From Alphaproteobacteria bacterium (GTDB lineage Bacteria; Pseudomonadota; Alphaproteobacteria; ATCC43930; CGMCC-115725): a stretch of DNA of 64,000 nt. The position numbers were made by a program, and so were the translations under genes. Positions 1 through 64,000 of this stretch are shown here, one piece after another (position 1 is the first letter of the stretch; every line of letters begins with the position of its first letter). The notes below the pieces were generated by a model, which was not told where the DNA came from, ran no database searches, and saw nothing but the letters and a program-made list of their open reading frames with translations. Location of the stretch: assembly GCA_030041335.1 (NCBI GenBank), contig JASHOB010000149.1, forward strand, positions 1 through 64,000. The letters are read 5' to 3'.

Positions 1-311
1 ACTGCATCAGGTTAATGACGGATGAGTACCCCCCGATGTGACAGTGGGCGCGATCGGCCCAGGACCAGGTCGCTCTCAGTCGTCATGGTTGCAGGACCTC
101 GAGGTGCGCGCCAGGGTCCGTCGTTTACCAAGAGGCCTGCGGTGGCAACGCGGCCGGCGCAACCGCTGCACTGCATCTGGCGACGACGCTCGCGCGACCG
201 CGGCCCACGTGGTGGACCTAAGATCCCAATGGCGTAAATTGGCCCCACTCGTTGAGACGGTGCAAGACACAGACGCCGGCGTGCCGTACGCTGACAAAGG
301 GGAGGATTGAG
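1..311. other. Non-coding leader region, no gene recognised
   Basis: No convincing gene lies in the first 311 bases. Short open frames on both strands have arginine- and proline-rich products typical of random frames in GC-rich DNA, and none has a recognisable motif. The end of this stretch carries the ribosome binding site GGGGAGG just before the ATG at 312. The promoter of the ABC operon presumably lies here, but I could not pick out convincing -35 and -10 boxes. Confidence 0.5.
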
Positions 312-1274
312 ATGTTGCGCAAATTCGCGCTCGCGCTCGTTGGCTTGCTGTCCATTTGCCCCGGTGCCCGAGCGGAATCGATTCATCTCTCGCACTACGG
401 CGAAGTGATGCCGACGGTTCCATGGGCAATCGCACTGGTGCAGCATCTGTTCCAGAAGAACGGCGTCAATGTCACCGACGTGATTTCGTCGCAAGGCGGT
501 GGCACGACGATCCGAAATATGTTGGCGGGCGGACTTGGCTTCGGCGAAGTCTCGGCCGGCGCGACGGTTACCGGCATCTCCGCCGGGCTGCCGGTCAGGA
601 TTATCGGTGTCGGAGTCGACAGTGCCGATGACAATTCCTGGGTCGTGCCCAAGCAGTCGCCCTATCACAGCTTCCGCGATTTGCGCGGCCGCAATCTCGG
701 CATTACCGCACCGGGGGGCGTCACCTATGTATATGCCGAACTATTGCTGAAAAAAAACGGAATGACATTGCATGATGTCAACGCCGTGCCGGTTGGTACC
801 GGCGCGGGGATAGCGGCGCTCGACGCCGGCAAGATCGATGCAACCTATGAATACGAGCCGTTGTTCAGTCGCGACGAGAGCAAATACCGCGTCATCGCCA
901 ACATCGGCGAGGTTTTCCCGCGGATTGCCACACTGTTCCTCGTCGCGACGCAAGACATGATCGACCAGCATCCCGAGCAGCTCCGCGCCATCATGCTGAC
1001 CCATAAACAGGCAGTCGATTTCATCTATGCGAACCCAAAGCAGGCGGCTGATCTCGCCACACCTTACATGGTCGGCGCCGACCAGGCGGTGCTCGAGCGC
1101 GCCGTGGCGCGCTTGGTCCAATTCCACTTCTGGTCGGAGGGAGGATTCAACAATACGGCTCTCGCCAATTTGGAACAGGTGCTGAATTTAACCGGCGAAG
1201 CAAACGGCAAGATCGACTTCAAGGCAATGACCGACAATCGATTTCTGCCGCCCGGCGTCGCCCCGCTACAGTAG
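312..1274 (+). CDS. ABC transporter substrate-binding protein, NMT1/TauA type
   Basis: Predicted periplasmic binding protein of the nitrate/sulfonate/taurine/pyrimidine-precursor group, about 320 residues. Residues 1-22 form a Sec signal peptide (MLRKFALALVGLLSI, cleavage near ARA-ES). The mature part has features typical of NMT1/THI5-like proteins: a glycine-rich stretch (SSQGGGTTIRNML) and a second-lobe start (RDLRGRNLGITAPGG). The ATG at 312 was chosen over an in-frame start at 252 because GGGGAGG lies just upstream and the signal peptide begins there. It is the first gene of a four-gene operon with two permeases and an ATPase. The ligand cannot be told from sequence. Confidence 0.88.
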   Translation: MLRKFALALVGLLSICPGARAESIHLSHYGEVMPTVPWAIALVQHLFQKNGVNVTDVISSQGGGTTIRNMLAGGLGFGEVSAGATVTGISAGLPVRIIGVGVDSADDNSWVVPKQSPYHSFRDLRGRNLGITAPGGVTYVYAELLLKKNGMTLHDVNAVPVGTGAGIAALDAGKIDATYEYEPLFSRDESKYRVIANIGEVFPRIATLFLVATQDMIDQHPEQLRAIMLTHKQAVDFIYANPKQAADLATPYMVGADQAVLERAVARLVQFHFWSEGGFNNTALANLEQVLNLTGEANGKIDFKAMTDNRFLPPGVAPLQ

Positions 1275-1281
1275 CGTCGTC

Positions 1282-2028
1282 ATGAACCGAGGACGCTGGC
1301 TTCGGTACGGCTCAGCGCTCGCCCTAATCGCAGCCCTTGAGCTGGTCTGCCGTCTGGGCTGGGTAAGACCGACAACTTTGGTACCGCCGTCCGTCATGAT
1401 ATTCGCCTTGGGACAGGCGCTGTCCGATCCCGATACACAGAACGATTTTTTGGTCACGCTCGGTTCGGTAGCGATCACCGTGGTGCTGTCGGCCGTGTTG
1501 GGCGTTGCCGCAGGCATCGTTCTTCATGCCGTGCCGCGCTGGCGGCGCGCCGCCGAACCATTTATTGCCAGCTATTACGCGCTACCGCTGTTCGCGCTCT
1601 ACCCGGTGTTGGTCGTGGTCCTTGGGGTCGGGACCAGCCCGATCATCGCCACCGGCGTGCTGTACGCCGTGATGAGTGTGGTCATGGGAACCCTGGCCGG
1701 GCTCGACCGTATCCCGTTGGTATTTCACAAGTGTGCGCGCGTTCACCGACTCGATCCATTGGCAACCGCTTGGCGTGTCTTGGTGCCGGCTTGCGCTCCC
1801 GATATTGCTGGTGCCATTGCCCTCAGCGTCGGCTATGCCTTCGTCGCGGTGATCGCCAGCGAATTTCTGCTGGCGTCGCGAGGCGTCGGCCACGCCATCG
1901 CCGATGCCTATGACATGTTTCAGACGGCGCGGATGTACGGGCTGATGTTGGGACTCGGTGTTTGCGTTGCAACAATCAATATCGGTCTGGGCCGTTTACG
2001 CGCCCGCTTTAGTCCGAGCGCAACATGA
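1282..2028 (+). CDS. ABC transporter permease (first of pair)
   Basis: Inner-membrane permease of the SsuC/TauC class, 248 residues with about six hydrophobic segments. The BPD_transp_1 fold ends in the usual cytoplasmic coupling region, where the EAA-like loop reads around CARVHRLDPLATAWRVLVPA. It follows the binding protein after 7 bases, and its stop overlaps the start of the next gene (ATGA at 2025), so translation is probably coupled. It should pair with the next permease as a heterodimer, as in RibXY- or ThiX-type importers that use two different permeases. Confidence 0.87.
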   Translation: MNRGRWLRYGSALALIAALELVCRLGWVRPTTLVPPSVMIFALGQALSDPDTQNDFLVTLGSVAITVVLSAVLGVAAGIVLHAVPRWRRAAEPFIASYYALPLFALYPVLVVVLGVGTSPIIATGVLYAVMSVVMGTLAGLDRIPLVFHKCARVHRLDPLATAWRVLVPACAPDIAGAIALSVGYAFVAVIASEFLLASRGVGHAIADAYDMFQTARMYGLMLGLGVCVATINIGLGRLRARFSPSAT

Positions 2029-2768
2029 GTTCACCCACGCTCGCCTCGTGGCGCGATACCGGATTTGTCATCCTCATCGGATTGGTCATTTGGCAGCTCG
2101 TATCCATGGCAGTGGGCGCGCACACCTTGCCGCCGCCATTGGCGACGGCGAAACACATTTTCGTGCTGGTCATGCGCCCGAGCTTCGATCGCGATCTGGC
2201 CAACACGGCGGCGGCTTATGCTGTGGCGCTCGCCATTGGCATGACGGGTGGATTGGCGCTCGGCGTTCTATTCGGCGGCTGGCGATTCATCGGTCAGAGC
2301 TTCGAGCCGCTCATGCATCTCCTGGTGGCGACTCCCAAAGTCACGCTCTACCCCGTAATTCTATTGCTGTTTGGCCTCGGTGATGCTGCCAAGATCGCCT
2401 TCGGTGTTCTCCATGGTTTGCCGCCGGTGGCAATCATTACCGCAGCGGCGATCGGCAATCTCAAGCCGGTCTACCGTAAATCAGCTCGGACCTTGCGGCT
2501 GAAGCCGAGCGAGTTTGCGTGGCGCCTGCTGATTCCCGCGGTGATACCCGAGGTTCTGGGTGCTTTCCGGATCTGTTTCGCGCAGGCTCTGCTGGGCGTC
2601 TTGGTTGGTGAAATGTTTGCCTCGACAAATGGTATCGGGCATCTCCTCATGGCCTCGATCGGGGTTGACGACAATCCGACAATCTTGGCGATTGTGGTGC
2701 TGGTATTTCTGTTCGCGGGCTGCGGCAGCGTCGCGCTGTTGGCGGTTACGGCGCGGCGAAAGAGTTAG
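2025..2768 (+). CDS. ABC transporter permease (second of pair)
   Basis: Second permease of the importer, 247 residues and of the same family as its upstream neighbour. It has a central PLMHLLVATPKVTLYPVILL segment and an EAA-type loop (KSARTLRLKPSEFAWRLLIP) that docks on the ATPase. The ATG overlaps the stop of the preceding gene by four bases. The two permeases are only moderately similar, so this looks like an old duplication that now forms a heterodimeric channel. It acts in the inner membrane and feeds substrate from the periplasmic binding protein at 312. Confidence 0.87.
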   Translation: MSSPTLASWRDTGFVILIGLVIWQLVSMAVGAHTLPPPLATAKHIFVLVMRPSFDRDLANTAAAYAVALAIGMTGGLALGVLFGGWRFIGQSFEPLMHLLVATPKVTLYPVILLLFGLGDAAKIAFGVLHGLPPVAIITAAAIGNLKPVYRKSARTLRLKPSEFAWRLLIPAVIPEVLGAFRICFAQALLGVLVGEMFASTNGIGHLLMASIGVDDNPTILAIVVLVFLFAGCGSVALLAVTARRKS

Positions 2769-2771
2769 ACG

Positions 2772-3590
2772 ATGGGTAATGATGCGGCGCTGTTGGTCGA
2801 GAGCGTCGGACATGTGTTCCCGGCTATCCAGGGCCGGGGGTCGGTGCGGGCACTTACTGAAGTGACGATGCGCATCGATAGTGGCGAGTTCTTCGCGGTT
2901 ATCGGACCGTCGGGCTGCGGCAAGTCGACGCTGCTCGACATCATTGCCGGGCTGATCGTACCGAGCGAGGGGCGTGTTATCTTCGAGGGCAAGCTCGTCG
3001 GCGGCACCGTGCCAGAAGGGCTCGGCGTGGTCTTTCAGGAAGATGCGAGCTTCCCCTGGTTGTCGGTGTGGGACAATGTTGCGTTCGGATTGCGGGGCCG
3101 CAAACTGGGTGCGGCCGAGATTCGTCGACGTGTCGGCGACGCCGTCGATTTCATGGGACTAAGCGAGTTCGCCGGACATCGCCCGTCCCAGCTTTCCGGC
3201 GGCATGCGTCAACGGGTCTGTTTGGCGCGGACGTTGGTTCTACGGCCGCGGCTGATATTGCTTGACGAGCCGTTCGCGGCACTCGATCAGCAGACGCGTC
3301 TATTGATGGGCGACGAGGTATTGCGGCTCTGGCGGCAAACCAGCGCGACGGTCCTTCTCATTACTCATAGCCTCGACGAGGCCGCGATGCTCGCCGATCG
3401 AATCGGCGTCATGTCGAGCCGGCCCGGGCATTTCGTCGAAACGGTGATGACGGGGTGGCATCGGACACGCGATTCACGGGTTATTTCCGATCCACGGTTT
3501 GGCGATATCACCAGCCGGCTATGGAGCAAATTGCGTCAGGAATCGCTGCGGGCCATGGGGCGGGCGGCAACGTCTTCGGCCGCCGACTGA
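2772..3590 (+). CDS. ABC transporter ATP-binding protein (SsuB/TauB type)
   Basis: Cytoplasmic ATPase of the importer, 272 residues. Visible motifs are Walker A (GPSGCGKST, near residue 48), the Q-loop (VFQEDASFPW), the signature LSGGMRQR, Walker B (LILLDEPFAALD) and the switch histidine (LLITHSLDEA). These are the classic features of nitrate/sulfonate importer ATPases. It begins 3 bases after the second permease and ends the operon. The last 40 residues go beyond the core nucleotide-binding domain and show no known motif. The two permeases and this subunit form a complete importer with the binding protein. Confidence 0.9.
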   Translation: MGNDAALLVESVGHVFPAIQGRGSVRALTEVTMRIDSGEFFAVIGPSGCGKSTLLDIIAGLIVPSEGRVIFEGKLVGGTVPEGLGVVFQEDASFPWLSVWDNVAFGLRGRKLGAAEIRRRVGDAVDFMGLSEFAGHRPSQLSGGMRQRVCLARTLVLRPRLILLDEPFAALDQQTRLLMGDEVLRLWRQTSATVLLITHSLDEAAMLADRIGVMSSRPGHFVETVMTGWHRTRDSRVISDPRFGDITSRLWSKLRQESLRAMGRAATSSAAD

Positions 3591-3833
3591 ATCGGGAGCT
3601 CTCGATGAAAGTATCGGGGGAGCGCGACCGAACGCTCTGGGGCGGTATTTCCGCGACCGTCCGGAGCGGCTGCGGCCACCGGTCGATCGCGCTTCGCTGC
3701 CTTGGGCCAAGGGAAGGGTCCATCCCCGGCACCTCCCGTCGTATCGCGCCAGCCAACACCGCCTTTCGCCATCCGGCGGCTTGCAGGCCGGAACATTGCG
3801 CCCCGCAGTGACGCGGCGGCCCTTCGCCGGGTC

Positions 3834-4748
3834 TCAGACGAAAGCGTCACCATCGACCGAGGAAGCGACGGCGCGCGGCAGATAGAGGCGAATTTCGCAA
3901 CGATCTCCCGCCACCGAAATTGTCAAGCTGCCGCCGGCTAGTTTCGCCAATCGCTGCAAAATTGCCACTTGCTCCGACGGCAAACGCGCGTTGGCAAGGC
4001 CAATGCACTCCGCAGACAAAAGCACGGTTGCCTTGGGCGCTTCGGGCGGTGGCGCTTCTCCAGGCGGCAGATCAAATGCTTTCATCAATATCGACCCGTT
4101 CTTGACCATTTGCGGTGAGAGGCCCGCGACCAGATCGAGCAAGCCAAGTTCGAGGAGTATCTCGTCGACCACCACGGGTCCGACATCGTTTCCGACCTGG
4201 CAATCGACGCGGATGTCGCCCTCGACCGCTGCCGACGCTTTGACGAACAGCCGCGCCAATATTTCGTCCAAATTCACCAAGCTCGGGTCGTAGGCAACAT
4301 GGCTCGAATATTCGAGCAATCGCTGTAGTAACGCTGCTGCCTTCAGAGCCGATGCCATGGCCGACTTGGCGCTTTCGGCTTCCTTGTTGCCGACTGGAGG
4401 TGCGTGGGCGGCGCGCTCCAGACTCCAGATCACGACGGCTAGAGCGTTGTTGGCATCATGAACCAGGCCAGCGGCCACTCGCCCCACGGCCGTTAGGCGT
4501 AGCTCGTCAGGAATCCTATGATCGCGCTCCAGTTGCGGCAAAGGCGTGTCCCTGGCGGTCAGTAACAGTTGACCGAAGTCGACATTGAACGGCGGGAGTC
4601 CAAACCAGGCGACATTGCGGGCCGCTTTGGATGTACCCTCGGCGCCATACAAAACCGGTAACGAGCCAGCTGTGGACCGGATTTCAACGAACTTCCCCGT
4701 GGTGAGCCGACGCCGGCTCGTCCCTGCACAATTATAGAAGCCGAACAT
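3834..4748 (-). CDS. Degenerate histidine-kinase-like / phosphotransfer protein
   Basis: Soluble protein of about 304 residues. The H-box-like segment GRVAAGLVHDANNALAVVI (His97) matches the dimerisation and phosphoacceptor helix of HDxxN-type histidine kinases (compare [11 protein letters not shown]). The C-terminal half has the length of an ATPase domain, but I see neither the DxGxG G1 box nor a clear GTGLGL G2 box, so ATP binding is doubtful. It could be a ChpT-like histidine phosphotransferase or a pseudokinase. It has no sensor or membrane segment. It overlaps the end of the MOSC gene by 17 bases and is the last gene of a leftward trio. Confidence 0.6.
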   Translation of the reverse strand: MFGFYNCAGTSRRRLTTGKFVEIRSTAGSLPVLYGAEGTSKAARNVAWFGLPPFNVDFGQLLLTARDTPLPQLERDHRIPDELRLTAVGRVAAGLVHDANNALAVVIWSLERAAHAPPVGNKEAESAKSAMASALKAAALLQRLLEYSSHVAYDPSLVNLDEILARLFVKASAAVEGDIRVDCQVGNDVGPVVVDEILLELGLLDLVAGLSPQMVKNGSILMKAFDLPPGEAPPPEAPKATVLLSAECIGLANARLPSEQVAILQRLAKLAGGSLTISVAGDRCEIRLYLPRAVASSVDGDAFV

Positions 4749-5532
4749 CGAGGCCGCGCGTCAAGACCTCGTTCCCGAGAGGAGTCGCCAGGAACCCCAT
4801 CACGCGGAAGGTTCCGCGATGAGGCGATCCTGGGTAACCGAGCCCCCGAAGCATATTATCAAGGGCGTCGAGAAGGGGAAGATCATGTTGTCCGGTATTT
4901 GGGTTTGCTTCGATGGCCCGACAGCGCTCGCAGGCATCCTGAATCCGCAACCGCAAAGGGCCGACCGCGAATTCCCGGGTTCCCGGAAAACTGTCGGCCC
5001 AGGCGAGTTCGGAAAATGGCTGTCCGTCGTCGTACCAGACGTTCATCCGAAACCGTTCCGGTGCAATGACCCAGCCTGTCTGGGCCTCGAGGGCGCGCAG
5101 CGTCGCCAGATTGAGAAACGATAGGGTCGGCCCAAATTTGAACGGATCGGTGTCGACCAGATTAAATCGACCCGCCGTGTCGAGGACGCCCACCTCGCTT
5201 TCCCCCAACATCGCGCCGACTTGCCTCAACCAGCGCCGATCCAGGTCAGCAGTCGCACCGGTTCCGTTCGAGTTGTCAGCAAAGAGGGGTACTTGCGCCG
5301 CCATCTCCGGCGTATTCATCGAGATCCGGAAATGGACTTTGGCAGCCCAGACATCCGGCTGGTCGAGCTGGCGCTTGATGCCAAAGCGGCGGTCACCCTC
5401 CACCCCGACGAGAGTGTTGATGTGCAGCGCATCGGCGCGACGTCCCCGCGCTCCCTTTACCGGGTAGATGTAGAGCTCCTTCACCGTGGCCGGGCGAGCC
5501 CCCCGACCGCGCTCAGATACCGGCTCAATCAC
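4732..5532 (-). CDS. MOSC domain-containing protein
   Basis: Predicted MOSC-domain protein with the N-terminal beta-barrel MOSC_N region (VKELYIYPVKGARGRRAD, then EGDRRFGIKRQLDQPDVW). The C-terminal MOSC core follows, with a conserved cysteine in RIQDACERCRAIEANPNTG. The family carries sulfur or molybdenum-cofactor-related chemistry, for example YiiM- and mARC-like proteins; the substrate here is unknown. I chose the GTG at 5532 because it forms a GTGA four-base overlap with the upstream small gene and has GAGGGTGGGGG in front of it. A GTG at 5484 (MOSC_N starting directly) is the alternative. Residues encoded upstream of 5532 belong to another frame. Confidence 0.8.
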   Translation of the reverse strand: MIEPVSERGRGARPATVKELYIYPVKGARGRRADALHINTLVGVEGDRRFGIKRQLDQPDVWAAKVHFRISMNTPEMAAQVPLFADNSNGTGATADLDRRWLRQVGAMLGESEVGVLDTAGRFNLVDTDPFKFGPTLSFLNLATLRALEAQTGWVIAPERFRMNVWYDDGQPFSELAWADSFPGTREFAVGPLRLRIQDACERCRAIEANPNTGQHDLPLLDALDNMLRGLGYPGSPHRGTFRVMGFLATPLGNEVLTRGLDVRLL

Positions 5533-5756
5533 CTTGTCGCCCCCACCCTCGCATGCCAACGGCGCAAGGCCACCAGTGCCCAAATCGCCTCCACCAATCC
5601 AAAAGGCCAGGCGCCTTGCAGGAAGCCGTAAATGGAAGCCAGCACGCAAGCGCCGGCGAAACCCAATATGTACCATCGGCTGCGCGTTTCGAGTGCGTAG
5701 CACACCAACATGGCGGTAACGGCGAATAAGCCGAAGCTGGTAAGCTCATCCATCAC
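5529..5756 (-). CDS. Small two-helix membrane protein
   Basis: A 75-residue protein with two or three hydrophobic segments (GLFAVTAMLVCYALE, YILGFAGACVLASIYGFL, PFGLVEAIWALVALRRW) and a short positively charged tail. Its length and layout resemble conserved small membrane proteins of alphaproteobacteria, but I do not know a function. It is the first gene of the leftward trio and overlaps the MOSC gene by four bases (GTGA), which supports real translation. A strong hairpin lies just upstream and separates it from the amino-acid permease gene. Confidence 0.65.
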   Translation of the reverse strand: MMDELTSFGLFAVTAMLVCYALETRSRWYILGFAGACVLASIYGFLQGAWPFGLVEAIWALVALRRWHARVGATR

Positions 5757-5792
5757 GCCGATAAGGCATGGCCGCGTGTCTCAATCAAGGCT

Positions 5793-5827
5793 CCGCCCGG
5801 CGGCGACCACACTTCGCCGCCGGGCGG
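5793..5827 (-). terminator. Strong hairpin downstream of APC permease gene
   Basis: A perfect 14-base inverted repeat, CCGCCCGGCGGCGA and TCGCCGCCGGGCGG, around a 7-base loop. It lies 24 bases beyond the stop of the permease gene at 5851 and before the start of the small membrane protein. No U-rich tail follows, so Rho-independent termination is not assured. It may instead protect the 3' end of the permease mRNA. Confidence 0.55.
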
Positions 5828-5850
5828 GACCAGGCTGTGCACGCGCGATG

Positions 5851-7275
5851 TCAACTGCCGGCCATTGTCACGGCGGGCGTGTCTCGATAACTGCTGTGGA
5901 TGCGGTCGAGATCAGCCTGCACGACGGCGACCGCTGTGGGTCTGCGGCGATAGAAAGCGAAAATCCACCCGACGCCGACGGCCATATAGACGAGGAATAA
6001 ATAAGGGAAATAGTTCACTGGCGGATCCGGAACCGGGTAGACGCTTCCGACAGCCGGCACCGCCAGCAACACCAGGGCCGCGGCGCAGGCAGCCACGTCC
6101 CGTCCAGTCATCTCGCCCAGACCCTTCAAATACGCCGGAGCCGCGACCGTGACGAGGCCGTAGGCTACGATAAAGCCGAACGCAGCGCAGGTGCCGACAT
6201 AATTAAAGCAGTCGAGCGGTGCCACGCCGCCGATGATGGCGCCTGCCGGCACGCCAAAAGCGAGCAGCGCCATCAGCGTTACCGCAACGTGTGGCGTTTC
6301 GTTCTTTTGGTGCGAATCCGCGGTCGCTGCATGAAAGAGGCCGTGCCGGCCCATGGCATAGATGACCCGTCCGCCCGCGTTAATGCACGATAGACAAAGC
6401 GCGAAAAAACTGACCATCGCACCCAGTGACAGAATCGCCTGAAGCGCCGGCACATGGGCGAGCGTGGCCAAGACATTAAGCGGCGCATCGATCTTATCGA
6501 GCGACGTCGCATAGCCGCGTACCCCCATGACCTCGACATAAGTGACGAAGACAAAAAAGGCACCGGCGATCACCAGGCTGAGTGAAACCGCCCGCGGGAT
6601 CGTCTTAAGCGGCCTCTTCGCTTCGTCGCCGAAGGCGGTGGCGCACTCGAAGCCAACCAGGCTGAAGATCGCCACGACCACGCCGAGACCGATGCTCGAC
6701 CAGGGCAGCGTCGCGACGGTGAACTGCGCCCGGTCAAGCGCGAAGTCATGTTGGAACAGGACGATGATGCACAGCACCAAGATGAAGGACATCGAAATGC
6801 CCTCCAGGATCAGCATCAGCATCGCAGAGAGCTGAACGTTCTTCCACGCGCAATACCAGCCGACAAAGACGCATAAACCAAAGAGGAGGATGAAGGGAAC
6901 ATGCACACTAATCATGCCCAGTAGCGTGTCCGCGAAGATCGAGAAGCCAGTGACCCCGGCCATCGAGATGCCGAGGTAGGCCCAGATCAAGGCCCAACCA
7001 CTGACGGCGCCGGCGGTGACGCCAAGGCCGCGGCACGTATATGCGTACATCGAGCCCGACGTTGTGGAACGTCGCGCGAATTGATTGAGGTTGTAAGCGA
7101 CGAACAAAAGCATCACCGTTCCCAGGGCATAGGACAGCCAGCTCCAATCACCAGTGTTGGAATACATCACGGGAATGATCAGCGCCGCGGTCATGGTCGG
7201 CGAAATCAGCGCTACGGCCTGCGCCAGTAATTCGTAGAAGTTGAGACAATTGGACTTCAATCGAGACTGGGACAT
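5851..7275 (-). CDS. APC-family amino acid permease
   Basis: Inner-membrane transporter of 474 residues with about twelve hydrophobic segments, of the amino acid-polyamine-organocation superfamily. Recognisable parts are the first-helix region (FYELLAQAVALISPTMTAAL), the charged loop between helices 2 and 3 (ARRSTTSGSMYAYTCRGLG), and VGFECATAFGDEAKRPLKTI, which matches the GFE...E motif after helix 6. The ATG at 7275 was preferred to the in-frame TTG at 7293. It is divergent from a MocR-type regulator that probably controls it. The substrate is probably an amino acid or amine; I cannot refine this. Confidence 0.88.
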   Translation of the reverse strand: MSQSRLKSNCLNFYELLAQAVALISPTMTAALIIPVMYSNTGDWSWLSYALGTVMLLFVAYNLNQFARRSTTSGSMYAYTCRGLGVTAGAVSGWALIWAYLGISMAGVTGFSIFADTLLGMISVHVPFILLFGLCVFVGWYCAWKNVQLSAMLMLILEGISMSFILVLCIIVLFQHDFALDRAQFTVATLPWSSIGLGVVVAIFSLVGFECATAFGDEAKRPLKTIPRAVSLSLVIAGAFFVFVTYVEVMGVRGYATSLDKIDAPLNVLATLAHVPALQAILSLGAMVSFFALCLSCINAGGRVIYAMGRHGLFHAATADSHQKNETPHVAVTLMALLAFGVPAGAIIGGVAPLDCFNYVGTCAAFGFIVAYGLVTVAAPAYLKGLGEMTGRDVAACAAALVLLAVPAVGSVYPVPDPPVNYFPYLFLVYMAVGVGWIFAFYRRRPTAVAVVQADLDRIHSSYRDTPAVTMAGS

Positions 7276-7372
7276 CGGACAACCCTGCGTCAACCAACCG
7301 GCGACCGCCCGCGCCTAATCGGGACCCGATTTCCTCCCGAATCAGTGTCTTTTTTCGGTTCTGGCACGGGGC
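7276..7372. promoter_or_regulatory. Divergent promoter region, permease / MocR regulator
   Basis: A 97-base gap between two genes read in opposite directions, so it must hold both promoters. It contains two similar heptamers, CCCGATT and CCCGAAT, spaced in direct orientation near 7325-7342. MocR proteins often bind direct repeats, so these are candidate operator halves. This is inference from position. Confidence 0.35.
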
Positions 7373-8932
7373 ATGCGAGGACTGGACCAGTTCGACCATC
7401 CAGTTTTCAAATATTTGCGGGGCCAGTTGCTGCGTCCTTGGGATTTCGAAATTGCCATCCGTCACGGCGGCCATATCGCCGTGTATCTCCAAATTGCGCA
7501 CGCTTTAATCGAGGAGATCCGCCGCGGGCGGCTCGCGCCTGGCAGCGCCTTGCCCGGAACGCGCGAATTGGCGCTGCGTCTCGACGTTAACCGCAAAACC
7601 GTGGTCGACGCCTATGGCGAACTGGCCGCGCAAGGTTGGGTCAAGGCGGACCGCACGCGCGGCACATTTGTTTCGGAGGAACTGCCGATACTCAAAGAAG
7701 CAAACGCATCGCCGGGGAAGCCGCTGCGTGGACCAATGCCGGATCGACCCGACTTCCGCATGGTCGGCGCGGCGCCCAATATTCAGGCAATCCTGCCTGA
7801 AAAAAATCTCCTGCTGTTTGATGACGGCACGCCCGATACGCGTCACGTCCCGGTCGCGGCGCTAAGCCGCGCCTACCGCTCGGCGCTAGCCAAGGCGGCT
7901 CAGCACAATCGCCTTGGCTATGGCGATCCGCGCGGTTCCCTCGCGCTGCGCGAAGCGATTTCCACGATGCTGAACATCACGCGCGGCTTGACCACCACAG
8001 CCGACAATATTTGTCTGACCCGCGGTAGCCAAATGGCGATTTATGTCGCGATCCGCGTTCTCGCCGGGCCACGCGATCAGGTGCTCATGGAAGAACTGAG
8101 CTATCCGCCTGCGCGGGAAGCGTTTCGCGCGGCTGGTGCCGAGGTGCTTTCGGTCGGGCTGGATGAGTCGGGCATGCGTGTCGACGAATTAGAGTCGATG
8201 TGCCGCAAAAAACGGGTTCGCGTCGTTTATGTGACGCCGCACCATCAATTTCCGACCACGGTTCTCCTAAAGCCCGACCGGCGGTTGCGGCTACTGGCGT
8301 TGGCGGAGCAATTCGGCTTCGCCATCATCGAGGACGACTACGATCACGAGTTTCATTTCATTCATCAACCGATGCTGCCGTTGGCCAGTGTCGATCCCTG
8401 GGGCAAGGTCGTTTATATCGGCTCGCTGTCGAAATTGCTGACACCAAGCTTGCGTTTGGGTTACATCGCCGCGCCCAAAGCCTTCGTCGACCGGATCGCG
8501 GCCGAGATCATGATGATCGACCGCCAGGGGGATCCGGCGACGGAGCTTGCCATCGCCGAGTTGATCGCCGACGGCGAGATCCATCGCCACACGCGCAAGG
8601 CAATGCGCCTCTATGCCGAGCGCCGACTCTTGATGGCGGAGCTTCTGAAGCGACGCTTCGGCGAACGCATCGAGTTCACCCTGCCCCCTGGGGGGCTGGC
8701 CATCTGGGTAAGATTCATCAACGGCGTCAACATGGGCGAACTGGTCCGGGCCGCCCGTTCCCAAGGCGTGAAAATACTGCCGGGTGGCAGCTTCGCGATC
8801 ACGGACCGAGCGATTCCCGCAACGCGCCTTGGTTTTGCCAGCATGAACGCGAACGAACTGGACGCGGCGACGCGCCGGTTGCGGCAAGCGCTTGGTGCCG
8901 TGACGCAAACGGAAGCGACAGACGTGGGCTGA
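7373..8932 (+). CDS. MocR/PdxR-type regulator (GntR HTH + aminotransferase domain)
   Basis: Transcription factor of 519 residues. Residues about 35-100 form a GntR winged helix (HIAVYLQIAHALIEEIRRGR, then LPGTRELALRLDVNRKTVV). The rest is a class-I aminotransferase fold that binds pyridoxal phosphate. The PLP lysine is in IGSLSKLLTPSLRLGY (Lys354) and the aspartate in IIEDDYDHEF. Members such as GabR and PdxR sense an amino compound through a PLP adduct. The gene faces the amino acid permease across 97 bases, so it probably regulates uptake of an amino acid or amine. No associated catabolic enzyme is adjacent. Confidence 0.9.
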   Translation: MRGLDQFDHPVFKYLRGQLLRPWDFEIAIRHGGHIAVYLQIAHALIEEIRRGRLAPGSALPGTRELALRLDVNRKTVVDAYGELAAQGWVKADRTRGTFVSEELPILKEANASPGKPLRGPMPDRPDFRMVGAAPNIQAILPEKNLLLFDDGTPDTRHVPVAALSRAYRSALAKAAQHNRLGYGDPRGSLALREAISTMLNITRGLTTTADNICLTRGSQMAIYVAIRVLAGPRDQVLMEELSYPPAREAFRAAGAEVLSVGLDESGMRVDELESMCRKKRVRVVYVTPHHQFPTTVLLKPDRRLRLLALAEQFGFAIIEDDYDHEFHFIHQPMLPLASVDPWGKVVYIGSLSKLLTPSLRLGYIAAPKAFVDRIAAEIMMIDRQGDPATELAIAELIADGEIHRHTRKAMRLYAERRLLMAELLKRRFGERIEFTLPPGGLAIWVRFINGVNMGELVRAARSQGVKILPGGSFAITDRAIPATRLGFASMNANELDAATRRLRQALGAVTQTEATDVG

Positions 8933-9115
8933 TTCATTGCCTTTGCAAAGGGCTTCGATAAAACACGGTTGGCCTCATCGCCGCTGCAACGATGACTATT
9001 GAAATTCGCTGTCACCTGCTCTTAAGTGGAGCAATTGTGGTGGCGCCGATATCGTCGATAAAAAATGTGCTGGGGGTGATGCGGTCAGAGACGACACGAG
9101 TGGAGGGGGCCGGCG

Positions 9116-9553
9116 ATGACACGGTCAATCCCGAGGATGGCCCAGCCGGGAGACGAAGCTTCTCCCGCCGGCGAAGCCGAGCCGCGCGGCTCCGAGCATA
9201 TTCTTTTCGTGGAAGATGACGAGAATGTGCGCGACGTGGTCTCGGATCTTCTGAGCGAGCTTGGCTACCATGTGATACCGGCTCGCGATGGCAAGGAGGC
9301 GCTCGAACGGCTCGCCGGCGACGCGCCCATCGATTTGCTTTTCACCGACCATGTTCTGCCCAACGGCATCAACGGCCGAGAGCTCGGAAGGCAAGCGACG
9401 GTGCTGCGCCCGGGAATCCGAGTCCTATTGTGCTCGGGCTATGGCAGCCGTGCGCGCACGGAGAGGTTCCCGGTTCTAGCCAAACCCTATCGCCGGCTCG
9501 AGTTGGCGACCGCGATCCGATCCGTGCTCGAGGGCAACCCCGCTTCCCCCTAG
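9116..9553 (+). CDS. Single-domain response regulator (CheY-like receiver)
   Basis: A 145-residue protein with one receiver domain after a 25-residue polar leader. It has the acidic pair in ILFVEDDENVRD, the phosphoacceptor Asp78 in LLFTDHVLPNG, and Lys in VLAKPYRR. There is no output domain, so it would act through protein contact or as a phosphate sink. GGAGGGGG precedes the ATG at the right distance. It sits 258 bases upstream of the giant hybrid kinase, which is the obvious candidate partner. The gap holds no recognisable gene. Confidence 0.85.
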   Translation: MTRSIPRMAQPGDEASPAGEAEPRGSEHILFVEDDENVRDVVSDLLSELGYHVIPARDGKEALERLAGDAPIDLLFTDHVLPNGINGRELGRQATVLRPGIRVLLCSGYGSRARTERFPVLAKPYRRLELATAIRSVLEGNPASP

Positions 9554-9811
9554 CGCGCGGCTGCAACCTTTCGCGTCGCTTCCCGGCGCGGTCGCGGACG
9601 AGCCCGTGCGATGGGCGGTGCGGAGATGGAACAGTTTGCGCGCGAGGGGCGGCAAAGCGTGTTGGGGCCCAATAGCTGCCGGCAGTCGCCGGCACCCGCC
9701 GTCACCAAAGGCGCCATAGAGTTGCCACATTGCAGCCCAGGATAAATCACAAACGAAGCGAACTTTTAGTCACCAGCACTACTACCGGAGCGCTCGACGG
9801 GGAGGACAGAT

Positions 9812-15322
<5,511 letters not shown>

Positions 15323-15340
15323 GCGGGCACGCGACGCGAC

Positions 15341-17056
15341 ATGAGCGACAAGGAACCAGTCAACATTCTCCTCGTCGACGACCAGCCGGCAAAGCTGCTG
15401 AGCTACGCTGCGATCCTGGAGGAGTTGGGCGAGAATCTGATCTCGGCCAGTTCAGGCCGCGAGGCGCTGGAGCATTTGTTGAAAAAAAGCATCGCCGTCG
15501 TCCTGATCGATGTCGTGATGCCGGACCTGGACGGGTTCGAGCTGGCGGCGATGATTCGCGATCATCCGCGCTTTCGGAATACCGCCATTATATTTGTCTC
15601 TGCGGTCGCGATGACCGATCTCGACCGGCTCAAGGGCTACGATTCGGGCGGCGTCGATTATGTTCCGGTGCCGATCGTGCCGGCGCTTCTGCGCGCCAAG
15701 GTCCGAGTCTTTGCCGATCTCTATCGCAAGACCTATCAACTCGAACGCCTCAATTCCGAGCTGGAGCGGCACGTCGAAGAACGGACGGCTCAACTCGCTC
15801 AAGCCAACGCCGATTTGGAGCGGCGTGTCGAACTGCGCACCCTCGAGCGCGAAACGGCGCTTGCGCAGGTGCACCAGATGCAGAAGCTCGAAAGTCTTGG
15901 CCAGCTCACCGGTGGCATTGCCCACGACTTCAACAACTTGCTCATGGCAATTTTGACCAATCTCGATCTGCTCGCGCGCGACATTGCGGCGACGCCACGG
16001 AGCAGGCGCCTGATTGAGGCCGCGATCAAGGCGGCGGAGCGCGGCACGGCTCTTACCAATCGGATGCTAGCCTTCGCCAAACGGCAGGACCTCAAGCCGG
16101 AGATCGTCGACGTCGCGAAACTGGTTGGCGGCATGATCGAAATGCTGCGCAGTTCGATCGGACCCACCATCGACGTTGTCACTGAGTTCCAGGATGGCCT
16201 GGCCCCGGTCCGGGTCGACGCCAACCAGCTGGAGCTCGCGGTTCTGAATTTGGCGCTCAACGCCCGCGACGCCATGCCGATTGGCGGCCGTTTATCGATC
16301 TCGGCGCGACAAGAGCGCGTCGATCGGGACAATGCTCATGGCTTGAGCGCCGGGTCCTATGTCTCGATCGCGGTCGCGGATTCCGGCGTCGGTATGGACG
16401 AGCAGACCTTGAAGCGCGCGCCGGAACCGTTTTTCACCACCAAGGGAGCCGGCAAAGGTACCGGCCTCGGCCTGTCGATGGTCTATGGGTTGGCGGCGCA
16501 GTCGGGCGGCGCCGCCCAGATTGCGAGCGCCATCGGCGGCGGAACGACGGTTCGCGTCTGGCTGCCCGTCGCCGCCGGCGAGCAACCGACCTTTGTCGCG
16601 ACCCAACCCCGGTCGCTCGACCCGGCGACCAAGCATGGCGCGATATTGTTGGTCGATGATGACGAACTGGTTGGCGAAGCCATCGCCACCATGATCCAGG
16701 AATTCGGCCACGAGGTAACGTTTGCCAACTCCGCGGCGCGGGCACTTGAAATCCTCAAGTCGGGCGCGGCCTGCGACCTGGTCATCACCGATCATGCCAT
16801 GCCGAGCATGACCGGCGTCGAATTGGCGCGGCGAATTCGCATGCTCAGGCCCGGGTTGCCGATCGTACTGGCCACCGGCTACGCCAATCTGGCGGGCGCC
16901 GATGCCGACATGAAGCGGCTCACCAAACCGTTCCGGCGCGATGCGCTCGCCGCACTTCTGGCTTCGCTCCTGCCGAGCAGCAGCGCGACGCCTCCGCAGA
17001 TGGCGAAAAGCCCGACCGCCACCGATCGCGATGTGCCGAGCCTTGATCGCGCCTGA
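15341..17056 (+). CDS. Receiver-histidine kinase-receiver hybrid protein
   Basis: Soluble signalling protein of 571 residues. An N-terminal receiver (about 7-120) has Asp57 in [16 protein letters not shown] coiled coil follows (about 125-185, [18 protein letters not shown]), then an HDxxN kinase dimerisation segment with His195 ([14 protein letters not shown]). The ATPase domain has GVGMDEQ and [16 protein letters not shown]-terminal receiver carries Asp484 ([13 protein letters not shown]). The usual FGYD-type coupling is replaced by a leading receiver, so its input is probably phosphate from the giant kinase 18 bases upstream. The two are very likely co-transcribed. Confidence 0.9.
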
Positions 17057-17130
17057 AGCCTGACGCGCATTTTTCCCCGCTGGCGGGCGTCGCCAATGTC
17101 ACTAACCTCCCAGCATCGCCGGAGGACTGA

Positions 17131-18675
17131 ATGCCACCCGAAGACGTCATCGCCGACAAGAAGCGACCTTATACCGGGGCGGAATATCGCGAGAGCCTGC
17201 GCGACGGCCGCGAGGTCTATATCGACGGTGAGCGGGTCAAAGACGTGACCAGACATCCCGCGTTCTGCAATTCGATCCGATCGCTGTCGCGGCTTTACGA
17301 TTCGCTGCATGAGCCGGCCTGGCACGACAAACTGACGGCGCCCACCGATACCGGCTCCGCCGGCTATACCTTCCGCTATTTTCGCTATCAGCGCTCGCCC
17401 GACGAGATGATCCGAAGCCGCGACGCTATCGCCGATTGGGCGCGCATGACCTACGGCTGGATGGGCCGCACGCCGGACTACAAGGCCGCCTTTACCAACA
17501 CGCTGGGCGCCAACGCCCAGTATTACGGCCGGTTTGCGGATAATGCGCGGCGCTGGTACCGGCGGGCGCAGGAGACGGTGCCGTTCATGAACCACGCCAT
17601 TGTCAATCCGCCGGTCGATCGGCACCTGCCGGCGGAGCAGGTGAAGGACGTGTTCGTGTCGGTCGATCGCGAGACCGACGGCGGCATCATCGTCTCGGGC
17701 GCCAAGGTGGTCGCGACCTCGGCCGCAATGACCCACTATAATTTCATGGGGCAAAGCTCGAAGACCGCCACCGAAGATCTGTCGATGTCGCTGATGTTCC
17801 TGGTGCCGATCGACGCGCCGGGCCTGAAGTTGTTCTGCCGAACTTCCTATGAACGAGCCGCCAAGCTCAACGGCAGCCCCTTTGACTATCCGTTATCGTC
17901 AAGGTTCGATGAAAACGACGCGATTTTCGTGCTCGACCGGGTGTTCGTGCCGTGGGAGGACGTGATCATCTATCGCGATCCCGCGCGAGTCCTTTCGTTT
18001 CATCCGCGCTCGGGCTTCCAGAACGGCTATCTCCTCCAGGGCTGCACCCGCTTCGCGGTAAAGCTCGATTTCTTCTGCGGCCTGCTGGCGAAGGCGCTGC
18101 GCTGCACCGGCGGCGACGAGTCGCGCCTCAACCAGTCGCTCCTGGGCGAGGCGATCGCCTATCGCAACCTGTTCTGGGCCCTGTCGGACGCGATGTGCCA
18201 CAACGCCGAGCCCTGGCCCGGCGGGGTCGCGGGTGCGCTGCTGCCGGAGTCGAAAGCAGCCTACGCCTACCGCGTGTTCGCACCCGACGTCTATCCGCGC
18301 ATTCGCGACATCGTCGAACGCAGCGTCACCTCGGCGCTGATCTATCTGCCGTCCTCGGCCAAGGATTTTGCCAATCCCGCGATCGACCCTTATCTCAAAC
18401 AATATGTCCGGGGCTCCCACGGCATTGGCCATCGCGAGCGCATCAAGATCTTGAAGCTGTTATGGGACGCGACCGGCACCGAGTTCGCCGGCCGGCACGA
18501 ACTTTACGAGCGCAACTACGCCGGCAGTTGGGAGGATGTGCGGATGCAGACCTACCAGTCGGCGACGCGAGCCACCACCCTTGCGGAGATGGAAGCGCTG
18601 GTCGATCAGTGCATGGCCGACTACGACGAAACCGGATGGCGCAATTCTGCCTGGGCGGATGATGAACGATCTTGA
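17131..18675 (+). CDS. 4-hydroxyphenylacetate 3-hydroxylase (HpaB)-family flavin monooxygenase
   Basis: A 514-residue member of the HpaB/PvcC/HpaH group, which resembles acyl-CoA dehydrogenases in fold. These enzymes use FADH2 from a separate reductase to ortho-hydroxylate phenols; some relatives, such as 4-hydroxybutyryl-CoA dehydratase, are not oxygenases. Visible family landmarks are RPYTGAEYRESLRDGREVY at the start and FRYQRSPDEMI, with DRHLPAEQVKDVFVSVDRET and GAKVVATSAAMTHYNFMG in the flavin domain. GGAGG precedes the ATG. No small flavin reductase (HpaC) is adjacent, so the reductant partner is elsewhere. It overlaps the amidase start by one base, which suggests a joint pathway. Confidence 0.88.
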   Translation: MPPEDVIADKKRPYTGAEYRESLRDGREVYIDGERVKDVTRHPAFCNSIRSLSRLYDSLHEPAWHDKLTAPTDTGSAGYTFRYFRYQRSPDEMIRSRDAIADWARMTYGWMGRTPDYKAAFTNTLGANAQYYGRFADNARRWYRRAQETVPFMNHAIVNPPVDRHLPAEQVKDVFVSVDRETDGGIIVSGAKVVATSAAMTHYNFMGQSSKTATEDLSMSLMFLVPIDAPGLKLFCRTSYERAAKLNGSPFDYPLSSRFDENDAIFVLDRVFVPWEDVIIYRDPARVLSFHPRSGFQNGYLLQGCTRFAVKLDFFCGLLAKALRCTGGDESRLNQSLLGEAIAYRNLFWALSDAMCHNAEPWPGGVAGALLPESKAAYAYRVFAPDVYPRIRDIVERSVTSALIYLPSSAKDFANPAIDPYLKQYVRGSHGIGHRERIKILKLLWDATGTEFAGRHELYERNYAGSWEDVRMQTYQSATRATTLAEMEALVDQCMADYDETGWRNSAWADDERS

Positions 18676-20114
18676 TGGCGGCAAACGACATCATCGAGCT
18701 CGATGCCGCAGCACTGTCGCGCGCGATCGCGACGCGCGGCATTTCGTGCGTCGAGGTGATGAATGCCTATCTCGATTGCATCGAACGGCTCAACCCTGAG
18801 GTCAACGCGATTGTGTCATTGCGCGACCGCGCTAGCCTCATCGTCGAGGCACGGACGCGTGACGACCAGATCGCGCGCGGAGAGCCTCTCGGGCCGTTGC
18901 ATGGTTTTCCCCATGCCGTCAAGGATCTGGTGCTGACCGCCGGTATCCGCACCACCTTCGGCTCGCCGCTATTCCGCAACTTTGTCCCCGACCACGATTC
19001 GATCATGGTCGAGCGGTTAAGGCGTGCGGGCGCGATCATAATCGGCAAGACCAATACGCCGGAGTTCGGGCTGGGTTCGCACACTTTCAACGAGGTCTTT
19101 GGCGCTACCCGCAACGCCTACGATCAAACCCGCAGCGCCGGCGGTTCGAGCGGCGGCGCCGCAGTCGCACTGGCGTTGCGGATGCTGCCGCTCGCCGACG
19201 GCAGCGACTATGCGGGCTCCCTGCGTAACCCCGCCGCCTGGAACAATATCTTCTCGCTACGACCGTCGCCGGGCTTGGTGCCGGCGGAGCTGCCCGACCT
19301 GTTCTTTCCCTCGCCCGGCGTGCTTGGTCCGATGGCGCGTACGGTATCCGATCTCGCGCTGCTGCTGTCGATACAAGCGGGTTACGATCGCCGCGTTCCG
19401 TCTTCGCTGCCGGTCGATCCGGCGATCTTCACCACCGCGCTCGGCGACGAAATCAAAGGTGCGCGCATCGCCTGGTGTGGCGATTTCGGCGGCCGCATAC
19501 CGTTCGAGCCGGGCGTGCTCGAATTGTGCGAGGCGGCGACCCGCGTGTTCACCGAGTTGGGTTGCATCGTCGAAGCGGCAGCCCCGGCTTATCCGCTCGA
19601 CCGCTTATGGCGCGATTTCGTCACCTTGCGATCGTGGCACATCGCATCGGGCGACGCGGCTTTTTATCGCGATGCGTCAAAGCGAGCGCTGCTCAAACCG
19701 GAGTTGATCTGGGAAATCGAACGCGGGTTGGCCTTGACGGGACAAGATGTCGCGGAGGCGTCGATCGGGCGTAGCGACTGGTATCGCGCGATGGTGCGCT
19801 TTTTTTCGGCTTATGACTTCGTTTTGGTGCCATCGGCTCAGCTCTTTCCGTTCCCGGTCGAATGGCGGTGGCCGCGGGAGGTCGCAGGCAGACCCATGGA
19901 GACCTATCATCGCTGGATGGAAACTAACATCCTCATCACCATGAGCGGTTGCCCGGCGCTCAACGTGCCGGTCGGATTTGACTCGCGCGGGTTGCCGATG
20001 GGAATGCAACTCGTGGCGCCCATCGGTGGTGAGCGGCATCTGCTGCAATTGGCCCAAGCCTACGACCAGGCTACGCGATGGACGCGGCTTCAACCGGGCG
20101 TGCGCAGCCGGTAG
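18675..20114 (+). CDS. Amidase, amidase-signature family
   Basis: Cytoplasmic hydrolase of about 479 residues. The Ser-cisSer-Lys triad is visible: Lys83 in HGFPHAVKDL, the serines of RSAGGSSGGAAVAL (158/159), and the nucleophile Ser182 in GSDYAGSLRNPA, where the usual GGS is AGS. The family hydrolyses amides, including aryl amides, and also includes GatA; the lack of GatB/C neighbours argues against tRNA amidation. The ATG at 18675 shares one base with the stop of the HpaB-like gene (TGATG), so the two are translationally coupled. The substrate is unknown but probably belongs to the same pathway. Confidence 0.88.
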   Translation: MAANDIIELDAAALSRAIATRGISCVEVMNAYLDCIERLNPEVNAIVSLRDRASLIVEARTRDDQIARGEPLGPLHGFPHAVKDLVLTAGIRTTFGSPLFRNFVPDHDSIMVERLRRAGAIIIGKTNTPEFGLGSHTFNEVFGATRNAYDQTRSAGGSSGGAAVALALRMLPLADGSDYAGSLRNPAAWNNIFSLRPSPGLVPAELPDLFFPSPGVLGPMARTVSDLALLLSIQAGYDRRVPSSLPVDPAIFTTALGDEIKGARIAWCGDFGGRIPFEPGVLELCEAATRVFTELGCIVEAAAPAYPLDRLWRDFVTLRSWHIASGDAAFYRDASKRALLKPELIWEIERGLALTGQDVAEASIGRSDWYRAMVRFFSAYDFVLVPSAQLFPFPVEWRWPREVAGRPMETYHRWMETNILITMSGCPALNVPVGFDSRGLPMGMQLVAPIGGERHLLQLAQAYDQATRWTRLQPGVRSR

Positions 20115-20782
20115 CCGACCCCGGATTCCGTCTGAATGAATTGCGGCTGTGCCGGATCCGCTTCGATCTTCTGGCGCAAGCTGCGGATCGCCACCCGAAG
20201 ATACTGGGCATCTTCGGCATGCGCCGGACCCCATACTTGGGTCAAGATTTGACGATGTGTCAGCACCTTGCCGGCGTGGGCGACCAGCAACGTCAGCACG
20301 TCATATTCCCTGGGCGATAGTTTGATTTCCTGGCCGCGCAATTTCACGATTCGGCGCACGAGATCGACCGACAGATCGCCCGATACAAAAACCGGCTGTT
20401 CGCCTTGGGCCTGAAAACGGTGACGCAAGGCAGTGCGCACGCGCGCGATCAATTCCTCCATGCCGAAGGGCTTGGTTATGTAATCGTCGGCGCCGAGATC
20501 GAGCGCCGCGACCTTGCCGCGTTCGTCGTCGCGCACCGACAGAACGAGGATCGGCAGGTCGCCCGAGGCACGCAGACGGCGAATGACCTCGATCCCGTCC
20601 ATGTCCGGCAATCCCAAATCGAGGATCGCGAGATCGGGCTTGTCGCGCCCGATCGCGGCAACCGCCGCCCCGGCATTCTCCGCCTCGACGACGGCAAAAT
20701 TCTGCGCCGTCAGGCTGGTGCGTAGAAAGCGCCGAATCGCCGGCTCGTCATCGACGATCAGAATTGTCGTCCGTTTGTTCAT
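20090..20782 (-). CDS. kdpE: Response regulator KdpE
   Basis: OmpR-class response regulator of 230 residues. The receiver has ILIVDDEP and phosphoacceptor Asp55 ([13 protein letters not shown]). The C-terminal winged helix has [20 protein letters not shown] and a recognition helix near [14 protein letters not shown]. It activates kdp transcription under potassium limitation. The ATG at 20782 ([13 protein letters not shown]) was chosen over a longer in-frame start because the receiver begins there. The gene overlaps the end of kdpD by 35 bases. Its 3' end overlaps the convergent amidase gene by 25 bases. Confidence 0.92.
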
Positions 20783-23477
20783 CGAGCTCACGAGGTGCGG
20801 CCGGCTGTGCCGGCAGGGTGACGGTGAACACCGCGCCAGACCGGTCGCTGCGGTTGGCGGCGGTGATGGTGCCGCCCATGGCAGCGATGAAGCCGCGGCT
20901 GATCGCCAGACCGAGGCCGGTGCCGGCGCGCTGACGGTCCTGGGCTTGGACGCGATAGAATTTGTCGAAAATGCGCTCGACATCTTCGGGTGGAATGCCG
21001 GGTCCTTCGTCAATGACCGAGACCAAGATCATTTCGCCGACGACGCGGGCGCGCACCGTGATCAAGGTGCCCGCCGGCGCGTATTTCGCTGCATTGTCGA
21101 GGAGATTGAATAGTACCTGCTCGAACAACAGGTAGTCGAGGCGCACCATCGGCAGGTCGGCCGCGAGGTCGACATCGACGCGGTGATCGGCGAGGAAGCG
21201 GCGGGCGCGCTGCAGGGCAGTGCCGACGATCTCACCGACGTCAACCATCGCCGGTTTCAATTCGATTGCACCGGATTCGAGCCGGGTCATGTCAAGAAGA
21301 TTGCCGATAAAGCGGTTGAGCCGTTCCGCCTCGGTCTCAATCGTCGCCATCAGCTCCGCGCGCACGGCACCGTCGTAACTGTCGCCGAAACCACGCAACG
21401 AGGTGAGGGCGCCGATAATCGAGGCGAGCGGCGTGCGCAGATCATGGCTGATCGAAGTGAGGAGCGCGGAGCGAAGCCGCTCGGTCTCGGCGGTCATCCG
21501 GGCGCCGGCGATATCGGCGGTAAGGGTGATACGCTCGATGGCGATCGCCGCCTGGTCGGCGAGCGCGTCGAGCAGGCGGCGGGCATCCGGCGTCAGCAGC
21601 GGTCCGGGCTCATCACGATCGATGCCGAGAACGCCGATCGGTCCGCCGCCGGTCCTTAGCGGCAGGAACAAGCGTTTGGCGCCAGGGAGCGTGTCCGCAC
21701 CGCGTCCCGCGGCGCGACTATGTTCCCAGGTCCAGCGCGCGGCGGCGAGATCGGCCTGATCCAGTTCATCCTCGGGCGGGTAGCCGGCCTTCACCTCGAT
21801 GCCTTGCACGGACGGCATCAAAATCACGACATGCAGCTTCAGCATATGCGCAATCTGGTAGACCGTGGCCCACAGCAGATCATCGAGCGAGCCGATGGCC
21901 GCGAGCTTGCGGCTGAAACCGAACAGCTCCTCGTTGGTGCGGGCTCGCGCCCGCGCCGCGACCAGCTGATTGCGCGCCCGGCCCGCGACATTGCTGGCAA
22001 GAATGGCAACCACCAGAAAGAAAAATAGCGCCACCACATTTTCAGGATCGGCGATGGTGAAGGTGTAGACCGGCGGCAAGAAGAAGAAATTATAGGCGAG
22101 CACGCTTACGCCACAGGCGAACAATGACGGAAACAGACCGAAGCGCACCGCCGAGATCAGGATGCCGGTCAGAAACACCAACGAAATGCTGGCGGGCCTG
22201 AGGGATTGTTGCAACACCATGCCGACCCCGACCGCTACTGCGACAATAGCCACCGTGACCGCATAAGGGATCGGATCGAAATTGCCCCCCGATTGCGTCG
22301 CCACTTGACCTTCGCTCGGCGCCGCTTCCTCGTTACCACTAATGACGTGGACGCTGATATTTGCCGTGCGGCGGACCAGCTCATGGACGACCGAGCCGTG
22401 GAGAATCTCGAACCAGCGCGAGCGTTCGGATTTGCCGATCACGATCTGCGTGATGTTATTCTCGCAGGCGTAGCGAACCACCTCGTCGGCGATCCGGTCG
22501 CCGGGCAGCGTGACGGCCTCGCCCCCGAGTCGTTCGGCAAAGCGCAATGAATCGGCGACGCGGTCGCGCTGCGCATCCGACAATTTCTGCGTTCTCGCCG
22601 TCTCGACATAAAGCGCCGTAAACGGCGCATGCAGCCGATCGGAAAATCTCTTCGCGTAGCGGATGAGACCAAGGCTGGAAGGAAACTCGTTAACGCAGAC
22701 CAGCACGCGATCGCCGGCGGCCCAGGGCCCGCTGATGGCGTGCGCCTGCATATAGCGCAGCATCTGGTCGTCAACGCGTTGGGCGGTACGGCGCAACGCG
22801 AGTTCACGTAATGCGGTAAGGTTGCCCGGCTTGAAATAGTGGCTGACGGCACGGTCGGCCTGATGCGGGACATAGACCTTGCCTTCCTTCAGGCGCTGGA
22901 TCAGCTCATCGGGCGCAAGGTCGATGATCTCGATGTCGTCGGCGCGATCGAGGATGCTGTCGGGCACGGTCTCGCGGACGCGGATGCGCGTGATTTGCGC
23001 GACCACGTCGTTGAGGCTCTCAACATGCTGAATGTTCAGCGTCGAGTAGACATCGATGCCGGCTGCCAGCAATTCCTCGACATCAAGATAGCGCTTGGGA
23101 TGACGCCCGCCCGGTGCGTTGGTATGGGCGAGCTCGTCTACAAGGACGAGGCGCGGATGCCGCGCCAGAATCGCGTCGAGGTCCATTTCGTCGAGTGCGC
23201 GGCCGCGATAATCGATGTGCCGGCGGGGCACCACCTCCAGGCCTTCGAGCAACGCTTCCGTCTCGCGGCGGCCGTGAGTCTCGACGACCCCGACAACCAC
23301 ATCGACGCCTTCGCGGCGTCGCGCCTGCGCCGCCGTCAGCATCTCGTAGGTCTTGCCGACGCCGGGCGCGGCACCGAGGAAAATCTTAAGCCGACCACGC
23401 GCTTCCCGCGCCGCGGCCTCGAGCAGGGCGTCGGGCGACGGCCGCTTTTCCGTGCGGTCGCGATCGAGTTCGGTCAT
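20748..23477 (-). CDS. kdpD: Sensor histidine kinase KdpD
   Basis: Membrane sensor kinase of 909 residues that controls kdp expression in response to potassium and ionic strength. It has the KdpD N-terminal domain with Walker [10 protein letters not shown] (about 35-43) and [15 protein letters not shown] universal-stress-protein domain follows ([17 protein letters not shown]), then four clustered hydrophobic segments (about 405-500) and a GAF region. HisKA carries the phosphoacceptor in [14 protein letters not shown], and the ATPase domain has DEGPGIPP and [12 protein letters not shown]. Length and order match E. coli KdpD. It starts 19 bases after kdpC. Confidence 0.95.
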
Positions 23478-23496
23478 TCCCCCACTTTAGCGCGAA

Positions 23497-24102
23497 TCAA
23501 TGGCCTTGGAGAGCATCAAGAGACAGGTTGAGCCTCAGCACATTGACCCGCGGCTCGCCGAGTATGCCCAGGGTCCGGCCCGACGTCGCGGCGGCGACCA
23601 AGGCGCGGACCCGGTCTTCGCTTAGGCCACGCGCCTTGGCCACGCGCGGCACCTGGAACGCGGCCGCTGCCGGCGTGATGTCGGGATCCAGTCCGCTTGC
23701 CGAGGTCGTCACCAGATCGACCGGGATCGGCGTGTTCGGGTTTTCTGCCTTAAGCTTCGCGGCATCGTCCTTGATGCGGTCGATCAGCGGCTTTGCCGTC
23801 GGTCCAAGGTTCGACCCGGAAGAATTGTCGGCGGCATAAGGAACCGAGATCGTCTTCGACGGATCCTTCGGATCGGGCTCGGTCGTCGCCGAGGGCCGGC
23901 CGTGGAAGTATTTGGCGCTGGTGAAATTCTGGCCGATCAGCTCCGAGCCGACGATCTTGCCGTTCTTCTCGATCAGGCTGCCCTGCGCCTGATAGGGAAA
24001 AATTGTTTCTGCGATGCCGGTGATGGCGAGCGGATAGGCGAGTCCGGTGATCACCGTCATGACGACGATCATCACAAGGGCGGGACGGATTTGTCTGAGC
24101 AT
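23497..24102 (-). CDS. kdpC: Potassium-transporting ATPase subunit C (KdpC)
   Basis: A 201-residue subunit with one N-terminal membrane helix ([21 protein letters not shown]) and a soluble domain. It shows typical KdpC motifs: [20 protein letters not shown], then [30 protein letters not shown] and the C-terminal [12 protein letters not shown]. It stabilises the KdpA-KdpB complex and raises potassium affinity. It lies between kdpB (17 bases upstream) and kdpD. Confidence 0.95.
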
Positions 24103-24119
24103 AGTGGCGGTCCTCCTCC

Positions 24120-26267
24120 TCAGGCGAGACCGATCGATGTGACGATCAGATCGATGACTTTAATGCCGATAAACGGCACGACGATGCCGCCGGCGCCGTA
24201 GAGCCAAAGATTGCGCCGCAAGATACTTGCAGCACCGGTCGGGCGATAGCGGACGCCCCGCAGGCTCAAGGGAATGAGCGCGATGATGATTAGCGCGTTG
24301 AAGATGATCGCAGACAGAATGGCACTTTCCGGATTCCTCAATTGCATCACGTTGAGGATCGCGAGCTGCGGGTAGAAGGCGGCAAACATCGCCGGGATGA
24401 TCGCGAAATACTTCGCAACATCGTTGGCGATCGAGAAGGTCGTGAGCGCACCGCGCGTCATCAGCAATTGCTTGCCGATGGCGACGATCTCGATCAGCTT
24501 AGTCGGATCGCTGTCGAGGTCGACCATGTTGCCTGCTTCACGCGCTGCCATGGTGCCGGTATTCATGGCAACACCGACATCGGCCTGGGCCAACGCGGGC
24601 GCATCGTTGGTGCCGTCTCCGCACATCGCGACCAGCTTGCCCTTGGCTTGCTCGTCGCGGATCAATTTAAGCTTCGCTTCAGGTGTGGCTTGGGCCAGAA
24701 AATCATCGACGCCCGATTCGGCGGCGATCGCCGCAGCGGTCAATGGATTGTCGCCGGTAATCATGACCGTGCGGATCCCCATCTGACGCAGCTCGGCAAA
24801 ACGGTCGCGGATGCCGCCTTTCACGATGTCTTTCAAATGGATGACGCCGAGGAGCTTGCCGTTCTTGGCGACCGCGAGCGGCGTACCGCCTGATTTTGCG
24901 ATACGTTCGGCCATGGCGTTGAGATCGCGCACGTTGCCATAAGAGCCCAGACTGCGCTGGTCGAGGGTGACGCTGCCTTGGCTGGCCGCGGCCACCAGCC
25001 CGGGATGGACATGGGCCAGCACGGCGTCAACCGCGCCCTTGCGAATCGAGAGTCCGCCGCCATCGATGCCGCTGATCCGCGTCTGCGCCGAGAAGGGAAT
25101 GAAGCGCGCGTTCAGGGTCGTCATGTCGCGGCTGCGAATACCGTATTTATCCTTGGCAAGCACGACGATGGAACGGCCTTCCGGAGTCTCGTCCGACAGC
25201 GACGCGAGCTGCGCCGCATCGGCGAGCTCGCGCTCGTCGACCCCCGGAAGCGGCAGGAACTCGGTCGCCTGACGATTGCCGAGCGTGATGGTGCCGGTCT
25301 TATCCAAAAGCAGCGTGTCGACATCGCCGGCGGCCTCGACCGCGCGGCCCGACATGGCGAGCACGTTGAAGCGCACCAACCGGTCCATGCCCGCGATGCC
25401 GATCGCGGAAAGCAGCGCGCCGATAGTAGTGGGGATCAGCGTCACGAACAGCGCGATCAGGACCACCACCGACACCGCGCCGCCGGCATAGCTGGCAAAG
25501 CTCGGGATCGTGACCGTGGCGAAGACGAAAATGATGGTCATGCCGGCGAGCAGAATATTGAGCGCGATCTCGTTGGGCGTCTTTTGGCGCACCGCGCCTT
25601 CGACCAGCGCGATCATGCGGTCGAGGAAGGTCGAACCCTGGGCCGCCGTGATCCGCACCTTGAGCCAATCGGAGGTGACGCGCGTGCCACCGGTAACGGC
25701 CGAACGGTCGCCGCCGCTTTCGCGGATCACGGGCGCCGATTCGCCGGTAATGGCCGATTCGTCGACCGACGCGATGCCCTCGATGACGTCACCATCGCTC
25801 GGGACGTAATCGCCCGTCTCCACCAGCACGACATCGCCTTGCTTGAGTTCGGCGGCTGGCACTTGTTCGAATTTAGCGCCGCTGGCGTCGGCAAGGCGCT
25901 TCGCCATCGTTTCCGTCCGCATGCGGCGCAGCGTATCCGCCTGCGCCTTGCCGCGGCCTTCCGCCACCGCCTCGGCAAAGTTCGCGAACAGTACGGTAAA
26001 CCACAGCCACAGGGTGATCTGACCCGAGAACAGCGGATGGGTGCCGATCACCTTCGTGCCGCCGGTGATCAGATCGCGGACAAAGAAGATCGTGGTCAGC
26101 ACGGACACGATCTCCACCACGAACATCACCGGATTCCGCATCAGCGTTCGCGGATTGAGCTTGCGGAATGCCGCGCCGATCGCGGGCACGATCAGGTTGC
26201 GTTCGAACAGCGGCAGCGGTTGCAGGCTGCGCTTGTAGAGGATCGACTGTTCGGTCTGGAGCGCCAT
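24120..26267 (-). CDS. kdpB: Potassium-transporting P-type ATPase subunit B (KdpB)
   Basis: Catalytic P-type ATPase subunit of 715 residues, about 30 longer than E. coli KdpB; most of the extra length seems to be N-terminal. The phosphorylation motif DKTGT carries Asp322. The actuator motif is [10 protein letters not shown], the nucleotide-domain motif is near [10 protein letters not shown], and the hinge is [23 protein letters not shown] hydrolysis drives potassium import through KdpA in the inner membrane. It lies 28 bases after kdpA. Confidence 0.96.
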
Positions 26268-26295
26268 GACGTATGTCCTTCGACGAAAGAGCGCG

Positions 26296-28032
26296 TTACG
26301 GGCCGGCGTAGAGCACGCCGTGATTCATCGCGACCTGCTCGACGACCGGACCGAGCGAGACGGCCGGGAAATAAGTGAGACCGCCAACAATGACGATGAC
26401 GCCGACCAGCAGGCCGACGAAGAGCGGCCCCGTGGTCGGAAAGGTGCCGGCCGACGGCGCCAGGATCTTCTTTCCGGCGAGCGAGCCGGCCACCGCCAGG
26501 AGCGGCACGACGAAGATAAAGCGGCCGATGAACATCGCGGCGCTGAGCATGGTGTTGTAGAAGAGCGTGTTGGCGCCGATGCCGGCGAAGGCGCTGCCGT
26601 TGTTGCCCGTCGAAGAGACAAAGGCATAGAGGATCTCGGTAAAGCCGTGCGGGCCGCCGTTGGCGATGCCAGCGAGGCCGTTGACGTTGACCGTGGCAAT
26701 GGCGGTGCCGATGAGGATCGAGAACGGCAAGGACAGGATCGCCAGGATCGCCATCTTCACTTCCTTGGCCTCGAGTTTTTTGCCGAGATATTCGGGCGTG
26801 CGCCCCACCATCAAGCCGGCGATAAACACGGCGACGATGGCGAAGCCGAGCATGCCGTAAAGACCCGAGCCGACGCCGCCGAAGATGATCTCGCCCAGCA
26901 TGATATTGACCAGCGGCACCATGCCGCCGAGCGGCGTCAAACTGTCATGCATGTTATTGACGGCGCCGCAGGAGGTATCGGTGGTGACGGTCGTGAACAG
27001 CGCCGAATTGGCGATGCCGAAACGGACCTCCTTGCCTTCCATATTGCCGCCCGGACTCGCGGTGCTTGCATGTTGGTCGACATTGAAGTGTGCAAAGGCC
27101 GGATTGCCGGCCGACTCGGCCCAGTATGCGGTCGTCGTTCCGACCAGATAGAGGATGCCCATCACCGCGAAGATCGCCCAGCCTTGGCGTTGATCACCGA
27201 CCATGCGGCCTAAGACGTTAGTCAGCGCAGCGCCGATGGAGAAGATCAGGCCAAGTTGTATGAAATTCGTGAGCGGCGTCGGATTCTCGAACGGATGGGC
27301 GGAATTGGCGTTGAAGAAGCCGCCGCCATTGGTGCCCATTATCTTGATCACTTCCTGGGAAGCGACCGGGCCTTGCGCGATTACCTGTTTGGCGCCATCG
27401 AGCGTCGTTGCCTCGGTGTAGGCGCCGAGATTCTGCGGCATGCCCTGCCAGACGAAGATCAGCGCAACCACGATCGAGATCGGCAGCAGGATGTAGAGGG
27501 TGATGCGAGTGAGATCGACCCAGAAATTGCCGATGGTTTTGGTCGTGCGCCGCGCGAAGCCGCGGATGACCGCGATCGCCATGGCGATGCCGGCCGCGGC
27601 CGAGACAAAATTGTGAACCGTGAGCCCCGCCATCTGAGTCAGGTAACTCATGGTGGTCTCCGGCACGTAGGACTGCCAGTTGGTGTTGGTGACAAAGCTG
27701 ATCGCGGTATTAAGCGACGAGCTGGCCTCGATATTCGACTGGCCTTGCGGATTGAACGGCAACAGGCCCTGGACACGCTGCAGCAGGTAGAGGATGAGGA
27801 ACCCGGCGAGCGAGAACACCAGCATAGCGAAGGCATAGGCGAGCCAGTTCTGCTCCTCACTTTCGCGGACTCCGCAAAGCGCGTAGAGGCCTCGCTCGAC
27901 CGGCCGCAACACCGGCGAAAACAGCGTGCGCTCGCCGTTCACCACGCGCGTAATATAGCCGCCGAACGGGCTTGTCAGCGCGATCACGACCACGCTGAAT
28001 AGCGCAATTTGGAGCCAACCATTAGCCGTCAT
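26296..28032 (-). CDS. kdpA: Potassium-transporting ATPase subunit A (KdpA)
   Basis: Channel-like potassium-binding subunit of 578 residues with about ten membrane helices. It belongs to the superfamily of potassium transporters with four repeated pore loops. Pore-type sequences are visible, such as [53 protein letters not shown] and [14 protein letters not shown], as expected for KdpA. GAGGAGAGGGG precedes the ATG. It is the first large gene of the kdp operon and follows kdpF after 81 bases. Confidence 0.96.
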
Positions 28033-28113
28033 AGCCCCTCTCCTCGTTGGACGGGCACAAGTCCTTGCTAAAGAAACGAAACTCCCGCACGCCGACGCGG
28101 GGCGGCAGCGCCA

Positions 28114-28200
28114 CTAGAATCGTTCGGGCCGGATCAGCGCGTAAACCAGGTAGACCATGATCGCCACGGTCACGATCGCGCCAAGAATGTAATCAAACAT
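28114..28200 (-). CDS. kdpF: Potassium-transporting ATPase subunit F (KdpF), 28 aa
   Basis: A 28-residue single-helix protein, MFDYILGAIVTVAIMVYLVY followed by ALIRPERF. The pattern of one hydrophobic helix ending in ALxRPExF is the KdpF signature. It is a lipid-like stabiliser of the Kdp complex in the inner membrane. It lies directly upstream of kdpA, in the same order as E. coli kdpFABC, and 5 bases after the stop of another tiny reading frame. Confidence 0.9.
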   Translation of the reverse strand: MFDYILGAIVTVAIMVYLVYALIRPERF

Positions 28201-28205
28201 CGCGG

Positions 28206-28289
28206 TCACATCCGATCGCACAGCGCCGCGTAGCCGCAGGCGCCGGCAAAGATGACGATCCCGAGTACGACGAATATCGCGTCAAGCAT
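28206..28289 (-). CDS. Tiny membrane protein upstream of kdpF, 27 aa
   Basis: A 27-residue reading frame, MLDAIFVVLGIVIFAGACGY followed by AALCDRM, with one hydrophobic helix and a short charged end. AAGGCGGGGA lies at a good distance before the ATG. It stops 5 bases before kdpF, so it would be translated first in the kdp mRNA. Similar tiny frames ending in CDRL or CDRM occur, as I recall, ahead of kdpF in other alphaproteobacteria. It may be an extra Kdp-associated peptide; no function is known to me. Confidence 0.65.
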   Translation of the reverse strand: MLDAIFVVLGIVIFAGACGYAALCDRM

Positions 28290-28376
28290 ATCCCCGCCTT
28301 TCGACGGATAATCCTATCCGTCGCCAATAAAGGGGGTTTGCTTCATGTCAATTCCATACGGATTTTAGTCGTTTGT

Positions 28377-28393
28377 TATAAAGTCCGCATAAA
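28377..28393 (-). promoter_or_regulatory. Candidate KdpE binding site
   Basis: Read on the minus strand, this is TTTATG-CGGAC-TTTATA: two near-identical hexamers five bases apart. The E. coli KdpE site, as I recall it, has the same layout (TTTATA-N5-TTTACA). It lies 88 bases upstream of the first kdp reading frame, inside the only AT-rich stretch of the area. This is assignment by resemblance and position. Confidence 0.55.
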
Positions 28394-28474
28394 GATTTTC
28401 TGCCGAAAAATAAAGAGCCCGGTAAATATCGACCTTTTATGAAAAGGCCGCGATTTCCGCATCGAATCTTTATG
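28388..28474. repeat. Inverted repeats in the kdp upstream region
   Basis: CATAAAGATT at 28388-28397 and its exact complement AATCTTTATG at 28465-28474 are 67 bases apart. Between them lies a short perfect inverted repeat, CCTTTT-ATG-AAAAGG, at 28433-28447. All are in AT-rich DNA between the kdp operon and a small rightward reading frame. They may be binding sites for a regulator or for a loop-forming complex. Confidence 0.45.
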
Positions 28475-28524
28475 GCCGCCCCGTCTATTGCTGGAGGGGT
28501 CGCAATGCTGCAATTCGGTGTCTT

Positions 28525-28719
28525 ATGTTCTCCTATAATCGAGACGAGATGGCGTCAGCCGCGGTAGAGCGCGCCCTTGGAGCAGCGGCGGAAGCATCCC
28601 CGCCGGCAGAGAAGACGTTGCCGGTCGTTTGCAGGCATCTCGGCCGCGTCATTATTGGCTGGCTAACCGCCATTATTGTCATCGAATTCGTGGTGAATCA
28701 TTGGCGCGGGCAGCTGTGA
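28525..28719 (+). CDS. Possible small single-helix membrane protein, 64 aa
   Basis: Rightward frame of 64 residues, divergent from kdp. An alanine- and glutamate-rich N-terminus (MASAAVERALGAAAEAS) leads to one convincing membrane helix near the end (GWLTAIIVIEFVVNHW). No good ribosome binding site sits at the right distance from this ATG; GGAGGGG at 28493-28499 instead fits an ATG at 28504 whose frame stops after 20 codons. It may be a real small protein, perhaps sharing the divergent region with kdp, or a chance frame. I do not recognise it. Confidence 0.3.
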   Translation: MFSYNRDEMASAAVERALGAAAEASPPAEKTLPVVCRHLGRVIIGWLTAIIVIEFVVNHWRGQL

Positions 28720-28903
28720 GGGTGCCGCAAACTAAAGGGCGTCGATCGATCGCCACCCCACCTTCCGGGGACCGAGAGCGCCGCGGTCGATGTCATGGGC
28801 ACCGTCTCCAGACGGCAGCGGTTGCCGTCTCTCTCCTGGTGATCGCGGTCCCGGTACCTGGTTAGCGGCGTCGGCCGAAGCAGCCGGCGTTGCGCTTCGT
28901 CCG

Positions 28904-29842
28904 TCACTCGGTGTCGAGAATCTTTTTGATCTTCTCGGGATCGACTTTGATTTCGATTCCGGCACGTTCGGTTTCGAGCGTCATCGCGACTCGCGAATCG
29001 CGCTCGCCCCAACCGCGGCCCATCGCTTCCGTCATTTCCTCGAGCGTGAGATTGGCGATCCGCATCGGCACGCCCAGTTCGCGGCCGAGCGCCGTTGCCA
29101 GGCTGACATCCTTATGTGCCAACTTGAGCATGAAATTGGGCGGCTCGAATTGACCGGTGAGAAAATTTCCGGCAAGCGCATCGAACGTGCGGCGCCGACC
29201 GACAGCCCCTTGGCGGACCGCTCGCCACAATTGAAGAGGTTCAAGCCCGGCCTTCACCCCGAGCGCCACGACTTCGGCCAACGCCGTGCTGATGGCATAG
29301 CCGGCGCAATTATGCACCAGCTTGGCAATGGTGCCGGAGCCGATCGGTCCGATGTACCGGGCTTGGTCGGCGACCGCTGTCAATATCGCCTCATTCTGGC
29401 GGTAGATCGACTCTTCGCCGCCGACCCAGATCGCCAATTTGCCGCTCGCGGCACCGGCCGGCCCGCCGCTGACCGGTGCGTCGAACATATGGCCGCCCCG
29501 CTCGGCGACGGCCGCGTGGACGCGCTTTACGACCGACAGGGAATTGGTCGAGAGGTCAAAATAGCGGGCGGCGCCGTGAATTCCGGAGAGGATTCCGTCC
29601 CTGGCAAAAACGACGCTTTCCACTTCGGGCGGACCGGGCAACGAGGTGAAGATCACGCTCGCGGCGCGCGCCACGCTCGCCGGCGTGTCGGCCCAGGCCG
29701 CGCCGCCGGAGAGCAGGGGCTCGGCGGCGCCCCGTCGAAGATCGTGGACGAAGAGCCGGTATCCGGCCTTCTGGAAATTGCCGGCGATTCGGGCACCCAT
29801 CGTGCCCAGGCCGATGAAGCCGATTGTGGGCTGCTCCGCCAT
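28904..29842 (-). CDS. NAD(P)-dependent beta-hydroxyacid dehydrogenase (3-hydroxyisobutyrate dehydrogenase family)
   Basis: A 312-residue cytoplasmic oxidoreductase. The N-terminal Rossmann motif is IGFIGLGTMGARIAGN. The substrate motif is DAPVSGGPAGAASGKL, and the catalytic lysine lies in GSGTIAKLVHNCAGYA, as in 3-hydroxyisobutyrate and tartronate-semialdehyde dehydrogenases. The ATG at 29842 was chosen because GAGGAAAAG precedes it and the Rossmann strand starts there. It follows the binding protein of a Liv-type importer after 11 bases, so it probably acts on the imported compound or a product of it. The exact substrate is unknown. Confidence 0.88.
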   Translation of the reverse strand: MAEQPTIGFIGLGTMGARIAGNFQKAGYRLFVHDLRRGAAEPLLSGGAAWADTPASVARAASVIFTSLPGPPEVESVVFARDGILSGIHGAARYFDLSTNSLSVVKRVHAAVAERGGHMFDAPVSGGPAGAASGKLAIWVGGEESIYRQNEAILTAVADQARYIGPIGSGTIAKLVHNCAGYAISTALAEVVALGVKAGLEPLQLWRAVRQGAVGRRRTFDALAGNFLTGQFEPPNFMLKLAHKDVSLATALGRELGVPMRIANLTLEEMTEAMGRGWGERDSRVAMTLETERAGIEIKVDPEKIKKILDTE

Positions 29843-29853
29843 GCTTCTTTTCC

Positions 29854-31059
29854 TCAGATCTGCGGCTTGGCCATCTGTAGTTTGAGCGGCCATACGGTCC
29901 GCAACACGCCCGACTGCCACTCGACGAGAATGCCCATATTATAGATGTTGAGCCCGTTGGGCCCATACTTCACCTTGGTCGCAGGCACCGGCAGATTGTC
30001 GAATTCGGTATTGGCCAAGGCATCGCGAATCTTGCTGCCGTCGCGGCTCCCCGCCTTTTCCAGCGCCTGGCCGATGATGAGGCCGCAAGTAAAGCCGACC
30101 CCCAGCTGCTCGTTCCCGGGATGTGCCTTGGGATTGGCCTGCATGTAGGTGTCGACCAATTCCTTGTTGCCCGGCAGTTTCAAATCCGAATTCCAGGTCT
30201 CAACGCCGAAAAGACGGTCGGCCTGATTGCCGAGGGCGTTGATCACCGCTTCGCCATAAAACGTGCCGCCATTGACGATCGGCGTGTTGATACCGAGGCC
30301 GCGCATCGCCCGGATGATGAGGATGAGGTCGTTGGTGAAGGCGCCGAGGAAGAGAATGTCCGGCTTGTGCGCCATGATCGGCGCGATTGCCACCGACGGG
30401 TCTGTCAGACCCATCTGGTAGGGCGTCGAAAACAGTACCGGCAAACCAATCCGCTTGGCCTCCAAAGGCAGCTGCTTTTGCACCCCGAGACCGACGGCAT
30501 CATTGCTCATGAAAATCGCGCAGTTTTTTGGCGGCGCGCCGGTGGTCGCTTTGTACATTTCGACGATGCCATCCATCGCCATGTTCCACACCGCGCTGCC
30601 CTGCGGCATGTATTTGAAGGTATACTTCATGCCGCGCAGCACGATTGGATCGGCGTAGGAATTCGTCACCAGGGGGACCTGGGCCTTTTCGCATTCGATC
30701 TGGGCGGCGAGGGTCATGGCGCTCGCGGTGGCGCCGGCGATCACCACCGCCTTGTCCTGGTCGATCATGCGCCGCGTGACGCTGGCCGCCTGGGCCGGAT
30801 TTTCCGAGGTCGTGTCTGCGACCACCATTCGGAGCTTGGCGCCGCCAAGGGATTTGATGCCGCCCTTGGCATTGATTTGGTCGAAGGCGATGCGCAGCGC
30901 CGCGACAAAACGCACGCCGCCCTCCGCCAGACCGCCGGTTAGCGAGTTGGGCGCACCGATGACGACGTCCGGCTCGGCCGAACGCGCGAGCCGTGGTGCG
31001 CCCAAAATGGCGGCCCCCGCCGCCAGACGAGTGAGGGCTTGCCTGCGTGTCAAGGCCAT
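29854..31059 (-). CDS. Liv-type ABC transporter substrate-binding protein
   Basis: Periplasmic type-I binding protein of 401 residues (Peripla_BP_6 group). The N-terminus MALTRRQALTRLAAGAAIL is an export signal, and the double arginine fits Tat export. The mature protein starts near EPDVVIGAPNSLTGGLAEGG and has LVTNSYADPIVL and GTFYGEAVINAL, as in amide, urea and aromatic-acid binding relatives of LivJ. It is the fifth gene of the leftward livHMGF-type operon and is followed by a dehydrogenase. The ligand may be a carboxylic or aromatic acid rather than leucine. Confidence 0.88.
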   Translation of the reverse strand: MALTRRQALTRLAAGAAILGAPRLARSAEPDVVIGAPNSLTGGLAEGGVRFVAALRIAFDQINAKGGIKSLGGAKLRMVVADTTSENPAQAASVTRRMIDQDKAVVIAGATASAMTLAAQIECEKAQVPLVTNSYADPIVLRGMKYTFKYMPQGSAVWNMAMDGIVEMYKATTGAPPKNCAIFMSNDAVGLGVQKQLPLEAKRIGLPVLFSTPYQMGLTDPSVAIAPIMAHKPDILFLGAFTNDLILIIRAMRGLGINTPIVNGGTFYGEAVINALGNQADRLFGVETWNSDLKLPGNKELVDTYMQANPKAHPGNEQLGVGFTCGLIIGQALEKAGSRDGSKIRDALANTEFDNLPVPATKVKYGPNGLNIYNMGILVEWQSGVLRTVWPLKLQMAKPQI

Positions 31060-31096
31060 AGTCGATATCCTCCCTTTTTGCCCCGCTCGAGGGCCT

Positions 31097-31804
31097 TCAA
31101 ATGCCGAGATAGGCGCGCCGAACGAATTCCGAGTCTCGGAGACTGTCGCGGCCGCCAGCGAGCGCCACCTCGCCGTTGGCTAGGATGATTCCATCGGTCG
31201 CCAATTCGAGACAAGTGGCGTTCTGCTCGACCAGCAGAATCGTGGTGCCGAGTGCTCGGATCGTTGCCAGACGCTCGAACACCAAATCCGCCAGCACCGG
31301 CGACAGTCCCAGCGACGGCTCGTCCAGCATCAAGAGTTTTGGAAAATTCATCAACGCCCGGCCGATCGCCAACATCTGCTGCTCGCCACCCGAAAGGGTG
31401 CCGCCTAATTGCCGGCGCCGCTCGGCGAGGCGGGGAAACAACTGAAACACGGCGTCGAGAGCTGCCGTCATCGGCGCCTCGGTCCGTTCGGCGAGATAGC
31501 TGACGGACAGATTATCCCCGACCGAGAGATTGGCGAAGATCTGTCGACCCTCCGGCACGTGCGCGATGCCGGCGCGCGCAACCTGATTGGGCGCAGAACC
31601 CTGCAGGTCGCGGCCATCGGCAAAAATCCGTCCGCTTCGCGCCGGCACCAGCCCGGAGATGGCGCGCAAGATCGTGGTTTTACCGGCGCCGTTGGCGCCC
31701 AGGAGCACGAACACAGCGCCTTCGTCGACGGCGAACGACACCTGTCGCACGGCGACAAGATCGCCGTAGGCAACGCTGAGATCGCTGACCTCGAGCAGGC
31801 TCAC
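31097..31804 (-). CDS. Liv-type ABC ATPase (LivF-like)
   Basis: Second ATPase of the importer, 235 residues: Walker A LGANGAGKTTILRAI, Q-loop HVPEGRQIF, signature LSGGEQQMLAIGRAL and Walker B LLMLDEPSLGLSP. The HVPEGRxIF stretch is diagnostic of LivF. The GTG at 31804 was chosen because it overlaps the stop of the LivG gene as GTGA and the protein then starts SLLEVSDLSVAYGD. The residues encoded further upstream in that frame lie within livG and are not real. Confidence 0.9.
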   Translation of the reverse strand: MSLLEVSDLSVAYGDLVAVRQVSFAVDEGAVFVLLGANGAGKTTILRAISGLVPARSGRIFADGRDLQGSAPNQVARAGIAHVPEGRQIFANLSVGDNLSVSYLAERTEAPMTAALDAVFQLFPRLAERRRQLGGTLSGGEQQMLAIGRALMNFPKLLMLDEPSLGLSPVLADLVFERLATIRALGTTILLVEQNATCLELATDGIILANGEVALAGGRDSLRDSEFVRRAYLGI

Positions 31805-32538
31805 CGCAGCACGCTCGCCTTGGTACCGAGATAGGCCGCAATGACCACTGGATCGTGCGCGATCTCGTTGGGTGTGCCATCCGCGATCACGGTTGCGTTG
31901 TTCAATACGACCAATCGCTTCACCATCGCGGCCAACACCGAAAGAACATGCTCGACCACGATGACGGTGATGCCGGTGTCGTGGTTGAGGGCGAGGATCT
32001 CGCCGATCATTTCCTCTGCTTCCTCGTGGGTGAGACCGGACAAACTTTCGTCGAGCATCAGCACCCGGCAAAATCCGGCGACGGCACGGCCGATTTCCAC
32101 TTTCTTGCGGTCGGCAAGGGTAATCTCGGCCGGCATCCGGTCGGCCTGCGGCTCGAGCCGCAATCGTCGCAGAATGGCATCGACCTCGACGCGCCAATCG
32201 AGTCCCGGCTTGACGCATTGGCGCGCCGACACTGCGATGTTCTCAGCGACCGTCATCGATTCGAAAAGACGCACCTTCTGAAAGGTGCGACATAATCCGG
32301 CGCGACGGCGCAGGTGCGCAGGATCGCCGGTACAGTCGCGGCCGAAAAACGCAACGCGCCCGCTCGAGGGCGTCAGATTGCCGCTGACGATTTCGAACAA
32401 CGTCGATTTGCCCGCACCGTTCGGGCCGATGAGCCCCATCACCTCGCCTTCGCGCACCCGAAACGAGACGTCGCGCAAAGCCACCAGCCCGCCGAATTGT
32501 TTCGCGATGTGGGTGACTTCGAGCGCGATTGCGGTCAC
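31801..32538 (-). CDS. Liv-type ABC ATPase (LivG-like)
   Basis: First ATPase of the importer, about 245 residues: Walker A GPNGAGKSTLFEIVSG, the LivG-specific CRTFQKVRLFESMTVAENI stretch, and Walker B VLMLDESLSGL, where the usual DEP is DES. The signature region reads EITLADRKKVEIGRAV, an LSxGxQ variant with ADR in place of GEQ. I chose the GTG at 32538: it overlaps the LivM stop as GTGA and has GGGGAG ten bases upstream. The ATG at 32547 has that sequence only one base away. Confidence 0.87.
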   Translation of the reverse strand: MTAIALEVTHIAKQFGGLVALRDVSFRVREGEVMGLIGPNGAGKSTLFEIVSGNLTPSSGRVAFFGRDCTGDPAHLRRRAGLCRTFQKVRLFESMTVAENIAVSARQCVKPGLDWRVEVDAILRRLRLEPQADRMPAEITLADRKKVEIGRAVAGFCRVLMLDESLSGLTHEEAEEMIGEILALNHDTGITVIVVEHVLSVLAAMVKRLVVLNNATVIADGTPNEIAHDPVVIAAYLGTKASVLR

Positions 32539-33548
32539 GGACGCCATGCTCCCCGCGTTCGTCTGTCGAACAGACCCATAATGCCCTTGGGGGCGTACAT
32601 CACCACTGCCAACAGCAACAGGCCGTAAACCAGAATATCGACCCCGGCAATGCCGAGTTTGGTCGACCCCCAGTTGGTCGATTCCGACAACAGGATCATG
32701 ATTGTGCCGCCGATAATCGGTCCCCACGAGGTACCGAGTCCACCAATCAGCGCGGGAAGCTGAAGTTGGATCGCTTGCGACAAGCCAAACGCAGTTTCCG
32801 GGTCGATCGCCTGGTAGGATTGCATGTAGAGCGTGCCGGCAAACGAGGTCATGACCGCGCTCAGCAAGAGTCCCAGGAGCTTGGTGCGAAAGACGGCAAC
32901 GCCTGCCGCGGCCGCGGCAGCCTCATCGTCGCGCACCGCTTTCATTTCTGAACCAAGACGGGTTCTCAGCACCCATTGCGTGATCCAGTAATAGGCGATC
33001 ACGAAGGTGAGCCCCGCATAAAGAAATGGCGTCGGCGTTCGGGACTGCATGAACCACAACGAGTTGCCAAGGAATCGAAGCGCCAGTCCATTGTCGCCGC
33101 CGGTAAGGTCGACATAGTGGCGCGCCAGTTGATCGAGCGCCAAGGACACGGCAATAGTCGCCAGGGCGAAGAACACGCCGCGCATGCGCAGGGTCATCGC
33201 CCCCATCACCAGCGCCACCGCCACCGAAAGCACCCCGCCTGCCCAGATCCCGAGCCAGGGCGGCACAGCGTACTCGTTGAACAGGATGCCGGCGGCGTAA
33301 CAACCGAGGCCGAGGAACACGCCATGCCCGAGCGACAGCAAGCCGCCAATACCCGCGACAATGTTCCAGGCCTGGCCGAGCGCGATGAAGATGAGCATCC
33401 GCACCGCGACGGCGATGATATAATCGTTGGCAAAGGGCAAAAACGGCAGCCCCGCGGCCAGCGCCACGGCAACCACACCATAGAGGAAGCTGCCCCGCAG
33501 CGGCGCTTGACGTTCGGTCGTGCCTTCGGGCGTCGCCCCGGCCGTCAT
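32535..33548 (-). CDS. Liv-type ABC permease (LivM-like)
   Basis: Inner-membrane permease of 337 residues with about ten hydrophobic segments. Typical LivM stretches are visible: GLGQAWNIVAGIGGLLSLGHGV (the N/A-GxxGLxSLGHxxFxG motif), MRGVFFALATIAVSLALDQL, and the coupling loop RLGSEMKAVRDDEAAAAAAGV. It starts 1 base after the LivH stop and overlaps the LivG start. It pairs with LivH to form the channel. Confidence 0.9.
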   Translation of the reverse strand: MTAGATPEGTTERQAPLRGSFLYGVVAVALAAGLPFLPFANDYIIAVAVRMLIFIALGQAWNIVAGIGGLLSLGHGVFLGLGCYAAGILFNEYAVPPWLGIWAGGVLSVAVALVMGAMTLRMRGVFFALATIAVSLALDQLARHYVDLTGGDNGLALRFLGNSLWFMQSRTPTPFLYAGLTFVIAYYWITQWVLRTRLGSEMKAVRDDEAAAAAAGVAVFRTKLLGLLLSAVMTSFAGTLYMQSYQAIDPETAFGLSQAIQLQLPALIGGLGTSWGPIIGGTIMILLSESTNWGSTKLGIAGVDILVYGLLLLAVVMYAPKGIMGLFDRRTRGAWRP

Positions 33549-33549
33549 C

Positions 33550-34437
33550 TTACTCGGACCTCTGGCCGAACAATCCGGTCGGGCGGTAGGCGATAAACAC
33601 GAGAAGCAAGAAATAAAGCGGCACGTCCTGTAGTGCCGAGTTCCATAACATCGCTGTGGTTTGCTGAATCACGCCACAGAAAATGCCGCCGAGGAAGGCA
33701 CCCCCCACGCTGCCAAGACCGCCGATCGTGGTCGCGATGATCGCGATTGGCATCAGGGTGAAGCCCTTCGTGGGATCGGTCGGGTAATAAGTCACCATAA
33801 TGGTGCCGGCGATGCCGGCCAAACCGCAGCTCAGGGCGAACGCCGTCAAGTTGATGCGTTGTGACCGGAGGCCGACAATTTCAGCGGCCTCGATATTGTC
33901 GGCGACGGCGCGTACCGCCTTGCCCCACTGCGTCTTGCGCAGCAGCAGCTCGACCGCAATGGTCGCGACCCCGGCGACGAGGAAGGCGACGATCTGCGCC
34001 CGGGCAAAGAAGAACGGTCCAACCAGATCGTAGCTGCCGGCAAACATCGACGGAGCGCTGCGCGCATCAACGCCGAACACCAATTGGGCCGCCATCTGCA
34101 AAGCCAACCCCAGGCCGATTGCAGCCAACAATTGGTTGAGCGTGGTGTGCCCGACGAAACGGCGAAATACGATGCGATACTGCAGCGCCCCCAAAATCGC
34201 CATCAGCACGAAGCTCGCCGGCAAAGCCAGGAGCGGATCGATCCCGAGCAACGTCGAGGCGACCACGCCGACATACATGCCGTACATCACCAGGTCGCCA
34301 TGCGCGAAATTGACGATGCGCATGACGCCGAATGCGAGGCTCAGCCCAATCGATAAGAGACCGTAGACCCCACCGACCAGAATTCCGCTAAGCACTGCCT
34401 GCAAAACGGGGAGCATCGTTGTTTCGATGCTCGACAT
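33550..34437 (-). CDS. Liv-type ABC permease (LivH-like)
   Basis: Inner-membrane permease of 295 residues, first gene of the leftward Liv-type operon. It has GVYGLLSIGLSLAFGVMRIV and NFAHGDLVMYGMYVG, the hallmark of LivH, and a coupling loop RKTQWGKAVRAVADNIEAAE. The downstream order is livM, livG, livF, binding protein, dehydrogenase. The start is the ATG at 34437 (MSSIETTMLPVLQAVLSG); a second ATG seven codons in is possible. Confidence 0.9.
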   Translation of the reverse strand: MSSIETTMLPVLQAVLSGILVGGVYGLLSIGLSLAFGVMRIVNFAHGDLVMYGMYVGVVASTLLGIDPLLALPASFVLMAILGALQYRIVFRRFVGHTTLNQLLAAIGLGLALQMAAQLVFGVDARSAPSMFAGSYDLVGPFFFARAQIVAFLVAGVATIAVELLLRKTQWGKAVRAVADNIEAAEIVGLRSQRINLTAFALSCGLAGIAGTIMVTYYPTDPTKGFTLMPIAIIATTIGGLGSVGGAFLGGIFCGVIQQTTAMLWNSALQDVPLYFLLLVFIAYRPTGLFGQRSE

Positions 34438-34496
34438 GTTGTTGATCGAGCCCCCCTTCTTCCTCGCCGAAGCCGCCTACTTCATGGCCTGGACAA

Positions 34497-34521
34497 GGTA
34501 AAGCCGATTCTAGGCTTTACC
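34497..34521 (-). terminator. Hairpin overlapping the 3' end of a MetE-like gene
   Basis: A perfect 9-base inverted repeat, GGTAAAGCC and GGCTTTACC, around a 7-base loop. The stop codon of the MetE-like gene lies inside the loop. It separates this gene from the livH-like gene 72 bases downstream. No U-run follows, so termination is only possible, not shown. Confidence 0.4.
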
Positions 34522-35619
34522 CCACACTTTACGCGCCACCTCGACCACCAGCGCGAGCTTGGTGCGCTCCTGGTCGGGGCTGATGTCGTTTCCCAGCAAT
34601 GTCGAGGAAAAGCCGCATTGCGGGCTCAGCGCCAGCGCCTCGAGCGGCAAATATCGCGCTGCTTCCTCGATGCGCCGCTGGACGAGATCGGGTGATTCCA
34701 TCGTGCTGACCTTGGTCGAAATCAGGCCCAGCACGACGGTTTTGTTTCTGGGCACGAAGCGCAACGGTTCGAAACCGCCGGCGCGCTCGGTGTCGTATTC
34801 GAGAAGAAAGCGGTCGAAATCGAGCGCGCCGAAACATTGTTCGGCAATCGGCTCGTAGGAACCCTCGCTGTGCCAATAGGCCGAACCGCCGTTGCCGCGG
34901 CAGAAATGCATGGCGACCGTTATTTTGTCCCGATGCAAATCAGCGACCGAGGCATTATCGGCGGCGATGTCATCGGCCAGCGCCTGGGTCGGGTCGATCC
35001 CCAACGCGCGCCACTGCGACTGCACGCTCTCCATCAGATAGTCCGGATAGTGCGGATTGTCGATCTGCACGTAATCGACCCCCTCTTCGACGAGCGCCTT
35101 GATCTCGCCCCGGAGAATCGCGGCCACTGCCGCGAGCGCCTCGGAACGATTCGCGTAAACCTTATCCGTAACGCCGGGCTTGTACCCGCGCGACACCAGA
35201 TAGGAGGCGGCGGGCAGCGTGACCTTCCACGGCCGGTCGGCCCGAGGCCTGAGAAAATCGGCCTCGGTCCTGGTGAAGCGCCGACGCTGTTTCAGCGGCT
35301 TGGTGATGATCTGCGCCTGCGCCGTTTGCGCCAGGTCGCGGTTGGCCCAGCGCAGTTGCACCGGCGGCGTGCCCCGCTCGAAACCGTCGACGGCGTAGAC
35401 GAAATCGCCGGTCCAGCCGCCGCGCCGCAGCTCACCATCCGAGAGAACGTCGATGTCGACCTCCTTTTGCATGCGGATGCAGGCTTCGATCTCGCGATCC
35501 TCGAGCGCGCGCAGCTCGGCATCAGGCAGTTTGCCCTGGTCGTGCGCTTGATGCGCTTCGATCAGTTGCTGAGAGCGTTTCAAGCTACCGACATGGTCCG
35601 CACGAATCATTGGCGACAT
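34510..35619 (-). CDS. MetE-like cobalamin-independent methyl/alkyl transferase family protein (1)
   Basis: A 369-residue protein that matches the C-terminal catalytic barrel of MetE but lacks the N-terminal half. Landmarks are MIRADHVGSLKRSQQL at the start, EVDIDVLSDGELRRGGW, the zinc-ligand type segment AMHFCRGNG, and SPQCGFSSTLLGN near the end. In the family a His-x-Cys...Cys zinc site activates a thiol for methyl or alkyl transfer. It is the more divergent of three such proteins in the window. It lies alone between a livH-like gene and a leftward quinone oxidoreductase gene. The actual donor and acceptor are unknown. Confidence 0.82.
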   Translation of the reverse strand: MSPMIRADHVGSLKRSQQLIEAHQAHDQGKLPDAELRALEDREIEACIRMQKEVDIDVLSDGELRRGGWTGDFVYAVDGFERGTPPVQLRWANRDLAQTAQAQIITKPLKQRRRFTRTEADFLRPRADRPWKVTLPAASYLVSRGYKPGVTDKVYANRSEALAAVAAILRGEIKALVEEGVDYVQIDNPHYPDYLMESVQSQWRALGIDPTQALADDIAADNASVADLHRDKITVAMHFCRGNGGSAYWHSEGSYEPIAEQCFGALDFDRFLLEYDTERAGGFEPLRFVPRNKTVVLGLISTKVSTMESPDLVQRRIEEAARYLPLEALALSPQCGFSSTLLGNDISPDQERTKLALVVEVARKVWGKA

Positions 35620-35653
35620 TCAGGATACCTCTTCTGACTTTCGTTCCCGGAGG

Positions 35654-36586
35654 CTAGGCCCCAGGTCTTACCTCAAATACAAGCTTGCCCTGAAGGTGAC
35701 GGGCCTCGCTGATGCGGTGCGCTGCCACCGCCTCGGCAAGTTTATAACGGGTGATGGTGGGGGGCGACACGGCGCCGGCCTGAAGCAATGTCAGCATGCG
35801 CTCGAGATGGGCGCGGTCGCGATTGACCGCTGGCCGCAGCGTTTGCTGGTCGCTCGGCGGCTCGAAGCCTTCAGGCGCCGGCGCGATCCATATCAGCCGC
35901 CCGCCCGGCCGTAATACCTTGTAGCACCCCGCGCGCACCGCGCCGCCGACCGTGTCGAAGACGACATCGCAACCAGAGACCTCGGTCGTGAAATCCTGCT
36001 TGTTGTAGTCGATCACCTGGTCGGCGCCCAGGCGCCGGACATAGTCGTGATTGCTCGCGCTTGCCGTCGTGATCACGGTTGCGCCGAGGTGCTTGGCAAG
36101 TTGGATCGCAAAGCCGGCAACGCCGCCCGCGCCGCCCTGGATCAAGATTTTTTCGTTCTTCTGCAGCCGACCCGTGTCCTCGATGGCCCAGACCGCGGTG
36201 AGCGAGATCAGCCCCAGCGCGGCCGCCTCGACATGGCTGAGACGCGGCGGCTTTTTCGCGACGAGCCGCGCCTTGATCGCGAGTTTCTCGGCGTAGCATC
36301 CTTCGATGCCCTGATCGGTAACGCCGAACACCTCGTCACCGACGGCGACGTCGTTCACTCCGGCTCCGACCGCCCTGACCACGCCGGAGAAATCGCGGCC
36401 CAGAATATGCGGGAACTTGAGATTGCCGTAGCGTCCGCCGCCGAGCCGCACTTTGTAATCGGCGGCGTTGATGCTGGCGGCGAAAACGTCAACAAGGACG
36501 TCGCCGTCACCCGCGACCGGATCGGGCGCGTCGCCGTAGCGAAGCATGTCCGGCCCGCCATGCCCGGTCAGCAATACCGCTTTCAT
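35654..36586 (-). CDS. NADPH:quinone oxidoreductase-type MDR protein
   Basis: A 310-residue medium-chain dehydrogenase/reductase without zinc ligands. The N-terminal catalytic domain has MKAVLLTGHGG and FPHILGRDFSGVVRAVG. The nucleotide fold has IQGGAGGVAGFAIQLAKHLG and LGADQVIDYNKQDF. Such proteins reduce quinones or conjugated enones with NADPH. It begins 3 bases after the flavoprotein gene upstream (36590-37873) and is probably translated with it. The pairing suggests handling of a quinone or enone formed in aromatic breakdown. Confidence 0.87.
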   Translation of the reverse strand: MKAVLLTGHGGPDMLRYGDAPDPVAGDGDVLVDVFAASINAADYKVRLGGGRYGNLKFPHILGRDFSGVVRAVGAGVNDVAVGDEVFGVTDQGIEGCYAEKLAIKARLVAKKPPRLSHVEAAALGLISLTAVWAIEDTGRLQKNEKILIQGGAGGVAGFAIQLAKHLGATVITTASASNHDYVRRLGADQVIDYNKQDFTTEVSGCDVVFDTVGGAVRAGCYKVLRPGGRLIWIAPAPEGFEPPSDQQTLRPAVNRDRAHLERMLTLLQAGAVSPPTITRYKLAEAVAAHRISEARHLQGKLVFEVRPGA

Positions 36587-36589
36587 GCG

Positions 36590-37873
36590 CTAGAGCCCCA
36601 TCAACCCGGCCTTGCGGCCGAGCTGTATACGGCCGAGATAGCCGGCGAATTCCTCGTATTGCGACGACATGTGGCCGCGATACATCTGCGCGTCGTTGAA
36701 GCAGCGCTGCAACCGGTTGCCCTTCTTGGTCAGGAACGAGCCGCCGGCGCGGAACATGAGATCGACCGCTTCGGCGGCGAGCTTGCCGGCCTGCTGGATC
36801 AACGCCCATTCGCCGATGCCTTCCTTGACGGCGAGCGGCCCGCCGCCCCTGGCCCAGCGCTCGCCGCGTTCCTTGTGGCGGCGCAGCATGCCAAGCAAGA
36901 TCATTTCCGCCGCATCGGCCATCGCCAACGCCTGACCGAGCTTGCGCTGGTACCGGTCGCTGTCGGCGCGCAGCAATGTCGCATCCTCGTAGGTCTTCAT
37001 TTTTAGCGCATATTTCTCGAATTCGTCGGCGGCGGCGAGCGCGGCGCCAATGACCGGCGCCGTGAGCGAGCAATGGAACGGCCCCATGAGCTGACCAAGG
37101 TACATCGGGTTGCCGTGAAGCCGTGTCCCCGGGGTACCGTCGCGATCGCCTTCCGGCAGATAGAACATGTTCCGCGACTGAACCACGAAACTCTCCGGCA
37201 CCACCGCATTCTCGACGCGAATGCTGTTGGAGCCGCTGGAACGCATCCCCATGACCTTGTCGCCGCCCCAATCGTCGAGGATTCGGTATTGCGCGCGCGG
37301 CACCGCAGCCCAGACCGGCGGTCCCTCATTGCCTTGCGCGTCGAAACTGCGCGCGAGCCCGATGAAATGCGTCGAGTATGTCGAACCGGAGCAATAATTC
37401 CATTGTCCCGAGACCCGGAAGCCACCGCCTTGCGCCGCTTCGCAGCGGCTCCCTGGATCGAGCGCGCGCGCGGGACAAACGAAATGCCCGTCCTCGCCAA
37501 AGAGCAGACGCTGCCCTTCTTCCGGCCAGTGTGACGCCACCATCCAGCCATGCGAGGCGCCGAGCGCGAGGCACCAGGCGGTGCCCGGATCGCCGCGCCC
37601 GATCTCGATAATCACCCGGAAATAGGTGGCAAGGTCGAACTCGTAGCCGCCGAACATCTTCGGCGTCGTCATGCGGTAAAAGCCCGCGGCGGCGAACGCG
37701 CGATGGAGAGCTTCGGTATAGCCGCCGAGCGCTTCGGCCTCATCCGCCTGCGCCTGAACCATCGGTCGCAGCGCGACGGCTCGGGCGATCACCTCCTCGG
37801 CCGTGAGGCCGGGCTCCGGCTGCGGAATGACGCGGTGCTTTTCCGTGGCTTTCTTCAGGGCTACGGGGGCCAT
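36590..37873 (-). CDS. Acyl-CoA dehydrogenase-fold flavoprotein, HsaA-like monooxygenase
   Basis: Flavoprotein of about 427 residues. It looks like the group of acyl-CoA-dehydrogenase-fold monooxygenases (HsaA, p-hydroxyphenylacetate hydroxylase C2), which take FMNH2 from a partner reductase. Landmarks are GFYRMTTPKMFGGYEFDL, GDPGTAWCLALGASHGWM, FRVSGQWNYCSGSTYSTHFI, and the C-terminal FRAGGSFLTKKGNRLQRCFND. The ATG at 37873 was chosen because earlier in-frame residues have no family likeness. The next gene is a quinone oxidoreductase. A true acyl-CoA dehydrogenase role is less likely, since the catalytic glutamate region is not recognisable. Confidence 0.82.
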   Translation of the reverse strand: MAPVALKKATEKHRVIPQPEPGLTAEEVIARAVALRPMVQAQADEAEALGGYTEALHRAFAAAGFYRMTTPKMFGGYEFDLATYFRVIIEIGRGDPGTAWCLALGASHGWMVASHWPEEGQRLLFGEDGHFVCPARALDPGSRCEAAQGGGFRVSGQWNYCSGSTYSTHFIGLARSFDAQGNEGPPVWAAVPRAQYRILDDWGGDKVMGMRSSGSNSIRVENAVVPESFVVQSRNMFYLPEGDRDGTPGTRLHGNPMYLGQLMGPFHCSLTAPVIGAALAAADEFEKYALKMKTYEDATLLRADSDRYQRKLGQALAMADAAEMILLGMLRRHKERGERWARGGGPLAVKEGIGEWALIQQAGKLAAEAVDLMFRAGGSFLTKKGNRLQRCFNDAQMYRGHMSSQYEEFAGYLGRIQLGRKAGLMGL

Positions 37874-37994
37874 TGAGCTGCTTCCAATCGTCGATTGAAT
37901 CGTCGCGCCGGTTGTATCCGACAATCGGGCGACGTTAAAGTGATAACGCCATGCCGTGAAAGAGCGGTGCCGTCGAGAAATCAGGGGAAGGGCA

Positions 37995-38456
37995 ATGGAT
38001 CCCACTCTCGAATTTGTGTTTCAGATCAGCGTGCGGTTCGCCTCGCGCGACCGGGTCGGCGTCCTGCCAAGCGGCGTCCGTCGGGGCTATACGCCAACCT
38101 CCGGCGGCGAGATCACCGGGCCGCGCTTGCAGGGTCGCGTCGTACCCAACAGCGGCGGTGATTTTGCCAGCTGGTGGCCCAACGGCGTGGTCGAATTCGA
38201 CGCGCGATACATGCTCGAGGCCACAGACGGCACCTTGATCGTCATCAAGAATCGTGGCTTCCGCCATGCACCGGCCGACGTGCTCAAGCGCATGGAGGCG
38301 TTCGAGCCGGTCGATCACCGCGAATACTACATGCGGGTCGCACCATCTTTCGAGGCACCGGTCGGGCCCCACGATTGGCTGACGCGAACGGTGTTCGTCG
38401 GTTCCGGCGACCGGCACTTGGATCATTCGATCTTTCGCTATTTTGCGGTGCGCTGA
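37995..38456 (+). CDS. DUF3237 domain protein
   Basis: A 153-residue beta-rich protein with DUF3237 features: GEITGPRLQGRVVPNSGGDF, DARYMLEATDGTLI and IKNRGFRH. The function of the family is not settled. It often sits near aromatic or oxidative catabolic genes, which fits here. The ATG at 37995 has AGGGGAAGGG in front; a longer in-frame start at 37956 lacks this. It is the only rightward gene between 28.7 and 48.3 kb, divergent from the flavoprotein and convergent with a MetE-like gene 3 bases away. Confidence 0.82.
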   Translation: MDPTLEFVFQISVRFASRDRVGVLPSGVRRGYTPTSGGEITGPRLQGRVVPNSGGDFASWWPNGVVEFDARYMLEATDGTLIVIKNRGFRHAPADVLKRMEAFEPVDHREYYMRVAPSFEAPVGPHDWLTRTVFVGSGDRHLDHSIFRYFAVR

Positions 38457-38459
38457 GGA

Positions 38460-39608
38460 TCAGCCCCACAGCTCTTGGGACGCGAGCCTTGCGCCTTCGG
38501 TCAAGGCCCTGAGCTTTGCCCAGGCAATGCTCGGGTGAACGGTTCCGCTCGCGGCAAAGGTGGCGAAGCCGCAATCGGTGCCGGCAATGACGTTCTCGCG
38601 GCCGACCACGCGGGCAAAGCGCACGATGCGGTCGGCCACGGCGCGCGGATGCTCGACAAAATTCGAAACCGAATCGATCACACCCGGAATAACCACCTTG
38701 CCAGCCGGCAGCGCCGTCTTGCCAAAGACGCGCCACTCATGCTCGTGGCGCGGGTTCGCAGCTTCAAAGGAAATCATTGTCGCTCGCGACGTCAAAACGA
38801 GATCGAGGATGTCTGCGAGCGGAATGTCGTGATGGTGAGGGCCCGCATAATTACCCCAGCAGAGATGGAGCCGTAGCCGTTCCGGTGGGACGTCGCGGAG
38901 CGCATCGTCGAGTACCGCCAGGTGAAGGCGGACGATGTCGCGGAATTGGGACAAGGAACATTCGGCGAATTGATTGTTCCAACCCGACGCCAGGTCGGGG
39001 CAATCAACCTGCAAGTCAAAGCCGGCGGCGATGACGGCGTCATATTCCTCCTTCAGGACCGCTGCGAGTGCGCGCAGATAAGCCTCGTGGGTGTCGTAGT
39101 AGCGATTGCCGAGAAAGCGTGCCGCCTGACCGGGTGACACCGCAGTCATAAAGCCGCGGTCCGCCGCAATTCCCGCCGCCGCAAGCGCTGCCTTGAACCG
39201 GGTTATGTCGCGATCGACCGCATCGCGGTCGCGCCACGCCAGCGGCCCAGTGCAGCAAGGACGCGCGGCCACGACGCTGCCGCGGTTGAGGGTGGCGAAA
39301 TAGTCGGGAAAATCCCGGGCATCGCGTGACACCGGGTGCATCTCCATCTCGCCGTCGAAGCCGGCGAGCCGGTTTTTAATGTAGGTCGAGTAATCGGGCT
39401 TGCTTTGCTCGCCGTCATTGAGGAGGTCAATCCCGATCTCCTCCTGTCGGCGAACGATCTCGGCCACCGCAGCCGCCGCAGCCCGCGCGAATAACGCGGG
39501 ATCGACCGGTTCGCCACGCTCGCCGGCGCTCAGCAGGTCCAGCAATTCGACAGGTCGCGGCAGGCTGCCGGTATGAGTCGTCAGGATATGATCGCGCCTG
39601 CGCTGCAT
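38460..39608 (-). CDS. MetE-like methyl/alkyl transferase family protein (2)
   Basis: A 382-residue single-barrel MetE relative of the type often labelled cobalamin-independent methionine synthase II or epoxyalkane-CoM-transferase-like. It begins ILTTHTGSLPRPVELLDLL. It has zinc-type motifs HLCWGNYAGPHHHDI and AGTDCGFATF, and ends WAKLRALTEGARLASQELWG. The C-terminal half is very close to the protein at 57797. Its ATG shares one base with the stop of the Liv-type binding protein upstream (TGATG), so it is the last gene of that transport operon. It probably acts on the imported compound, but the reaction is unproven. Confidence 0.82.
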   Translation of the reverse strand: MQRRRDHILTTHTGSLPRPVELLDLLSAGERGEPVDPALFARAAAAAVAEIVRRQEEIGIDLLNDGEQSKPDYSTYIKNRLAGFDGEMEMHPVSRDARDFPDYFATLNRGSVVAARPCCTGPLAWRDRDAVDRDITRFKAALAAAGIAADRGFMTAVSPGQAARFLGNRYYDTHEAYLRALAAVLKEEYDAVIAAGFDLQVDCPDLASGWNNQFAECSLSQFRDIVRLHLAVLDDALRDVPPERLRLHLCWGNYAGPHHHDIPLADILDLVLTSRATMISFEAANPRHEHEWRVFGKTALPAGKVVIPGVIDSVSNFVEHPRAVADRIVRFARVVGRENVIAGTDCGFATFAASGTVHPSIAWAKLRALTEGARLASQELWG

Positions 39609-40825
39609 CAGCCGTTCCTGGTCGGCGGCGCCTGCACGTCCTTCTTGGTGTCGATCACCGCGGTATAGAACGCCCCGTCTTTCTCGCGCTCCTCGCAGAT
39701 ATAGACGTTTTGGACCGGCGTATGCGTCACCTTATCGAAACGGAACGGACCGCGCAGTGCCTCGAAGCGTACATTGGCCATTGCCTCGGCGAGCTTATCC
39801 TTATTGGAGGCATCGCCGTCCGTGGCCTTCAACGTCTCGTCGATGACTTGCATCGAGACATAGCCGTAGTCGGAGAACAAATTGGGATGTTCCTTGGTCT
39901 TGGCGTGGTAGTCGGCAACGAATCTCTTATTGATGGCGGAATCGATGCCGTCGGTATAGATGCTGGCGGACAAAACCCCCAAGGCGGCACGCCCTTGCTG
40001 TTCGATGGTTGAGGCGTCGACGAATCCGGCAAAACCGCACAGTTTCGCCCCGATACCCGACTGTCCCCATTGCTGCACGAAACGGATGGCGTGCGCGCCA
40101 CCGGTCGAGAAGTTGTAGACCACCTTGGGAGCGAGCGAGCGCACCAGGGTCAAATAGGGACTGTAATCCGTGACCGTCGTCGGCACATAGATTTCCTTGA
40201 CGATCTTGCCGCCCTTGGCGACGTAGGACTCCCTGATCTCGCGCGCGACGTCGCGCCCGCCGGCATAGTCTTCGCTCACCAGAACGATTTCCTTGGCGAG
40301 ATGGTCGTAAATCCACTCGGCAAAGGGATGGCACAGCTGCCATGAGGAGAGCGAGGAGCGGAACATGTAGGGCACCCGTTCCCAGGTCAGTGCGTCGGTG
40401 CCGGCGCCCGACACCAGTAGAAACGCCTTGCTCTGTTTGACGTAGTTGAGAACCGCTAGGGCGATATTGCTGCCCTGTATGCCGGTCACCAGATCGACAC
40501 CGTCGCTCTCGACGAAGCGTCGCATCTTCTCGAGTCCGATCTGCGGGTTGAATTGATCGTCCTCTTTCAGAATCTCCACCTGGCGGCCTGCGAGCCGATG
40601 GTTGACCTGGTCGAGATAGACCTCAACGCCGTTGAAGTTCCACACGCCGGTGGAGGCGGAAGGGCCGCTGAAAGTATTGAGAACGCCGATCTTGAGGGGC
40701 GCGGTGGTCGCCGCCAGCAGCGCCGGCGCCGATATCGCTTGCGCCAGCGCGACGCTCGCCACGGCCCCGCCGATTGCGGCGTCACGCCGCGTTATCCGTG
40801 TAGCGCCGCGAATGCGTCGTGCCAT
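39608..40825 (-). CDS. Liv-type ABC substrate-binding protein
   Basis: Periplasmic binding protein of 405 residues. The N-terminal signal reads RITRRDAAIGGAVASVALAQ, a Tat-like twin arginine followed by a hydrophobic stretch. The mature fold starts PLKIGVLNTFSGPSAS and has LVTGIQGSNIALAVLNYVK. GGGAGGAAAC precedes the ATG at 40825; a longer in-frame start at 40882 lacks this. It lies 278 bases downstream of the LivF-like gene of the second Liv system and overlaps a MetE-like gene by one base. It is related to binding proteins for aromatic and carboxylic acids; the ligand is unknown. Confidence 0.88.
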   Translation of the reverse strand: MARRIRGATRITRRDAAIGGAVASVALAQAISAPALLAATTAPLKIGVLNTFSGPSASTGVWNFNGVEVYLDQVNHRLAGRQVEILKEDDQFNPQIGLEKMRRFVESDGVDLVTGIQGSNIALAVLNYVKQSKAFLLVSGAGTDALTWERVPYMFRSSLSSWQLCHPFAEWIYDHLAKEIVLVSEDYAGGRDVAREIRESYVAKGGKIVKEIYVPTTVTDYSPYLTLVRSLAPKVVYNFSTGGAHAIRFVQQWGQSGIGAKLCGFAGFVDASTIEQQGRAALGVLSASIYTDGIDSAINKRFVADYHAKTKEHPNLFSDYGYVSMQVIDETLKATDGDASNKDKLAEAMANVRFEALRGPFRFDKVTHTPVQNVYICEEREKDGAFYTAVIDTKKDVQAPPTRNG

Positions 40826-41103
40826 GTTTCCTCCCTTCAGGGTCGTTAGGGCAATGATGGACCGCTGCGCCATCGGCGGCAAGAATAGTCATCGACTTCG
40901 ACCCGGCGGACGCGTCGCGGGTTTAGGCGCCCTTGCGATGAGGGGCGTCTTTTCGTCAGCCGCGCTGGCATGGGGAAGCGTCTCCCTCGAGCATTCTTTT
41001 CGGCGGCCTCTATATTTTATCCGCGCGGTTCGCCCCATGGTTCCCGCGGCATCGTTCCGGCACGATCGGGCGGCCGCGCAAAAAGCCACCCAAAGGGCAA
41101 CGC

Positions 41104-41799
41104 TCAAACGCTGAGGTAATCCCGGAGCACGGTATCGTTCCCGCCAAGCTCGGCCGAACTGCCGGTGTAACAGATCTCGCCTTTGTTAAGAACATGGTGG
41201 CGGTCGCCGAGCGCCAGTGCCGTGCGCAGATTCTGCTCGACCAAGAGAATCGCAAGGCCCTCGTTCCTGAGACTCTTGATCGCCGTCACGATCTGCTGCA
41301 GAATCATGGGTGCCAGGCCTTCTGATGGTTCGTCAAGCAGCAGCAAGGTCGGATTGAGCATGAGCGCGCGGGCGATCGACAGCATTTGCTGTTCGCCTCC
41401 TGAAAGCTGGAAACCGAGATGGCCGACGCGCGCTTCGAGCACGGGAAAGAGGGCAAAAATGCGCGGCAGGGTCCACCGCCCTCGCCTCGTCCCTCGTGCG
41501 AACACGGTGAGATTCTCGACCACGGTGAGGCTGGGGAAGATGCCGCGTTCCTGAGGCACATAGCCGACGCCAAGCCGCGCAATCTCGAATGGTCGCAGCG
41601 CAGTGATGTTGCGCGCGCGGTAGGCGATGCGGCCGGTGCGTGGCTTCACGTAACCCATCGCGGTGAGGATCGTGGTCGTCTTACCGGCGCCGTTGCGGCC
41701 GAGAAGGCAGACCACTTCTCCCGCGCCGACGCTGAGCGAGACGCCGCGTAGCACATGACTGTCGCCGTAATAGGTGTGGATACCGTCGAGTTCGAGCAT
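41104..41799 (-). CDS. Liv-type ABC ATPase (LivF-like)
   Basis: ATPase of 231 residues: Walker A LGRNGAGKTTTILTAMG, the LivF hallmark GYVPQERGIFPSLTV, signature LSGGEQQMLSIARAL, and Walker B LLLLDEPSEGLAP. The start at 41799 (MLELDGIHTYYGDSHVL) agrees with the family. The in-frame ATG at 41844 has a better-spaced CGAGG and would add 15 residues, so the start is uncertain. It is the last ATPase of the second Liv system, 150 bases after the LivG-like gene. The gap between the two genes holds only the end of a leader and no recognisable gene. Confidence 0.88.
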   Translation of the reverse strand: MLELDGIHTYYGDSHVLRGVSLSVGAGEVVCLLGRNGAGKTTTILTAMGYVKPRTGRIAYRARNITALRPFEIARLGVGYVPQERGIFPSLTVVENLTVFARGTRRGRWTLPRIFALFPVLEARVGHLGFQLSGGEQQMLSIARALMLNPTLLLLDEPSEGLAPMILQQIVTAIKSLRNEGLAILLVEQNLRTALALGDRHHVLNKGEICYTGSSAELGGNDTVLRDYLSV

Positions 41800-41949
41800 C
41801 CTCAGGCGCCCGGGTAATTTAGGCCCGGCCCTGGCGCCGGCCATCGGCATGCCTCGGCGCCGCGTTCGCCGGAATGCGACGCACCGGCTTGCGATCGCCC
41901 AACCAAACCGACGCGGAACAGTGCCGAGTCGGGACTCGAGCTCGGCATG

Positions 41950-42693
41950 CTAGTCCTCCATCCCGAGATAGATCTCGCGGACCCGGCGGTCGTTCCGAAT
42001 CTCGGCGGGCGGACCGCTGGCCAGCACCTCACCGTAGTAGAAAACGGTGATGCGGTCGGCGACGGTGAAGACCACGTTCATATCGTGCTCGATCATCAGG
42101 ATCGAGAGCGTGCGCGGCAGGCTGGCGATCAGCGCGATCATGCTTTTTGTCTCTGCCGGAGACATCCCCGAGGTCGGTTCGTCGAGCAAAAGGAGCGTCG
42201 GCTCTCCGGCCAGCGCCAGGCCGATCTCGAGCTGGCGTTGCTCGCCGTAAGACAGGTTGTGAACCGGGCGGCTCGCGTCGCCGGCGATATGGACCTGCGC
42301 GAGCAGAGCCTCTGCCCGGCGAATAACAGCGTGGCGGTGGTCGGCCAGGCTGAAGAAATCCCATGGCCGGCCACGCCGAGCCTCGACGGCGAGGCACAGA
42401 TTCTCGAGCACGGTCAGGTTCGGGAATAGATTGTTGCGCTGAAAGGTGCGCGCAATGCCCGATTGTGCAATGCGGTTTGGCGGCCACTGCGTGATATCGG
42501 TGCCGCCTAGCAAGATGCGGCCGCGGCCCGCATGCAGCTGACCGCCGATCTGGTTGAGCAGGCTGGTCTTGCCGGCGCCATTGGGGCCGATAATGACGTG
42601 ACGCTCGCCTTTGATCACCGTCAGGGTGACATCCTTGGTAACGACCAGGCTGCCGAAGGCGCAGTAGAGACTCTCGGTGCGCAGCACGCTCAT
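41950..42693 (-). CDS. Liv-type ABC ATPase (LivG-like)
   Basis: ATPase of 247 residues: Walker A GPNGAGKTSLLNQIGG, the LivG-type ARTFQRNNLFPNLTVLENL, signature LSYGEQRQLEIGLAL and Walker B LLLLDEPTSGMSP. The ATG at 42693 overlaps the stop of the fused permease gene as ATGA. Upstream in-frame residues lie inside the permease gene and were left out. Confidence 0.9.
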   Translation of the reverse strand: MSVLRTESLYCAFGSLVVTKDVTLTVIKGERHVIIGPNGAGKTSLLNQIGGQLHAGRGRILLGGTDITQWPPNRIAQSGIARTFQRNNLFPNLTVLENLCLAVEARRGRPWDFFSLADHRHAVIRRAEALLAQVHIAGDASRPVHNLSYGEQRQLEIGLALAGEPTLLLLDEPTSGMSPAETKSMIALIASLPRTLSILMIEHDMNVVFTVADRITVFYYGEVLASGPPAEIRNDRRVREIYLGMED

Positions 42694-44540
42694 GCCGGCA
42701 CCTTCTCGCGGGTCATAATCCGCACCTGACGCAAGGTGCCCCAAAAGCCGCCGGGAAAGAACAGGACGCAGGCGACGAAGACGACGCCGATGATCGCCAG
42801 CCAGTGCTCGCTGTAGGTACTGACGAGATTCTTCATCAGAAGGAACGCGGCCGCGCCGAACACCGGTCCCAACAGCGTGCCGGCGCCGCCGAGCATGACC
42901 ATGATGAGAATGTCACCGGACGCACTCCAATAGACCGCGTCGGGGGAAATGAAGCCGTTGAAGACGGCGTAAAGCCCGCCGGCCAGGCCGGCGACGGCAC
43001 CGCCGATGGTGAAAGAGGCGAGTTTGTAGCGTCGGGTCGCGTAGCCGATAGCGAGCATGCGTGCCTCGTTCTCGCGGATCCCGATGAAGACACGGCCTAA
43101 CGGCGAGGACACTAATCGGCGCAGTCCGAGAAAACACAGGACGAAGAAGAAGAGCGCGACAAAATACATCGTCAGTGAATTCGAGAGAGTGAAGCCGAAG
43201 AGGCTTGGCTTCACGGCAAGCCCGATGCCGTCGGAGCCGCCGGTAACATCGCGCCATTTGAGTGCAACCGAATAGACCAACTGCGAAAAGGCAAGCGTGA
43301 GCATGAGAAACGGAATGCCGCTGGCACGCACGCAGAAATAGCCGATGACCAGGGCCGCCAGGGCGGCGGCGCCGATCCCAAGCGCCACGCCGAACCAGGC
43401 ATTGAAATCGAAGAACGTACCGAGGACGATCACGACATAGGCGCCGAGCCCGAAGAAGGCGGCATGCCCCAGCGACATCAGGCCGGTAAAACCGAGCAGC
43501 AGATCGAGGCTCATCGCGACGATGGCGAAGATGAGCAATTCGGTGACAAGGGAGCGCTGATAATCGGCCACCAGTAGCGGATAGATTACCAGGGCGGCGA
43601 CGCCGATCAGGCCGATGGCGAGCGCTCGCCGCGACGGCAGCGGTGCGGCCGGGGTGCTGCCCGAGGGACTTGCTGCGAGGCCGTGTTTGATCCCGAACAG
43701 GCCTTGGGGCCGCACCAGCAGTACGATCGCCATCACCAGATAGATCAGAAACAGCGCCAGCTGCGGCATATAGGCGTTGCCGAATGTATCGGCCTCGCCG
43801 ATCAGCAAGCTCCCGACAAAGGCGCCGCGCAGGCTACCCATCCCGCCGACCACGATGACAATGAAGGCCGGGATCAGGATTTCGGCGTCTTCGCCGGGAT
43901 AAATGCCGAAGATCGGTCCGGCGGCAACGCCGCCCAGCGCCGCGAGCGCGACGCCGGCGCCGAAGATCGCGGTGAACAGCGCCGATATGTTGCACCCGAG
44001 CCCGCCCGCCATCGCGGCGTCATCGACGCCGGCACGAACCCGGGCGCCGAGCTGCGAGCGATCGAGGAACAGCCACAGCAGCAGGGCGATGGCGAGGCCG
44101 AATCCGATGAGAAACAACCGATAGCTCGAGAACACGCCAGTGCCGAGCGCTACGACGCCGTCGAAGACGGCGGGCGGCGGCAGAGCAAGCACGTCGCGAC
44201 CCCAGATCGTCTGTACAGCGTCAAGAAAGATAAAGGTGAAGCCAAAGGTCAACAGCACCTGGTCGAGATGACCGCGCCGATAAAGCGGCCGCAGGAAGAT
44301 CACCTCCATCGCGACGCCGGCGGCCACGATCGGCACCGGCGCGAGCAGCAAAGCCGCCCAGAAACTGCCGGTGAGCCGGTAGAGGGAGTAGGCGACATAG
44401 CCTCCCATCATGAAGAACGAGCCGTGCGCCAGGCTCACGACGTTCATCAACCCGAAGATCAGGGATAGCCCGGCCGCGGTCAGAAACAGCAGAACGCCAT
44501 AGACCAGGCCGTTGAGGATCTGCTCCAGAAAGAATTCCAT
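42690..44540 (-). CDS. Fused LivH-LivM permease
   Basis: A single 616-residue membrane protein that carries both permeases of a Liv-type importer. Residues about 1-290 are LivH-like (GLMNVVSLAHGSFFMMGGYV). Residues about 310-610 are LivM-like (GFTGLMSLGHAAFFGLGAYV, with coupling loop IGIRENEARMLAIGYATRRY). The junction is a short polar link near SPSGSTPAAPLPSRRA. Fusion fixes the one-to-one ratio of the two halves. It leads the operon with livG and livF. Such fusions are known in this transporter family. Confidence 0.9.
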   Translation of the reverse strand: MEFFLEQILNGLVYGVLLFLTAAGLSLIFGLMNVVSLAHGSFFMMGGYVAYSLYRLTGSFWAALLLAPVPIVAAGVAMEVIFLRPLYRRGHLDQVLLTFGFTFIFLDAVQTIWGRDVLALPPPAVFDGVVALGTGVFSSYRLFLIGFGLAIALLLWLFLDRSQLGARVRAGVDDAAMAGGLGCNISALFTAIFGAGVALAALGGVAAGPIFGIYPGEDAEILIPAFIVIVVGGMGSLRGAFVGSLLIGEADTFGNAYMPQLALFLIYLVMAIVLLVRPQGLFGIKHGLAASPSGSTPAAPLPSRRALAIGLIGVAALVIYPLLVADYQRSLVTELLIFAIVAMSLDLLLGFTGLMSLGHAAFFGLGAYVVIVLGTFFDFNAWFGVALGIGAAALAALVIGYFCVRASGIPFLMLTLAFSQLVYSVALKWRDVTGGSDGIGLAVKPSLFGFTLSNSLTMYFVALFFFVLCFLGLRRLVSSPLGRVFIGIRENEARMLAIGYATRRYKLASFTIGGAVAGLAGGLYAVFNGFISPDAVYWSASGDILIMVMLGGAGTLLGPVFGAAAFLLMKNLVSTYSEHWLAIIGVVFVACVLFFPGGFWGTLRQVRIMTREKVPA

Positions 44541-44918
44541 CGCCGTCCGCGGCCCCTCGGCAGTAAAGGCTCGTTATCAAATAAATTGCAATGGAAGTGA
44601 ATCCGGGGGCCGCGAAGACAAGGTGATCCTCGAAGGGCGGGCGGCGCGACGCGCCAGGGTGCTACGGAACCTCGCGTGATCTGCCCTTAGCCGAAACCGG
44701 CACATGCTTCTCCTCGTGTCGCCCAAGTCCTGATCGGCGACCGGGTGCTGACGCGCGAACCGGATCGGCTTGCGGTCATCAAGGACCGGGTGAGAGCGTG
44801 CCGCGGAGTGAACCGTGAAATCGAGACCTCTCACGGGTGGTGACCGCGAGGGTTGCCGCGCAAGGCCTTCGGCCAACAGGCGACGCCACCGCAAGCGACG
44901 CCAGCTGGAGCGGCCGCA
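44541..44918. other. Intergenic region ahead of the fused Liv permease
   Basis: 378 bases between a DppA-like gene and the fused permease gene, both read leftward. No supported gene: an open frame at 44577-44894 (minus) encodes an arginine-rich product without a motif. An AT-rich patch near 44570-44600 is the likeliest promoter of the permease operon. On the minus strand it reads TTGCAA, then 18 bases, then TTTACT, a weak sigma-70-like pair. Confidence 0.35.
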
Positions 44919-46451
44919 TCATGTTTTCTCGCTCACCAACGGCAGGTAAACGACTTCGAGTCCGTGCTTGCTTGGCGTATAGACGATGCCTTTCCTCATC
45001 GCGTAGACATCAACATATTGCCATAGCGTGATGGTCGAGAGGTCCTCCTGCTCGATTTTCATCATTTCCTTGATGTAAGGCGCTTGTCTGGCGACATCGA
45101 GAGTCGCGTCGGCCTTCGCCAGCAGCGCATCGAGCTGGTCGTTCTTATACATGGCGAACATGCCCGAGTAAGCCAGCGACACGCCTTCGATCGGCGTCGA
45201 AAGATTGGCAACCGGCAGCCCGGCCACGCCGACGTATTCGCCCTTGGGATCGCGCGCGATGTGGCCCAGCATCTGCAGCAACTGGATGAGCTGAATGCCC
45301 TGAACCTTGCTGTTCACATTGAGATTTTGCTTGAGATAGAGAGCCACTGCTTCAGCCGTCTCCATCGTGCCGAAATAGACGCCGGTCGAATAATAGAGCG
45401 GCATGTCGAAACCATTAGGGTAACCCGCGTCGGCCTCGAGGCGCCGCGCCTCTGCTGGATCGTATTTGTAATCGATCAGATTCGGGTCATAGCCGATTTC
45501 GTCCGGCATCAGCCGCGGATAATCGGTCGGCATGCCGTGCAGCAAGCCTTTGACGATCGCATCGCGGTCGATCGCGTGAGCCATTGCTTTGCGGATGCGC
45601 AGATCGTGCCAGGGCGTGTGCGGGTTGGCGAACTGCATCTGGATCGATTGCGTGGGATGCACCGGCAGCTTGACCAGACTGAAGCCTTGGCTCTTCAGTT
45701 GGTCGTAGGCCGAATAAGGCGTCGCCATGATCAAATCGACCTCGCCCGCCTGCAGCTTCGAAACGCGGGTATTGTCGTCTTGAACGAAGACAAAATGGGC
45801 ACGCTTGATTTGCGGCGCCTTGCCCCAATAGCCATCAAACGCCGCCAGATCGAGATATTCCGCCGGTTTGTAGTCGACGATCTTGTATGGACCGGTGCCG
45901 ACCGGATGCTTCGTAAATTCCTTTTCGCCAACCCGATCGTAATAGCTCTTCGACCCGATGATCAGCGCGGGCACCAAAAGGAACTGGGCATCTGGTTGCT
46001 TGAAGCTGAATTTGACGGTGTAGGGATCGATCGCCTCGACCTTGGTGATGAATTTGGCGAAGCTCAGCGCATAGAACCATGTCTTCTTCGACATGCGTTC
46101 GTGACTCCACAAAACGTCGGCCGAGGTGAACGGATCGCCGGAATGGAATTTGACGCCATGGCGCAGGTGCATGACGATCACCTTGCCGCCGTCCAGAGTG
46201 TCCCAGGATTGAGCCAATGCGGGGATGGTGTGGCCCTCCGCGTCGGCACGGACCAGCCCCTCATAGACGTTGACCAGCGTCGCCAAGCCCTGCGGCGGAT
46301 TGGTCGATTGCGTCATATCGAGCACATCGGGATCGGCGTTCATGGCGATCCGCAAGGGCGTCTGATCTGCCGCGAATAGCGGGCTCCAAGCGGCCACCGT
46401 GAATGCCGCCGCAATCGCCAAAATCGTGACCGGCCTGAACTTGGCTGCCAT
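44919..46451 (-). CDS. DppA/OppA-like substrate-binding protein (SBP_bac_5), copy 1
   Basis: Periplasmic binding protein of 510 residues with a Sec signal (MAAKFRPVTILAIAAAFTVA, cleavage near FAA-DQ). It shows the family pattern NADPDVLDMTQSTNPPQGLA near the start, then HLRHGVKFHSGDPFTSADVL and KHPVGTGPYKIVDYKPAEYL. It closely resembles the next gene at 46541, so the pair is a recent duplication. No cognate DppBCDF permease is in the window. The family binds peptides, but many members bind aromatic or other small molecules. GGGAGCAGG precedes the ATG. Confidence 0.9.
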   Translation of the reverse strand: MAAKFRPVTILAIAAAFTVAAWSPLFAADQTPLRIAMNADPDVLDMTQSTNPPQGLATLVNVYEGLVRADAEGHTIPALAQSWDTLDGGKVIVMHLRHGVKFHSGDPFTSADVLWSHERMSKKTWFYALSFAKFITKVEAIDPYTVKFSFKQPDAQFLLVPALIIGSKSYYDRVGEKEFTKHPVGTGPYKIVDYKPAEYLDLAAFDGYWGKAPQIKRAHFVFVQDDNTRVSKLQAGEVDLIMATPYSAYDQLKSQGFSLVKLPVHPTQSIQMQFANPHTPWHDLRIRKAMAHAIDRDAIVKGLLHGMPTDYPRLMPDEIGYDPNLIDYKYDPAEARRLEADAGYPNGFDMPLYYSTGVYFGTMETAEAVALYLKQNLNVNSKVQGIQLIQLLQMLGHIARDPKGEYVGVAGLPVANLSTPIEGVSLAYSGMFAMYKNDQLDALLAKADATLDVARQAPYIKEMMKIEQEDLSTITLWQYVDVYAMRKGIVYTPSKHGLEVVYLPLVSEKT

Positions 46452-46540
46452 CGGCCTGCTCCCTTCGAAGACTGCTCGAGACCGTCTGTGCTGCGTCGGG
46501 GCCCGGAAGCCGCACGCTCAGATCGTCGGCATCACATGCT

Positions 46541-48079
46541 TCACATCGCGACACGCACTTCCGGCAGATACACGACCTCGAGGCCGTGCCTGACGGGACG
46601 GTAGGTGACGCCTTTGCGCATGGCATAGACGTCGACGTACTGCCACAGGGTAATGGTTTGCAGAACGTTCTGCTCGATCTCCATCATTTTGGCGATCAAC
46701 GCACCTTGTTTGGCGAGATCGAGGGTGGCGTCCGCTTTTTCGTAGAGCGCATCCATCTGATCATCGTGGTTAAGCGCGAACGGCGCCTTGCCGTAGTAGG
46801 CGAGCGAGACGCCTTCGAGCGGCGTCGGCAGATTGGCGACAGGCAATCCCGCGACCGACACATATTCGCCCTTGGGATCCTTTGCCATGCGGCCGATGAG
46901 CTGCAACAGCTGGATCAGTTGGATCCCCTGTATCTTGGTGTTGACGTTGAGGTTCTGTTTGAGATAGAGGGCGACCGCTTCGGCGGTCTCTTGGGTACCG
47001 AAATAGACTCCGGTCGACACGTAGAGCGGCATGTCAAAGCCATTGGGGTAACCGGCCTCCTGCGCAAGTTGACGTGCTTTGGCGGGGTCGTATTTGTAGT
47101 CCTTCAGGTCGGGATCGTAGCCGAGCTCGTCAGGCATGAGCCGCGGATAGTCGGTCGGCACGCCGTGCAAGAGACCTTTCACAATCGCGTTCTTGTCGAT
47201 GGCATAGGCCATGGCTTGGCGGACGCGGACATCGGCCCAGGGCGTGTGCTTGTTGATCAACGACATCTGAACGGACTGCGTCGGATGCACCGGAAGTTTC
47301 ACCAGCGTGTAGCCGGCGTTCTTCAACTGATCGTAGGCGGCGTAGGGGGTCGCCATGATCATATCGACCTCGCCCGCCTGCAGTTTGGTTACTCGGGTAT
47401 TGTCGTCGCTGACGAAGACGAAATGCGCTCTCTTGATCGCGGGCTGCTTGTCCCAATAGCCATCCCAGGTGGCGAGATCGAGATATTGCGCGGGCTTGTA
47501 GTCGACAATTTTGTAAGGACCGGTGCCGACCGGATGCGCTGCGAATTCCTTTTCGCCGACGCGGTCGTAATAGGTCTTCGAGGCGATAATGAGAGCGGGG
47601 ATCGCAAGGAACTGGGCGTCGACCTGCTTCATGATCACTGTGACGGTGTAATCGTCGGGTGCCTCCATGTGATCGATGAAGCGCGCGAAGCCGCTGTAAA
47701 ACCAGGTCTTCTTCAACATGCGTTGATGGCTCCACAGCACGTCTTGCGACGTGAAGGGATCGCCCGACTGGAATTTGACCCCGTGACGCAGATGCAAGGT
47801 AATGACCTTGCCGTCTGGCGAGACATCATAGGTCTCCACCAGGCCCGGCCGTTTGCTGCCGTCCGGATTGAATCCCCACAGGCCTTCATAGACGTTGGTC
47901 AGCGTCGCCAGCCCTTGGGGCGGGTTGGTCGACTGCGTCATATCGAGAACATCGGGATCGGCATTCATCGCGACCCGCAACGGCTTTTCATCCTGGGCCC
48001 GGACCAAATCAATGCTGCCGGCAAAGACGCCGGCAGCCATGACCGTCATGGCACCGAGGAGCGCAATTTTACTTGTCAC
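46541..48079 (-). CDS. DppA/OppA-like substrate-binding protein (SBP_bac_5), copy 2
   Basis: A 512-residue paralogue of the protein at 44919, with the same NADPDVLDMTQSTNPPQGLA segment and near-identical stretches such as MATPYAAYDQLKNAGYTLVK and GVPTDYPRLMPDELGYDPDL. A signal peptide is visible (KIALLGAMTVMAAGVFAGSI). The GTG at 48079 was chosen because GGGAGG sits six bases before it; a longer in-frame frame lacks a signal at its start. It is divergent from the LigD-like gene, with which it shares a 218-base intergenic region. The duplicate pair may serve ligand variants of one compound class. Confidence 0.9.
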   Translation of the reverse strand: MTSKIALLGAMTVMAAGVFAGSIDLVRAQDEKPLRVAMNADPDVLDMTQSTNPPQGLATLTNVYEGLWGFNPDGSKRPGLVETYDVSPDGKVITLHLRHGVKFQSGDPFTSQDVLWSHQRMLKKTWFYSGFARFIDHMEAPDDYTVTVIMKQVDAQFLAIPALIIASKTYYDRVGEKEFAAHPVGTGPYKIVDYKPAQYLDLATWDGYWDKQPAIKRAHFVFVSDDNTRVTKLQAGEVDMIMATPYAAYDQLKNAGYTLVKLPVHPTQSVQMSLINKHTPWADVRVRQAMAYAIDKNAIVKGLLHGVPTDYPRLMPDELGYDPDLKDYKYDPAKARQLAQEAGYPNGFDMPLYVSTGVYFGTQETAEAVALYLKQNLNVNTKIQGIQLIQLLQLIGRMAKDPKGEYVSVAGLPVANLPTPLEGVSLAYYGKAPFALNHDDQMDALYEKADATLDLAKQGALIAKMMEIEQNVLQTITLWQYVDVYAMRKGVTYRPVRHGLEVVYLPEVRVAM

Positions 48080-48297
48080 ATCCACCCTCCCTAGGGTTCG
48101 GCTATGTTTTGGCGCTGTGGTTGCTGTGGCGCCGGTTTGCTGCGTGGTTATCATATGCGTTTGTTAATGTCATATGGTTTTGCTTAACGTCGTCGCCGCC
48201 CTAAAGGGCCGGATTTCCGGCACCCGAGGCTGACGTTCCAGCCCGAGAAGTAGGTTTGGGCGCGCGAGAATGCGAACCGATTCAAGGGAGGCGGGGC
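48080..48297. promoter_or_regulatory. Divergent control region with TCATATG direct repeats
   Basis: This gap must hold promoters for the DppA-like gene (left) and the Lig-like operon (right). It contains two TCATATG heptamers at 48151-48157 and 48170-48176, exactly 19 bases apart. The following bases are partly repeated too, 13 of 19 positions in all. The patch is clearly more AT-rich than its surroundings. A tandem operator for a regulator encoded elsewhere is the likeliest meaning. Confidence 0.45.
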
Positions 48298-49191
48298 ATG
48301 AAAGAGCTTGCGGGAAAGGTCGCGTTTATTACCGGCGGTGGATCGGGCGTCGCTCTCGGTCAGGCCAAAGTGTTCGCCGAGGAGGTGGGGATGAACGTGG
48401 TGATCGCCGATATTCGGCAGGATCATCTCGATACGGCGCTCGCCTATTTCCGCGGGAAGAACGCGGCGGTGCACGGGATAAGGCTTGACATCACCGACCG
48501 CGATGCCTGCCGGAGCGCCGCCGCAGAGGCGGAAAGCCGGTTCGGTTCGGTCCAGCTTTTGTGCAACACCGCCGGCGTCAGCCAGTTCGGCCCGGTGGAA
48601 AAGGCGACGTTCGGGGACTGGGATTGGCAAATCGACGTCAACCTCAAAGGGATGATCAATGTGATTCAAAGCTTCCTACCGCGGATGATCGAGCGGGGCC
48701 AGGGTGGGCACATTGTCAACACGGCCTCGATGTCGGCGTTCGTCGCGCTGCCGAACACGGCGATCTATTGCACCACCAAATATGCGGTCCGGGGCCTGTC
48801 GGAGTCGCTGCGCATCGAACTCGGCAAGTTCGATATCGGTGTGTCTTGCCTGTGCCCGGGCGCCGTCAACACCAATATCCACGAATCGGTGCTGGCTCGG
48901 CCCGACCGGTACGGCGACAGCGGCTATTACGGCGCCGATCCCGAAACCTTCAAGCGCCTGAAGTCCGTCATCGAAGGCGGCTTCGACCCGGTCGCACTCG
49001 GCCGCGTTGTCCGCGACGCGATCGAGCGCAACGATTTCTGGATCCTGCCGTTCCCCGAGTTCATCCCGACGATGGAACAGCGTAACGGCGAAGTCATCGC
49101 CGCCTTGAACCAGTACGTTGACCACCCCGACTATGCGCGGCGCATGAGGCTCCGTGCCGCACAGGGCCGTCCGATGCCGGGCGCCAACTAA
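48298..49191 (+). CDS. LigD/LigL-type C-alpha-dehydrogenase (SDR family)
   Basis: A 297-residue short-chain dehydrogenase. The overall sequence follows LigD/LigL, which oxidise the benzylic C-alpha alcohol of lignin beta-aryl ethers to a ketone with NAD+. Visible points are VAFITGGGSGVALGQAKVF (cofactor loop, with Ala where many SDRs have Gly), NTAGVSQFGPVEKATF, catalytic Ser in NTASMSAFVA, Tyr and Lys in IYCTTKYAV, and the late motif GDSGYYGADPETF. GGGAGG precedes the ATG. The next two genes are beta-etherase-like, so the order is that of the ether cleavage pathway. Stereopreference cannot be told. Confidence 0.86.
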   Translation: MKELAGKVAFITGGGSGVALGQAKVFAEEVGMNVVIADIRQDHLDTALAYFRGKNAAVHGIRLDITDRDACRSAAAEAESRFGSVQLLCNTAGVSQFGPVEKATFGDWDWQIDVNLKGMINVIQSFLPRMIERGQGGHIVNTASMSAFVALPNTAIYCTTKYAVRGLSESLRIELGKFDIGVSCLCPGAVNTNIHESVLARPDRYGDSGYYGADPETFKRLKSVIEGGFDPVALGRVVRDAIERNDFWILPFPEFIPTMEQRNGEVIAALNQYVDHPDYARRMRLRAAQGRPMPGAN

Positions 49192-49192
49192 C

Positions 49193-49924
49193 ATGGCCAG
49201 GAACGACACCATCACGTTATTCGACTTGGTACTGGCCAGCGGCTGTACCATCAGCCCGTTCGTGTGGCGCACCAAATATGCGCTGAAACATAAGGGCTTC
49301 GACATCGAACTGGTGCCTAATGGCTTTACCGGCATCAAGGAACTGACGGGAGGCCGGTCGGAGCGTCTTCCGGTCATTGTCGACGACGGCCAATGGGTGA
49401 TCGATAGCTGGAAGATCGCCGAATATCTCGACGCCAAATATCCGGACCGGCCGATGCTGTTCGCGGGCGACAGCATGAAGGTGCTCACCAAGTTCATCGA
49501 CCAATGGCTGTGGCGCACGGCGATCCGCGTTTGGATTCGCTGCTATATTCTCGACTATCACGATCTGTCGATGCCGCGGGACCATGCCTATGTCCGCGAA
49601 AGCCGCGAACGCATCTTAGGCGGGCGACTCGAAGAACTGCAGGCGGGACGAGAGGAGCGCTTGCCACTGGTGCCGCCGGCGCTCGAACCGCTGCGTGTCC
49701 TGCTCAAGGAAACGCGGTGGTTGGGCGGCAGCCAGCCAAATTACGCCGACTATTGTATTCTCGCGGTGTTTTTATGGGCTGCGTCGGTGGCGAAGGTGCC
49801 GCCGTTGCACGACGACGATCCGCTGCGGGACTATATTGATCGCGGCTTTGAGCTCTATGGCGGGCTCGGTCGCCATCCCGGTATGCACACTTTGTTCGGC
49901 TTGCCGAAACCGGCGGTCGGGTAG
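49193..49924 (+). CDS. LigE/LigP-type glutathione-dependent beta-etherase
   Basis: A 243-residue glutathione-transferase-fold protein. It follows LigE/LigP through most of its length: ARNDTITLFDLVLASGCTIS, PFVWRTKYALKHKGFDIE, GGRSERLPVIVDDGQWVIDS, RCYILDYHDLSMPRDHAYVR and GLGRHPGMHTLFGL. LigE and LigP cleave the beta-aryl ether of the (beta-R) ketone with glutathione, releasing guaiacol-type phenols. The serine in CTISP is the likely thiol-site residue. It ends shorter than LigE as I recall it, lacking the extended tail. The ATG lies 1 base after the dehydrogenase stop. Assigned by recalled sequence, not by alignment. Confidence 0.87.
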   Translation: MARNDTITLFDLVLASGCTISPFVWRTKYALKHKGFDIELVPNGFTGIKELTGGRSERLPVIVDDGQWVIDSWKIAEYLDAKYPDRPMLFAGDSMKVLTKFIDQWLWRTAIRVWIRCYILDYHDLSMPRDHAYVRESRERILGGRLEELQAGREERLPLVPPALEPLRVLLKETRWLGGSQPNYADYCILAVFLWAASVAKVPPLHDDDPLRDYIDRGFELYGGLGRHPGMHTLFGLPKPAVG

Positions 49925-49930
49925 GGAATC

Positions 49931-50674
49931 ATGACGCTCGAACTTCATCATGGCGGCCCCGGCGCCAACTCGCTCAAGGTGCTGCTGACCCTCGCGGAAA
50001 AGAACATCGATTATGTCGATCATCGGCTCAACCTGGTGCGGTTCGAGCAGCACGAACCGGAATTCGTGAAGATCAATCCGCGCGGGCAAGTGCCGGTGCT
50101 GATCCATGACGGACGCATCATCACGGAATCGACCGTGATCTGTGAATATCTCGATGCCGTTTTCCCGGCGGTGCCGCTGCGCCCCAGGGACGAATACTGG
50201 CGCGCGCAAATGCGCATATGGACCAAGTTTGTCGACGAATATTTCTGCTGGTGCGTTTCAACGCTCGGGTGGGAGGCGATGGGCAAGCGGGTGGTGCGCG
50301 ACATGCCCGAGGCAGCGTTCGAGGCCTTTGTCGCTCGTGTGCCGCTCCATGAGCAGAAGGTAAAATGGCGCAACGCGCGTCACGGCTTCGATCCGGCACT
50401 GCTCGCGGAGGAACGCCGTAAGATTCGCTTTTCCGTCGAGAAACTCGAAGCCGACCTGACGGAGCGCAAATGGCTGGCCGGTGACGAATACTCGCTTGCC
50501 GACATCTGCACCTACCCGATGGCATCTGCGGTGCCGCGGCTGATGCCGGAGGCGATGAGCGAAGCCGCGGCGCCGCGGGCGATGGCTTGGCTCCGCGCCA
50601 TCGGCGAACGGTCCGCAACCCGGCAAGTTTTCGCCGGCGCGCCGCGGCCGACGCCTCTCAAAGCCGGAAACTAG
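49931..50674 (+). CDS. LigF-type glutathione-dependent beta-etherase
   Basis: A 247-residue glutathione-transferase-fold protein that follows LigF closely: GPGANSLKVLLTLAEKN, FEQHEPEFVKINPRGQVP, ITESTVICEYLDAVFP, RIWTKFVDEYFCWCVSTLGW and VPLHEQKVKWRNARHGF. LigF cleaves the (beta-S) enantiomer, so with the LigE-like neighbour both enantiomers could be handled. The serine and asparagine of GANS sit where glutathione is activated. It starts 6 bases after the LigE-like gene. Its stop overlaps the stop of the convergent ABC permease gene (CTAG). No LigG-like glutathione lyase follows. Confidence 0.88.
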   Translation: MTLELHHGGPGANSLKVLLTLAEKNIDYVDHRLNLVRFEQHEPEFVKINPRGQVPVLIHDGRIITESTVICEYLDAVFPAVPLRPRDEYWRAQMRIWTKFVDEYFCWCVSTLGWEAMGKRVVRDMPEAAFEAFVARVPLHEQKVKWRNARHGFDPALLAEERRKIRFSVEKLEADLTERKWLAGDEYSLADICTYPMASAVPRLMPEAMSEAAAPRAMAWLRAIGERSATRQVFAGAPRPTPLKAGN

Positions 50675-51639
50675 ACCAGAGCGGCGGCGGCTTTGCGGCG
50701 ACGGATCCGGTCGGTGATCGAATTCAGCGCCAAAGCCGCCAACAGGATCGAGCCATAGGCGATCTGGATGTAGTAGATCGAAACCTGCGCCAGCGAGAAC
50801 AGGTTTTCGATCAGGAACAGCAAGGCGCCACCCGCGGCGGCGCCAAGCAGGCCACCGCGCCCGCCGCTGAACGCGACGCCACCCAGCGCTACACCGGCGA
50901 TCGACGTCAAGATATAGGGCGCACCCACGGTCGGGTCGGCCGAGCCAAGGGTCGCCGTGAAAACCAGGCCGGTCACCGAGGCGAGCACGCCGGCGATGAC
51001 GAAGGCTACGATCCGCACCGCGGTGACGTTGACGCCGGCGGTGTAGGCCGCCCGAATGTCGCCGCCGACGGCGAGAAGATTGCGGCGGTACGCGGTTTTA
51101 CCGAGCAGCCACCACAGCACGGCGATGATGACGAAGACCCAGACAATTCCCGGCACGCCGAAACTCTCGCCCGAGATGACCCGCATCCACGGCGGCGCGC
51201 TGCCCCCGGCAGTCGGCAGGACTTCGAGAGTCAGCCCCTGATAGGTCAGGAACGTGCCGAGCGTCGCGATGATCGGCTGAACCCGGACGATGGTGACGAG
51301 GAAACCATTCAATAGTCCCGAGGCAACGCCGATGCCGAGCGCGATCGTGATCATGGAGAACGGATCGGTGAGGCCGAGGCTCGGCAGCGTCACGGCGGCG
51401 ATGGCGTTGACCAGGCCGGCGAGCGGTCCGACCGAAAGGTCGAGATCGCCATTGCCGGACATGATCGGCACGGTCTGCGCCCAGGTCGTGATGATAAAGG
51501 GCGCGGCTCCCAACAGGACGGGCCGCCAATTGTCATGACTGACAAAGATTGGGTTGGCGACGAAATTGGCGAAAAACAGGATGGCGAAGCCGAACAGCGC
51601 CGGCCAATAGTAGGCTTGCCGGTCGATCTTCAACGTCAT
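50671..51639 (-). CDS. Sugar-type ABC permease (RbsC-like), second
   Basis: Inner-membrane permease of 322 residues of the RbsC group (BPD_transp_2), with about eight to ten hydrophobic segments. GNGDLDLSVGPLAGLVNAIA matches the conserved G-x-I-DLSVG motif, and GVALGGVAFSGGRGGLLGAA matches the later one. The ATG at 51639 overlaps the ATPase stop as ATGA; upstream in-frame residues belong to another frame. It is the last gene of the importer operon and meets the LigF-like gene end to end. Confidence 0.88.
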   Translation of the reverse strand: MTLKIDRQAYYWPALFGFAILFFANFVANPIFVSHDNWRPVLLGAAPFIITTWAQTVPIMSGNGDLDLSVGPLAGLVNAIAAVTLPSLGLTDPFSMITIALGIGVASGLLNGFLVTIVRVQPIIATLGTFLTYQGLTLEVLPTAGGSAPPWMRVISGESFGVPGIVWVFVIIAVLWWLLGKTAYRRNLLAVGGDIRAAYTAGVNVTAVRIVAFVIAGVLASVTGLVFTATLGSADPTVGAPYILTSIAGVALGGVAFSGGRGGLLGAAAGGALLFLIENLFSLAQVSIYYIQIAYGSILLAALALNSITDRIRRRKAAAALV

Positions 51640-53198
51640 AGCTGGCGCCCCGCCGCGGCCGCCTGTCCGAACATGGCCGCGATCAGCGCCTGTGCGTCCA
51701 AGCTTTCGCGCCCGATAACGGCAAACAGCGCATGGTTGTGAAAGACCGCGACGCGATCGCACAGCAGGCACAGTTCGGCAAGTTCGGTGGACAGCAACAG
51801 CACCGCGCCGCCGTCAGACGCGAATTGTTCAAGGATTTTGTATATGTCCTGCTTGGCGCCGAGATCGACGCCGCGCATCGGGTCGTTCAGCACCAGCGCG
51901 CGCGGCCTGAGCGCCAACTGCCGTCCGAGAAAGACCTTTTGCTGGTTGCCGCCGCTTAGGGCGGCGACCGGTGCCGTCAAACCGGGCGCGACGACGTGCG
52001 ATTGCTTGATGAGGCGTGCGCCCTCGGCGCGGCGCCGAGCCTCGGCCAGCAGGCCGAAATGGGAGAAGCGGCGAAGCGCCGCTATCGTCAGATTATCGAG
52101 CACCGACAGCGGCGCGAAAATGCCCTCCGTCTTACGCTCGCGCGGCAGATAGGCGATGCCGGCACGCGCCGCGTTGCCGAATGAGGTGACGGCGCCCCGC
52201 TCAGTCTCGACCGCGCCCCGCGCGGGCCGCCGCAGGCCGGCGATGGCTTCGATAAAGGCAACCTGGCCGTGGCCTTCGAGGCCGGCGATGCCGACGATTT
52301 CCCCGGCACGAACGGTAAGGTCGAAAGCGGCGGATTCGGCACGAATCGCAACCCGCTTGGCCTCGAAGACCGGCGCGCCGATCGCGCGCCGGATCTTGGC
52401 CGCCACCGCGCCTTCGGCGGCCTCCGCCTCTTCATGCGTCGACATCAGCTCGAGCAGTGTTTCGGTCGAAGTTTGGCCCCGCGTCAGCGTCGCGACGCTG
52501 CGCCCGGAGCGCAACACCGTTGAACGATCGGCGATGTCGAGAATCTCGTCCATGCGATGGGACACGAACAGGATCGACCGGCCTTCGGCACGAAACCGAC
52601 GCAACGCTTCGAACAGCCGGTCGCGCGCATCGACGTCGAGCGCGGAGGTCGATTCATCGAGCACCAACAGCCGCCACGGGCGGAGCAGCGCCCGCGCGAT
52701 GGTGACGCCTTGCCGCTGCGCCAGCGACAGCGCCGCCACCGGCGTCTCGGTTCCCAAGGTAGCCATGCCGATGGTGTCCAGCGCCTGACGCACGAGCCGC
52801 GTTTCCTCGGCATTCGACAGCACGCGACGGAACAAATGATCGAGGCCGAGCACGACGTTGTCACGCACGGACAATTGATCGAGGACCAGCGTTTCCTGGA
52901 ACACCGTTGCGATGCCCGCCTTTTGGGCGGCGCGTGGATTGTCGAAATTCGCGACCTGGCCGTTCCACACCAGCTCGCCGCCGCTTTGCGGCAAGATCCC
53001 GCTCAGGATTTTGATCAGTGTGCTTTTGCCGGAGCCGTTCTCGCCGACCAGCGCATGGATCTCGCCTGGCTCGATCGCGAAGGAGCAATCCGCGAGCGCG
53101 ATCGTCTCTCCGAAGTTGCGCCGCAGGGCACGAAAGCTTGCTATTGGCGCCGGCGCCGTCGCTTCGGCCGATAGATGGTTGGTGGCCGCCACGCTCAT
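51636..53198 (-). CDS. Sugar-type ABC ATPase with two nucleotide domains (RbsA-like)
   Basis: A 520-residue tandem ATPase. The first domain has Walker A GENGSGKSTLIKILSG, signature LSLAQRQGVTIARALL and Walker B LLVLDESTSALDVDAR. The second has the degenerate P-loop IAGLEGHGQVAFIEAIAG, typical of RbsA, with LSGGNQQKVFLGRQLAL and VLNDPMRGVDLGAKQDI. The ATG at 53198 overlaps the stop of the upstream permease gene (ATGA). It powers uptake for the two permeases on either side. Confidence 0.9.
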   Translation of the reverse strand: MSVAATNHLSAEATAPAPIASFRALRRNFGETIALADCSFAIEPGEIHALVGENGSGKSTLIKILSGILPQSGGELVWNGQVANFDNPRAAQKAGIATVFQETLVLDQLSVRDNVVLGLDHLFRRVLSNAEETRLVRQALDTIGMATLGTETPVAALSLAQRQGVTIARALLRPWRLLVLDESTSALDVDARDRLFEALRRFRAEGRSILFVSHRMDEILDIADRSTVLRSGRSVATLTRGQTSTETLLELMSTHEEAEAAEGAVAAKIRRAIGAPVFEAKRVAIRAESAAFDLTVRAGEIVGIAGLEGHGQVAFIEAIAGLRRPARGAVETERGAVTSFGNAARAGIAYLPRERKTEGIFAPLSVLDNLTIAALRRFSHFGLLAEARRRAEGARLIKQSHVVAPGLTAPVAALSGGNQQKVFLGRQLALRPRALVLNDPMRGVDLGAKQDIYKILEQFASDGGAVLLLSTELAELCLLCDRVAVFHNHALFAVIGRESLDAQALIAAMFGQAAAAGRQL

Positions 53199-54151
53199 AT
53201 CTGCATTCTCACATGGGACTCGCGGCCGTAGATCGCGACCAGCATGACAATCAGGATACCGAGGCACACTTGCTGCGCGGCCTCGTCGAGACCGAGACCG
53301 ATCAGCAACATCGTCAGCTCGGTGATGATGAAGCAGCCCGCGATGGTGCGCGCATAGCCGCCACGTCCGCCGATGATCGGCGTACCGCCGATCACTACTG
53401 CCGAGAGTGTGGTGAAGAGATAGGCGTCCCCGACCTGCGGATCCGCCGCGCTACTGAAGCCCGCCAGCAATATCCCGGCGACCGCCGATAAGCCGCCGCT
53501 GATGGCGAACACCACGGTCCACAGCAGCAGCGAGGGAATGCGAGCGAGTTCGGCCGCGCCGGGATTAGCGCCGGAAGCATAGCTCCAACGTCCAAGCACG
53601 GAACGCCGCTCCAGCACCACAAATACGACAACGAGCAGGATCCACAAAATCACCGAGCCAGGCAGCGGGATTGGCCCGGTCCAGCCGATCACCGAGACGA
53701 AATCGGTGACGAAATCGGGGACGCTGCCGCGGTTGTCACCCTTGGTATTTGCCCAGATCGCACCGTAGATAATGGTGCTGGTGGCGAGCGTCACAATCAA
53801 CGAGCTGACCCGCAGGGTGCGCGAAATCAAGCCGTTGATGGCGCCGATGACAATGCCGGCGACGATTACGGCCGGCCCGATTATGAAGGGCGAAACGCCC
53901 TGACCGAAGGCCACCGCGAACGCTACGCACGCGAGCCCGATCACCGCCGGCACCGACAAATCGATACCGCCCATGATGATCGTCAAGGTCTGCCCGGCGG
54001 AGGCGATGCCCAGCAGACTCGCCAACAAGAGCAGCGAGCGGATGCTGACGAGATTGCCGTAACCCGGAATAACGGCGGCGGTGACGACGAACAGGCCGAC
54101 CGCGATGGCGAAAGGCGCAAGCACATCAAGCCTATGTCGCAGCCAATTCAT
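53195..54151 (-). CDS. Sugar-type ABC permease (RbsC-like), first
   Basis: Inner-membrane permease of 318 residues, RbsC type. The DLSVPAVIGLACVAFAV segment follows MGGIDLSV, the hallmark of the family, and VVIGGTPIIGGRGGYARTIAG matches the second conserved region. With the permease at 50671 it probably forms a heterodimer, as in AraH/AI-2-type systems with two permease genes. It lies 101 bases downstream of a binding protein gene. Confidence 0.88.
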   Translation of the reverse strand: MNWLRHRLDVLAPFAIAVGLFVVTAAVIPGYGNLVSIRSLLLLASLLGIASAGQTLTIIMGGIDLSVPAVIGLACVAFAVAFGQGVSPFIIGPAVIVAGIVIGAINGLISRTLRVSSLIVTLATSTIIYGAIWANTKGDNRGSVPDFVTDFVSVIGWTGPIPLPGSVILWILLVVVFVVLERRSVLGRWSYASGANPGAAELARIPSLLLWTVVFAISGGLSAVAGILLAGFSSAADPQVGDAYLFTTLSAVVIGGTPIIGGRGGYARTIAGCFIITELTMLLIGLGLDEAAQQVCLGILIVMLVAIYGRESHVRMQI

Positions 54152-54252
54152 CGCTCACGCCTCGCAAGGCGATCCGGTCGGGTCGAAGTCGCGTATCTCA
54201 ATGCCCCGACCCGACCGGCAATACAAGTCAAGCTCCGCCAAACGTTTCGGGC

Positions 54253-55470
54253 TTAAGGGTTAGGCTTGGGCTCGACCGGCTTACCGCCTTCGAAGAACTG
54301 GTCGAAATAAGAATCCGCAATCAGATGATGGTCAGGCGGATCCGCCCAGCAAGTGCTCGTCACCGTCATGCTCGGCTGATAGAGCTGTGCCGCACGGGCA
54401 TCGTCGATCACGCTCGGGGGCATCCAAATCGTATTGACGATCGGTTTCTGCCCGAAAAGCATCTTGATGGCGATCAGAAACGCCTCATAACCCATCGAAC
54501 CGCCGCCGGCGTTGCCAGACAGCGAGTGCAGCTTCTTGTCGTGCCAATAGGCGATATAGGCGCATTCGTTGGTACCGTCCGCCTGCATGGCGAGTGGCCT
54601 TCCGGATTGCCGCAGCGCCTCGTCGGCGGCAACGGACATGTCGCCGTAGGCGATGATGCCGTCGAGCTTCTGCGGATGGGTCGCGAGCCACTTTACCATC
54701 TCGGTCTTGGCTGTGGCCTCGTTCCAGAAGCCATAGACCGTGCCGACGAGCCGAATCTCAGGATATTTCGCCAGCACGTCCTTCGATCCCGCCTCGAGCG
54801 AGACCGTCGTCGAAATACCTGGCACGCCGCTCAGAATGAGGACGTTGCCGCGATGGTTGATGGCGTCGGCCACCCATTGCGCCAGCACCTTGCCGGCGAC
54901 ATAGCCGTTGCCGCCGATATTGATGGCGTCGTTGCACTCCGCCGCGGCTTGAACCGTGATAACCAAAACGCCCTGTTCATGCGCGTCGTGCATGCCCGAG
55001 CACAGACCGACCGGATTGCTCGGGATGGTGAAGATCACGGTGCAGCCCTGCCGGTGCAGATTGTTGAACTGGGTGAGCTGGACGTTGATGTTGTTGTTGG
55101 AATCGGTGACCAGGACCTCCGCCTTCGTTAGTCCCGCGGCGTGATATTGCGCATTGAGCTTCTTCAGCTCGTTATAAAGATCGGTGCGCCACGAGGTTCC
55201 CAGCATGGAGTCGTTGAAGCAAAGCTGCCAAGGCGGCGGCGGCGGCGTCCAATTCTGGTAAGGATTGTCGTATATTGGAGCGAAATACCAGTAGTGGTCG
55301 TAGTTGGGACGCGTCTCCGCCGGCAGTTTTGCCATTGCGGTTTGCTGTTCAGCCGCGGCCGGCGCCGGCGGCGCGTTGGCGGCCTTGCCACTATTGCCGG
55401 CGAGACCGAGGACAAACGCCGCCGTTGCGAGCAATACCGCCGCCCGCATCGCCACATACCAAGGTTTCAT
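54253..55470 (-). CDS. Sugar-type ABC substrate-binding protein, copy 1
   Basis: Periplasmic binding protein of 405 residues of the RbsB-like group (Peripla_BP_4). It has a signal peptide (MRAAVLLATAAFVLGLAG) and then an unusual 70-residue N-terminal extension with NYDHYWYFAPIYDNPYQNW and runs of prolines. The ligand domain has DSNNNINVQLTQFNNLHRQG and SGVPGISTTVSLEAGSKDVL. GGGAGGTGGC precedes the ATG at 55470. It is a close paralogue of the next gene and belongs to the same operon as two permeases and an ATPase. Binding a phenolic ligand rather than a sugar is possible, given the context. Confidence 0.88.
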   Translation of the reverse strand: MKPWYVAMRAAVLLATAAFVLGLAGNSGKAANAPPAPAAAEQQTAMAKLPAETRPNYDHYWYFAPIYDNPYQNWTPPPPPWQLCFNDSMLGTSWRTDLYNELKKLNAQYHAAGLTKAEVLVTDSNNNINVQLTQFNNLHRQGCTVIFTIPSNPVGLCSGMHDAHEQGVLVITVQAAAECNDAINIGGNGYVAGKVLAQWVADAINHRGNVLILSGVPGISTTVSLEAGSKDVLAKYPEIRLVGTVYGFWNEATAKTEMVKWLATHPQKLDGIIAYGDMSVAADEALRQSGRPLAMQADGTNECAYIAYWHDKKLHSLSGNAGGGSMGYEAFLIAIKMLFGQKPIVNTIWMPPSVIDDARAAQLYQPSMTVTSTCWADPPDHHLIADSYFDQFFEGGKPVEPKPNP

Positions 55471-55557
55471 GCCACCTCCCAATGGGTTTTGTCCTTGAAG
55501 GCGGATGGGCGACAGTTGAACTGCCGCCCATCCCCAAACTACTCGTTCACGTTGGGA

Positions 55558-56778
55558 TCAGGGGTTTGGTTTGGGCTCGACCGGCTTGCCGCCCTTAAAG
55601 AACATGGCGATATAGGAATCGGGGGCCAGGTGATGATCGGGCTCGTCCGCCCAGCACGTGCTGGTCGGCGTGATACCGGGCCAGGCTGCATAAAGCTTTG
55701 CGGCGCCGGCGTCGTTCAGCGGCGGCAACGGGAACCAGATCATATTCGTCACCGGCTTCTGCCCGAACAGCATTTTGATCGCGACCAGGAACGCCTCATA
55801 GCCATTGGAGCCGCCGCCGGCCAACAACGCCAGGCTGTGCAGCTGCTTGTCATGCCAATAGGCGATGTAGGCGCACTCGTTGGTACCATCGGCCTGCATC
55901 ACCGGCGGGCGGCCCGATTGGGCGAGCGCCTCGTCGGCCGCGACGGCCATGTCGCCGTAGGAAACGATACCGTCGAGTCGTTGCGGATGCGTCGCCAGCC
56001 ATTTCACCATTTCGGTTTTGGAGGTGGCCTCGTTCCAGAAGCCATAGACGGTGCCGACAATCTTGATTCCCGGATACTTGGCCAAGGCGGCTTTCGATCC
56101 GGCTTCGAGCCCGATGGTCGTTGAAATCCCCGGCACGCCACTCAGGATCAGGACGTTGCCCTTGCCGTTCAGGGCCTTGCCAACCCAATCCGCGAGTTCG
56201 CGGCCGCCATAATATTGGTTGCTGCCGACATTGATGGCGTAGTTGCAATTGACCGGTGATTGAACCGTGATGTTGATCACGCCCTTTTCCAGGGAATCAT
56301 GCATCCCCGCACACAGGCCCGTCGGGTTGCTGGGTGTCGAAACGATGACGTTGCAGCCTTGCCGCGACAGGTTGTTTAACTGAGTCAGTTGAACGCTGAT
56401 GTTGTTGTTGGAATCGGTCACCAGCACGTCGGGCTTGGTCAAACCGGCGGCATGGTATTGGGCGTTGAGCTTCTTCAACTCGTTGAGCAGGTCGGTGCGC
56501 CACGAGGTGCCGAGCATGGAATCATTGAGGCAGAACTGCCAGGGCGGCGCCGGCGGCGTCCAATTGGCGTAAGGATCGGGCGCGACCGGAGCGTTGTACC
56601 AATAATGATCGTAGTAGATGCGCGCCCTCGGCGGCACCGTCGCCAGCGCCGTCTGCTGCTCCGCAGCGCTCGGCGCCGGCACGTCATTGGCCGCCACAGC
56701 GCGTTCGGCGCCGATCGCAATGATGCCTGCCCCAGTCAAGGTCAGGACAAACGCGCGCACAATACTCCATAATTTCAT
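55558..56778 (-). CDS. Sugar-type ABC substrate-binding protein, copy 2
   Basis: A 406-residue paralogue of the protein at 54253, the first gene of the operon. The signal peptide reads IVRAFVLTLTGAGIIAIGAE. The same extension occurs (YYDHYWYNAPVAPDPYANW, then PPWQFCLNDSMLGTSWRTD), as does SGVPGISTTIGLEAGSKAAL. Large parts of the mature proteins match nearly residue for residue, which points to a fairly recent tandem duplication. GAGGGAGGC precedes the ATG at 56778. Two binding proteins for one channel suggest two related ligands. Confidence 0.88.
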   Translation of the reverse strand: MKLWSIVRAFVLTLTGAGIIAIGAERAVAANDVPAPSAAEQQTALATVPPRARIYYDHYWYNAPVAPDPYANWTPPAPPWQFCLNDSMLGTSWRTDLLNELKKLNAQYHAAGLTKPDVLVTDSNNNISVQLTQLNNLSRQGCNVIVSTPSNPTGLCAGMHDSLEKGVINITVQSPVNCNYAINVGSNQYYGGRELADWVGKALNGKGNVLILSGVPGISTTIGLEAGSKAALAKYPGIKIVGTVYGFWNEATSKTEMVKWLATHPQRLDGIVSYGDMAVAADEALAQSGRPPVMQADGTNECAYIAYWHDKQLHSLALLAGGGSNGYEAFLVAIKMLFGQKPVTNMIWFPLPPLNDAGAAKLYAAWPGITPTSTCWADEPDHHLAPDSYIAMFFKGGKPVEPKPNP

Positions 56779-56894
56779 GACAATTGCCTCCCTCTTTGGC
56801 ATTTGCGGGCCGATCGAAGCCGGCGCCATTTCCTAAATTTTTCCACCCCTATTAGACGGTTACTTGGATTGCGTCAATTGAACCTGGAATCCGC

Positions 56895-57791
56895 TTAGCG
56901 CCCTCCTCTCGATGCTTGAGCATAGATCGGGTTCGAGGTCAGGAAACCGATCGCGGCGGCGCGTTCCCGATTGATCGGCTCCTCGGGAAAGGCGTCGAGC
57001 ATGGCCTCGCAACGCTGCCGGACCCCGTCCTTGAATTCGGGATGGGTGAAGATGAAGAGGTCGTTGCGTTCGACGCCGCGCCGGACGCGCTCGCCGGCTT
57101 CCTCGTGATCCATCCACAGCGGATTGTTCGGCCGTTCACCGAGGCGCTGTTCGAACTCGACATAGCCGCTGTTCCGGCGGAAACGCTCTGGCCGCAACCG
57201 CCCGGTTTGCGCGATATTGGTCTGCACCGGCCCGGGGCAGAATGCCGAGACGCCGATATTGTCGTCCGCCAGTTCACCGCGCAGCACTTCGGATAGTGCC
57301 ATCACCGCCGCCTTTGCCGCGATATAGATGCCGGCGCGCGATATCGGCAGCACTGCCGCCATCGACGCGGTATTGACGACGTGGCCGCCTTCGCCATGCG
57401 CCAGAATCCGCGGCAGGAATTCCTGGATGCCGTTGATGACGCCGTTGAGATTGACGTCGAGGCCCCAATCCCAATCGTCGTACTTCGCCAGCTTGAGTGG
57501 TCCACCGATGCCGATTCCGGCGTTGTTGACCAGCACGTGAACCTTGCCGCAAAGCCTCTCCGTGGTCGCGGCCGCGGCGGCCATCGCGGCGCGATCGGTG
57601 ACGTCGAGATGGAGCGGATGAACGGCCTGGCCGCGCGACGTGAAAGCGGCAACCGCGTGGTCGAGATGATCCTGCCGGATATCGGCGATGACGATCGTCA
57701 TGCCGGCATTGGCAAAGGCCTTGGCGATGCCGAACCCGATGCCACTGGCACCGCCGGTGATGAAAGCAGCCTTGCCGCGGAGATTTTCCAT
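56895..57791 (-). CDS. Short-chain dehydrogenase, LigD/LigL-related
   Basis: A 298-residue short-chain dehydrogenase with layout like LigD/LigL, but more distant than the protein at 48298. It has AAFITGGASGIGFGIAKAF, a standard cofactor loop, NNAGIGIGGPLKLAKYDDWD, Ser in NTASMAAVLP, Tyr and Lys in IYIAAKAAV, and NSGYVEFEQRLGERPNNPLW. It may oxidise a second stereoisomer of the benzylic alcohol, as LigL and LigN do beside LigD; this is inference. It starts 5 bases after the MetE-like gene upstream and is read leftward with it. Confidence 0.82.
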   Translation of the reverse strand: MENLRGKAAFITGGASGIGFGIAKAFANAGMTIVIADIRQDHLDHAVAAFTSRGQAVHPLHLDVTDRAAMAAAAATTERLCGKVHVLVNNAGIGIGGPLKLAKYDDWDWGLDVNLNGVINGIQEFLPRILAHGEGGHVVNTASMAAVLPISRAGIYIAAKAAVMALSEVLRGELADDNIGVSAFCPGPVQTNIAQTGRLRPERFRRNSGYVEFEQRLGERPNNPLWMDHEEAGERVRRGVERNDLFIFTHPEFKDGVRQRCEAMLDAFPEEPINRERAAAIGFLTSNPIYAQASRGGR

Positions 57792-57796
57792 TCCGC

Positions 57797-58948
57797 TCAG
57801 CCCCACAATTCGCGGCTGGCGAGCCGCGCACCGGCGACGAGGGTTTCGAACTTGGCCCACATTACCGTCGGATGGACGCGCTGGATAAAATCGACCTGAG
57901 CGAAGCCGCAATCGGTGCCGGCAATGACGTTCTCGCGGCCGACCAGTTTGGCGTAGCGGATAATGCGATCGGCGACGACCCGCGGATGCTCGACGGTGAT
58001 GGTGTGATGCGTCACCACCCCGGGGATCAGAATCTTGCCGGGCGGCAACTTGATCTTCTCCCACACCCGCCATTCGTGTTCGTGGCGTGGATTGGCGGCC
58101 TCAATCGAATAGGCCTGGGCGCGAACCTTCAGAACCAGGTCGACAATGTCCTCAAGCGGCGCGTCGGCGATGTGCGGCACGTGCCACGAGCCGAAGCAGA
58201 TATGATAGCGGATGCGGTCCTCCGGAATCCCCTCGAGCGCGTGGTTGAGCGCCGCGACGCGCAGTTCGGCCCATTCGCGATATTTTGCCGGGCTTTGCTG
58301 CACCAGATGATCGTACATGTTGGCGAGCACGGCGTCGTCGACCTGGAGGATGAAGCCCGCCTCGTGGATCGCGCGATATTCCTCGCGCAGGGCATCGGCG
58401 ATGGCAAAGACGTAATCGTGCTCGGTCGGATAGTACTCATTGACGCCATCGAAAGCCGTACTGGCAGGCGCCACGGCGGTGAAGAAGACTTCCTCGACCT
58501 TGGCCGAGTGCGCCGCCGCTTTGAGATTCTCCATGTCGCGCTTGATGATGGCGTGGCCCTTGTACTTGATAGGACCGACGCAGGCTTCGGTCGGATCACC
58601 GGTTTTCACTCGCGGCATCTCGACTGCGATCGCGTCGAGGAACCGCTCGCGGTCGCGTCCAAGCCAGTAGACCGGCCGTAACTGGTTGGGACGAACCTCA
58701 AACCCGGTGACGCGCTCGAGGATGTAATTGGCCCAGCTGCCCTTGCCGTATTCGCCGTCGTTGACGATGTCGAGCCCGATGCTGGCCTGCTGCTTTACCA
58801 CCTCCGCCACCGAGCGGCGCAGCAACGTATCGTAGTCCGCCTGCCTTGCCGGCTGTTCCATCGCCGCCTTGGCGCTGTCCAACAGCGCCTGGGGCCGGAT
58901 CAGGCTGCCGACATGAGTGGTCAGAATGCGGTGTTCGCTGCGTTTCAC
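57797..58948 (-). CDS. MetE-like methyl/alkyl transferase family protein (3)
   Basis: A 383-residue single-barrel MetE relative, sister of the protein at 38460. It starts RILTTHVGSLIRPQALLDS, has HICFGSWHVPHIADAPLED and AGTDCGFAQVDFIQRVHP as the probable His-x-Cys and Cys zinc ligands, and ends WAKFETLVAGARLASRELWG. Family chemistry is zinc-activated thiol attack on a methyl or alkyl donor. It is co-oriented with the LigD-related dehydrogenase and divergent from a Tat-exported binding protein. The substrate is unknown; candidates include a methyl donor from O-demethylation, or a thioether. Confidence 0.82.
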   Translation of the reverse strand: MKRSEHRILTTHVGSLIRPQALLDSAKAAMEQPARQADYDTLLRRSVAEVVKQQASIGLDIVNDGEYGKGSWANYILERVTGFEVRPNQLRPVYWLGRDRERFLDAIAVEMPRVKTGDPTEACVGPIKYKGHAIIKRDMENLKAAAHSAKVEEVFFTAVAPASTAFDGVNEYYPTEHDYVFAIADALREEYRAIHEAGFILQVDDAVLANMYDHLVQQSPAKYREWAELRVAALNHALEGIPEDRIRYHICFGSWHVPHIADAPLEDIVDLVLKVRAQAYSIEAANPRHEHEWRVWEKIKLPPGKILIPGVVTHHTITVEHPRVVADRIIRYAKLVGRENVIAGTDCGFAQVDFIQRVHPTVMWAKFETLVAGARLASRELWG

Positions 58949-58978
58949 GTCGCCCCTCCCGGATTTTGTCGCGGATTA

Positions 58979-59063
58979 TGTATCCATACTTTTCGACTTT
59001 CTAGCCCAGAATCGAGTTTTCTTGCCGATTCTTGTTTTGCCGGCGATGATATTGGATACAAAT
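58979..59063. promoter_or_regulatory. Divergent control region with TGTATCCA / TGGATACA inverted repeats
   Basis: TGTATCCA at 58979-58986 and its exact complement TGGATACA at 59053-59060 flank the gap between the divergent MetE-like and binding-protein genes. The right copy reads ATTGGATACAAAT, which resembles the VanR operator of Caulobacter (ATTGGATCCAAT, from memory), and the left copy reads TATGTATCCATA. GntR-family (FCD) regulators of aromatic metabolism bind such palindromes. No such regulator is encoded in the window. Confidence 0.45.
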
Positions 59064-59082
59064 GCCAGGGGAGGAGGTCGCG

Positions 59083-60642
59083 ATGACGAGCGAGGCCAAT
59101 AAGGGGCGGCACGGGATCGGCCGTCGCCGCGTCCTCAAGACCGGTGCGGCGGCAGGCGCGGCGGCACTGCTCCCGGGCGTTGCTATTGCGGCGGATGCGC
59201 CGCGACACGGCGGCACGCTGCGATTGGCGATGCCTTACAATCCCGCGTCCGTCGATCCGATGACCGGGCGCAACCTCACCGATTTCAACGTGCTCTATGC
59301 GGTGTTCGACGCGCTCATTGATTTCAATCCCATGACCTTGGAGCTCAAGCCCGGGCTTGCCAAATCCTGGCGCTTCTCCGATCCGAAGACCCTGGCCCTC
59401 GATCTGGTCGAGGGCGTCAAATTCCATGACGGCGCCACTTTTGACGCCGCGGTGGTGAAGCTGAACATCGAACGCTACAAGTCGGACCAGCGCTCCAACG
59501 TCAAGGCCGACCTCACGGCGGTCGACGGCGTTGAAGTCGTCGCCGCCAACCGGGCGATCCTGCACCTGAACAAGCCGAACGCCGGGCTGCCAACAATCCT
59601 TACCAACCGTGTCGGTCTGATGGTATCGCCTAATTCGATCCATGCGGGCGGCAACGTCGATCGCAAGCCGGTCGGCACCGGCCCCTTCAAGTTCGTCGAA
59701 TGGCAGGACAATGCCAGCTTCACCCTGGCGCGGAACGACCATTATTGGCGCACCGGCTTGCCCTATCTCGACGCCATCGACATGCGCATTATCAGCGAAC
59801 TCAACACCGCGGTTCGCACCGCCCTCACGGGCGAGACCGACCTAGCGATCGATCTCGCGACACAGCAGCGTGCCATCGCCGGGCGTTTTCCGGGCGTCAA
59901 CATTATCGTCACGCCGTCGCTGGTGTTTCTCGGCGCCTTCCTCAATTATGCACGGCCGCCGCTCGATGACGTTCGTATCCGCCAGGCGCTCAATTATGGT
60001 GTCGATCGCGACCAGCTGAACCAGGTGATCGCTTCCGGTCTCGGGCAGCCCACCAGCGCAATTCTGCCCAAGGAGCATTGGGCCTGCGATCCAAGCACCG
60101 TTCACTATTACCGCTACGATCCGGCCAAGGCACGTCAGCTGCTAAGCGAGGCGGGTCATCCGAATGGCATCGAGATCGAAGCCTGGGGTTGGCCCGACCA
60201 GATCTCGATGCAGCGCCAGGAATTGATACTGTCGCAGCTGGCGAAATCCGGCATTCACCTCAAGCTCACGCCGGTCGCGCCGCAGCAAGCGATGCAGAAC
60301 TTCATGCTGGAGAAAAAAGGCGCGATGCTGTTGAGTCCCGGCGGCGGCTTCCCCGATCCGAGCCAGGCCTACGAGGCGCTCTTCGGCAAGACCGCGCTCA
60401 GAAACGCCGGCAAGATCGAGCTGCCGGGCTTCCGCGAGCTGCTCGACGCGACCATGGCGGCGCCCGACCGAGCGACGCGCAAGGCCGCCTTCGCCAGGCT
60501 CCAGCGCTTTGTCATCGAACAGGCGCTGCAACTGCCGCAGTTCATCGGCCCCGGCATCGCCGTGGCCAGCCCCAAGGTCAAGAACCTGGCCTACGGTCTG
60601 CTGTTGACCCCGAAGTTTCAGGAGGTGTGGCTGTCGGCCTGA
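59083..60642 (+). CDS. Dpp/Opp-like substrate-binding protein with Tat signal
   Basis: Periplasmic SBP_bac_5 protein of 519 residues. The N-terminus GRRRVLKTGAAAGAAALLPG is a twin-arginine signal, so it is probably exported folded. The mature part shows GGTLRLAMPYNPASVDPM, GVKFHDGATFDAAVVKLNI and KPVGTGPFKFVEWQDNASF. GGGGAGGAGG precedes the ATG at 59083; an in-frame ATG at 59062 is less well placed. It is not close to the DppA-like pair at 44.9-48.1 kb. It is followed 17 bases later by an MHS-family transporter and has no ABC permease nearby. Confidence 0.88.
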   Translation: MTSEANKGRHGIGRRRVLKTGAAAGAAALLPGVAIAADAPRHGGTLRLAMPYNPASVDPMTGRNLTDFNVLYAVFDALIDFNPMTLELKPGLAKSWRFSDPKTLALDLVEGVKFHDGATFDAAVVKLNIERYKSDQRSNVKADLTAVDGVEVVAANRAILHLNKPNAGLPTILTNRVGLMVSPNSIHAGGNVDRKPVGTGPFKFVEWQDNASFTLARNDHYWRTGLPYLDAIDMRIISELNTAVRTALTGETDLAIDLATQQRAIAGRFPGVNIIVTPSLVFLGAFLNYARPPLDDVRIRQALNYGVDRDQLNQVIASGLGQPTSAILPKEHWACDPSTVHYYRYDPAKARQLLSEAGHPNGIEIEAWGWPDQISMQRQELILSQLAKSGIHLKLTPVAPQQAMQNFMLEKKGAMLLSPGGGFPDPSQAYEALFGKTALRNAGKIELPGFRELLDATMAAPDRATRKAAFARLQRFVIEQALQLPQFIGPGIAVASPKVKNLAYGLLLTPKFQEVWLSA

Positions 60643-60659
60643 CGTCCAAGGGGGAGACG

Positions 60660-61988
60660 ATGACGGTGGCATCGCCCGGGCTCCAAGATCCGGTATCGCC
60701 GGCCGACCGGCTGTCGCGCGAACAGTTGCGCGTCGGTATTGCCTCGTTCTTTGGCAACGCGGTCGAGCAGTATGACTTCTTCGGCTACGGCACCGGCGCA
60801 GCGCTCGCCTTTCCATCGGTTTTCTATCCCAATGTTTCGCCGACGCTTGCGACATTCCTGGCGTTCGCCACCTTCGCCGTCGGCTATTTCTTTCGCCCGC
60901 TCGGCTCTGTGGTGTTCGGGCACCTCGGCGACCGGCTGGGGCGCAAGCGCATGCTGATTGTGACGCTGCTGATGATGGGTATCGGCAGCACGATCATCGG
61001 CTTGATTCCAAGCTATGCCGCGATCGGCGTTGCCGCACCGCTTATTTTGCTGGCGATGCGCGCCATCCAGGGCTTCGCCATCGGCGGTGAGGGCGCAGGT
61101 GCGGTGCTGATGGCGGTTGAGCACGCGCCGCTGCGTCTTCGGGGATTACTGGGCGCATTCCCGCAGATCGGCGTTTCCGGTGGCGTGGTCGTGGCTAATT
61201 TGATTTTTCTGCTGATGAGCGTGCTGGTGACCCACGACCAATTCCTGGCCTGGGGTTGGCGCGTCCCGTTCCTGTTCAGCATCGTGCTCGTCGCCATCGG
61301 CACCTATATCCGGCTGCGGATCGCGGAAAGCCCGGTGTTCGAGACCATGGTGCAGCGCCGGGATATGGCAACCGTGCCGATCGCGACCCTGTTCCGGAAC
61401 CGCTGGAAGCCGGTGGTGCAGCTGATCGTGGCGCTGTTCTATCCCAACACGCAAGGCTACATCTTCATCTTCATGTTGGCGTACGGCACGCGCGTGCTGC
61501 ACCTGCCGCAACCGATGTTGTTGGCCTTTTCGATTGCCGCCAATCTCTGCGAGGTGCCGCTGACGCTTTACTCCGGCTTCATCTCGGATCGGTTCGGGCG
61601 CAAGCGGGTTGTGCTGATCGGCCTGGCGATCGGCGCCGTTATCGGCGGCGCATTCTTTCCGCTGGTCGATACCCGCGAGCCGGCATTGGTGTTCCTGGCG
61701 ATGCTGGTGATGCGTCTCGGCATCGCCACCATGTACGGTCCGATTTACACAATGTTCAGCGAGCAATTCGATACCAACGTCCGCTTCAGCGGCATTGCGA
61801 TCGGAAACGCCATCTCGGGACTGATTGGTGCGCAGATTCCGGCCGTGGCGGCGCTGATCATGACCGGCAGCGGCGGCACGAGGTCGATGTCGATTTTCCT
61901 GTTCTGCGCCTCCGCCCTTGCCTTTATCAATGTGGCGCTGATGCGGGTGGAAAAACGCGTCGATCTGTCCAATCTCGAAGCGGAGTAG
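60660..61988 (+). CDS. MFS transporter, metabolite:H+ symporter (MHS) family
   Basis: Inner-membrane symporter of 442 residues with twelve predicted helices, of the ProP/ShiA/KgtP group. It has FFGNAVEQYDFFGYGTGAAL (the MHS start motif G-xxxExYDF), GHLGDRLGRKRMLI (loop 2-3) and SDRFGRKRVVLIG (loop 8-9). MHS members take up organic and aromatic acids by proton symport. AAGGGGGAG precedes the ATG at 60660, and the open frame extends further upstream only by chance. It lies between a binding protein and an OYE reductase and probably imports the compound they process. Confidence 0.9.
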   Translation: MTVASPGLQDPVSPADRLSREQLRVGIASFFGNAVEQYDFFGYGTGAALAFPSVFYPNVSPTLATFLAFATFAVGYFFRPLGSVVFGHLGDRLGRKRMLIVTLLMMGIGSTIIGLIPSYAAIGVAAPLILLAMRAIQGFAIGGEGAGAVLMAVEHAPLRLRGLLGAFPQIGVSGGVVVANLIFLLMSVLVTHDQFLAWGWRVPFLFSIVLVAIGTYIRLRIAESPVFETMVQRRDMATVPIATLFRNRWKPVVQLIVALFYPNTQGYIFIFMLAYGTRVLHLPQPMLLAFSIAANLCEVPLTLYSGFISDRFGRKRVVLIGLAIGAVIGGAFFPLVDTREPALVFLAMLVMRLGIATMYGPIYTMFSEQFDTNVRFSGIAIGNAISGLIGAQIPAVAALIMTGSGGTRSMSIFLFCASALAFINVALMRVEKRVDLSNLEAE

Positions 61989-61991
61989 ACC

Positions 61992-63074
61992 ATGACTGAG
62001 ACCGATTTGTTCGAGCCGATCGCAGTCGGCCGCTATCGCTTCACGAACCGCATGGTCATGGCGGCGATGACGCGCAACCGCTCGCCCAACGAAATACCGG
62101 GCGATCTCAATGTCGAATATTATGGCCAGCGCGCGACCGCGGGGCTGATCGTGGCGGAATCGACCGCGATCTCCGAACAAGGGCTGGGCTGGCGCGATTC
62201 GCCTGGTATCTACAACGCCGCACAGATCGCGGGCTGGCGCCGTGTCACCGACGCGATCCACCGCAACGGCGGACACACTTTTCTTCAGCTCTGGCATTGC
62301 GGCCGCTGCACGCACCCGGATTGGCGTTCCGACAAATCGGCCCCGGTCGCACCATCGCCGATCCGGTCGATCGGCGGCATGACCATGGCGGGGCGCTGGG
62401 AGCAGCATGCCGAACCCCGCATGCTTGAGCTCGAAGAGTTGCCGGGTATCGTGGCACAGTACCGCCAGGCCACGGCAAACGCCTTGGCGGCCGGTTTCGA
62501 TGGCGTCGAAGTGCATTCCGGCAACGGCTACCTGATCGACCAGTTTCTCCAGGATGCCAGCAACCAGCGCACCGACCAATATGGCGGCTCGATCGAGAAC
62601 CGCTGCCGACTCTTGTGGGAAGTGCTCGATGCCGTCGTCGGTATCGCCGGCGCCGACCGCGTCGGCATTCACATTTCACCGACCAACGTTCATCACGGCA
62701 TTTCCGACAGCGATCCGGAAAAATTGTTCGCCGTCGTCAGTGAAGGCCTCGACGGCTACGGCCTGGCCTATCTCAATGTGGTCGAGGGGGCGACCGACCC
62801 GACGGAGAAGGAAATCCCCTTCGATTGGGAACGGCTGCGCCGGCGGTATCGCGGCATTTACATTGCCAACAACAACTACGATCGCGTTCGTGCATTGGCG
62901 GCGCGTCGCCACAATCGTGCCGATATGATCTCGTTCGGCCGGCTCTATATTGCTAATCCCGACCTGGTCGAACGTTTCCGCCGCGACGGCCCGCTCAACG
63001 AACTGAAGGTGCCCTCTATCATCGCCGAGGGCGCGAACGGCTACACCGACTATCCGGCGCTATCACTGCTCTGA
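61992..63074 (+). CDS. Old-yellow-enzyme family NADH:flavin oxidoreductase / alkene reductase
   Basis: FMN-binding barrel of 360 residues, near NemA and N-ethylmaleimide/2-cyclohexenone reductases. Visible are NRMVMAAMTRNRSPNEIPGD (FMN site), QLWHCGRCTHPD, the substrate pair His and Asn in VEVHSGNGYLIDQFLQ, and QYGGSIENRCRLLWE. Such enzymes reduce activated C=C or nitro groups. It begins 3 bases after the MHS gene and is the last gene of the rightward operon. Its end overlaps the end of the convergent binding protein gene by 12 bases. Confidence 0.9.
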   Translation: MTETDLFEPIAVGRYRFTNRMVMAAMTRNRSPNEIPGDLNVEYYGQRATAGLIVAESTAISEQGLGWRDSPGIYNAAQIAGWRRVTDAIHRNGGHTFLQLWHCGRCTHPDWRSDKSAPVAPSPIRSIGGMTMAGRWEQHAEPRMLELEELPGIVAQYRQATANALAAGFDGVEVHSGNGYLIDQFLQDASNQRTDQYGGSIENRCRLLWEVLDAVVGIAGADRVGIHISPTNVHHGISDSDPEKLFAVVSEGLDGYGLAYLNVVEGATDPTEKEIPFDWERLRRRYRGIYIANNNYDRVRALAARRHNRADMISFGRLYIANPDLVERFRRDGPLNELKVPSIIAEGANGYTDYPALSLL

Positions 63075-64000
63075 AGGCGGCAGGATCACCCACTCCTTGC
63101 CGTCGAATCGCTCCGTCTGCATGTCGTCATAGAGTTCGTAATCGTGCGGGTTGTTGCCCAGGGTTCCATACACCATGGGCAGGTGAAGGTCGTGCAGTGT
63201 CGTCGCCTGTCGCACGATGTTCTCGCGAGTCAGATCGCTGCCGCATTTCCTGAGGACATGGACCAGGGTGATCGCCTGTGCGTAGGCGGCCACAATGTTG
63301 GCGTCTGACGGCACCGCTTCGGGATCGTACGTCTTCTCCCAGGTCAGGAAGGTCTTCAGTTCGGGCGAGCTCTTTAGTTTGGGATCGTTCGGGTCCTTGA
63401 GGAAGGCGTGCGAGATGATGCCGATTGAACGCTGCAATCCGGCGAGCTTCAGCATGCCCTCGAGGGACTGACCGGTATAGTCGAGGAGCCGCAGCGGCTT
63501 CCAGCCGATCTCGTCGGCCTTACGAATGGCTTGCGCGTCGAACTTGGAGAGCGCGATGAGATAAAGCGTATTGGCGCCGGATTGCTGCAGCTGGATGACC
63601 TGGGAATCCACGGTGGCGTCGGTCGGCTCGTAACTCGCTTGCGCCACGACCATGCTCGTCGCATTGCCGCCGAGCCCGTCCATCAGCCCCGCGACATGCT
63701 CGCGGCCGAACGCGTCGTTCTCATAAAGAATGCCGATCTTGGCATTGGGCGCGTGCTTCAGCACGTAGCGTGCCTTGAGATGGCCGTCGAGATAGTAGGT
63801 CGGATACCAGCCGACCACCTGTGGATTGTTTTTCGGATCGTAGAAATTGCGCGAGCCGGAGATCGGAAACAGAAGCGGGACACCGCGCTTCTCGAGGTAA
63901 GGGAGAATCGCCAAGTTCGTCGGATCGCCCGTGGTGCCGAACATGAAGGCGACATGATCATCCTCCACCAAGGTCCGGGCATTGGCGACCGTGCGCGCTG
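63063..64000 (-). CDS. Liv-type ABC substrate-binding protein, N-terminus cut by the window edge
   Basis: C-terminal 312 or so residues of a periplasmic binding protein of the Peripla_BP_6 group. The reading frame is open through position 64000 (ARTVANARTLVEDDHVAFMF), so start and signal peptide lie outside. GTTGDPTNLAILPYLEKRG, PKNNPQVVGWYPTYYLDGH and ILYENDAFGREHVAGLM are typical of LivJ-like proteins for aromatic or carboxylic acids. It is convergent with the OYE gene. Its transporter subunits may lie beyond the window. Confidence 0.87.
   Translation of the reverse strand, partial: ARTVANARTLVEDDHVAFMFGTTGDPTNLAILPYLEKRGVPLLFPISGSRNFYDPKNNPQVVGWYPTYYLDGHLKARYVLKHAPNAKIGILYENDAFGREHVAGLMDGLGGNATSMVVAQASYEPTDATVDSQVIQLQQSGANTLYLIALSKFDAQAIRKADEIGWKPLRLLDYTGQSLEGMLKLAGLQRSIGIISHAFLKDPNDPKLKSSPELKTFLTWEKTYDPEAVPSDANIVAAYAQAITLVHVLRKCGSDLTRENIVRQATTLHDLHLPMVYGTLGNNPHDYELYDDMQTERFDGKEWVILPPSEQ

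Follow-up and report, generated by a model that had tools for sequence, protein, structure and literature searches.

A CUT2-type importer operon with two extended binding proteins beside LigE- and LigF-like genes in an alphaproteobacterial genome

What might an ABC importer of a sugar-transporter type carry when both of its binding proteins bear an aromatic-rich N-terminal extension and its operon lies tail to tail with genes resembling those for the cleavage of lignin dimers? This question is raised by a locus in the window, i.e. the whole stretch of 64,000 nt that was analysed. Two binding-protein genes lie next to each other on the minus strand, exactly at the positions given in a preliminary description of this DNA, and both products match Peripla_BP_4 (PF13407) above the cut-off of 35.1 bits (127.0 bits for SBP1 and 130.4 bits for SBP2). 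They belong to the following operon, for which the start codons are our own choice:

57797..58948, minus strand: protein resembling the MetE C-terminal domain (PF01717), operon gene 1; 55.0 bits against a cut-off of 21, with H-x-C, E and C motifs in the translation
56895..57791, minus strand: SDR2, LigL-like C-alpha-dehydrogenase, operon gene 2; best PDB match 4yae (LigL), 264.8 bits
55558..56778, minus strand: SBP1, CUT2-type solute-binding protein with N-terminal extension, 406 aa; PF13407 match
54253..55470, minus strand: SBP2, paralogue of SBP1 (71% identity), 405 aa counted from the ATG; PF13407 match
53195..54151, minus strand: importer permease 1 (BPD_transp_2), 95.2 bits
about 51636..53198, minus strand: importer ATPase of the CUT2 type (two ABC domains); best NCBIfam match AraG with 369.6 bits, below the cut-off of 689
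50671..51639, minus strand: importer permease 2 (BPD_transp_2), with a 4-base overlap between its end and that of the convergent LigF-like gene

The genes thus follow each other as MetE-C-like, SDR2, SBP1, SBP2, permease, ATPase, permease; neighbours either overlap by 4 nt or stand no more than 116 nt apart. Since the operon combines permeases of the BPD_transp_2 family with an ATPase that has two ABC domains, as is typical of the CUT2 type, we assign SBP1 and SBP2 to the class of CUT2-type ABC importers with a PF13407 binding protein. E. coli RbsB, YtfQ and other CUT2 binding proteins share this Pfam family and the operon type of permease plus double ATPase. They differ from the SBP pair, which has an extension of 45-50 residues, a C-terminal tail and replaced RbsB-type anchors, with six cysteines in the clade of the window. 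The NCBIfam RbsB equivalog gives the pair 27.4 and 32.1 bits against a cut-off of 337, and every NCBIfam equivalog score is far under its own cut-off. On sequence grounds, the extension marks an uncharacterised branch of the RbsB-type (CUT2) binding proteins, in which most of the customary sugar anchors are absent. For SDR2, LigL is the nearest solved structure (264.8 bits, versus 237.2 for LigO and 206.9 for LigD). MetE-C-like (PF01717) proteins occur three times in the window (34510-35619, 38460-39608 and 57797-58948), each time adjoining an ABC importer operon, and the own genome has 39 PF01717 matches, the highest number among 39 genomes of the family, 23 of them close to the operon copy. 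As to their role, one might guess at thiol- or methyl-transfer in aromatic O-demethylation or in glutathione chemistry.

The PF13407 matches begin at residues 90 and 95 of the two proteins and the best PDB match at residue 83, so that about 50 (45-50) residues lie between the signal peptide and the domain recognised by Pfam:

56536..56691, minus strand: N-terminal extension of SBP1, precursor residues about 30-81
55225..55380, minus strand: N-terminal extension of SBP2, precursor residues about 31-82

The motifs YDHYWY, PY-NWTPP and PPWQ-C, reported earlier ahead of the ligand domain, are seen in both translations, and residues 37-84 of SBP1 comprise 3 Trp, 5 Tyr and 9 Pro in 48 positions. The extension changes somewhat faster than the fold, as SBP1 and SBP2 are 64% identical over the stretch 30-79 and 76% over the fold. 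Between YDHYWY and WTPP, identity is still 85% in the congeneric genome G002, 89% in G003 and 17 of 27 residues in G001, and this retention argues that the extension is real beyond chance. We looked for the same extension in well-studied sugar-binding proteins: it was not found in E. coli RbsB, YtfQ and LsrB by alignment, and none of the 50 distinct sequences matched in a PDB search aligned before residue 83. In this respect the extension is as unusual as had been proposed, but it is not peculiar to the pair, since all 25 distinct members of three clades, from several alphaproteobacterial families, carry a version of it with a Y...PPW-type segment. The idea that it is unique to SBP1 and SBP2 was dropped after these alignments. 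Of the 30 aligned rows 29 are distinct (a shortened SBP2 duplicate was left out of the counts); the segment, typically LP......Y....P...Y..W....PPW, stands directly ahead of strand 1 in 25 of these 29 and is missing from the 4 most distant ones. The tree of binding proteins (15 of the 29 rows) falls into three clades: one for the window genus (5 rows), one of Rhizobiaceae and a third of mixed alphaproteobacterial origin. From this distribution over three clades we consider the extension an old family trait, of which the Trp/Tyr-rich form would be the version of the window genus.

Relatives are widespread on plasmids, where tblastn found them in 176 records, all at less than 60% identity (E up to 1e-15); among the 40 plasmid matches listed, alignments start at query residues 33-45, within the extension. 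Four plasmid relatives were taken from the listed matches for the alignment. Many Rhizobium phaseoli records have, among the matches listed, at least three places per plasmid with SBP relatives. A profile search at E ≤1e-50 found relatives in 7 of 385 class, 12 of 398 phylum-sample and 4 of 43 order genomes, counts which include the own genome and favour Rhizobiaceae, as the profile already held members of that family. A search of viral contigs for SBP relatives found none.

The aromatic content (3 W, 5 Y and 9 P per 48 residues) and the retention of the stretch from YDHYWY to WTPP at 17 of 27 residues in G001 would suit a lid or clamp that closes over the cleft and extends the ligand range to aromatics, and a covering of the cleft had been suggested before. 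We found no support for this. The segment runs directly into strand 1, which in binding folds of type I has its N-terminus at the pole remote from the cleft, and less aromatic versions occur across the extension-bearing family, which makes a lid very improbable. An AlphaFold2 model from an alignment of SBP1, SBP2, L014 and L015 (mean pLDDT 36.7) was too poor to test cleft cover. We propose instead that the segment was inherited as part of the N-lobe and forms a short helix followed by a Pro/Trp strap into strand 1. Every one of the 13 distinct rows of the window-genus and Rhizobiaceae clades has both C83, in strand 1 and adjoining the extension, and C142; none of the 12 distinct rows of the mixed alphaproteobacterial clade has either. 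This co-occurrence, which reflects few events on the tree, is consistent with a disulfide that probably ties the segment to the lobe.

The two genes had also been described as nearly identical over long stretches and hence as products of a recent duplication, and neither statement holds. The proteins share 287 of 407 aa (71%), the codon-aligned DNA is 72% identical with 55% at third positions, and the longest identical run is 26 nt. A simple NG86 estimate gives a dN of 0.215 and a dS of about 1.15. G002 and G003 have one binding protein each at the position in the operon, with 82-83% identity to SBP1; in the tree SBP1 groups with these single proteins and SBP2 branches outside that group (support 94/97), with the binding protein of G001 (53-54% identity to both) as outgroup. 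A recent duplication was rejected on dS and tree, since this branching appears to place the duplication ahead of the split of the genus. It looks as if SBP2 was subsequently lost in the other genomes; alternatively, SBP2 evolved faster.

We then compared the ligand pocket with E. coli RbsB, YtfQ and LsrB. The sugar contacts of RbsB (D89, R90, R141, N190 and Q235) correspond to Q, S or A, L, G and A, so that all five differ in SBP1 and in SBP2; the positions are replaced in the relatives too. The column of D215, which appears shifted, was left out of this comparison. F164 of RbsB is replaced by W, and the loop after strand 1 contains W-R, as in YtfQ. As the RbsB anchors are replaced and no sugar-specific NCBIfam model comes near its cut-off for either protein, the pocket speaks against ribose, while pointing to no ligand in particular. 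We consider it somewhat unlikely that this is a common CUT2 importer of a sugar, a sugar acid or a polyol that lies by chance in a catabolic island, with the extension as a neutral family trait. Sugar importers do have the same fold and the same families of permease and ATPase, and one distant relative adjoins lactonase, aldose-epimerase-like and LacI-type genes, but the loss of all five anchors, the LigL-like SDR within the operon and the absence of a sugar kinase or isomerase among the operon genes argue the other way.

On the opposite strand, the following genes converge tail to tail with the importer operon, with the 4-base overlap given above:

48298..49191, plus strand: SDR, LigO-like C-alpha-dehydrogenase; PDB 4ya6 (LigO), 456 bits, residues 1-296 of 297
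49193..49924, plus strand: LigE-like beta-etherase (GST); PDB 4yam, 412.7 bits, next best other GST about 54 bits
49931..50674, plus strand: LigF-like beta-etherase (GST); PDB 4xt0 (LigF), 233 bits, next best 64.6 bits

By sequence the LigO-type, LigL-type, LigE and LigF genes of the beta-aryl-ether pathway are present, and a LigG-type glutathione lyase was not recognised among the genes of the window. If the assignments hold, the products are putative enzymes for cleavage of beta-O-4 lignin dimers. Like Sphingobium SYK-6 with its LigD/L/N/O, LigE and LigF, the window has LigO-, LigE- and LigF-like genes, here adjacent, and a LigL-like gene in the importer operon. It differs from SYK-6 in the order SDR-LigE-LigF, in the Stellaceae-type genome, in the CUT2 importer alongside and in the lack of a recognised LigG. 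LigE and LigF divide the beta-configurations between them. Likewise, the dehydrogenases differ in alpha-configuration, with alpha-R substrates oxidised by LigD and LigO and those of alpha-S type by LigL and LigN, according to PMC4858972, from which the Lig names of the SDR PDB entries were also taken. Dehydrogenases for both alpha-configurations would thus stand beside the importer, again if the assignments hold. A LigE-type sequence alone is no proof of the reaction, since an Agrobacterium enzyme of this type is reported not to have shown the SYK-6 reaction (PMC11497285). LigE-like matches with at least 55% identity and E ≤1e-75 are rare (3 of 372 class genomes, the own included). Directly before the LigO-LigE-LigF genes lie two tandem peptide-type binding proteins (SBP5, GsiB-like; 44919-48154), whose orthologues adjoin LigE in G002 (84-85%) and which could be relevant to glutathione or aromatic uptake. 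An acyl-CoA-dehydrogenase-like protein (36590-38005) has an 83% orthologue directly after LigF in G002 and is possibly a further pathway enzyme. Matches to LigA-type protocatechuate/gallate dioxygenase (PF07746), e.g. G000:C194:75523-75780, occur in all four genomes of the genus, consistent with aromatic catabolism.

The genomes of the genus are few, and all but the own one are incomplete. G002 and G003 have this gene order too, with a single SBP (MetE-C-like, SDR2, SBP, permease, ATPase, permease); their MetE-C-like partner is 88% (a fragment cut by the contig end) and 80% identical, respectively. The contig of G002 carries the operon, a second CUT2-type system on the other strand, the acyl-CoA-dehydrogenase-like gene, LigF, LigE and two SBP5 genes (LigE 84%, LigF 78% and SBP 82% identical), with LigE-LigF about 7 kb past the last permease of the operon. 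In G003, whose genes are 80-90% identical, the operon is again accompanied by a second CUT2 system, and the contig ends ahead of any Lig gene. The second system, with an ATPase-permease fusion, lies at L062 6489-11336 between operon and LigF in G002, and the fusion likewise follows next after the operon in G003. The contig of G001 is 4.3 kb long and has a different gene upstream of the binding protein, and the incomplete genomes G001 and G003 gave no LigE match. One congener contig belongs to the MAG 'Stellaceae bacterium isolate CRAIB_MAG78'. The operon is thus linked to LigE/LigF in two of two genomes where the contig allows a view (G000 and G002), within a single genus.

Linkage of importer and LigE was rejected as a general rule, as the LigE-like loci of two sphingomonad-like genomes have no match to the importer of the window or to its LigO/LigF-like genes within about 9 kb. 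In other families, SBP relatives mostly have permeases and ATPases of their own beside them, and no LigE or LigF. Rhizobiaceae relatives (28-30% identity) stand in other catabolic contexts, without LigE/LigF-like neighbours within about 8 kb, from which it follows that the extension-bearing family is not lignin-specific. In RHE_RS30010 of the Rhizobium etli symbiotic plasmid p42d and its relatives (29% identity) the extension has the same layout and ends in PPPWKIGYASTYAGNTWR; unlike the pair of the window, the R. etli protein is an orphan (L016 8926-10095) that adjoins genes for flavin-dependent oxidoreductases, without LigE/LigF.

Our reading, held tentatively and at somewhat short of an even chance, is that the gene neighbourhood points to a CUT2-type importer for a lignin-derived aromatic, perhaps a beta-aryl-ether dimer. 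SBP1 and SBP2 would be alternative receptors of one RbsABC-like importer, each binding its periplasmic ligand and delivering it to the same permease pair driven by the double ATPase. The ligand would most likely be a lignin-derived aromatic, possibly a beta-aryl-ether dimer or a closely related phenylpropane unit. After import, the LigL-like SDR of the operon and its LigO-like counterpart on the other strand would oxidise it at C-alpha, and LigE and LigF would then cleave it with glutathione. Having two receptors might allow for several stereoisomers or variants of the side chain, in parallel with the dehydrogenases and etherases. The earlier proposal of a non-sugar ligand is likewise favoured, though unproven, by the replaced polar anchors of RbsB, the LigL-like gene in the operon and the LigO-LigE-LigF genes opposite.

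With one Lig-type enzyme inside the operon, a catabolic link between importer and Lig genes is the most economical assumption. The neighbourhood is weak evidence in itself, since the window is rich in importers; in addition, a second CUT2-type system separates operon and LigF in G002, and LigE-LigF linkage was found in only two related genomes (G000 and G002). CUT2 pockets usually accept ligands the size of a monosaccharide, which would fit a small aromatic or phenylpropanoid monomer (e.g. an arylglycerol or a monolignol glucoside) feeding the same SDRs better than a dimer. SDR2 could use another benzylic alcohol, and the island contains other importers as well as HpaB-like and acyl-CoA-dehydrogenase-like genes, named by reading their translations. 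As the closest neighbours are LigE and LigF, whose substrate is an ether dimer, we regard such a monomer as distinctly unlikely.

The CUT2-type importer of the window differs in type from CouPSTU of Rhodopseudomonas palustris, which is presumably a branched-chain-amino-acid-type system. CouPSTU is described in PMC3610893 as an ABC importer for lignin-derived aromatics, specifically lignin monomers. DdvT (a TonB receptor) and DdvK (MFS) of SYK-6, reported to take up the lignin-derived dimer DDVA, a charged 5-5 dimer, are transporters of other classes than the importer of the window. GGE apparently crosses the outer membrane of SYK-6 via TonB-dependent transporters (PMC8599685). A 2026 review states that uncharged lignin dimers, such as the beta-aryl-ether dimers, have no implicated transporter, likely owing to their lack of charge (PMC12997858). 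Among the papers listed in our literature search, none deals with the extension or with ABC import of beta-aryl-ether dimers. The usual size of CUT2 pockets, the importer-rich island and the uncharged dimers without implicated transporter count against the lignin-dimer link. The most specific form of our reading, a dedicated inner-membrane ABC importer for beta-aryl-ether dimers with receptors of complementary stereochemistry and an aromatic pocket in a sugar-importer scaffold, is one that we consider fairly unlikely.

Were this form true, the importer would be the first transporter tied to beta-aryl-ether dimers, and the extension-bearing family would represent a wider set of non-sugar CUT2 receptors. 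A binding protein from this locus would also help in engineering the uptake of lignin compounds. By its sequence, the extension allows a binding-protein family to be recognised of which no member in our PDB search aligned to that segment. With a screenable binding protein that is co-operonic with a LigL-like gene and faces LigO-LigE-LigF, the question of lignin-dimer uptake becomes directly testable.
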